Assembly: GCA_029582155.1 (NCBI GenBank)
Contig: CM055907.1
Span: forward strand, 7,418,501 to 7,482,500
DNA: 64,000 nt
Direction of reading: 5' to 3'
Source: Panopea generosa
Lineage: Eukaryota > Mollusca > Bivalvia > Adapedonta > Hiatellidae
Of this stretch, positions 1 to 64,000 are shown piece after piece (position 1 is the first letter of the stretch; each line of letters begins with the position of its first letter). Made by a program: the position numbers and the translations under genes. Under the pieces are notes generated by a model, which saw nothing but the letters and a program-made list of their open reading frames with translations, was not told where the DNA came from and ran no database searches.

Positions 1-212
1 GTAAAGTTTCACATTTAATATTGAACTTGTATAAAAAATATGTAAAAAGTAAACCTGGTGCTATCCTGGTGCTATAAAGAGCGCATCACATTTTATTATA
101 TAAACAGAGAAGCCGAAACTGTAGGATTTATTTTATAATTATATGGATAGATAAATACAAATAACTTGTTATATGTAGAAAACAACGATAAAGACGATTG
201 AATGTCACCCTA

Positions 213-275
213 CAATGTCAATCAGTGTAAAAGTAATGAGCTCAACAAATCTACAAACTCTTACGAGGATGTTGG
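213..275 (+). pseudogene. Remnant of an EGF exon start
   Basis: The bases from about 213 resemble the start of the real exon at 1937 (shared ATGTCAAT.AGTGT, then AGTGA.CT.AACAA) but lack its acceptor and key cysteine codons. The 46-bp array begins directly after it. It looks like a decayed duplicate of the EGF exon cut off by the array. Confidence 0.4.
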
Positions 276-1850
276 TGAAACACCTAGTGAGGCTAATGAA
301 TTGTATACTAACGGAGGTTAGTGAAACACCTTGTGAGGCTAATGACTTGTATACTGACGGAGGTTAGTGAAATACTTATTGAGGCTAGTTACTTGTATAC
401 TGACGGAGGTAAATGAAACACCTAGTGAGGCTAGTGACTTGTAAACTGACGGATGTTAGCGAAACATCTAGTGAAGCTAGTGACTTGTATACTGACGGAG
501 GTAAGTCAAACACATAGTGAGGCTAGTGACTAGTATACTGACGGAAATTAGTGAAACACCTAGTAAGGCTAGTGACTAGTATACTGACGGAGGTAAGTGA
601 AACACCTAGTAAGGCTAGTGACTTGTATACTGACGGAAGTAAGTGAAACACCTAGTAAGGCTAGTGACTTGTATAAAGACGGAGGTTTGTGAACACCTAG
701 AGAGGCTAGTGACTTGTATAGTGACGGAGATTAGTGAAACACATAATGAGGCTAGTGACTTGTAAACTAACGGAGGTTAATGAAACACCTAGTGAGGCTA
801 ATGACTTGTATACTGACCGAGGTTAGTGAAACACATAACGACACTAGTGACTTGTATACTGACGGAGGTGAGTGAAACACATTGTGAGGCTAGTGACTTG
901 TAAACTGTTGGAGGTTAATGAAACACCTAATGAGGCTAGTGACTTGTAAACTGACAGAGTAAGGTAAGAGAAACACATAGTGAGGCTAGTGACTTGTAAA
1001 CTGACGGAGGTTAGTGAAACACCTATTGAGGCTAATGACTTGTATACTGACGGAAATTAGTGAAACATCTAGTGAGGCGAGTGACTTGTATACTGACGAA
1101 GGTTAATGAAACACCTAGTGAGGCTAGTGACTTGTAAACTGACGGAGGTCAGTGAAACACCATGTGAGGCTAATGACTTGTATACTGACGGAAGTTAGTG
1201 AAACACCTATTGAGACTAGTGACTTGTATACTGACGGAGGTTAATGAAACACCTAGTGAGGCTAATGACTTGTATACTGACCGAGGTTAGTGAAACACAT
1301 AATGACACTAGTGACTTGTATACTGACGGAGGTGAGTGAAACACATTGTGAGGCTAGTGACTTGTAAACTGTTGGAGGTTAATGAAACATCTAATGAGGC
1401 TAGTGACTTGTAAACTGACAGAGTAAGGTAAGAGAAACACATAGTGAGGCTAGTGACTTGTAAACTGACGGAGGTTAGTGAAACACCTATTGAGGCTAAT
1501 GACTTGTATACTGACGGAAATTAGTGAAACATCTAGTGAGGCAAGTGACTTGTATACTGACGAAGGTTAATGAAACACCTAGTGAGGCTAGTTACTTGTA
1601 AACTGACGGAGGTTAGTGAAACACCATGTGAGGCTAATGACTTGTATACTGACGGAAGTTAGTGAAACACCTATTGAGACTAATGACTTGTATACTGACG
1701 GAGGTTAATGAAACACCTAGTGAGGCTAATGACTTGTAAACTGACGGAGGTCAGTGAAACACCTAGTGAGGCTAATAACTTGTAAACTGACGGAGATTAG
1801 TGAAACACCAAGTAAGGCTAGTGACTAATTAAACTGACTGAGGTTTGTGA
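262..1850. repeat. 46-bp minisatellite, about 34 units
   Basis: Units run GAGGCTAGTGACTTGTATAC, then TGACGGAGGTTAGTGAAACA and CCTAGT, with point changes. The segment near 773-1120 recurs about 464 bp downstream with the same private variants (TGACCGAGG at 814 and 1278; CTGACAGAGT at 951 and 1415). This shows a ten-unit block duplication inside the array. Confidence 0.9.
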
Positions 1851-1936
1851 AATATTACTGAAGTTGATGATCATTTTTGGATGAAAACAAACTAAAATAT
1901 AAACTATTTTATATTGACTGTCATTCCCTATTTCAG

Positions 1937-2068
1937 ATGTCAATGAGTGTGACGATAGTGAACTGAACAAGTGTACCGATTCCGCTAGCTGTCGTAACAA
2001 TGATGGAGGGTACATATGTTCGTGCCCTTTCGGACAGGTGTTGGAAAATGATGGGAGAACTTGTAAAG
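1937..2068 (+). CDS. Exon 1: calcium-binding EGF-like domain
   Basis: Acceptor TTTCAG ends at 1936; donor GTGAGA starts at 2069. It is a phase 1-1 exon of 132 bases. The peptide begins DVNEC after joining the upstream G and has six cysteines. [12 protein letters not shown] matches the C-x-[DN]-x4-[FY]-x-C-x-C hydroxylation signature of cbEGF domains. The upstream exon that donates the G is outside the window. Confidence 0.88.
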
Positions 2069-5000
2069 GTGAGAAAATAATATTAGAATATATTCCAGGT
2101 CTCACTACATAAAATAAAAAAATAAAAAATAAAATACACTGTTAAGAAATATTTTTAAAATAGAAAAAAAAAAGTAATCTTTTCCAAAGCATCACAGTAT
2201 CAGCTTATAAAACACAGAAAATGCTATGATAACCAACGTGCATTGTTAAAAACAGTTCAGTGCCACCATTAAGTTTTAATTAAATAAGAAGTTATTTTTC
2301 AATTCAGTATGTTACATCCATCTGTTAAAATCAAATAAAAGTTACGTTTCAAAGCCATGAAAGTCTTATTGTAGTTTGTTATATCAGCCTTGGCTCTTCT
2401 CATCTTTATAAACTATTGTGCAAATATTCCAAACCAAATAATAAAGGAATATTTAAGAGCAATAACTGAATTATCGTTAATTAATAAGGACACAACTCTG
2501 GAGTTTTCAGCGTCTAGTTTGTCAATGTAGGACACTCAGTATTTCATCAATCATGAAACATCGGGTATTTCCGTATACTCCGTATAATACACCTCGTGTA
2601 TAGCTCTAGAATACACCAACGCTATTCGCCTGTGTTACAAGTCTGTGTTCCTTCGCGTGAAAGTAACAAATTATGTATCCGTCATTAAGTTGAATATATG
2701 GCGTTATTATATCGATTTTTTAATTTTACACTTGACATGGGTCACGTTTATAGGTAAACTTAAAATATCTGTCTTGATTAACCAACGTTTATATTTTCAA
2801 CGGACATGTATATAAGGTGGCATAAGGGGGCTGCCATTTTATTTTATCATGTGACTGAAAGTTGTTCGAAAATGGCGCCTTATTATGTCAGAGGTCTATT
2901 GCGTAGCATAATGGCCGAGGTGATCAGATTAAGTATTTCATATCATATATTATCACATAATTTACGATGCAGGAGTTTAATAAACCCATTGCATATTTTT
3001 GATATTAACTTAGTGTAATATCACTTCCGATTCATCGTTCGGTGTTTTCCGTATAATTCGGCTCTCGTACGTAAAATTGCCAAAAAATTTTCGGACTGCC
3101 TGAATGTATAAATGACGTCGATTTTCCTGGTTAAATGACGTTATTTTGAGATGTTATGTCACACGATGACTCGCAGATACAAATATGCCTGATTTGTTGT
3201 CTCGTTCCTAACAGAGAAGATCTGTTTTCCGAGTTATGTGAAAAAACGAATCTTACATTTGTGCTCATTTATTTATTATTGAATTTTAAAACACGTTGGG
3301 AAAATGATACAATGCTCGACAAAGCCTTGCATAATGTATATTTTCCAACTCGTTTAATAAATTCAATGATTAATAAATACTTGTGTAAGATCCTCTACAT
3401 ATTGTCTATATGACGTCATGTTTTGTAACTTTTACAGACTGATTACATTTGAATTCTAAAGGAATTTATAAGAATATAATATCCACTGTTTTCAGTCCAT
3501 TATACACAAATCAGGAACAAAGTTTATTATGACAAGAAAAAGTTTTGCTAGGTAAAATGCTAAATTATAATAAAGTTATATCTATCCATTATTTCGAAAA
3601 CTCTTAGCAGGAATGAATACCCTGTTCGGAAAAAAACATGGTTTTCTTTCATATTGATTTTTCCTTTATTAAGGCTAGAGTACATACTCATTCCTATCAA
3701 ATGTAACAGCTTACCTGATTTAGAAAAATGTAAATAATTCTGTGATCAATATTATTTTCTATTCTATAGTATGTGACGAGTTTCACTACGGTGATGACTG
3801 TGTACAAGAGTGTAACTGTGGAGTAGGTGCCGCGACCTGTGATCCCGTCAGTGGATGTCTGTGTAAGGAAGGCTGGGTGGGAGATAAGTGTGATGCCGAC
3901 AAGAACGAGTGTGACACCAAGACAAGTCCTTGTACAGCTGACTTTACTGAGTGTGAGAATACACCTGGCAGTTACACATGTAACTGTATAGCTGGATACG
4001 ACCTTGACAATGGTGTATGTAAAGGTAAGGCAGAGTGTTGGCTGACTTTACTGAGTGTAATAATATATCTGACAATCACACATGTAACTGTATAGCTGGA
4101 TACTTCCTTGAGAATGACACATGTGAAGGTAAGGCAGAGTGTTGGAAGACTTTACTAAGTGTGTTAAAATACGTGGCAATTACACATGTAACTGTATTGC
4201 CGGATACATCCTTGAGAATGACATATGTGAAGGTAAGGCGGGGTGTTGGTTGACTTTACTAAGTGTATTAATACACCTGGCAGTTACACATGTAACTGTA
4301 TAGCCGGATACTTCCTTGAGAATGACATATGTGAAGGTAAGGCGGAGTGTTGGCTGACTTTACTAAGTGTGTTAGTACACGTGGCAATTACACATGTAAC
4401 TGTATAGCCGGATACTTACTTGAGAATGACATATGTGAAGGTAAAGCGGAGTGTTGGCTGACTTTACTAAGTATGTTAATACAAGTGACAATTACACATG
4501 TAACTGTATAGCCGGATACTTCCTTGAGAATGACAAATGTGAAGGTAATGTGGAGTGTTGGCTGACTTTACTAAGTGTGTTAATACACGTGGCAATTACA
4601 CATGTAACTGTAAAGCTGGATACTTCCTTGAGAATAACATATGTGAAGGTAAGGCGGAGTGTTGGTTGACTTTACTAAGTGTATCAATACACCTGGCAGT
4701 TACACATGTAACTGTATAGCCGGATACTTCCTTGAAAATGACATATGTGAAGGTAAGGCGGAAAGTTGGCTGTATATATACATATATATGTGAAAAGTGA
4801 TTATCGTAACTTTACTTGCTGTTGAATCTTTGTTGCCAGGTACCTGTATGCTGTGTCTTTCTCCTGTTGCACCAACTCTTTACAGAAATTCTTAATTATA
4901 ACATTTGCTAAGTGTCCACACGCAAATATGTACCTTGATCTTTGTCTTGATGTAATTACAGTGTCACATAAAAGGCCTAAAGTAGCGGTACCCGATTGAA

Positions 5001-8000
5001 GAACCCTTTTATTCATATTCCCTACACTTGCAATAAAAGTTGAGAGGTTCCTCCGTGGCCGAGTGGTCTAAGGCGCCGTCTCAAGATCACTAGACTAGTT
5101 CAAAGCGCGAGGATAAATAAAAACTTATACATACAAGAGCATTTACCTCTCACCGCTAAGGTCATAGGTTCGAGTCCTGCTCGCTCCAAAACTTTTATGT
5201 GAGAAAGTTTCCAGTTACTTGCGGTCGGTTGTTCTACTCATTCTGAGGTCTTCCTCAACCAGTAGAACTGGATATGCCGTATGTAACCTGGAATGTGTTG
5301 AAAATGTCGTTAAACCCCATTAAAAAAATCCAAAAAATTCAAGTTGGAACTGGAGTTTTTGTATTCATTTGTAGTGTTTTATTGGATAAATACTAAATAT
5401 ATAATACAATGAGTATAGTAATAAATACTGTATTTTACTGTGAAACCAAATCTATTTAAATTTAGATATAGACGAATGTTCCAAACTCCGGCTGAATTCC
5501 TGTGATCAGAAATGCACAAACACACCTGGCAGTTTTGAGTGTAGCTGCAACGAGGGATACAATAAAAATGGAAGTGCTTGTATAGGTTGGTAGATTTCCA
5601 CTGTTCACAAACATAATTTGTTATTTGGTAGTATTAGAGTGTTATATAAAAAATAATATTCAAACAGTTCATTATCTTACTTTTTTATCTAAAAGTTGAC
5701 ATTGAATTTCAAAGGTCAAGACATGATTCAGTATGAGGCATTATTTCGGTTTTTATTTCAAATATTGAAGAATGTTTGTACACAAATAGTCATAAACACA
5801 TGATTTAGTATTTAACATCATTATAATTTTTATTTAAGATATCAACGAATTTTAGGACATAAATAGTTGTAAATACATGATTTAGTACATAAACATCACT
5901 GCAATTTTTATTTAAGATATTGACGAATGTTTGGGCATAAATAGCTGTGATCATATATGTAACAACACCGATGGTAAATACAAATGCACGTGCCGAGATG
6001 GATACAAATTAGATTCAACCGACAGACACACATGTACACGTAAGTATATTTTTTTATATAAATACAACACATGTCAGCATGCATACTTGTATTCTTTTAA
6101 GTCGACTATTGTATGAATATACGAGCTTTTGTGCTCCTAACTTTAAGGTCAAGGTCATATTGCAGCTGGCCAAAAAGGTAATATTTGTATTCAATTGTTA
6201 TGCATTGCTTGCAGTTGTATGGTTTAAACTTGGCAAAAAGTTTGCATGCTTTTATTTCGATAGTGAGTAACATCCTGGGCTCTTAACTTGAAAGTCAATT
6301 TCATATTACAAAATGAAAAACTCATAGTTTACATTTAAACTCTTCGTTAAAGTTTAGATGCAAGTTTTTGTTTAAGTTGTGATTTACCACACATGCCTAT
6401 AGTTATTTGAAAGTAGCTTGACAGAAGTATCTATGCTTGTACTTTGAGGTATTTTGTATCATTACAGGGCTGCAAATAAAGACTGAAGGTGAAATAACAA
6501 TGTGAAAAAGAGTAATTAGGCTTATAACTCTATGTTTAAGTTTAGGTACAAGTTGTTTATAACGACATTACTTTCATTGTTGTATTATGATACTCATTCT
6601 TAAAAGTCAACTAAACGTTAGTCTAAGTTTATATATTTTACATCGATTGTGAAACAAGTTCTTATAACTTATACACACCATGCTCGAAGTCTTTCTGGGT
6701 AGAAGAGTACTAAGCATAAGCGGGGAAAAAGTGTCTTGCAAGGACACCACTGATGGCTATGGGAGAGGATCAAAATCCTCTGTTTTACAATTAATCAGCT
6801 GTTGGATTTTTATAATACAATTTAAGTAAACTTGATTTCTTAAATTTGAATATTAATATAAATGGAACTCAAACAAACTCTTTTCCTTTTGAGAAGTTGT
6901 TGTTGTTGTTGTTGTTTTTTCAGTCTTATCGCGACGGTGTCTACTTGAGACAGTATTCTGAGCGCTGTCACACTGGAGTATCATGTTGCAGACACATAGT
7001 ATGATACCCCACCCAGTCACATTATACTGACACCGGGCCGACCAGACCTAGAACTATCCTCTTAATACTGTCCTCTAAATGCTGAACGTCAAGCGAGGAA
7101 GCTTCTAGTACCATTTTTAAAATCATTGGTATGACCCGACCGGGGATCGAACCCACGACGTTCCGCATGCGAGGCGGACGCTCTACCACTAGACCACGCT
7201 GCGGTCACTGTAAGTAATAGATAATGCTCATAAATATGTTTTAACATACATTGTATATACTTGAAATCTTAATTATATCTAATATTATTTTTGTTTTATG
7301 ATACAGCTGAAAATGAATGTTCATCTGATAAAAAAGCTGAGTGTGGCCCGGACTCTGAATGTTCACTACTCAATGGAATCCCAGATTGTGGTTGTCTCAA
7401 GGGTTACGAGAAAGTTAATTCTTCAGCAAATTGCACCGGTATTGTTCGTTTATACTTATTTATTGAAGTTTGACTGTGAAGTCAGCTCGTAGCTTATATA
7501 AACCACTTTCGAGTACATTTCCTATTAAGAACGAGTACAGAGTGTTGTTTAAGAAAGGTCATCAGTTGGAGTCGGGGATTGTACCCGGAACTTCTCACGT
7601 GAACAATCAACACTTTTTCCACTGCACTACTGCCCCGCTTTATGTACCAAAACAGAATAGCTGTGTATTATTCCATTATGATATCGCATTAAAATATAAA
7701 ACAGTCATATCAACTTTAAAATTACCAACATATTGTTTTATATTTAAATTCACTTTTTTCTATTATTCCGACTCGACGGAGAGGAGTAACAGCTATTTGC
7801 GCAACGTTTTTGGCGTTGTTGCGGTGGCGCAGTCTGTAGAGACGTCGCCATTAGTGTGCTAGGAGCTGACGCCGCAGGGGCCTTGGGGGTTAGAATCTCG
7901 ATTTTTTTTTATATACAAGACTTACACTCTTCGATACTAACAGCCTAGTAAATGTGTATGAGTTGGGAGTCTGACATTACAAAAGTATTCATTTCGTTGA

Positions 8001-11000
8001 ATTGAAACCCGCGGGGGGGGGGGGGGGGGGGTACATTTGTGCTCAGTAAATTTCGAAACATAGGCACAAACTCTACATTGCAGCCTTAAAATTGGTCGTC
8101 AATTTCTACATTAAAACAAATTATATAGGGGTTAAAACTCTACATTAATTCTAAATAAAGCTTTGTCTTCACAATGGCATAAGCTCTTGAATTTCATTAA
8201 AAAAATACATGGGGATTGAACCACTGATTGAATAAGAGGTCAAAGGTCTACATTATGTATCCAGGAAGAAGATTAATTTGTGAATGTCAGGGAGATTACC
8301 CACCATCCGAGAATTTGAAATATTTTCAAAATAATATTTTTGTTCAACATACAAGTCATTTGCATGTTAAACAGGGTAAGCATTGTCAATCAATACCAAT
8401 AAATAAAAAAATATATATAAATATATACTTAAAGATATATTTACCTGTACATAATTATTCACATCTGATTTATACAGATATAATTGATTGTCCGCCTAAA
8501 CCATCGCCTAAACCATCGCCATGTAGCCAGAACTGCACGGATGTTGCCGGTGGATACACGTGCAGTTGTAACAGTGGATATAAGCTAGATCAGGACCAAA
8601 CGACATGTATTGGTATGATATAAGTAAACGTAAACCAACAATTATTCATAATATCTTTAACTTTCATCCAAATGAAGCCAAGTTGGCTCAAATCATGCAC
8701 ACAGTTACATGTTTTCTGAAATACAATCATTTTAAATGTCGATCAATATTTGAACACACAACGGTGAAATTGTCAAATTGACTTACGTCGATTTGTATCG
8801 TAAGTTATTTTGTGAAACGCATCCCAGGATTTTATCGGTAGCCAATTATTATAGCCAATAGCCTACTCCAGATGTTATCACGTGACCGTACCAAAATATT
8901 AGAATTTCAATAATATATTTCATATTGTACAGTTTAAAATTCAAGATGGCGATTAAACTGAAATCAATTTAGTAGAAGTTTCAATAATATAAACATTCAA
9001 CCGACAAAATGTTCCGTGTGACTATATAGACATTGAGAGATGCTGTCACCGCATCTTCCTTGGTCTCGTAACTTATTTATTCAAATGGATCTTGATTTTT
9101 CTTTACTCTTTTGATGAATTCATTCAGACTGTGGTATGGAATAAAAAGATAATTTTAAAGTGTTTGGTGCAATATGGCAATACATATGTATTGTACAGAA
9201 CACTGTAAACTAACCTTATAATAACAAACTCGGTTCTTTTGCGAGTCTTTACCTGTACTCATTCCATATTTTAATGTCCCACGACCATAGGTCTCAGTAC
9301 ACATTTGAATTTTGTTCTTTGTTCTATATAAAATAAAGTCTAGGATTTCCACGGTAAAAAAAGAATTCCACATAGAATTTTTTGGAAGCTTTCGTTTCAT
9401 AGCAGGAATGTAAACCCACATAAAAATGCACAATAACTGGTAGGTTGACCTTGTTTTTTTTTAAAAGAGGGTTCAGTGACACCCTATGATTTTTTTTTAA
9501 AAAGAAGTCCTCGAATGCTCTTAAATATATGCATATGTTGAAATCCTATAAAAGTCACTTGTTTAATACCCGTGATGTCTTATTGCAGTATATGCTATGC
9601 CAACTTTTGTTCTACTCATCTGCAGCAGGAAATCACAGCTACTATGAACCATTTTGAAAATATTTAAAACTTTTAACAAAATTACAAAGGCCTTGTTTTT
9701 AGGCGTAAGAATCATGTTACCGTGGGAAAAGGGGCGTAGTTGTGTAGAGAGGCGTATGTATTCCCACTGACCCAATTTTTGCCAAAAGGATACTTTTTCA
9801 ATCATGCCAAATTAATATATTGAAAAAGGGTTTCCTAACTTGGGCTACGCGCCTAGGTTAGACTAAAATATATTTCCCACTGAAAAAGAATGAAAATTGT
9901 CATTGCAGGCTATAAACATTTTTTCTAATGTATCATACGTATATATACTCACTGACTCTCAAAGGATATCTATTTTAACATGTCAAATATAGTATAATTT
10001 TATTGAAAAGGGATTTCCTACTTAACTTCTCGCCTATGTTAAACTAAAATAGAGTTCCCGCTTAAAACTGTAACATATGGTGTGATGTATCAAATGAGCC
10101 ATGTGATTTCATTTCGAGTTCAGTTGATCCGTTATAAAGTTTGTTTCATCTTAGAAAGAGTATGATGATGATGTGAAGGTCATCAAGTAATATTTAAGTG
10201 CTGTCTATTTTTAAATATATATTTTGTCGTATTTTGTCATACAAAGAAATCGGATTTATCTATGAAAGACAATTAGATGCTTTTTATCCATTTTAAGAAT
10301 AATTATATTTTGAAACATTTACAGCGTTTTTCCTGATATGATCCCTTTAAACCATTCAAGTTTATTACCTTCAGTATGCCCACAAGGCAGCTATGGAGAT
10401 AGCTGTAAGGAAACATGTGACTGTGCCGAGGCAAATACAGCATTGTGTGACACTTCCAATGGCACGTGTACATGTAAAACTGGGTGGACTGGCACCACTT
10501 GTGAGGAGGACGTTAACGAATGTTCAGCCAATCCGTGTTCAACTACTGAAAACTCTGAATGTGTTAATACCAATGGTTCGTCCATCTGTCAATGCAATGA
10601 TGGATTTTCAAAACTCGGGGACGGGTCATGTCAAGGTCAGTTGATACAATGATTTGGGTAGATTTGTCATCACGTTACTTTTTGTAATATTTGCACACTT
10701 CACAAATGAATCTGCTACTCTTATTATAGATGTGGTAAATCATAATCTGGTTACAGTATCCATTGGAAGAACAAAACACCGTCATAAAAAGCAATTCGCA
10801 GACTGGTTTTATCGAGTCTAATATCCAATACCTCTAAAGCCCTCCTGGCACATTTTCGAGCAAGTTGTAGTTTATCCCAGAACCTTATATCTCCCGAATC
10901 AGGTATATTAACCACCAATGGAAAAAAGCAGGGAATTCTATGCCTGTCCTGCAATTCATAGCAATCGAACGCTTTCTAAAGTATGACGTCATTCAAGCGT

Positions 11001-14000
11001 TTCCTGAAGTAACTGACCAATCAGCGTGCTCATAACAATTGCTAGTTAACGGACCCGATCGGGAGAGCTGGGTTCGTTCTACAGACTAAGAAAGTTGTGT
11101 GAGTTTCAACGTTTCATGTGTTCCAAAAGACGCTTATGCTCAAAAGTTGCTAAAGTTGGTCAGTGCCTATATTGTCACATGCATAGTAGTAAAATGGGCC
11201 AGGAAAACCATGGGCGTGCTAGAACATTATTGCAAATTGAATACAGCATGAGGTTAGATAAGATTATTTATTCTAAATATAGAGGCATCCGTTGCAATCA
11301 ACACTTTATTTATTATTTATTGATATGGCCCCAAAAAGGTTTCCATCGATTTACATCATAAAATGACTTTCGATGGTTGGTAGGTTTGATTGAAGTTGGA
11401 GATAATCGATTGTGTTTGTTAACACTCGATTGTTGCCGCACAGTGACTTTTTCGGTTATTTTCTTACTGTCAGATAATTTATGTTGGATTTCGAGGCACA
11501 CCTGGAGAATTTCAGCCTAAATGATTTTCAATACATACATGTATATGACTTTATATTTCCGTCTCCCTCTTTATCATGTTCTCTCCAAATGTATTTTAAA
11601 TAAGTAAATTAATTAATTACTTGTACATTGTATTTGAATATTTCATAGACATAATAGACAAGTCTTTCATTTGATCTCTCTCTTATTTTATTTTAAATGC
11701 AAAGTCAACGCAATGAAAAATTAACCGATTCCCATCGCTATTAAATACATTTAAATGTTCTGTTCTGTTCTGTAATGATGGGAAACGAGGTCAGTGAGTC
11801 GTCGTTTTTTTATTGTTATTACTGTCAAACTGTATATTCCCAGTTCTAGATTGATGAAGTAAGGCCATAATAAAAAATAATAAAAAAAAAATGGTTATAA
11901 AAAAATTCTCCCGCCACCCCCTATTAAGAAAAATATGGATGATAATCTAGCAATTAAATTATAATGGCCTAAGGGAAATATTTATATAAATTATATACGT
12001 TTCCCAACTAACTATTTTGACATATTTATATCCTTCATCAGTTATATTATTACTTACAGCGTGTGATAAAACACATTACGGACCCAACTGCGCCCAGACA
12101 TGTAGTTGTAACGTCGCCAACACAGAACTGTGTGTTCCGGCAACAGGTCACTGTACTTGTACGTCCGGATGGACAGGGGATGACTGCACTGAAGATGTTG
12201 ATGAGTGTGCAGCGCCACCCAATCCATGCACACAAACACATCGTACAGACTGTGTGAATACAAACGGGTCACATATTTGTAATTGTGACACGGGCTATGA
12301 GCTGAATGACAAAGACGCTTGCATAGGTATATATATATATGTATACGTATTTTATGTAAAAACTTACGATCATCCGTCTCAATAACACAGTCGACATGGA
12401 GTTTCGAAATTTGAATGTCTAAATGACAGGAGACTGTGTTTCCAACTGAACATCGTCCCTTAGTTGAGTCTACTTGCAAAAGTAGGCAATCAACCTTTAT
12501 CTTTTATATGTTATTTTTCTTTTACTAAACCTGAGCAAAATTCACTATTAAACATTCAAAAAACACAAAAACTTTTTAATTTGATAAAAGTTATTTTTAT
12601 TATTTAGAATACATATTCCAAGTACTTGCTTTTGATTTTGTATATGTTTAATAGAGGATCTTACATGAGTGTTCACCTATTATTGAATTTATTAAACAAG
12701 TTAGATCTAGCAAAAATATATTATGTAAGGCTCTGTCAAGGGTTTTATTATTTTTGCAAACGAGTTTGATAAAATTAACAATAAAAGTGAAAGTAAGATT
12801 CTTTTTATTACATAACTCGGAGAAATAGTACATTTACCAGGTATTTAACATATCATGTCTATAATAAGGAACGAGAAAAAGTACGGCATATTTGTTTCCG
12901 TCATTCGTCGTATGACGTAACTTCTCCAAATAACGTCATTTTATCATGACAAATCGACGTCATTTATATATTCGGGGAGTCATAACGTAGTTCGGGTTTT
13001 TACGTACGAGAGCCGGGTAGCCTATTATCTCAGAACTATATTAGTGTTATCGTTAAAAAGGTCTATTTTAGAGTAATCTCTGACGTTTTTTACTCGTATG
13101 TATGGAGTGTTTAATTAAGGACTTATATAGACGAATAGGAAACTAGCATCTCCTGACTAAAAGTTGAGAATTCACAGACAGCTGCTTTCTTGTACAAAAA
13201 ATGCAAGTTGTAGGTAATCTTAGATGTTTTAATATGTTTTGATTATGCAAAATTATCTTGAATTAAAGATGTTAAGGTTCGAAGTAAGATTACTCGCAGT
13301 TGTGTTGTTATTTTAGCTGCAGTATATACACATTTTGTAATCAGAAGTACTTCAACAAATTTAAACACAAATTGCTGGGAATGGTATTGTTTTCATTCTG
13401 CAATGTAAGAATTTGGATTTGTGTTCCTAAGATGAATGGAGTTAAGATAATTAAAAATGAGATATTTCGAGATTTTGCATGAATACGCGAGCGTTAACAA
13501 AATCTCAATTTAAGATGCCTTGCCTTATTAATATAATTTCTTGGTTCAATGATTGGAATATATGAAAGTAAGTATTATTTCTTAAACATTAAGAAGGATG
13601 ATTTTTGAAAATAACTTTGAATTATGAGTGTTGCAGAAATTAACTATATGCCGTAACGGTACGACAACGTGATTAATTACAGATATTGATGAATGTACCC
13701 GAGGTACACACAACTGTGACGCGACGACCGAACAATGCAAGAACAACGATGGATCATTTGGTTGTGAGTGCAAAGCTGGCTTTAACCGGACAGGAAGCGA
13801 ATGCATTGGTATGTTAAGTTCACATACCATTACTTGTTTCTTAATTTACATATTTACCAGAGTTGCCATATACATGGATAGTGTATTTATGAGAGGATAG
13901 TCGTTATTACACCGTCTGTTTTATAATGTCACGAAATGTTGATAGGTCATACAAGTATGAGTCTAAGCTGGTGACCATGGATACGAACGCACTTGTTCAA

Positions 14001-17000
14001 GTTAGGTTTTAAAGAAATATTTAAGTTGTTACTTACATAAGGTGGGGCTGGGATTGGGTTACACGCATGTATGTTATACACATTATCCAGTTTTACTGGA
14101 GAATTAGACATGCTTGAAGTAGAACCATAATTGGTCCACAAGTCATTAGCAAACATTCGTTCAAACTTAAAACAGTGATGTCATCCTTTCCAAATAATGA
14201 AGGTTTTACTAAACTGTCTGTTGCACAGTATTGCTTTGTTTTCTTGTAAGGAAAAGGTTTTCTTCTTTCGTAATGTAGGCCTTTAAAAGTCTTAAGACAT
14301 TAATATACATGCACATGCATAAACTATGTTTGCAAATAATTTCAGCTTGTCCTACCAACACATGGGGAGATAACTGTGCCAACATGTGTACCTGTGACGC
14401 AGCACACTCCTCTGAATGCTCGGCAAGCACAGGCTGTGTTTGCATTTCAGGTTGGGGAGGTGCAGATTGTTCACAAGATATAGATGAATGTACAACTAAC
14501 CCGAACACTTGTCCGGAGTATTCCAACTGCACAAACATAGTGGGCGACTTTGAATGCACCTGTTGGACAGGATATGTGATGCGCCTTTCAAGTAAACCAT
14601 CGTGTGCAGGTGAGTTAGTTTATACTAATTTATTTCAGCTCGATTGCGATGAAAGCTTAAATGAATCGCTTTAGAGTCCGTTTCCTGGGTAAAAACAGTA
14701 CTGAGTGCTGTTTTATGAGAGGCATCGGGTCGAGCTTGGGATCGAACCCGCAACCTCTGGCGTGAGCGGCCAACACTCTTCCAAACACACTATCGCCCCA
14801 GCTTCAGGTGAGTTGTCTCTATTAATTAACAGTTGCTTTAAATTGAGTACATAGACAGGATACAAGACTCCATCATAGTATTACAAGAACACACGACAAT
14901 GTTGGAATCGATTTCACTCATGTACAGGCTTCTTATGTTATTTATATCAATTAAAACTATGTATTGTTATTTGTTTGAAATGTTGTCAACTTTGTCGAAA
15001 ATTGAAAATACAGTTTACACTTTTGTCATATGTGGCACCATAAATGAACGTCGCAGGGTGGCTAGATTAAAACATTTACTAGAACTCGATAACCAACAGA
15101 AATCGAAACAAAACTAAGGGGTATAATGCATATTGCTTTATTTTAAGCTCATTCATTTAAGTTTTATAAGTTTAGTTTTAGAAGAGAAAAACACGTTATT
15201 TTTAAGTCAGACTGTGTCAGAAATTGCAATGTGTTCTGTTGAATAACAATATCATACATAAATACATGTAGCACCATAGTCACAATATGTGTGCTTTAGT
15301 TTTAAATTATATTATACTGTTATGCCTATAAAAAGTCAAAGGACAAGGTTTGTGATACGGTACCCCAATAATGACCCTGTTAAATGGATATTTTCACCGT
15401 AATTTTAATGATATTGTATTAGGCAAAAAAAATGTAAAATTGAAAATCAAAAATATATTTTTTAAACGAATAAAGTTTAATTAAAATAAAAAACGTCAAA
15501 TTTTACAAAAAAAAAATGTTTTTTTTTTGTATTTAACAGGGCGATTTGTGGCCCGGGGGGGGGGGTTACATATATGTTCATTTTAATGAATTAATTAAAT
15601 ACGTGTTAATAATGCAGATCATTTTTATCATCCGAAGGTGTAAATATGTTAACGCTTTACTTCATATACACGCCTTAGGACACCTCTAATATAGACGCCT
15701 TTGGATACGTAATATTGAAAGCTTTTGAATTATTTGGTGAATTATGTTTATATTAACTGACAGAGTGGAAAACAGTGCAGGAAGTTTTCTTCCTGCTCTG
15801 TTTTCAAAGGTCTTTTGTGATTGGTGCGGGAAAACGCGTGACTATGGAGTAAAGGGTTAACTTAAAAAACTTATTTTCTTAAAATGCAAAAGTTGTTCAA
15901 TCCTTTATGTTTCGATGCTGGTGACTCCATATGTGATTATACTTGTGTATATTATCGTTACAGGGGAGTTTAATATTATCAGGATCGTTACAGATATAGA
16001 TATTCACTGAGACTCCATTTCCATAAAGTTATATATATTAAAACATGCCAAAATAATATATTGAAAACATATCTCCTATCTTTGACAACGTACCCAGGAT
16101 AGATGCATTTTGCCACGGTGGTTTACATCTTCAAAACAAGTCCGAATTACGTCATGAGGTGAAAGTCGTCAAGCAGTATGAAATTGGTGCTGGATATATA
16201 TTTTTAGAATCTTGTTTCATTTTCACCACTCTGTTTAAAGGGAGAATATCAGAAAAAAATGCCATGAATAATTTGAAGAAATCCTGATATATATTCTCTT
16301 TAAATAGCATGTCACGTTTTGACAGATTTGAAATTCCAGGTCGTTTGTGTTTCATTTATAAGAAATGATGAAATGCATACAACATTTTAGTTATTTATAG
16401 CGTTTTTCTGACATGCTGCCTTTAAAGTTTAGGTATTAGTTAGGGTATATTATAAGAATCTTACATGGGTTTGAGGTTCGAATAGAAAATTCCGTCCCGA
16501 GGGATAACTGTTTTGGCGGGAAAGAAGCTCTGCCGAGTTCCGTGAAAACACTTATCCCAAGGAACGAAATTTTTTATCCGAACTGAAAAAGCCATAAATG
16601 GTTCTTTTTCCTGCATACCAAACACATTGAATACTTATTTTACAATTGTAACTTTTAAGACGTTTAATTATATGATTTACGTCATATATTTTATACGTTA
16701 TGTCATCTGGATTGTTTTAACGTCACAGCGCGAGAATTTTATCACCCCTGCGGTGAGATAGAAATATCTAACCCCAGTAAAATGCAGATATCCTTATCTG
16801 GTGTGCAAGACATAAATCTACAGTATAGTTCAGTAATACACTCTTGGGAATGCGGAGATGACAATTTAACAAATCAACTCAATGCTTCCACATCTTGTGT
16901 TATCAAACTGGTACCCGTGAATATATAAAACAATTTACCTGATTTATTGCATGGAAGTTTTAATGAATGTGCTAAATAAAGCTCCCTAGTCATCATTCCT

Positions 17001-20000
17001 TCGACTGTCGATTTATAACATAATACTATAAAACCTAGACTTCTTATGTTATATGTAGATTTTTTAACTTATCATGACTGTGTACATCTATTACAGCTTG
17101 TTCTAATGACAAGTACGGAGTAGAATGTAATACCACTTGTGATTGTGACGGTATGCACACGTTCAGCACACAGCAGACATGTCATCACGTTACCGGTGTT
17201 TGTGATTGCACGTATAAATGGAATGGCACAAGGTGTGAGAATGACGTTGACGAATGTGCGGCAGGGTTCCACAGTTGTATCCATGATAACGAGGGCTGCC
17301 ATAACACACAAGGTGGACATGAGTGTTCATGTGTAGTTGGACATGAAAGAGCCAGTGATCGCAACTGTGTACTTAGTAAGTAATTATCTAAGATGATATT
17401 CCAAAGACAGTTATTGAAATCAACCAGTTTACTGAATCAGGTTATAGTCGTAACATGCTATATTGAACTATGAGCGCCAGGCCCGATTAGCTCAGTCGGT
17501 TATGCGTCTGACTATCAGTCAAGGGGTCGTGAGTTCGAATCCCCGCCCGGCAACAGTCTCCGTGATGATTGATGTACGACATTGTGTCTCATTATCATTC
17601 GTCTCTCTTCGCTGATTCAAGTAGGGAAGTTATCAGTTATTTGCGGAGATGGGGGTAAGATCGAGTACTGGTTAACCTTTCAGGATCCCAGGAAACAGTT
17701 GTTAGATAACTTATCGTCTGTGAGCCCAAGGCGGCATGAGAATGATGCTAAATATTTGGTAATCAATCAGTCAATGAATTATGACCTTACAACGTAAATA
17801 TAAATGTACTGTTGTGTATTTTGAACCTGATGAAGGCTGTATAGCCGTCATGCATTGTTTAGCACAAAACATTTACATGAAGTTTGTCTTCTGTTTTAAT
17901 TTATTTAACTAAAGGATAAAGTTATACAAAGCTTAACCTAACATATTAGTACTGTACTAATGTAAATAGGTGGTCCCAGGTATCCATGGTATATTTTCTC
18001 ATGGATTTCCATGGAATATAACTGAATTCCATGGCACATCTAAAGATGGCAGGTTTTTAAACATAGTTATGTCTTCCCTTTTCTGGGAAGCATATTGCTT
18101 TTGTTCTTTCCATTTGTACATCCGTCGGTACATCAGAGAAGGATCAGTGTAAATTGTGATTGCGCATATTTCGTTTGCGTTTTTGACTGCTGACTGCGTT
18201 AACGTTGTTTTTCTTTCATTTTCTGCAGAAAATATAGTTTCATACAGGCATGTCTTGTTTATAATTGATGTTTCCATATTATTTATATTATTTCAGGTAA
18301 TCTTACAACTACTACAGTATTTCCTACGTCAGGTATGTACAGTATCAAAGAGAGAGAGAGAGAGAGAGAGAGAGGTAATATTTTAATATTTTAATATTTT
18401 GTTTAATATGTTTAGTATCATCGGATATTCAGGAATAAAATATAGCTTCGCCTTTCAATGTTCTGTTTGTCACAATGTTTATTTGCAATGTTTTTGTTTC
18501 CTTTTCGTTATTGTTTTAATTCAAGAGAAAATTATACATTCATGTATACAATGTCACTAAAGACAAGAAATAATTGCTTTGTATTTTACAATAATTAGAT
18601 ATTGATGAATGTGCCGAGAGTACAGACGATTGCGATGACAATGCTAACTGTACCAATACCGTTGGATCGTACGAGTGTGAATGTAAGGAAGGTTATACTG
18701 GAAATGGTACAACATGTACAGGTGAATTATATTGTGATACCGTATATGTTGTAATAAAAAACATTAAATACTTGAATCGCTTTTCCTGTTTAGATTAACA
18801 ATTAATGATATTATACACTTGTGTATATTTGAGAATGATATCAATCATTTATAATAACTACAAATAACGATGAAACATTCCTTTCATAAGGTATTACCGG
18901 CTACAATGAATTAAAAGGCAAAATAATATTGATTGATATTTATTAATACCATGTGTAGCTGAATTAGGTATTTGTCAACATTTTTATGCAAGTGTTTTAT
19001 GTGTAACTTATAGGTGCATCATGTTTATAGAATTCACTTGTTTATGTTCGGTGTCTGATATTTTATCTGGATGATTCCCATTTATTCCCGATTATGTGTC
19101 AATTTGTTTCCAGTTATGTGTTTGTGTTGTGTATTATGTTTACCTTGATCATTCCCGCTGATGAATTATGTTTAATGCAGGTTATGTGTCGTAAAAACCT
19201 TTCATACTTTCCCCCGTATACTGATTAACTGGCGTCACAGTTTAGTAATCGATCAATTGCTATGATTTGTGTACAGGCATTGAATTGCCATCTTTATCAT
19301 GCTGAATAGATAAACCTGATTCTGAAGATATCAGGTACTGGGATAGATCATGGTGCGTCTGTAGTATGTGTCTTTTATTTTACTTACCTTAAATATCACC
19401 TGTTATTATTGGTAATTATTAACTAACTATTACTTGTATACTGTAATTATTAAGCTAACTATTACTTGTATACTGTTACACATGTGTTTTATTTACTAAA
19501 TGTATGATTCAGGTCAACTGGTCAGCATACGAAAATCGAATGTTTCAAATTAATATGTTAAATCTTTAACAGTGACATACATTGAGAAATATTTCGAAAT
19601 TTCAGCGATGTGTACGCATGATCACTGTGAAAATGGTGGGACTTGTTCTGTTATGAATAATGCTCACGTATGCAATCATGAAGACAATTCCTGCATGACA
19701 CGAAATATAATACATGATTTGTTAATACATTACTAAGAGTGGGCTCCTCCGGGGCCGAGAGGTCTAAGGCGTAGCCACGGTTTAAGATCACTTCTCACTG
19801 CTAAGGTCGTAGGTTCAAGTTCTGCTCGCTCCAAGAAGCCTAACAGTGTGAGAAAGTTTGTCAGTTACTTACGGAAGTGCAGTGGTTCTACGCAGATTGA
19901 TTCTAAGGTCTTTCCAATAAAATTGAATAAGCCATATATAACCTGAAATATGCTGAGATTTTCGTTAAACCCTATTAACAATAGTTAGATATTGATGGAT

Positions 20001-23000
20001 GTGCTGAATGTATGTTATTGTGAGATTATATTGTTTATTTTAGCAAACATTGTTTCATTCGTTTAGTATTATCGGATATTCAGGAATAAAATATAGCTTC
20101 GCCATTCAATGTTCTGTTTGTCACAATGTTTATTTGTAATGTATTTGATTCCTTTTCATTATTTTTTTAATTCAAGTAGAAAATAAAACATTTATGTATA
20201 CAATGTCATTAACGACACGAAATAATTGTTTGTTTTTTTTGACAATAATTAGATATTGATGAATGTGCCGAGGATACCGATTGCCATGACAATGCTAACT
20301 GTACCAATACCGTTGGATCGTACGAGTGTGAATGTAAGGAAGGTTATATTGGAAATGGTACAACATGTACAGGTGATTTATATTGTGATACCGTATATAT
20401 TGTAATAAAAACCATTAGATACTTAAATCGCTTTACGGTTTAGATTAACAATTAATGATATTATACACTTGTGTATATTTGAGAATGATATCAATCATTT
20501 ATAATAACAACAACTTCCTTTCATACTATAGTACTTGCTTCAATGAGAATTAAAAGGCAAAATAATACTTATTAGTATTTTTAATACCATGTTTAGCTGA
20601 ATAAGGTATTTGGCATCATTATCATGCAAGTGTTTTAGTTGTTACTTATATGTGCATCATATATATAGTATCAACTTAAATCATATTTCAATATATAAAA
20701 GGAGACTTGTATTTTTAATATCTCATCAAAACTACAACGTTAAATCACAGTTTCGCTCAAAAGATAACATACTCTGTTTTATATTATGTTTAATAAAAAC
20801 GAGCATTTTTTTCTTTAGTTTGTAGTACGATTACATAACTTGTGAGTGGCTTTTGAAAGTTACGATTGTTTCCCATGTTGTATATGTTTATTTCCGTCAA
20901 TGATGTGTTCGTGTCAGCTTTTTATCTGGATGATCCTTATTTATTCCGGTGACTTGTCTATTTGTTCTCTGATAGCTCTTATTGTGCAGACGGAGTTAAC
21001 AAACATTATACATGTCTCTGTGCAGTTGGTTTCCAAATTATCATTTGGATATTTCATGAGATGTTATTATAAAACTACTTGTATCATAACTTTGGTGAAC
21101 ATATTCAGTACACAGTGAAGTCTGTCTTGAGCAGCCAGTCAAGGGAATTAGCAAATTTGGCCTTTTAACACAGGATATTGCTTAAAACAGGTTATTTGCT
21201 CTTTAAGCATAGAAATCGGAAATAGAATATGTGGCTGCTTAAGACAAGTGGTTGCTTAATAGAGGTGTCCGCTTACACATGTTTGACTGTAATTTATTTC
21301 AAAGTGGACCAATAAATAATGAAAAAAAAATAGAATTACGAAATGAACGTGAAAGCAAATCTATCCGATCAAGTTGCATGAACTATGGTTGAAAAATACT
21401 TCGATACAAGAAATAACAACTACTGTTTTATCTTTAACGTGAATTTACGTAAAGTTTTCCGGGACAGGTTAGCTCAATAGCTCAGTTGGTCTGACAATCA
21501 AGTGGTCATGTTGTCGAAATACCGGCCTGTCCACAATAATCGTGTTGATCTATATACTACATGCATGTCATTTGCATTTATCTCTCAATGCTGATTCAAG
21601 TTATCATTTTGCGGAGATGGCTTGGCTCGGATATAGGTCAACCTCCCAGGATCCCTGTAAGAGAAGTTATGTTGACTGATCGTTTGTTAGCCCTCGATAA
21701 CTTAAAACGACGCAAAATATTTAAAAAAAAAACGAAAGGAAAGCATGTATACAAAAAATGTGCTTTTTTGTGATAAAATTAACGTACTTTAGCACTAAGT
21801 AAATGTTCAACATAAATACAGAGCTGTACTTCTTTAATATGACGACATCATTCATTGCCTTAAAGAATTCGTTAAATGGTTTGTAAAGGATTATCATATA
21901 ATAATATAAGTTGGCTTGTTGACTTTGGCCACACACAATAGCAACATTAAAAAAGCCATCATCTGTTTTCCGTTAATAGCTTTCTGTATGAAAATAATTG
22001 AATTTGTGACCTCGATACTGTCCAAAAGAAAACATACTCGACTTTTTGGGCGTTATTATTTTATATTTAACAAAAACGATAATCATTCTTTAATTTGTAG
22101 TACGGTTACATAACATGTAAAGACGGTTACATAACATGCACCATTTAGTGCCGGTGACGTGTTTATGTTCGGTTTCAGTTGTTTTATTCGGATTACCACC
22201 ATTTATTGTCTGTCGGTGACGTGTTAATGTTCCGTGTCTGTAGTTTTATCCGGAATACCACCATTTAGTGCCGGTGACGTGTTTATGTTCGGCGTCTGTT
22301 GTTTTATCAGGATGACCACCATTTAGTACCGGTTACTTGTTTATGTTTGGTGTCTGTTGTTTTATACGGATGACCACCATTTAGAGCCGGTGAGGTGTTT
22401 ATGTTCGGCGTCTGTTGTTTTATCAGGATGACCACCAATTAGTCCCGGTGACGTGTTCATGTTCCATGTCTGTAGTTTTATCTGGATGACAACCATTTAG
22501 TCCCGGTGACGTGTTTATGTTCGGTGTCAGTTGTTTTATCAGGATTACCATCATTTATTACCGATGAAAAACAATTTAGTACCATATGGCAAAAAATGAA
22601 CACATGCATGCATAGTTTTAATGCAGTGCTAACCATTATTCTTCATTTTAACAGTTCACTAAAACTTATTTGACGAAACGTCTATATTTCTGGACATTCA
22701 GCATGCGTAATTAACCCCTGGTTGCGTAATGACCTTTAAGTGTGTTGTAATAAAAAAAAACAGGACCTGTACGTCACTTTCGTCCGTGTAGGAGAACTGA
22801 CGTTTTTCCTTTTGCGCCGTTTTTAAACATAACATTTTACCCGTGATAAATGATACGCCAGGACATAGGGAAAATGACGTTTAAAGTGACTTAGTGTCAA
22901 ATTAAAATATATGGATCATGCAACAGCATGTGTTATACCCATCAACTGAAAAGATCGTTCCATGACCTTTAGATTAATATACGTATATAATTATCATAAT

Positions 23001-26000
23001 TTCAGTAACGAACAAGTATTTGGCAAGATTTTTTTATATGTTTTGTGTATTGATTTTATAACGTAAGTACCATTACTGTGCGCAACGTCATAGCAATAAA
23101 ATTAAACACGTTGATTGGTCAGCTGTTTCAGGGAATTATTGAATGGCGTCATAGTTAAGTAAGCGTTCAATAGCTATGAAAAGTGGAACATGCATGGAAT
23201 TTCCTTCTTTTTTTATTGGAGATTTGGGAGATATCAGATAATGGGATACACTATGGTGCGTTTATAGTTTATATTATGTCTGTTAATTCACTTACCTAAA
23301 TAGAACCTGTTATTATTTTTGAATGTCAATCAAATAACTATACGATGACATATGTCCTTTATCTACTAATAAAATGATTGATAAACATGTGAAAATCGAA
23401 TGTTTCAAATTGATAAGCTCAGTGTGTAGCCCGTTTGACTATCAATCTAGGGGCCATGAGTTTGAATCCTCGCCCGTCCACAGTCTCCGTGATGATTGAT
23501 ATATGGCATTGCGTCTCATTATCATTTGTCTCTCACCGCTGATTCAAGTGAGAAAGTTATGAGTTACTTGCGAAGACGGGATGTGCTTGAGTACTGGTTA
23601 ACTTTCCAGGACCACAGACTGATCGTCTAATAGGCCCCGGTGCCATAAAAATGACACTAAATATGAGTTCAATCAATTAATCAAATTAATTTGTTAATTT
23701 TTTAAAAACGACATATTTTGATGAATGCTTCGACTTTTCAGCGGTGTGTACCCATGAGCCCTGTGAAAATGGCGGGACTTGTTCTGTCGTGAATAACGCT
23801 CACGTCTGCAACTGTGCTGATGGTTTTGTCGGGAAAAAATGCCAGGAAGGTACGTTTGCTGTGGTTTAATTGGTGAAATCATGACCATAGCTTCTTCGTG
23901 TTTGTTTATTACATGTATTGTTGTATAGTTTTGGATAAGTATTTTAATGTCATATACTGTAACACTCTTGTCATTATTAATTTATTTTAATGCTTTAACC
24001 AAGGACTTAATATAGAAGGATATGGAACTTATATCTGCTGACTAAATGTTGATGAATAGCACTCGAAAGATAAATTATTTGGCAAATAATTATTCATTAT
24101 TTACAGGCAACTGGTTTCTTGTACATAAGTGTAAAGTGTATGTAGATTTAGACGGTGTAAAACGTTTCGATCACGAAAATTATCTTGAATTAGAGATTTT
24201 GATGATTGAAGTAAAATTTCTCATAATTTGTCTTTAGTTTAGCTATAGTATACAAATTTTGACACCAGAAGTATTACAACAATTTAAAACACTTATTGCT
24301 GGAAATGTTATTGTTTTGATGAGAATTTCATTCTGCTATGTAAGTATTTTAATATGTGTTCCTGAGGTAAATGGAAATAAAGAAAATAGAAAACGAGATA
24401 TTTCGAGATTTTGCATGAATACACGAGCGTTCACGAAATATCAGTTAGTTGCCTTTCTTCTCTATATAATTCCTTACTTTAAAGATATGCATATTAACAT
24501 GCCATTTTTATAATCATATATGAAAGGGTCCTCCGGGCCCGAGTGGTCTTAGGCGCCGTCTCAAGTTCACTAACCTCTCATCGTTAAGGTCGTAGGTTCG
24601 AGTCCCGCTAGCTTCAAAAACTTTATGTGAGAATGTTTGCCAGTTACTTTCGGCTGAACAGTGGTTCTTCTCAGTCTGTCTCAGTCTCCCCCACCAGTTA
24701 AACTGTATGTTAATCTGAAATGTGTTGAAAATGGCGTTAAACCCCATTCAAAAAATGTCCATGTTATGTAATAATGTGTACATTCATGTGTTAACTTTCC
24801 AACGCATACTTATGAACGATTTTTTTAGATTCGGATACATTCTATTTTCAAAAACAAAGACACATGTGTAACCTAGATGTTACGGTGTACCCCTCACCCC
24901 ATTGATTTTTGTTCTTTATTCTACAGTAAATACTAAAAATGTGAACGCTTGTCATTCATAGAGAGACCCAAATGAAAGAAGTGAAACTTACATTTTACTG
25001 TTTTCGATCCCCTTCACTACCGAAATATAATGAGAAAAGTAGGGTTCATGTGACATATAAAATATAAGTGTACACTGGACAAAGTGAAAGTAGACTTCCG
25101 AAAATATGTATTCATTCCCCAATTTCCAAGCATCTTTTTTTTCTAAATTCACAATTCAAACATGACAATGTTGTCAAAATGTTCAAAATACATTAATATT
25201 GCCAGCCAAATAAAAAATTATCATTAATATAAGGAAAATGCGCTTTGAAAAAAGAAGAAACAATGATTATTTATAACAGCCATTATGTGATTACCCTACG
25301 GAAGCACTTCCTTTTTCCAATGGTGGTTCTATACCTTTAGATAGTTGTTATGAATCTGGTTTCCGTTTCCGCGGCAGTAGTACAATTCAACTGTAATACA
25401 CACCAGAGTACAAAGTTGGCGTCACTTTCGCAGTTCCATTAACCGACTCATCAAGGCGGACAAAACAATTTTTTTGCTGATATGCAATGACGGATGGATA
25501 ATTGATAAATGTAATAGTTTGGTACAGACTGTATGTGTTATCAATTTGATGATATAATTATAAGGAATAAGCTTGTTTTACTAAACTTACATGAAACTTG
25601 CTAAGTTTACTTGACCCTATACAGTTACACTTAATTTACACGAGGTACACTTACTTTACACGTGATACACTTATTGACACGAGGTACACTTACCTTGAAC
25701 ATGGTACACTTATTTTATACGAGGTACACTTACTTTGTACGTGGTACACTTACTTTGCACATGGTATACTTATTTTACAGGTGGTGCACTTACTTCGCAC
25801 GTGGTACACTTACTTTACAGGTGTTACACTTACTGGCCACATGGTACACTTACTTTGAACACGAGGTGCACTTGCTTGGCACGTGGTACACTTACTTGGC
25901 ACGTAGTACACTTACTTTGCACACGGTACACACAACTACTTTGCACACGGTACACTCTTTTGGTACGTGGTACACTTATTTTGCATGTGGTACACTTTCT

Positions 26001-29000
26001 TTGCACGTAGTACATGTAAGTAAATATCGCATGAACGTTCTACAATTGACATTGATTCATTAAATGGTGTTTAATGAAGAGCGTTAAATTACGTGCTTAA
26101 AATATATGTAAAATTATACATATGAACCTAGGATGAGAGAGTCCTAATATATCATACACGACTTTGTACAAATTGCAGTAACTTGAATCAACATTTATTC
26201 AATAAAAACATAGTTTCAAGTCCAAATTGTATTTGTGGTGAAATTGAGGACACATATCATTATCTATTCAGGTGCAGACTATTTCACCAATACAGACAAA
26301 GAATGATGACTGAAATAAAATTAGCTTATCCACATGATCCTTCCTTGAATGATCTTCTGTATGGTAATGAAAATCTTACACTAACTGACAACAACTCGAT
26401 TTTCATGACAGTTCAAATTATATTATAAAGACCAAACGTTTTGAGTATCGCACACAGTTAAATAGATAATGACTTGTCATGTTTTTTACTTACTTAATTA
26501 TAACAAAACGCCTCTATTTGATCTTGGATAGAAAGAAACAATGGTAAATGAATGTATTGGATTGATAAACATAAACTTGCAAAATACCTATCCCCTGTAT
26601 CGGAATGAACCGATAATGAAAATAAAATCAATGGAGTCTCTTTCTTTCTTTCCTTCTCTTCAACCAATATTCTCTTTTTTTATTTTTTTTAGATATTCTG
26701 AATAAACCATTATTTCTTTAATAAATTTTTGCACATTTGGCCAATTTGAAATTAATTCGGTACAATATGATTAAATCTATAAGAAATGTAAAATAACTGT
26801 TATGGAAGCAGATTTACACAGGCTTCTAAAACTATTTTCTGTATCGTTTCCACATAATTCGTTAAACGTATGACTTTATTGTTAAATGTATGCTAAATAT
26901 ATGTACTTATGTGAATAAAATATTGTTTAAACTAAAGTCCTAATAGCGAAGACGGAAGCGCGTCTGACTATCAATCCATGGGTCTTGAGTTGGAATCCTT
27001 GTACGGGCTCAGTCTCCATGATGACTGATATATCGCATTGTATATCAGTACCATACATTTTTCGTAGCGTAATTGTTCTGATGAGAGATCTGTAACTTTC
27101 TATAGTAGCGTAATTGTTCTGATGAGAGATCTGTAACATTCTATAGTAGCGTAATTGTTCTGATGAGAGATCTGTAACATTCTATAGTAGCGTTATTGCT
27201 CTGATGAGAGATCTGTAACATTCTATAGTAGCGTTATTGTTCTGATGAGAGATATGTAACATTCTATTGTAATGTTATTGTTCTGATGAGAGATATGTAA
27301 CATTTTATAGTAATGTTATTGTTCTGATGTGAGATCAGTAACATTCTGTAGTAGCGTAATTGTTCTGATGAGAGATCTGTAACATTCTACAGTAATGTTA
27401 TTGTTCTGATGTAAGATCTGTAACATTCTATAGTAATGTTATTGTTCTGATGTGAGACTAACCGCGGCGTGGTCTAGTGGTAGAGCGTCTGCCTCGCATG
27501 CGGAAGATCGTGGGTTCGATCCTCGGCCGGGTCATACCAAAGACTTTAAAAATGGTACTAGAAGCTTCCTCGCTTGACGCTCAGCATTTAGAGGAGAGTT
27601 CTAGGTGTTGTCGGCCCGGTGTCATTATAATGTGACTGGGTGGGGTATCATACCATGTGTCTTGCGGCATGATACTTCAGTGTGACAGCGCTCAGAATAC
27701 TGTCTCAAGTAGACACCGTCGCGATATGACTGAAAAATTGTTGAAAGCGACGCTAGACACCATACAACAACAACAACAACTGATGTGAGATCAGTAACAT
27801 TCCGTAGTAGCGTAATTGTTCTGATGAGAGATCTGTAACATTCTATAGTAATGTTATTGTTCTGATGAGAGATATGTTACATTCTATAGTAGCGTAATTG
27901 TTCTGATGAGAAATCTGTAACATTCTATAGTAGCGTAATTGTTCTGATGAGAGATCTGTAACATTCTATAGTAGCGTAATTGTTCTGATGAGAGATCTGT
28001 AACATTCTATTGTAGCGTAATTGTTCTGATGAGAGATCTGTAACATTCTATTGTAGCGTAATTGTTCTGATGAGAGATCTGTAACATTCTATTGTAGCGT
28101 AAATGTTCCGATGAGAGATATGTAATATTCTATTGTAGCGTAATTGTTCTGATGAGAGATCTGTAACATTCTATAGTAGCGTAATTGTTCTGATGAGAGA
28201 TCTGTTACATTTTATAGTATTGTAATTCTTCTGATGAGAGATCTGTAACATTCTATCGTAGATGTTATTGAACATTTCCATTCACATACATGAACACCTT
28301 TTATATTGTATTTGGTTCATGAAATATTTAATATTATCGTATACATGTATATAATAAAATTATCATTTAGTTCATTGTTATCAAATTATTCACCAATACA
28401 AACTAAACAATGATAAACTAAACACTGTTAAATATTGAGGATTTTTTATCTTACAGTTTTGCATTTTTTCGTTAACAGATACGGCATGGCCCTACATTCC
28501 ATTTGGACCACAGTCGGGAGACAGCGAGTTTGTCCGAAAAAAGTCAGATGAATGCAAAAGAATAAGCACCACGCCGTGCGGTATTCCAGTAGGTGGTGTT
28601 AACAAAAAACATATGTATGTAAGTATACATTATGATATGAACAGAGCACTAATAGTGAACGATACAACAACGGTAGAATTTCTAAATCAGATGCACGTAT
28701 CTGCTATACTTTAATACCTAATGTGGAATCCATCTTTCTTTTATATCAAATCTTGCCAAGTACTGTCATAACGATGACCATCGTTTTTGTTGAAATAGAA
28801 TAATTTGTCACGTCGTCGTCGTAAGTGTTTCTTTACCCTCGCGCTTAGAAGCTAGTCATTTTTGCGAGCATGATAAGCTGGTTACGACGCCAGCGGACAG
28901 CATCAGCAGATTAGCGACTTTTTCCGGTGCTGCACCACTGGCTGGATAAGATGATTATATTCCGTGTCGGTTGACTTGTCTAAGTCGGTTCTTGTAGATA

Positions 29001-32000
29001 GTCGATTATGTCGTATCTAGTTGAGTATAGGCTTGTGAGTGGATGGTACGTCGATTCATGTTGATAAGAAGGTTCCCGTCGATAGATGATTCTGGGACAT
29101 GCCGACTCTTGTTGGTTTTCAAAATGATCCTTTCTAACAAAACGTTAAAAGCATAAAACCGATGATAGTTTTAAAAAAGATATCTCAACTCAGTCATCAA
29201 AGCAGAGACATCCGACATAGCTGAAAACATTTACGCATTATACCTAGCAATCGATTGTCGACCCGCTTAGAAGGCTTGGGCTCCGGAAAACACGTCCTTC
29301 CACTTCGACAGCCGCATGTAGAGTGGCATAATTTGTCACAAAAGTTACATTTAGACGTTGTCCTATTTTTCTGAGTCAATAAAATCGCTCAGATTTTTCA
29401 AAATAGAACATTCCATTTAACATAGAATGCCATGACTGTCAGTAGATGTTGACCTACTTCGTTGGCCAATGAAATCGTTCCAGGAACGAGAAAGTAGATT
29501 AACATCTAAGCCGGTTATAAGTTACATAGAATTTTCTACTAGCGTAGAAAAATTCCATAGACCTTCTAATCTATACATAGATTTCGATTATTTACTTTGC
29601 ATCGGTTAGAAGGTATATGGAATGTTTTTATGTGACTTCTGTTATGCTTATAAAATATGATAATTAACTATTGTGTTACACATTCTCTATAAGAATAATA
29701 AACCGCTTGTGCTACCCCCAGATACAAAGTATATGGGCGCTATATAGGATGTTTCAACATCACACATAACTAACACAGAAAGCAGGACTTTCTATATATA
29801 TTCATTTCTTACATTATAACAACTGTCATTTAAACTTTAATAAATTCTATCAACACATATGCGCACTTCTAAACATAGTTCAAACACGTTTTCCCATCTA
29901 AGTATAACTTAAAACCCAACTGCCTCTTATCCCATTCGCGTCCGAAAGTATTCCCTCAACTTAACCAGCTCGTGTATAGCAGTCTCTCTAAACAAAAACA
30001 CGACTTTCCAACTTGCCTCCCGAAGTAAAACTAAACTTATTATCTTGCTACTTGAGAACTAAAACCTAAATTTTGTCATAAAAGTCACACTTAATTCATA
30101 TATTAGTTATTATTTATCAGGTATTTCCTGCACAAATGTCAACTCTACGTCCGCTAAATGCCCATAAACCTCAGTTCATATCTCTAATTCTAGTCGCGTT
30201 ATGTTCCCATTTTGACCAGTACAGAAAGAATTGGATTTTGTAGCCTCACCTTAACCATGAAATATCCCACATAAGTATATACATGTATTGGGTTTAAATT
30301 TTACAATATCAAACTAATAAAATACAATAATTAATAAGTGACTGGCTATAATACAAGGAGTTATGCTCGTCCGTCGGTCAGCCGGTCGGTCGGTCTGTCC
30401 GTCTGTAGACAATTTTTGTGATCGTTATTTCTCGGCTAACATTGGCCGGAATTCCATGAAACTTCACAAGGGTGACTGATACCAAGCCTAGCTGCGCTTA
30501 TCGTCGGCATGTTATGCGCGAATACTTTTTCAATGAGTTATAGCCCTTTGAATTTTCAGATATTTTTGTGGTCGCTGTTTCTCGGCAATCATTGGCTAGA
30601 ATTCAATGACACTTCTCAACAGTGATTGATACCAAGACTAGTTGTGCAAATCATCAGTATGTTCTGCTCGGTTACTTTTGTTAATGACTTATGGCCCATT
30701 GTGTGGTCAATTTTTCGGCAGACAATATTCCTTAGTCCTAATAAAATTCAAAATTGTCTTTCATGTGTTAAACCTTCACATTTCTCGTGACCCAACAATC
30801 GAGCGTCAAAAACCCACATCTGTTACTTTAATTGGTTTATTGTGTCAAAGCAGGCAACAAAAGGGTACAATAACTGTGTCAGTCTGTCATCTGGCGGTTT
30901 TCATCACATTCAGTGATATATCTTGTTTACAGATGGAAGTTTTCAAAATCAAAATTTGAATAGAAGTTAATTACCTATGATGTTTATTTATGGATTCATG
31001 TAACTAAAAGGAGCTCTCTGACTGGCTGATGTTAACAGAGGGTATTCAAAGGCATTAATTATTTTGTCTAACTATAAAATGCATTTAATTTCCAAGTTTA
31101 AGCCAAAACTAAAGAACGTAAGCTGCGAAAAAATATTTCGAACCACCTGATATTTATATTGTTACATATCTACATAATTATATAATTTAAAATAGTTTTG
31201 TATAGAAAAGTATGTTTCTTTGTGGGAATAAGAAAACGTTGAACTTCCTAAAATCAGACTTGTGGGAAAAAATAACGTTGTGTTGAGAAACATTTTCTAG
31301 ATGCGATATTTTGATATTCTTTAACAAATAATATAGCTTATTCTATACCTGTAATTGTATATCCAATCACCTACACCTGCAGATGTTACCACGTGACCGT
31401 ACATTATGTAGAAGTTTATTGGATCCAATAACTTTTATATTGTACAGTTCAAAATTCAAGATGGCGACCCAAATAAGGAAATAGTCTTGATCATTTGTGA
31501 CGCTTGCTTTTCTAAAAGACAAAGTTGTACAGAAGAAACGTTTGAATCTGGAAGTAGGATCTGATTGGCTGAAACAAACACACCTTTGCAATGGTTATGC
31601 TATAAAAAAAAGTTGCAACCTAAAAATTAACGTTTTGTTTACAATGGAAAGCAAGTAGAAACTGTATTTGTTTTTACCGTGTCTCTTGCTTAAACTGTAT
31701 TTAATATATATGTAAATTGCATATACGTATGAATGTGTACATGTATATGCATATGGTATGTATGTGTAAGTAAGTACTTGTAGAATGACATGTGTTACTA
31801 ATGTATATGTATAAATAAAGTGTTAAGCATGTTTACTTATAATTATATGAAATAAATATATATTTTTTCAATGATCAGATTAAAAAAAAAAAGTCTGATT
31901 GTCAACATGCTGATTTTGGCTAAAAAAATAATTTGTAAATTTTAATTATTAAAAAAGTATACTTACGTCATGTAAATGTATTCCTGTTTTATATATGTTT

Positions 32001-35000
32001 ACACGGGCCTATGGCCTATTGAATTGCAAATAAAGTTTCTCTACTTTATAATAAAATTTAAAAATTACGCGCCTACAGCGTCTCGTCCAATATGGTTTTC
32101 ATCACAATACGTACTCGTACACTATATTCCCATATTATACAAAACACTGTAAAATAACCTTATATTACTGCCTGTGTTAAGTTATCAACGTTCTAACCAA
32201 ATTGCAAACATATAAAAGGTTACCTTCAATCATAACAAACAAATACACACGCATTTCGTATTTACAGATATGTGAAAATGGAATAGTGTCATTCAACGGT
32301 TCATTGACGACATATGCACTTCCGGCGACATCCCAAGAAAGTAATGATTTTGTAAAGCAAATGGTACTGGCTGCCTTTCTGGCGGATCTTGACTCCGGTA
32401 AAATATTTTACCGTATATTAACGGATGAAGACCTGAATAATGACGTAAACAATGACGTAAAGGATAAGTTAACGAAGCTACTGAAGGATACTAATTACGG
32501 AGATACCGACCTGAATGTTGCAATAGTCGTAACATGGTACAATGTTACAATCAATACACAAATCAAAGACAACGTAAGTGTATTTGGCATTAATTTTAAT
32601 CATCTTAGTATGTCTTACTCTGTGGTAACTGTTAATTATTATACATGTACTACAATTACTACCAGTAACTTCTGATATCTTAACTATCAAATACTGCATT
32701 TTACTAACTATTTTGTCATTTATTCCCAATGTACTGTATGCATAAAATACCGGCACAAAAGTGAAGCAATTCCTTCGACAATATTGATTTTTGACCGCTC
32801 GTTAAACAGAAAGAAGTGGCTTACAGTCTAAGGTTACAATAATTGTCCAAACTAAACTATTTAAGATATATAACCGATAAAATTCCGTCAAGTTTTGGTT
32901 GTAAATTGTAAATGTAATCAACTTATACAAATGGCATTGTTTCGGATTCCGATTAGCTCAGTTGTTAGCGCGTCTGACTATCAATCCAGGCTCGTGAGTT
33001 TGAATCCCCGCCTGGCCACAATCTCCTTAATGATTGATATAGTTACGACATTGCGTCTCATTATCATTCGTTTCTCACTGTTGATTTAAGTGGGAAGGTT
33101 ATCTGTTACTTGCGGAGATGGGGTGTACTCGAGTACTGGTTAACCTTCAAGGAAACAGTGGTTAGGTTAACTGTTCGTCTGTAAGCCCTCGATGGCATAA
33201 AAATGACGCTAAATATTCAGTCAATCATTCAGTCAATCATTCGAATACGAATGAGCCAGTGACATTGTTTCCGATTGCAGCTTCATTCGGATACGAACGA
33301 GGCAGAGCTGCCCGCTTCGGATACATCCATCGATTTCACACATTGTTGAGAGGTCATCTGTTAATAGAAAATGATTAGTGGTACAATTTAAATTATTACC
33401 AATTGACATTATCTAAGGTATCATCATTACATGTATGTGTGTGCAACAATAATTGAAATAGTTATAATTGATTAATTAGTGTATATAATTTTTAAATGTT
33501 CTTGTATTGTTTCTTGAATCCACAATTACACAATATAAGTAGATACAATAAAACGGTACGCACATATATTTCCGTAGATCCTGTCCAAACATATATTAAG
33601 TTATCATTCTTCAAAACCTGGAAGTTTCATTGAAATGTTTCCATAGGAAAATAATTATAAAAATAACTACAGTCATCGTCTTTGACAGAAATACAAGTGT
33701 AACTTATATCATATACGTTGCACATGCCAGGCTTAATTAGCTCAATCGGTAACACGCCTGACTATTAATCCAGGGGTCGTGATTTCGATTCCCCGCCGGA
33801 TCACAGTCAGTGTTACTCGACATTGCGTCTTATTATAATGCGTCTCTCGCCGCTGATTCAAGTGGGAAAGTTACCTGTTAGCCCTCGATGGCATAACAAT
33901 TATGCTAAATAATCAAATCATCTATCATACAACGTTGTACATGTAGGATTTTGTTTCGCAATCGATGTAAAATATATGTTTTATAAAAGATTACTGCTAT
34001 CTAGGTTCAGATAAGCTTCCAGCTGATACTGATATCGGACGGCGGAAAGGGAGCGTATGCATTTATATTCTATAAATACGCTGGGACACAACATGCAGCA
34101 ATCCGCTACCTTTCGGTGATGTTTTTTCCACAACCTCCAGACTTGGAACCTCCAGAGAATATGCCGTTCGATAACAATTTGAACTTTGGTACAAAATTTA
34201 TATCTATTTTGTTTACTAAAAACTAATTTTTAATCAAATCCATCGATCCAGGCATAAATAGCTCTTGAATCAAAGGCTTTGAGCTTCATAACTACACAAT
34301 CTATGGAATATCAAATATATTTTATAAAGAGCTACCAACGACCTAAGAGTCAACGTTTTGGTTTACACATTTTTATATTTAAAAAGAATAATTACGTAAC
34401 AATAACAGTCCAACAACATACAGCTGTGTCAACAACCAGATACTACAATAAATGTTAAATCGATCCAGAAAGAAATGATTTTGTCAGCTTGACTTAATCT
34501 GTTTCCATACACAATACATAGAAATTAACTTAGATCCGTGTTTGCGTCGTATAGTATGGCTAAACTTTAGAACTGACGTTAATTATCTACCCATGTTCAG
34601 ACAAAGAATACGTGAACAGTTTATTCAGAGATGGAATACTGGCGTTGAAGAATTGCCCAAATTGGAATATTTTAGTAAATTCAAGAAACAGTTCATTTTT
34701 GAAGATTATTTAGATGTAATAAAAAAATAATGTCATTAGAGAACAGTTAACGTGCCTTAGATTAAGCTCCCACAATTTAGTAATTGAGTTTGGAAGATTT
34801 AATCATAAAAGACAGAGAAAATAATCTATGTTATTGTGTTCTATGAAAGTTGTTGAATCTGAATATCATTTTTTACTATGTTGGCCAAGATATCATCAGA
34901 ATATTATATTTAAATAGTTCATCTTGGCCTACAGTTCAGAAATGTTAAAGTATTATGTCAAATAAAAACAAGAAAATTATTTTAAAAATTGGAACATAAA

Positions 35001-38000
35001 ATTATGTCCCTGAAGCTTTTAAGATAAGAAACAAGTAAATAATATTTAATAATGAAACTACTTTACGATCCCTATATAGTGTAACTGTTTCTTATACCAA
35101 ATATGTGTATAGCTTATAACATAACTTGTATGTGAATGGTATTTATGATTTTGTTGTGTACTATATCTCGGCCGTATTATAAGTATAAGCACATATCGTA
35201 ATAAAATAACCAACTTGCATTTTAATATGAAGTTTATTTTGATATGTTTCTAAAATGTGTTTTATAGATTCGTGAAATGTGTTTAGTAGCATCTGAAATA
35301 AAGAAAAATGATGTGAACCAATACATATACTTACAAAAGACGTGGGTCTGTTTCTTAAAATGAGGTTTCCTGTTATATATTTATGTAATATGTGCTGCCT
35401 GTATGTACTATATACACATTATAACTACCCATTTATGTAGTAGCTAAGTGATAATAATGTTAAATGAACCAAGATACGTGTTTATGACTGACTTGAGATT
35501 CTGTAACTCCACATCCAAGCGGGGTGGTAGTGTAATGGATAGAGTGTTGGCCGCTCACGACAGACGTTGTGGGTTCGATCCCCAGCTCGACCCGATGCCT
35601 CTCATAAAATAACACTCATTACTGGTTCTACCCAGGAAGCGAACTCGGGAGGGGTTCATATAAGCTCTGAGCTTTAAATGCAATCAAGATTTGAAAATTC
35701 CTATCTATGCCCAATATGTAAAATACGTCCAATATGTTCACAAGTTAATTTTTAAATAAAAAATCAGCGACAATCAGTAATCAGTTTTGTCCAAATATTG
35801 TTTGCACAAAAATGTGGTTTCCACAAATATGTGAAGTAATCCCTTTTCTATAGTGTCCCGTTTGAGGGCAATTGCGGCATTTTTTTAAATCAAGAAAAGT
35901 GGAAACTGTGATAGTTTTCATCACCGTTTTCCCGTTGTTCCGACTTTTTACGATTTTTCTTAAAATAATAAATATGCCACGATGTTTCCAATGGGACACC
36001 GTACTCCTGCCTTAATATAACTGGAAACAAACTGGAAACTGTTTTTATAAGAAGGATATTAGCTTTATAAAATGAAACTTTCTACTTAGGAGTGGTTTCA
36101 TGTACACGAATCAAGCTTGTTTACAAACAATGAATAAGCAGAGAATTCTATGTCTGTCCAAAAATACATATTACTATTTAATGCTTACTAAGCTGTTGGG
36201 CTGACTAAACTTTCCCTGGTGCAACTGACCAATAAACGGTTGTGGCTGTTTGGCCAATCACCGTTTCATGGCGGTAACCACAAACTGTCAATTTATATCA
36301 ATCAAACATGTGTGTTGTTGTATAAGCAATATCTTCTGAATGGCATTCTTCTCACCTGTTGACATATTGTAATATTTCAAATGTATATTAAGCATACATT
36401 TAACACATGTTGTATATCCTTTATCATCTAGGTATAAAAGGTTTACTGGTTTTCGATCTCAACAAAGGAGCTAGTACCAGCCTATCGTCATGTTGGAAAT
36501 GTCGGCAATGGGTAGACGAAGAACAGATCGATTCTCTTGAACGAAACTGGAATAGAATACCACCGTGTCCGTGTAACAGACGAGTTTTACTTACCTCTAG
36601 ACCACGTTTTAAATATATTGCATTTAAGCTACATAGCCAAAGCGACTGTTATACCGTTTCGCCAAGAGGAAGAAACAAGCAAGGCTCGGTATGTGGCTTT
36701 ATAAATAGTTTATCTAAGTACCTGGCACCTGTAGCAACTGACCAATCACATGCTTGTATGTTACTGCTGTGTAACATTCCCTGTAAACACTGGCCAATCA
36801 GCGTGCCTGTATGTACCTGCTGTGTAACATGCACTGTTGCAAATGGACAATTACATGCTTGTGTGTTACTGCTGTGTAACAGTCCCTGTGGCAACTGTCC
36901 AATCGGCGCGGTAGTCTATTGGATAGAGTGTTGGTTGCTAAAGTTAAAAGTTGCGGGTTCGATCCCGAGCTCGACCTGATGGCTCTCATAAAACAACACT
37001 CAGTACTGGTTCTGCCCAGGAAGCAGACTCGAGAGAGGTTCATATAAGCTCTGAGCTTTCACCGCAATCGAGCTAAAAGAAATTAGTATAAACTAACCGT
37101 CCAATTACATGCCTGTATGTTACTGCTATGTAACACTCCCTGTAGCAACCGATCAATCAGGTGCTTGTATGTTACTGTTCTGTAACAATACCTGTAGCAA
37201 CTGATCAATCAGCATGCCTGTATGTAACTGCTATATAACAATCCTTGTAGCAACTTAACAATCAGCGTACTTCTATGTTACTGCTGTGTGACAGTCACTG
37301 TAGCAAACGACCAATCAGCGTACTTGTATGTTACTGCTCTGTAAACAGTCCCTGTAGCAACTGACCAATCAGCGTGCCTGTATGTTACTACTGTATAACA
37401 GTCCCTAGCAGGGATCGCTGTGACCATTTTTACAGTCTACTGAATATTCCAAAATACTTTGTCTTTTCAAACATTCCTTTCAAGCTTTTTAAAAGTAAAT
37501 TCTCATACATAAAAAAACCTTAAAAGTGAAAATCCATTTTTATCCCCGATACCATATGTACAACAGTTGTATATCCTCTAAATCAAAGTTATATCATATT
37601 TACATACCATTCTATCTGGGCTGCGTTCAGTTCGGTTAAACGTTTGATAACGTTAGCTAACATATTTTCCTGGAAACTGGCTTAACCTCATATTATCGCG
37701 TAGTACGCGATAATTTTAGGGAACCAGGCATTAATCGTGTTTGCTGTTTCACGGCGCTGAACGCAGCCTTGTTTACAGAATACAATACACCCGTGAAGGA
37801 AAATGATACTATAAAATTAATGATATTGACGTTGCTTCAATAGTAATATTTTAAACACCCTGACCTTGACCTACATTTAGGATGAGCAAGGTGATATGCT
37901 GCGTCCAGTCACATGATTACATGCTGCAGTTCTTATTACTCAGGTCACCGTTTGTTTCAATTCTTTTTTCAGATTTGCTGCTACGACTCGTCCAGATATG

Positions 38001-41000
38001 TAGGAGGATTTAAAACAAGGTACAATCCCGCTAAAAGAAAAGGCCGAAAAAAGTTCAACGCTGAAAGGAAAATGTGGGAAATTTGCCGTGACAATGATCA
38101 GTTAGAGAAGTTTTACACTGTTCGACCTCAAAACTTCTGTGAACGAAGATCAGATAATTCGATTGGTATGTGACGCTGCTGTTAGTGATTATTGTATATC
38201 TATATCATTTGTTCCATATTTTCTTTCAAAGTTAATGCCCCTTTGTTTCAAGAATTCTCCTAATTTCAGTGTTGTGTTATATTGTTTAAATTAATTGCAG
38301 TATTTACAAATGTGTTATATTTACAATGGACGTACCATATTCAACCTAAATGAAATGTTGTGATACATATATCACTAATACTGTGGCCATTAGATATTGC
38401 AATTTGGTTCGTACAGCATGAGTGTTGTGGTCCATATAACATGAGTGTTCTGGCTCATATATAATAAGTGATGTGGTTCGTACAGCATGAGTGCTGTGGT
38501 TCATACATCATTAGTGATGTGATATATACATCATTAGTGATGTGGTTCATACATCATTAGTGATGTGGTTCATACATCATTAGTGATGTGGTATATACAT
38601 TCTTAGTGCTGTGGTTTATACATCATTAGTGATGTGGTTTATACATCATTAGTGCTGCTGTTCATACATCATTAGTGATGTGGTTCATATATCATTAGTG
38701 CTGTGGTTTATACGTCATTAGTGCTGTGGTTCATACATCATTAGTGCTGTGGTTTATACGTCATTAGTGATGTGGTTCATACATAATAAGTGCTGTGGTT
38801 CATACATCATTAGTGCTTTGTTTCATACATCTTTAGTGATGTGGTTTATACATCATTAGTGATGTTGTTCATACATCATTAGTGCTGTGGTTCATACATC
38901 ATAAGTGCTGTGGTTCATACATCATTAGTGCTGTGGTTCATACAACATTAGTGCTGTGGTTTATACATCATTAGTGCTGTGGTTCATACGTCATTAGCGT
39001 TGTGGTTCATACATCATAAGTGATGAAGTTCATACATCATTAGTGATGTGGTTCATATATTATGAGTGTTGTTGTTCATAATTTATTAGTGATGTGGTTC
39101 ATAAACCATTAGTGTTGTGGCTCACATAAAATGAGTGTTGTGTTTTAGATATACTTAGTGATGTGGTCCATACATCATAAGCTTTGTGGTTCATATATCA
39201 TTAGTGATGCTGTTCATAAATCATGAGTGATGCAGTTCATATATCATTAGTGATGCGGTTCATATATCATGAGTGTTGTGGTTAATACACCATAAATGAT
39301 GTGGTTCATACACCATTAGTGACGTGGTTCATATATCATTAGTGTTGTGATTCATTCATCATTAGTGATGTGGTTCATAAACCATTAGTGTTCTGGTTCA
39401 TATATAATGAGTGTTGGGGTCCATATATCATGAGTGTTGTTGTTAATACATCATTAGTGATGTGGTCCATATACCATTAGTGATGTAGTTCATACATCCT
39501 TAGTGATGTTGTCCTTTAACTAGTAGTGTTGTGATTAATATAGCATTAGTGCTGTGGTTCATTTAACATTAGTGATATAGTTCATAAACCGTTAGTGTTG
39601 TTGTCCATATGTCATGAGTGTCGTGGATCATATATCATTAGTGATAAGGTTTCTATATCATAAATGTTGTGGTTCATAAGCATGGGTGTTGTGGTTGATA
39701 TTTCATTAGCGATGTAGTTCATAATGAGTGGTGTGGTTCATATTTCATTTGTGATGTGGTTCATATATCATGAGTGTTGTGGTTCATGCATCATAAATGA
39801 TGTGGTTCATACATCATTAGTGTTGTGGTTCATACATCATTAGTGTTGTGGTTCATACATCATTAGTGATGTGGTTCATACATCATTAGTGATGTGGTTC
39901 ATACATCAAAAGTGATGTGGTTTATACATCATAAGTGATGTAGTTCATAAACCGTAAGTGTTGTGGTCCATATGTCATGAGTGTTGTGGATCATATATCA
40001 TTAGTGATAAGGTTTCTATATCATAAATGTTGTGGTTCAAAAAGCATGGGTGTTGTGGTTGATATTTCATTAGCGATGTGGTTCATAATTAGTGGTGTGG
40101 TTCATATATTATTAGTGTTGTGGTTCATATTTCATTTGTGATGTGGTTCATATATCATGAGTGTTGTGGTTCATGCATCATAAATGATGTGGTTCATACA
40201 TCATTAGTGTTCTGGTTCATATATCATGAGTGTTGTGGTTCATGCATCATAAATGATGTGGTTCATACATCATTAGTGTTGGGGTCCAAATATCATGAGT
40301 GTTGTGGTTAATACACCATAAATGATGTGGTCCATATACCATTAGTGCTGTGGTTCATACATCATTAGTGTTCTAATTTATATATCATGAGTGTTGTGGC
40401 TCATATATCATTAGTGATTAGGTTCATAATGGTGAGTCGTAAATTGAACTAACTGTAACATTGTATTGTAGGCGGCGGCAACGGTGAACCGCATATTAAC
40501 TTACAGTCACATTGTATTGCAGTCGGCAGCAATGGTGAGCCGCATATTGAACTTAAAGTCGCATTGTATTGCAGGCGGCGGCGATGGTGAGCCGCATATT
40601 AAACTAACAATCGCATAGTATTGCAAGCGGCGGCATTGGTGAGTCGCATATTGAACTAACAGTCATATTGTATTGCAGGCTGTGGCAATGGTGAGCCGCC
40701 TATTGAACTAACAGTCACATTGTATTGCAGTCGGCGGCAATTATAAGCCGCATATTGAACTAACAGTCACATTGTATTGCAGGCGATGCCAATAGTGAGC
40801 CGCATGCTGACCTGACAGTCACATTGTATTGCAGGTGGCGGCAAGTGTGAGCCGTATATTGAGTCTATTGAACTAACAGTCACATTGTATTGAAGTCGGC
40901 GGCAATTATAAGCCGCATATTGAACTAACAGTCACATTGTATTGCAGGCGATGGCAATAGCGAGCCGTATGCTGACCTGACAGTCACATTGTATTGCAGG

Positions 41001-44000
41001 TGGCGGCAAGTGTGAGCCGTATATTGAGTCTATTGACCTAACAGTCACATTGTATTGCAGGTGGCGGCATTGGTGTGCCGTATATTGACTTAACAGTCAA
41101 ATTGTATTGCTGGTGGCGGCAATTGTGAGCCGTATATTGACCTTACAGTCATATTGTATTGCAGGCGGGGGCAATAGTGAGCCGTATATTGACCTGATAA
41201 TCATATTGTATTGAAGGTGGCAGCAATGTGAGCAGTATATTGACCTAACAGTCATACTGTATTGCAGGCAGCGGCAATAATGAGCCGTATATTGACCTAA
41301 CAGTCATATTGTATTGCAGGTGGCGGCAATGATGATTCGTATATTGACCTAACAGTCAAATTGTATTGCAGGTGGCGGGCAATGTTGAGCCTTATATTGA
41401 CCTTACAGTCACACTCTGTTGCTGGTGGCAACAATGGTGGGCCATATATTGACCTAACAGTCATATTGTATTTCAGGCAGCGGCAATAGTGAGCTGTATA
41501 TTGATCTAACAGTCATATTGTATTGCTGGTGGCGGCAATGGTGAGCCGTATATTGTCCTCTAACAGTCATATTGTATTGCTGGTGGCGGCAATGGTGAGC
41601 CGTCAATTGACCTAACAGTCACAATGTATTGCAGGCGGTGACAATGATGAGCCGCTTATTGAACTTACAGTCATATTGTATTGCAGGTGGCGGCAATGGT
41701 GAGCCGTATATTGACCTAACAGTCATATTGTATTGCAGGTGGCGGCAATGGTGAGCCGTATATTGACCTTACAGTCATATTGTTTTGCAGGCGGTGACAA
41801 CGGTGAGCCGTATATTGACTTAACAGTCACGTTGTATTTCAGGCGGCAGCGATGGTTGGCCGTATATTGACCTAACAGTCACACTGTATTGCTGGTGGCG
41901 ACAATGGTGTGCTGTATATTGACCAAACTGTCATATTGTATTGCAGCCGGCGGTAATGTTGAGCCGTATATTGACCTAACAGTCACATTGTATTGCAGGC
42001 GGCAGCAATGGTGAGCCGTATATTGACCTAACAGTCATATTGTATTGCAGGTGGCGGCAATGGTGATTCGTATATTGACCTAACAGTCAAATTGTATTGC
42101 AGGTGGCGGGCAATGTTGAGCCGTATATTGACCTAACAGTCATATTGTTCTGCTGGTGGCGGCAATGGTGAGCCGTCAATTGACCTAACAGTCACAATGT
42201 ATTGCAGGCGGTGACAATGATGAGCCGCTTATTGAACTTACAGTCATATTGTATTGCAGGTGGCGGCAATGGTGAGCCGTATATTGACCTAACAGTCATA
42301 TTGTATTGCAGGTGGCGGCAATGGTGAGCCGTATATTGACCTTACAGTCATATTGTTTCGCAGGCGGTGACAATGGTAAGCCGTATATTGACTTAACAGT
42401 CACATTGTATTGCAGGCGGCAGCGATGGTGGGCCGTATATTGACCTAACAGTCACACTGTATTGCTGGTGGCGACAATGGTGTGCTGTATATTGACCTTA
42501 CTGTCATATTGTATTGCAGCCGGTGGTAATGTTGAGCCGTATATTTACCTAACAGTCACATTGTATTGCAGGCGGCAGCAATGGTGAGCCGTATATTGAC
42601 CTAACTGTCATATTGTATTGCAGCCGGCGGTAATGTTGAGCCGTATATTTACCTTACAGTCACATTGTATTGCTGGCGGCGACAATGGTGAGCCGTATAT
42701 TGACCTAACAGTCACATTTTATTGCAGGCGACAGCAATGGTGAGCCGTATATTGACCTAACAGTCACACTGTATTGCTGGTGGCGACAATGGTGTGCTGT
42801 ATATTGACCTAACAGTCACATTATATTGCTGGCGGCGACAATGGTGTGCCGTATATTGACCTAACAGTCACATTGTATTGCTGGCGGCGACAATGGTGTG
42901 CCGTATATTGACCTAACAGTCACATTTTATTGCAGGTGACAGCAATGGTGAGCCATATATTGACCTAACAGTCACACTGTATTGCTGGTGGCGACAATGG
43001 TGTGCTGTATATTGACCTAAATGTCATATTGTATTGCAGCCGGCGGTAATGTTGAGCCGTATATTGACCAAACAGTTATATTGTATTGCAGGTGGCGGCA
43101 ATAGTAAGCCGTAAATTGACCTTACAGTCAAGTTGTATTGCAGGTGGCGGCAATAGTGATCCGTATATTGACCTAACAGTCACATTGTATTGCAGGCGGC
43201 GGCAATGTTGAACCGTATATTGACCTAACAGTCACACTGTATTGCTGTTAACGACTATGGGGGGCCTTATATTGACCTAACAGTTGTATTGTATTGCAGG
43301 AGGCGGCAACAGTGATCCGTATATTGACCTAACAGTAACATTGTATTGCAGGCGGCGGCAATGTTGAACCGTATATTGACCTAACAGTCACACTGTATTG
43401 CTGTTGACGACTATGGGGTGCCTTATATTGACCTAACAGTTATATTGTATTGCAGGTGGCGGCAACAGTGATCCGTATATTGACCTTACAGTCAAATTGT
43501 ATTGCAGGTGGCGGCAATAGTGAGCTGTATATTGACCTTGCAGTCAAATTGTATTGCAGGTGGCGGCAATAGTGATCCGTATATTGACCTAACAGTCACA
43601 TTGTATTGCAGGCGGCGGCAATGTTAAACCGTATATTGACCTAACAGTCACACTGTATTGCTGTTGACGACTATGGGGTGCCTTATATTGACCTAACAGT
43701 TATATTGTATTGCAGGTGGCGGCAACATTGATCCGTATATTGACCTAACAGTCACATTGTATTGCAGGCGGCGGCAATGTTGAACCGTATATTGACCTAA
43801 CAGTCACACTGTATTGCTATTGACGACTATGGGGTGCCTTATATTGACCTAACAGTTATATTGTATTGCAGGCGGCGACAATTGTGAGCCTTATATTAAC
43901 CTTACAGTCATAGTGTATTGCAGGCGGCGTCAATGTTGAACCGTATATTGACCTAATAATCATATTGTATTGCAGGTGGCGGCAACAGTGATCCGTATAT

Positions 44001-47000
44001 TGACCGAACAGTCACATTGTATTGCAGGCGGCGGCAATGTTGAACCGTATATTGACCTAACAGTCACATTGTATTGCAGGTGGCGGCAATGGTGATCCTC
44101 ACATAAGGACACCAGATGGAACACAATATACATTCAATGGCCTGGGAGAGTACACATTGATAAAAATGGAAACAGGAGAAGTTGAATTCCAAGCTCAAGG
44201 AAGGACGTCAGCTTACCTCAATGAAAACAATGAAAGTGTAGGCGCTACGGTTTTCACGGCTTTTGCAGCGAAAGATTACAAAGACGATGCACATGTCATG
44301 ATTAACATGAAAGAGGATAAAACAGGTTGAGTGAAAAAAAGTTCCATTAGCTCCGATAAAACCTCATTATCCCCTTTATAATGCAATATCTTAACTGAAG
44401 ATAGGTGTTCATTATATAAAAAGAATTAAATATTAAACAGATATCACAACTGATAGATACCATTTCGACGATTTCCTTCATTTCTAAAATAAGCGTTTGT
44501 CCCTGTAAAATGCAGTACTTTCACTTATTTAGAGATTAAATCGATACATGGATTTTATGAACAGCATATACTTTCTTATGCAATAGCTTAATAAATTATT
44601 AGTTTTGTACGGCGAAATAATATAGTATAGGTTATTCGGCGCCAACTAAAAGGACAAATATAGTAGATAGACTTACCTATTTACCTATAAACACATTAAC
44701 AAACTAATATGCAGACTGAATCTAGATCATTGATACCTGCAGAACTACAAGGTTTCAGCAAAGTTCATCCGAATACTCAATGTTTTACACCTTTATACAT
44801 CATACCTTCGCTACAGTAGTGCTATTATTGTCCTCTCTCTTTTTTACACTTTGGAATCACACAGACGTTGATTAGTCTGTAACGTCCATTTTAACATCAG
44901 TTGATTTTTGTAATGACATGCCTTCATATATCCTGTATGGACAACGTCAAAAGACGTAACGTCATTTCCCGCACTATGCATTAAGTAAGGAAGTTCAATT
45001 CAAATGTTATATTTAACATTGCAACCATGCGGAATTTTGTTGCCAGTTTCCTTGTCCATTTCCAGATGGCTGAAACTTAAATAATGATTGAATTAAATTG
45101 AACTTGTGTAATATTATCACTTCCCTCAGGAAGATTTTTAATGAAAATAAAAAAATAGTTCGCTTGTCTTTACTACTGCGACGGGGACACATTATTCAAG
45201 GGAAAAAATGAATCATTTGATAAAGTATCACGTAATGATGCAAATATATAATACATATACAATTAACCAGGTATGTATTTTATATCTTTCTTTTAATGCA
45301 GAAGGTACCCTTTTCGCAGATATGTGATCAATTGTGACAAAATTGCCGCCAAATCAATTTTAATTTGATTAGTTTTTATAAGTGTGATATAAATTATTCA
45401 TGAAATATATCCATTTGAACTTTTAAAGAATTTCTTTCATATATTTATGAAGCCTGCGTCACAGATGCCGTTAGTTTAATTATAATAAGTTGGTACTAAT
45501 TTCTTAAATATAAAGTACTTGGACTAAGAAGTACTTTTACGTTCATATATTTAAAGACAAATTGAATGTGTAAAAGTTAAAACCGATTCTAAATGGTCGT
45601 GCATTCATTCAATTAATATGTAAAAACACAAGTAAAAAACTTTTTTTTTTATTTTCAACATTGCAATTTCATGAAGACGATTTTTTTAAGTGATATTTTA
45701 GTATCTACAAAGACAAAAGATAGGGGTGGCCAGTGGAGATCAACCCTCAAAGTAAGGTTTGTCCCCCGTACCCTTTATTTGACCAAAACATTTTTACTGC
45801 TAATATATGTCACCCATATTTTTTTATTCTTAGTACCAGTCTTTTCAAAAGCGATAATATTTTGACCAAGACTGCGTTTAAATGTTTTATGATAAATGAT
45901 CATGCAAAAGAGATACATTTAACTAACACATAAAGACTTGTTCTCATGTATATGTTTAATAATGGGTGATCATGGTAAATGAATACGTTTAAATTAATTA
46001 TATTAATATTCATTTACCATATGTATCCATCTGTTCACATGCATAATTGGAGGTGAAGATATAACATAAATAAAAATGCAGTATGACTTTCATTATAATA
46101 GCTTCATATTTTATTCTCCAGGATTGGAAGTAAGAGTGCAAGGACAGGACGTGACAAATGCGTTTAATGATGATAGTGTTGTCTTCGATTATGAGGATCT
46201 AACAGACAAGGTGCAACTTGATCGGCAGGATAATAATACTAATATTGTCAGTGTGTACTTCACTAATTTAGGTAATACTATGATGAATAAAACTCATGTT
46301 GAAAGAACATCAAACTCTTAGGAAAAATACATAATAACCCCTCCTCCCCATCCAATTTGAAATATAAATAAAGGCATTAACTGAGTAAATGCGTTAGGCG
46401 AATTACGCTTTTGTTTTGTCCCGAGCAAAATGCAAACAGCTAGTTTACGAAGTGCCAGAAAAAGAAATAGTAAAATTACATAGGAATTATGATTCGGAAA
46501 CCATTGCCTTTTTATTTTATGTAAATTGCATTTTTCAACAGAATTTCAGACATTTCATGTCGGCCACTGCAACTTATTATCGTTTTGTCATCCGTCAGTC
46601 AGTTGACCTATACTTAACACTCCTTATCAGTGCAAGGCATCGACTGCTTCTCCACATCTTCACAGGTGTGAGACTAAAGGTCGTAGAACAAAGTTTATGA
46701 CACATCACGACAGAGGCTATAGCCGGGCAGGGGTTCGAACTCTCAGCCCCTGGAGCGATAGTCTAACGTGTTGCCTACTGAGCTGACCGGGTCAGGCATA
46801 ATTGACTTAATAATTATAAAAAAACATTTGTAAATTTGAGCATTTAATAATGGAATTACACTGTTTCAATTAACCATATGACAATGATTGATATTGTAGT
46901 TACTTCCTCTATCGTTATTTGCCTCATAAAAATCATTAAGTCATCTTTTTTTATCAGAAGGAGTCAGAAATTTTTATTTCACCTATATTTACAATATTTA

Positions 47001-50000
47001 GCACTTGACTTCTTCATCTTTTCAATCCGTAAGTGACCTTTAGTTTTAGAGTCTTGTGCTTTGTGAATATGTCAGCTTGGCACTGAAACGATATCAAACG
47101 TTTGACGTCTTACATGCAATTGACCTTTCATTTTAGCATCGTGTGTTTCACATCAAAGGCTAATGTTTTGATTATACTTTGCATTGATGCTATGTATAGC
47201 TTTTGACTTCTTTGTCTTTTCAAATTAAAATGCAGTTGGTCTTTTATTTGAGCTGTGTGTGCTTCATATAAAAGTCTGATTTTTTATTTAACTTGTCATT
47301 GAGCCGATATATTTGCTAAAACTCTGCAGTTCTGCAGGTATCAAGGTTCTAGGTTCATTCTGCATATTCATTTGTATTTTTTTATCTTGATTTTATTTTT
47401 TTGTTTTTGTATATGTAGAGTCGACCTGGAATCTTCCTTCCTGTTGGCGTCGAATAACCTAAAATGTGTTGGTATGGCGTAAAACCCTATGCATTCATTC
47501 ATTGGGTGTTTCACTTAGCACTCTAATGTTTCAGTTAAGCTTGACATCTAGTTTCACTCTTGATTTTCTCGTCACTTATAAACTATAACTATTGACTTCA
47601 AAGATTCAATATATATCTTTCAGACATAACGCTGACAATTACTTTTAATTTGGGCATACTAAACATACAGACAGTTATACCAAAAACACTTGCAAAGATA
47701 AGCAATCCTCGTGGACTTCTTGGGAACATCAACGGTAATGCAGATGACGATTTTATAGCCAGAAATGGAACAGTTTATCCCTCGGACTTGTCAGAAAGAG
47801 ATATTTACCAAATTTGTCAGACATGTACGTACCAATAATTAATGTTATTTTTCTTCTTAAAGTTTTACGTTAATAAATGCAATAATCAGGAGGGCGTTTC
47901 ACAAAATAACTTACGATAAAAATCGATTTGACAATTTCTCCGTTATGTGTTCAAATTTTGATCGACATTTGAAATGATTGTAATTTCAAAAAATATTTAA
48001 TTTTCTGCATCATTTAAGCCAATTTGGCTTCATTTGGATGATAATTAAAACTATTATGAATTATTGTTGGTTTACGTTTACGACGTTTACGACGATTTTT
48101 GTCGTAAGTTTATTTTGTGAAACGCACGCCAGGTCCATTTTCGAATCCCACCTTAAAATCTCATTTAATCTGAAGCATGCATTTAAACAAATACTATGAT
48201 AATCAATATGCAGTACAGTTTCTCTAAGGAATATTTCTGATAAATATAATGAGTTCACCAGTCCATGAGTTCAAAATAGGAATTTTTCAAATCTTTTTAA
48301 AATTGTAGTTGGTAGTATTTCGTGAGATAGCAGTATTTAAGCAAATTATGTTATTTTGACTTAAAAACCCACCTGCCATGTAAAAGCCACACGATGGCTC
48401 TGCGGAAGGTTTTATATAATTCAGTTAATGATTCACATCAGAAAATCTTTTTACAAAAATTTACGTATCAATGGCTTGTCATTTTAATTATTTATATTTG
48501 ACCCTTATAAAATAAACTAGCGCATTAACGCTACTTGGCTGAGAATCTCGTTTCACTGGTTTTCTTCAATTTGTACAGATTTGGAGCAAGTGTGGGATTC
48601 ATTATGGGGTATGGTGTTTCTAAGTAACTATTTGGATTAAAACCTGAGTTAGTGTGTTCAATACGATAATTTGTCAAATTTATTCGATATTGTAGCTGAC
48701 CGAATTTCTTAAAAGAGTAGTTCTTAAGCAGTTTATTTTAGTGTGCCTTTACTGTATATACAACGGCCACATTATAATTATGACATTGTACTTCACTAAT
48801 AAGGTTTGACCTTGTATTGTATATTGTCTATGAAACTGGTTTCAGTGATTCTGGATAATGTATTATTATCAGTTCGAGAGAAACAGAGAGGAGATTTAAA
48901 GGGAATGTATCAGGATTTTCCAAAAAATTAAAATGAGCTAAAAACATTTTTCCCAATATAATGCCTGGCAGTGATATCTATTTAAACATGCCAAAATGAT
49001 ATATTAAAAGGGATTTCCAAACTTTGGCTACGTACCTGCCTAGGTTAAACTTAAATAGATTTTCCGCTTAAAATTACAACATACATTGCTATTCTGTGAT
49101 GTATTAAATGAGTCACGTGATTTCATTTTTATTTAAATAAGATCCGTTACACAGGTTTACACTTATAAACATTGTTAAGTCTCATTAAGAGTCTGTATAA
49201 CGATGTGAAGATCGTCAAGCAGTATTTAAGTAATGACTATTTTAAGAATGGAGGTTTCGTTTCAAGTTTACCACTGCAATTTAAATATCGATTTTGTCAT
49301 GTTTTGGTGTAATTAACAAACCAAACCATTCGCGTTTTATTGATCCATGAGAATGAGATGCTTTTTTTGTCAATTCAGAAATTATTTTTTTAAGACAATT
49401 ACAACCCTTTAAGAACAATATATTACCATATTCTTTTTGTCAAAATAACGATGTTATTTGTTATGTAAAATTAAATATTAAGAACCACAAAAATATGTAT
49501 TTATGAAATCAATATGCTCGAATTAACATGTATAAAGACGTGTATCATACTTATATATCCATGATTTATATAAAAAAAAATATTGTAAAGCAATGACTTA
49601 TTAGGTTTTAATAAGTTAATAAACACGTTTGCCGTATATATGTAAGAAATCTAATGATAACTTATCTTTCACGTGAAATAACAGCGTCCATTAAATGCAG
49701 TTAACTACGTCTTTGAGCAAAATTTGCGACACCTGTCAACCATCACACGTTTTTGTTTATGACCTTACAACGAATGTATCGTCGGTACAGTTTGTGTTAC
49801 AAGGTAGAAATGGTGTACTGGTTGTGGATTGTTTATGTTACAATTTTGTGTTATAAGGTAGGAATTTTGTGCTGGCTGTGGATTGATTATATTACAGTTT
49901 GTGTTACAAAGTAGGAATGTTGTGCTGGCTGTGGATTGCTTATGTTACAATTTGTGTTACAAAGTATGCTGTTTGTGGACTTTTTTAAAGTACTTTGTCT

Positions 50001-53000
50001 CATTTTGGGCATCTATTTTCCGAGATCCAAAATGTGAGAATTTTAATTTTGTTAATTATTATCGTTGGTCGTTTTTAAGCTTATTTATATAGTTTATGTT
50101 AAAAAAATATGTTTATACACAAATATCTTTTTCAGGGATGGTTGAAAATGAATTAGACTCGGTGTTCATCTATCAACCAAATTCAAAGTATTCAGATTTC
50201 CAGGATAGAGAAGCACATGTTAATTATCTGGAAGACGCAAAACCAGAGCTCGTTAAAAACGCAACAGCTCTGTGCGGTGTTGACAATACTCCCTGTATAT
50301 TTGACAAGGTGTTTACCGGTAGAGACGATGTCGCAAACGACACTAAGACAGTAATTTCGGAAAGGGAAACTACAAAGGAAATATTAGGTCAGCTATTTTG
50401 GCGATATTCAACATGGACTATTTGTTCTAATACGCCTGTTTTTGAAAATAACTTTTGGTATGCACTGTTTGACCATCTGTTCTTCCATCCATTAACATTT
50501 GTGTATGAGCTTAGCTCATCCTACAGTTCTAACCAAACATCTTCCAAACAACATGTACAACTTAACCGGAATGATATGATATATGGATGTGTCCATTGAT
50601 TTTGTCTGAGTAATTGACTTTTATTTGATTCAAATTTTATGTGGAATAGTATCGCCATTACCGAAATGTAAGCAACAATTTTATTTAAAGATTTCTTTCT
50701 CACGATCAGTGTCCTTATTGTTTCGGGGGTAGAAAAAAGTTAAATCAATGTCACTGACACCAGTCTCGCAAAGTAAAAACAAAGCGGTTAGAACGTGTTA
50801 TATTTCTTTTATGCACGTCATTTTAGATTGCAGAGTTTTACATTTCAAGTATTTATTATTGGTTTCTGCAACGTAATGAACTGATTGTGTTCATGAGATA
50901 AACGAAGGTTTCAATAATTTAAAACGTGATTTCAAAGGGTTTGCACGTACATACAAGCTTATACAGTGAGTTGCTCTTTCTTCTCTGCAGAAGTTCTTGC
51001 TGTAATTTAACAATTAGATTAAATATCGTGACCTGATATTAGGAGCATAATTCAGTTATATCAATATATTACAATGAACAGCAAAAAGGGGGAAATACGT
51101 TTTGGTGAAGTAACCTAGACTTTAACTAAATTGTCCTCTAGGTACATTCGATACACTTTTGCTCATAGGCTCGTGTTAGTCTCTATTTACGCTTTAATTT
51201 GTTTTCAGAAAACACAGTACCGTTTATTAACATTAGTGCAGAATCACTGGACGATGGGACAGCAGGAACAATTCACCTGACCAAAGGTCAGCTGAAGACG
51301 GTTTCGCTACAAGGAACGGATGATAGTAGCATAACATACGCTGTTGTGAGCGGAGATGACCTCGTTGTTATGGGAACGCCAGATGGTAACAATGCCGTGG
51401 TTGTCAATCTGACAATGACAGAAGCTACACCGTCAACAGTCAGGTAGGCTATATAAAGAGTGAGAGTAGAAGAGAAGAAGTTAGAAACTGGAACACATAC
51501 TAGGTTATAAATAGCATCCATTTTCAATGATATAGGAAGTCTTATATGCAAGTTTAATAATCATGTTATTTGAATCTTAGAAATGAAATACAATTAAATA
51601 ACAGGAACGTGTGTCATTTACTTGCAGAAGGACGGTGGTTCTACTTAGATTCATTCTGAGGCTTTTCCCCACCCCGTTCAAAAAATAAATAAATATATAT
51701 ATATAGGCAACACTGTAATTGAATGAGTAGGTCAAAGCGCAAACTGTAGCAATGTAGTGTAGTTAACTATAAAAGTATTAACAGTTCACTTAAATCTGTC
51801 CGAGCGAGTATAACCTTGTTTCAAAGATATTCAGAAACAAAAACGCAGTGATGTTGGTCATGTTCAGAACAATGCAACTTGCAATAAATTATTTTTAGTA
51901 TATATTACGTAACATGGTAAGAATACAACTTACAATAATGTTTAGTATATATTACGTAACATGGTAACAATACAAGTTACAATAAATTATATTTAGTATA
52001 TATTACGTAATATGGTAACAATACAACTTACAATTAATTATGTTTAGTATTTATTACGTAACATGGTAACAGCAACTTACAATAAAATTATATTTAGTAT
52101 ATATTACGTAACATGGTAACAATTCAACTGACAATAAATTGAATTTAGTATATATTACGTAACATGGTAACAATACAACTTACAATAAATTAAGTTTAGT
52201 ATATATTACGTAACATGGTAACAATTCAACTTACAATAAATTATGTTTAGTATATATTACGTAACATGGTAACAATACAACTTACAATAAATTATATTTA
52301 GTATATATTATGTAACATGGTAACCATTCTCACCGGGACATAGGTCCCGGTCCGGGCGGGGAGAAGTTAGACTAAATGAGTATAGCTGTTATTTGCTATT
52401 GTGGTATTCAGATTGACAATTGTTACAGCTTCTATTCCTAACTACAATGGATTATTTATTGTTTAAAAGTACAATAAACTTTATATACACTCCTTAGTTG
52501 TTTCAGCAGAATACATTACGTGATTGATTCGGTATTATGCAAAACATAGTTGTTTCAGCAGAATACGTTACGTAATTGTTTGAGTATAAAACCATAGGCA
52601 ATGGTTCCAGCTTAATGCCTTTTCAGCATAAAATGTACATGTAGCTGTTTTTGGCATCAATAATTTTCACATACTATCTTATGTATTTATTTCATCGTCA
52701 TACGTCACGTACACATAGCTGTTTTAGCAGAGTACATTATATAATTGTTTCAATATAAAACAATACGCAATCGTTTAAGCTCAATGCCTAACGTAGTGTG
52801 TGTGTTTTTATTTTTCATCATAATATGTAGTTGTTTTGGCAACAATAATTTCCACATACTATCTTATGTATTTGTTTTATCGTAATAACTCACGTTTACA
52901 TAGTTGTTTCAGCAGAGTACATTACGTAGTTGTTTCAGAACAATATCTTACATAGTTGGTTAAACACAATATATTATGTAGTTGTTTAAGCACACTATCT

Positions 53001-56000
53001 TATGTATTTGTTTCTGAACACTATCTTATGTAGTTGTTTCAGCACACTTTCTTACGTAGTTGTTTCAGCACACTATCTTATGTAGTTGTTTAAGCACACT
53101 TTCTTATGTAGTTGTTTCAGCACACTATCTTATGTATTTGTTTCAGCACACTATTTTATGTAGTTGTTTCTGAACAATATATCATGTAGTTGTTTCAGCA
53201 CACTATCTTACGAAGTTGGTTAAACACAATAGCTTATGTAGTTGTTTCAGCACACTTTCTTATGTAGTTGTTTCTGAACACTATCTTTTATAGCTGTTTC
53301 AGCATACTATCTTATGTAGTTGTTTCTAAACACTTTCTTACGTAGTTGGTTAAACACAATAACTTATGAAGTTGTTTCAGCACACTTTCTTACGTAGTTT
53401 TTTCAGCACGCTGTCTTACGTAGTTGTTTCTGAACACTATGTCATGTAGTAGTTTCTGAACACTATCTTAGATAGTTGTTTCAGCACACTATATTATGTA
53501 GTTGTTTCAGCACACTATCTTACGTTGTTGTTACAGCACAGTATCTTTTTTTTATTTTAACAGTATAACGGCTGTTGATGATAAAAATGTACAGGCTCCT
53601 GCGTATGTATTTAACATAATTTTCTGTACTGGGTGCAACAATCGCGGCATCTGTGACTTCAGCAACGTCAGACAAGACGTGACCAGCATCGACAACTTCC
53701 ACTTAGCTGAATGCACGTGCGAGGAGTATTACCAAGGTAACATAGACACTTGTAAACGGTATATAATTTGTATAACCAAGGTAACATGGACACCTGTAAA
53801 CGGTGTATTTTTAAAAGAAACGATTATATCTCCTTACTATACTTTTGCTCTACTCATCTGCAGCAAGAAATCACAACCACTATGAACCATTTTGATAATA
53901 TTGCATAACCAAAGTACATATGCCTTTTTTAAGCGTAAGAATCTTGCTACCATGGCAAAAAAGGGGCTGTGTAGTGAAACGATGATTTGAGCCAACTTGG
54001 TTTTATTTGGATGAAAATTAAAAATATGATGAATAATTGCTGGTTTACGTTTACGACGATTTTTGTCTTAAGTTTTATTTGTGAAACGAAGCTCTGAACT
54101 GTAGAACGGAACCTGCTCGCACCGAGTCCGTCACATAGCAATGAGATTGGAGCTGATTGACGTCATAATTGTGTAAGCATTAAGTGCGGGCCAGGCCCTG
54201 CTCTTTTATCTGAATTAAACAGACCTGATTCGGGAGATATCGGGGATCCTGCTGGCATATTGTAATATTATGGTAGTCAAGAATTCTTCTAATGTATAAA
54301 ATTCTTAAATTGGGTCAATATTTTAATGGAGAAATTATTTGAAATCAGCGAAGGTCAACCATGTCACGTACATATACATGACAGGCTAATGGAGATAAGG
54401 TTTATCATCATGTATAAATGACAATAGATTTTGTTATATGATATGGGCGGGATCTTAAGGGAATCCGTAATTAAGAAACTGACCAATTCTGAGGTTGCAA
54501 TGAATTGACCAATCATAGGATAGCTGTTTATTCAGTCAGAGAAAGATTTTAGAGAAGAAAGGACAGTCGGTTAGAAGCTAACCTCGAGTATGGTAACATG
54601 TCAAGTGTTAGAAATAGGTTGGTTTTAGACGAACGTAAGCGAGTTTAAAATGTTAACTTTGTGACTTTGAACTTATATGAGAAATATATAAACATGTGAA
54701 TAAAATGACTTTATATAAAACCACCATGTTTGAGTATATGTTATACTACAACATGTAGGTATATAAAAAGAACCAAGCCAGTGGACAAATGTTACATAGC
54801 GCCCTGCATAAGCATTGGCATAGTTTAATATTTACGCCATATTTTTTCATATATACAATGTTTAATGCCATGTCAGAAAATACACATAGAACCATTGTGC
54901 TAGGAAACTATGCTGAACACAAAACAGACGTTTGGATATTCACCTCATATTTACAAAATTATACAGATTATTAATTTACAACTGAACAAGCGTTAGCAAT
55001 ACACATGCGACAATACATGTACTTATTACAATACCTATAGCTATACTTATATTCGACAGTTACTGATATTCTCATTTAATGCAACACCATTACAGGGGAT
55101 GACTGTGAATATGACTTTGATGGATGTGCGGCCTTGCCTTGTTCCCTGGGACGAGATTGTACTGACAATACAATAACTGAACACATCAGTACAGCGAGGG
55201 CATACAACTGTTCCGATTGTCCCGACGGCTATACACTAATAAACGATTTTTGCCGAGGTTTGGTCATTTTTGCTTCTTGAATTGTTTAATAACATTGATT
55301 GACATAGTCTTTAACTTTAAATTAAGAATATAGTTATATATCAATAGTCTAAATCTACTCATGTAGTGCTAGTTTAACTGTTTCGTTTCTATAAATGCAT
55401 GTATGTCATTTACTGAGTGTTTTAAATCCACTCAGGAAATTACACAATGTCATGTAGTGCTGGTTTGATTGTTTCGTTTCTATAAATGCATGTTTGTCAT
55501 TTACTGAGTGTTTTAAATCCACTAAGAAAATCACACAATGTCATGTAGTGCTGGTTTGACTGTTTCGTTTCTATAAATGCATGTATGTCATTTACTGAAT
55601 GTTTTAAATCCACTAAGTAAATTACACAATGTCATGTAGTGCTGGTTTGACTGTTTCGTTTCTATAAATGCATGTATGTAATTAACTGAGTGTTTTATAT
55701 CCACTAAAAAAATCACACAATGTCATGTAGTGCTGGTTTGACTGTTTCATTTCTATAAATTCATGTATGTCATTTACTGAATGTTTTAAATCCACTAAAC
55801 TAATTACACAATGTCATGTAGTGCTGGTTTGACTGTTTCGTTTCTATAAATGCATGTATGTAATTAACTGAGTGTTTTAAATCCACTTAGAAAATCACAC
55901 AATGTCATGTAGTGCTGGTTTGGCATATTCGTTTCTATAAATGCATGTATGTCATTTACTGAGTGTTTTAAATCCACTAAGAAAATCACACAATGTCATG

Positions 56001-59000
56001 TAGTGCTGGTTTGACTGTTTCGTTTCTATAAATGCATGTATGTCATTTACTGAGTGTTTTAAATCCACTTAGAAAATCACACAATGTCATGTAGTGCTGG
56101 TTTGGCATATTCGTTTCTATAAATGCATGTATGTCATTTACTGAGAGTTTTTAATCCACTAAGGAAATAACACGATGTCATGTAATGCTGGTTTAACTGT
56201 TTCGTTTCTATAAATGCATGTATGTCATTTACTGAGTGTTTTAAATCCACTAAGAAAATCACACAATGTCATGTAGTGCTGGTTTGACTTATTCGTTTCT
56301 ATAAATGCATGTATGTCATTTACTGAATGTTTTAAATCCACTAAGAAAATCACACAATGTCATGTAGTGCTGGTTTGACTGTTTCGTTTCTATAAATGCA
56401 TGTATGTCATTTACTGAGAGTTTTAAATCCACTAAGAAAATTACACAATGTCATGAAGTGTTAGTTTGACTTATTCGTTTCTATAAATGCAAGTATGGCA
56501 TTTACTGAGTGTTTTAAATCTACTTAGGAAATCACATAATGTCATGTAGGGCTTGTTTGACTTATTAGTTTCTATAAATTCATGTATATCATTTACTGAG
56601 TGTTATGAATTCACTAAGAAAATTACACAATGTCATGTTGGGCTGGTTTGACTATTTCGTTTCTATAAATGCATGTATGTCGTTTACCTAGTGTTTTTCA
56701 ATCCACAAAGAAAATCACACGATGTTATGTAGTGTTGATGTATCTAATTCGATTCTATAAATGCATGTATGTCGTTTTCCTAGTGTTTTTCAATCCACAA
56801 AGAAAATCACACGATGTTATGTAGTGTTGATGTATCTAATTCGATTCTTTGAATGCATGCATGGCAATTATTGAGTTAAATCATCTTTACTGACTTGATA
56901 GGAACAATGTTTAATCTTCAAACTACCAAGACACCAAAGACACCATTCGTGTTTCTATTTTTTTTAATATGAAGTGTCAGATAGCACTGCTTGGAATTCA
57001 TATCTTAATATGAGTTTACTTTTATATGTGTAAAGATTGATCTAGTGAGTTGATGACTCGTGTCGTGCCACCAGGGACTACGCTGTAAATAAAGAATCAT
57101 GTGATGTGTTATTCCTTGGTATTTATATACATGGTATGATACACTGTATAATGTTCATGATTGTAAATTTATTTTTTATGTTACATTTTTGTATGTACAT
57201 TTGTAATACCAAAATATATCTGTCTATTTTCGATTTACTTCAATTTCAATATGACCCTGTGCCCATTTAAATATAAGTCTTCTTTAACGTTTATAACAAA
57301 CGCTGATACAGTCAAACCTGCATGTCACCTCTGTTAAGCAACCACTTGTCTTAAGCAGCAACATTTGCTATTTCTTTTTTCTGTGCTCAAAGAGCAAATT
57401 AACTGTATAAGGCAACAACCTGTGTGAAAAAAACACTTTTGCTAATTCCCTTGACTGGCTGTTAAAGACAGGTTTCACTGTACAGCTCTATTAAGCGGAA
57501 CGGTAGTGAAATGAAAACAGTATTTGCCACTCACGCCAAAGGTCACGATCTCACTCCCAGAATCGCCTGGGATTATTATTGCGGTTCTATTTGACCAGGG
57601 GAGATAATGTCTTGCTTATTATTGCCTATATCAAAAGAAAGTCTCTGTGTCCATCACTTTTCTTTCCTCATTTAAATTTGTATGATCAGTGTTTCCTAAT
57701 TTAACTTAAGTGATTGCGTCTTTAGCTGATCTGACAAACAATGTTATAATTAACAACTACGCTTAGTAATAGTTAGTGTTCATTAAGTAAAAAATAATAA
57801 CAATAAGTAACCCAAAGGGAGCTACCTACAACAGTTTGACGTCATTTGACTGACTCTGGGTGGAGCTGCGGTGCAGGCTGAGATGATTGACGTTTGAAAG
57901 TTGCTGTTTGCTAAGGCCGTTTCTAAGCATAGCTTGCGTGATTTAAGAGTTTGTACAAGACTCGTTCAGAATTGAATCATGGGCGGAGTCTGCGCAATGT
58001 CATTCATAGGTGCGCAATGATTACGTACTTCTTAATAATTAAGAACAAACTTATGATAATAATTAAATGTTTTCATAAAAAAGAGCGACACAATTTTGAA
58101 AATTGAAGCAATTCCTTTGGTTGTCAAATGAGGTTAAACACTAACCTGAATACGTGGTCTTTGGTTTATCATATTTCAACTAAACTAAGTTTATGAGCTA
58201 TAGGTTCAGGCAGCGATCTCATAAACAGCTTTAAATGTTCAGTTAATTAAATAAATAATTTTGAAGTTTTGAAATTTTACGAGCAAATCAATAACACTTA
58301 TTCTGACACTGACAGATATTGACGAATGCGATAACGATACATTAAACAGCTGTAGTGATATTTGTGCGAATACCGAGGGAACTTACACGTGTTCTTGCTT
58401 CGACGGAAGAAGGGCCATAAGTAACACGACGTGTGCCGGTAAGTATTGAATAGTGTACCTCTAAAAGTGTCTCCTTCGGTACTGTGCTGCTGCAAATACT
58501 CCAAGGAAATTGTGCTGGGAAAATAATTTAATTTATTGCAATAGTGTGGATAATGAAATATTATATGGAAGTTTAGAACATGAATAAATTCACTTTCTTT
58601 CTAATTGTCATATGTGTGTTACCTTACATTCAAATAAAGAATTAATGAATCGTCACTTGATGCAATGTACGCAAAGACAAATTGCAGAGTAGATAACGTA
58701 AGAAAAACTTTTTAATACTTTTTAACATATAAAAAGGCGTATTCACTATATATAATACACTGTAGTTTGCTATGATATTTATAAGTCAATATCCTATAAT
58801 ATGTTATAATATCTTGGTAAGTTTTTCATGGAAATATAAAAATGTTGAAATGTAACAAAGGAGTCAGGGCCACGTGGGGGTTGTATTATAAATTTAAGAA
58901 ATACTATAAGCACATAATTTTTATATAATTTATTATGTTCCCACCAAATATGTACCATATTCATTTCATTCACTTTTTTTTCAATAATATGTTCATATTC

Positions 59001-61147: not shown

Positions 61148-61259
61148 GTAAGTAGATATATAACAGTGTGTGTCAAAACATATACATACATTGTATAAGG
61201 AGTTATATTAACTTTCAAGATATATAACAACAAGAAGACATGCCTTTCCTGTGCAGTTG

Positions 61260-64000
61260 TTGAATATGATATCGTAATGATAAGGACATATGCCAGTATG
61301 TTAGTATGCGTTAATGCTGATACATGTTAAAAATTGCGTCAGCGGTTGTATAAACAAATACACATATATTAGTGTATGTCAACACCTGCATTAATGCTGA
61401 TACATCTAATAAATTGTGTAAGCAGTTGTACAAACAAATAGATATGCACTAGTGTATGTCAAAACCTGCATTAATGCTGATACATCTTATAGATTGTGTC
61501 AGCAGTTGCACACACAAATTGACATACACTAGTGTATTTCAACACCTGCATTAATGCTGATACATCCTATAGGTGGGTCAGCAGTTGCACAAACAAAAAG
61601 ATATACACTAGTGTATGTCAACCCTGCATTAATGCTGATACATTTTATAGGTGGGTCAACAGTTGTACAAACAAATAGATATACACTAGTGTATGTCAAC
61701 ACCTGCATTAATGCTGATGCATCCTATAGGTGGGTCAGCAGTTGCACAAACAAATAGACATACACTAGTGTATGTCAACACATGCATGAATGCTGATACG
61801 TTTTATAGGTGGGTCAGCAGTTGTACAAACATATAGACATACACTAAAGTATATCAACACCTGCATTAATGCTGATACGTTTTATAGGTGGGTCAGCAGT
61901 TGTACAAACATATAGATATACACTAGTGTATGTCAACACCTGCATTAATGCTGATGCATCTTATAGGTGGATCAGCAGTTGTACACACATATAAATATAC
62001 ACTAGTGTATGTCAACACCTGCATTAATGTTGATACATTTTATAGGTGGGTCAGCAGTTGCACAAACAAATAGATATACACTAATGTATGTCAACACCTG
62101 CATTAATGCTGATACATTTTAAAGGGGGGGCACCAGTTGCACAAACAAATAGATATACACTAATGTATGTCAACACCTGCATTAATGCTGATGCGGCTTA
62201 TAGGTGGATCAGCAGTTGCACAAACAAATAGATATACACTAATGTATGTCAACACCTGCATTAATGCTGATACATTTTATAGGTGGGTCAGCAGTTGTAC
62301 AAACAAATAGATATACACTAATGTATGTCAACACCTGCATTAATGCTCATGCATCTTATAGGTGGATCAGCAGTTGTACAAACAAATAGATATACACTAG
62401 TGTATGTCAACACCTGTACGAATGCTGATACATTTTATAGGTGGGTCAGCAGTTGCACAAACAAATAGATATACACTAGCGTATGTCAACACCTGCATTA
62501 ATGCTGATACATCTTATAGGTGGGTCAGCAGTTGCACAAACAATAAGGTATACACTAATGTATGTCAACAACTGCATTAATGCTGATGCATCCTATAGGT
62601 GGATCAGCAGTTGTACAAACAAATAGATATACACTAGTGTATGTCAACACCTGTATGAATGTTGATACATTTTATAGGTGGGTCAGCAGTTGCACAAACA
62701 AATAGATATACACTAGTATATGTCAACACCTGTATGAATGTTGATACATCTTATAAATTGTGTCAGCAGTTGTTCAAACATATAGATATACACTAGTGTA
62801 TGTCAACACCTGTACGAATGCTGATACATTTTATAGGTGGGTCAGCAGTTGCACAAAAAAATAGATATACACTAGCGTATGTCAACACCTGTATGAATGT
62901 TGATACATTTTATAGGTGGGTCAGCAGTTGCACAAACAAATAGATATACACTAGTATATGTCAACACCTGTATGAATGTTGATACATCTTATAAATTGTG
63001 TCAGCAGTTGTTCAAACATATAGATATACACTAGTGTATGTCAACACCTGCATTAATGCTGATACATCTTATTAATTGTGTCAGCAGTTGTACAAACAAT
63101 TCAAAATACACTAGTGTATGTCAACACCTGTATTAATGCTGATACATCTTATAAATTGTGTCAGCAGTTGTACAAACATACAGATATAAACTAGTGTTTG
63201 TCAACACCAGCATTAATGTTGATATATCTTATAGATTGTGTCAGAAGTTGTACAAACAAATAGACATACACTAGTGCACTAATGATGATACATCTTATAA
63301 ATTGTGTCAGACTTTGTACAAGAAAATTGATATACGCTATTGTATTTCAACACCTGCATTAATGCTGATTCATCTTATAGATTGTGTCAGAAGTTGTACA
63401 AACCAATAGACATACACTAGTGTATATCAACACTTGCATTCATGCTGATGTATCTTATAGGTGGGTCAGCAGTTGCACAAACAAATAGACATACACTAGT
63501 TATATCAACACCTGCATAGAAACGGATACATATACTAGATGATGTCAGCAGTTGTTAACAAATAGACATACACTAGTGTATGTCAACACCTGCATCAATG
63601 CTGATACATCTTATAGATTGTGTCAGCAGTTGTACAAACAGATATACACTAGTGTATGTCAACACCTGCATATAGATATACACTAGTGTATACCAAAACC
63701 TGCATTAATGCTGATACATCTTATAGATTGTGTCAGCACAGCAGTTGTACAAATACATAGATATACACTAGTGTATGTCAAAACCTAAATTAATGCCGAT
63801 ATATCTTATAGATTGTGTCAGCACAGCAGTTGTACAAACATAGATATACACTAGTGTATGTCGACACCTGCATTAGTGCTGATACATCTAGTAGATTGTG
63901 TCAGCAGTTGTACAAACAAATAGATATACTCTCACTCGTGTATGTCAACACCTGTATTAATGCTGATACATCATATAGATTGTGTCAGCAGTTGTACAAT
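61260..64000. repeat. 79-bp minisatellite, over 30 units, running out of the window
   Basis: Unit TACACTAGTGTATGTCAACA, then CCTGCATTAATGCTGATACA, TCTTATAGGTGGGTCAGCAG and TTGTACAAACAAATAGATA. Most units carry the perfect 12-bp palindrome TACACTAGTGTA. The bases right after the exon 30 donor (61151-61185) resemble a worn unit, so the array may have started from them. Confidence 0.93.

Follow-up and report, generated by a model that had tools for sequence, protein, structure and literature searches.

A 70-unit minisatellite carrying the 3′ splice site and start of a VWD exon in the bivalve Panopea generosa

The window gene and its 52-bp boundary array

The analysed stretch of 64,000 nucleotides, hereafter the window (C14:7418501-7482500 in a genome of 1.47 Gb), contains EGF, NIDO, and VWD exons in one gene on the plus strand. 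Pfam gave scores over its cut-off for VWD in one of two segments and for NIDO in one of two segments of this gene, and EGF_CA was also named; for two other segments, which we take to be AMOP, Pfam named no family. Exon 20, numbered as in an earlier note on this DNA, ends with AATTCGATTG/GTATGT in phase 1 (the slash marks a splice junction), and exon 21 ends at a weak donor, CAG/GTTGAG. The intron between them is occupied for most of its length by two minisatellites, the second of which runs up to exon 21. The features of the gene and the arrays found at other exon edges are collected in Table 1.

Table 1. Features of the window gene and related arrays (positions are those of the window unless a contig is named)
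Feature	Position	Strand	Content or basis
Exon 20 (numbering of the earlier note)	37973..38165	+	homology to paralogue P3 and open frame
Intron 20	38166..44079	+	5914 nt, of which about 240 nt are unique and precede two adjoining minisatellites
23-bp minisatellite of 88 copies, next to the 52-bp array	38405..40428	+	TRF
52-bp minisatellite, 70 units	40429..44079	+	about 26 nt of exon start and about 26 nt of intron end
exon-adjacent 3′ splice site module with branch point CTAAC and AG	44055..44079	+	acceptor that leaves the frame open
Exon 21, start of VWD domain	44080..44325	+	Pfam VWD 25.2 bits, E 2.3e-5
104-bp array, 8 copies	3937..4772	+	EGF exon end and AAG/GTRA donor; TRF
77-bp array, 2.5 copies	5750..5944	+	acceptor TTTATTTAAG and EGF exon start (ATATTGACGAATG); TRF
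26-bp array, 25 copies	52901..53547	+	many copies with TTGTTTCAG; TRF
EGF-exon acceptor array, about 10 kb	C10:46406903-46396885	minus	mostly 73-76 bp units; 119 AG/ATATTGA
EGF-exon acceptor array, about nine 73-bp copies	C9 near 677 kb		last copy runs into EGF exon
104-bp donor array, at least 42 copies (runs off the fetched stretch)	C14:7492300-7497300		39 AAG/GTRA
104-bp donor array, 15 copies	C14:18029600-18031600		9 AAG/GTRA

The earlier note had described about 70 tandem 52-bp units at this place, and this count held. TRF reported 70.2 copies of 52 bp (40428-44095, 82% matches, score 4464), and segmentation divided the array into 69 full units and a partial first unit, ending on the acceptor at 44079. 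When aligned to the paralogue P3, the unit consists of a branch point, a short tract, an AG, and then the first 26 nt of the VWD exon. The further claim that every unit presents the splice site and the GDPH codons was only partly borne out, and the uniformity of the units had been overstated. The AG is intact in 53 of the 70 units, the real acceptor counted, the branch-point motif CTRAY is kept in 49, and the two occur together in 35. The 25-nt module from branch point to AG is identical in seven units, the real one included, and within two mismatches in 46 of the 70, whereas the exact TTGTATTGCAG closes 40 of them. At the peptide level, GGGNG[DE]P[HY]I is exact in only six of 69 units, as compared with 40 of 69 for a looser form with [DE]P.I.

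The unit length is 3n+1 and no open frame runs through the array, which is thus not a coding tandem repeat. All 52 upstream intact acceptors of the window array lead to a stop before exon 21 ends, and only the start at 44080 is open. The stops are met after 5 to 56 codons, most commonly at codon index 22 (22/52). As the earlier note had proposed, the choice of an upstream acceptor would break the frame, and the last unit is the one that keeps it. Judged only from frame and homology, the real acceptor of exon 21 is probably the site at 44079. By themselves, the counts of stops do not establish a rule of splice-site choice because most cryptic acceptors in any intron also run into stops.

A splice-site scan of the units, as the earlier note had suggested, was performed with a small matrix built from 23 acceptors of the window gene and P3. 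By this matrix 42 of the 52 upstream sites equal or exceed the real site; an alternative matrix including three exon bases, also small, gave 24 of 52. Together with the seven identical modules, these scores indicate that the last copy is not singled out by its local sequence. Local strength as the cause of last-copy choice was not borne out by these counts or by those of the C10 array, in which 58 of the 118 upstream sites equal or exceed the last one. In the 23-site matrix, the real acceptor stands at the 60th percentile of the other window AGs, an observation that counts against the explanation favoured below; the matching site of P3 stands at the 87th percentile. A gradient from old units at the 5′ end to young units at the 3′ end was weak in the exon half (Spearman 0.33, p 0.005), on which we do not rely, and none was found in the intron half (Spearman 0.16, p 0.18).

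Paralogues and origin of the array

Exon 21 has five other matches in the genome, termed P2 to P6. The exon of P2 (C14:7389290) is 98% identical and lies about 73 kb from the window copy. Both minisatellites are present in P2, the 52-bp array with 64 units and the 23-bp array with 110 copies. Among the 64 units, 48 have an intact AG, 49 have CTRAY, and 36 have both, and all 47 upstream intact acceptors lead to a stop. The exon of P3 (C14:1978128) is 88% identical, and its matching intron of about 0.6 kb contains neither array. The single-copy junction of P3 aligns with the 52-bp unit across both the intron tail and the exon start, which confirms that the unit is made of the VWD exon's own 3′ splice site and exon start. 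Because P3 holds one copy of the same boundary, the chance likeness of the unit to the exon start, confined to the last unit, that the earlier note had weighed against itself is excluded. P4 to P6 (68–70% identity) have no such array at the matching boundary. A genome search with two units, in which the best candidates were scored and very common words skipped, found matches only in the arrays of the window and P2. The comparison supports an origin of the array by duplication of the 52-bp boundary segment, which would have occurred in the common ancestor of the two tandem genes after the split from P3.

The exon 21 donor reads GTTGAG in the window gene and P2, GTGGAG in P3, and GTAAAC in P4 to P6. 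The weakness of the donor in the window gene and P2, and of its counterpart in P3, counts against a strong or easy exon definition at exon 21.

Intron 20 is 98.3% identical between the window gene and P2, and the 52-bp arrays of the two differ by indels of 104, 52, and 156. With its head-to-tail units and these gains and losses at the scale of the unit, the array is a minisatellite. Substitutions between the two copies amount to 67 of 3338 sites (2.0%) in the 52-bp array, 4 of 238 in the unique intron, and 26 of 2024 in the 23-bp array, and dS over 14 exon segments is 0.0235. The array diverges much as synonymous sites and the unique intron do, so its drift is about neutral.

Arrays at other exon edges

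We searched the genome for paired EGF-exon starts (AG/ATATHGAYGARTG; DIDEC) at spacings below two domains. Gaps of 20–50 gave 3 matches against 0 in the control, and gaps of 51–80 gave 75 against 1. The C10 array accounts for 76 of these 78 matches, and the others lie on C9 and C5. Pairs of DVDEC starts were not above the reversed control at either gap (1 match vs 5, and 0 vs 3). The single EGF-start pattern occurs at 483 sites in the genome, those of the C10 array included, compared with 22 in the reversed control. In the C10 array, all 118 upstream acceptors lead to a stop and the last one opens into a full EGF exon. The same was found for the five recognised upstream acceptors of the C9 array (5/5 with a stop) and for the 77-bp array in the window, in which the real exon, at 5917, is the last copy and the one upstream intact acceptor leads to a stop. 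The 26-bp array differs from these in that its unit holds no exon sequence and it ends 16 nt short of the exon start at 53564; P3 lacks a 26-bp array at the matching place.

This gene family also has mirror-image arrays on the donor side, made of the end of an EGF exon and its donor. In the 104-bp array of the window, the donor reads GTAAGG in six of eight units, the first donor (4025) is the real exon end and keeps the frame, and all seven later donors lie past a stop. A genome search with the donor pattern gave 11 matches vs 12 in the control and is by itself no evidence. The matches on C14 were pursued because their sequence equals that of the donor array in the window, and TRF confirmed two further arrays there, in both of which an open EGF frame ends with the first copy. 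In the arrays tested, the frame is kept by the copy adjoining the exon body, on either side of the exon. Arrays with a period of at least 40 lie at exon edges in 3 of 14 cases in the window, with 0.64 expected under random placement (P 0.02), an enrichment that is only suggestive, being post hoc and based on our own approximate list of 28 exons.

Proposed choice of the exon-proximal splice site

We consider it probable that the 52-bp array is a long, near-neutral example of the boundary repeats called "mirages" in amphioxus, tolerated since splicing picks the exon-proximal site. The minisatellite would have been founded by a tandem duplication of a 52-bp segment straddling the boundary of intron 20 and exon 21. 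It then grew to about 70 copies by unit and block steps and now diverges about neutrally. Once exon 21 has been transcribed, the spliceosome would pick the acceptor adjoining the exon body, by exon definition or by proximity, and transcripts using upstream copies would carry a stop and presumably be removed by nonsense-mediated decay. We propose that the array persists because splicing uses the exon-adjacent acceptor. A first-come rule would fail here because the upstream acceptors are transcribed earlier than the real one. Reading frames in the remaining arrays that were tested agree with this exon-proximal rule, for acceptors as well as for donors.

It is unlikely, though still worth weighing, that both arrayed genes are decaying or silent and that the array costs nothing for this reason. 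The weak donor of exon 21 would agree with decay, as would dN/dS between the two arrayed copies (0.65), whose shortfall from 1 is not significant (p 0.15). On the other hand, the longer comparison with P3 reveals constraint (dN/dS 0.57, Fisher p 2e-6, with two of the 14 segments that have a net one-base gap against P3 kept in). Neither P2 nor P3 has a stop across the 14 exon segments, and P2 has no frame-shifting gap; since the frames were picked for the fewest stops in the window copy, only P2 and P3 are a test of openness.

Less probable again is a regulatory attenuator, in which competing acceptors would slow splicing or misdirect it into stop-carrying transcripts so that the copy number sets expression. 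The stops behind every upstream acceptor, the units that keep branch point and AG together, and the retention of long arrays in two tandem paralogues would all suit such a role. Amphioxus mirages, however, are said in PMC3087553 not to interfere with splicing, and the divergence of the array is about neutral. Nor is the A of the AG conserved: column 51 has nine changes by parsimony and shares rank 4 among the 52 columns, whose mean is 4.3. The G of the AG (three changes) and the branch-point A (two) lie below that mean. This per-column parsimony, in which exchange between units blurs the tree, gave no clear evidence of selection to keep or kill the copied AGs. The suggestion of the earlier note that array length tunes expression thus found no support.

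We regard it as highly improbable that some units are 12-nt microexons (AG, GCGGCGGCAATG, GTGAG), each adding an in-frame GGGN before the VWD domain. An AG followed by 12 nt and GTRAG does occur in 22 of 69 adjacent unit pairs, and 12 nt would keep the frame since exon 20 ends in phase 1, but GTGAG stems from the codons GGT GAG, occurs in P3 too, and is kept in only 29 of the 70 units. Moreover, the 40-nt intron left between neighbouring units would be too short for the spliceosome. An array inflated or invented by the assembler is just as hard to credit: long tandem arrays are hard to assemble, and one amphioxus mirage was misassembled in a draft genome, according to PMC3087553, but the two paralogous arrays have their own unit variants and unit-multiple indels, and arrays of the same design lie elsewhere in the genome.

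The 52-bp array is a structure of an already known kind because it agrees with the description of the amphioxus mirages. The term stands for a structure and does not require shared ancestry with the amphioxus repeats, which lie in different genes. The original amphioxus Adh paper appeared in Nucl Acids Res (2002, 30:2871). According to a further source (PMC3087553), the mirage of BflGb6 joins the intron end to the start of exon 2 in units of 150–160 bp, six and three of them in two haplotypes, BflGb9 carries a duplicated exon end, and the units of the Adh3 mirage measure 10–72 bp. Adh3 data and globin RT-PCR suggest there that regular splicing is undisturbed though many units keep AG or GT, and mirages are proposed as a source of new introns (PMC3087553). 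The choice among many acceptors, which the earlier note had presented as a puzzle, is therefore less new than claimed, boundary repeats of this kind having been described in amphioxus (PMC3087553). Our arrays resemble the amphioxus mirages in a unit made of the intron end with AG and the exon start, as in BflGb6, or of the exon end, as in BflGb9, in the AG or GT of many but not all units, in variable length, and in the authentic copy at the end of the cluster. The unit of the window array spans the intron–exon boundary in the P3 alignment, and acceptor-side and donor-side arrays together affect both 5′ and 3′ exon boundaries. In contrast to the three and six units described for the amphioxus globins, copies here number 70, 64, and 119 in acceptor arrays and at least 42 in a donor array; this size, the occurrence at several places in one genome, and probably the lineage set the present arrays apart. 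In the part of the literature that we covered, we noticed no report of a boundary array this large.

Other systems share single features with these arrays. The minisatellite of the human interferon-induced gene 6-16 (IFI6/G1P3) reportedly gives multiple splice donors (Turri, Cuin and Porter 1995); its unit is reportedly about a dozen bp, in a few dozen copies. It is likewise a minisatellite built from an exon edge and offering many copies of a splice site. The 52-bp array is unlike it in lying on the acceptor side with a branch point in the unit, whereas the array at 3937-4772 and the two further arrays on C14 are donor minisatellites. In NAGNAG and other tandem acceptors, several acceptors also compete for one exon, but these lie a few nucleotides apart and share one branch point, unlike the 52-bp spacing and the branch point within the unit here. 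In Dscam-type clusters of mutually exclusive exons, too, one of many similar consecutive acceptors is chosen; the acceptors there precede whole coding exons, here exon starts that are cut short and break the frame. Experimental genes in which splice sites were duplicated have reportedly been used to test which identical site is used (Reed and Maniatis 1986; Lang and Spritz 1983); the present arrays pose the same question in a natural version with dozens of copies.

More tentatively, mirage-type minisatellites might arise repeatedly across acceptor and donor edges of exons in this animal and grow until dozens of equal-scoring sites are transcribed ahead of the real one, and a strong exon-proximal rule might ignore them all. 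Such arrays of graded length would then be a natural way to test exon definition against a co-transcriptional, first-come choice, and they might also be attenuators tuned by their length.

The choice among many equal splice sites has so far mostly been tested with engineered duplications. The arrays described here offer a natural experiment, in which the acceptor side has 70, 64, and 119 copies and the donor side 8, 15, and at least 42, and for which P3, lacking the array, is a natural control in the main case. Mirages can far exceed the three to six units of the amphioxus globins, and they can mislead gene prediction. Should the upstream acceptors be ignored, choice by transcription order would be ruled out in these introns; should they be used, the length of the array would be a dial on expression.

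Exon 21 donor and its paralogues

The donor of exon 21, which begins the VWD domain, reads GTTGAG (window 44326-44331) and is directly followed on its 3' side by an in-frame stop in the window copy. The corresponding donor is GTGGAG in P3, a paralogue lacking the 52-bp acceptor array, and GTAAAC in P4-P6, further paralogous matches of exon 21.

Arrays close to exon starts

Two further arrays end shortly before exon starts, one in the window and one in the P3 region (Table). The 26-bp array is absent from the corresponding place in P3; the window place corresponding to the 38-bp array holds a similar motif in a single copy. None of the main array periods in the window and the genome (52, 73/76, 77 and 104) is a multiple of 3, which may be due to chance because the cases are few.

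Table. Repeats in the window and the P3 region (separate coordinates)
Feature	Place	Strand	Copies	Upstream of exon start
26-bp array	window 52901-53547		TTGTTTCAG in many	16 nt (53564)
38-bp array	P3 region 78861-84848	reverse	~155; CTATTTCAG in many	28 nt (84877)
45-bp array	P3 region 26791-35611	reverse	~193	
2-3 kb tandem block	P3 region, about 40000-52000	reverse	~5	
~300-bp dispersed element	window 17476-17775, 23412-23684, 32948-33231, 33726-33880			

Other repeats of the two regions

The dispersed element resembles a short interspersed repeat; in the P3 region it also occurs, on both strands. Every 2-3 kb block contains one EGF exon together with an array of 62-bp or 182-bp period, and these arrays resemble that at window 22139-22557. 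The 45-bp unit looks like a candidate Thr/Ser-rich mucin-type coding repeat.
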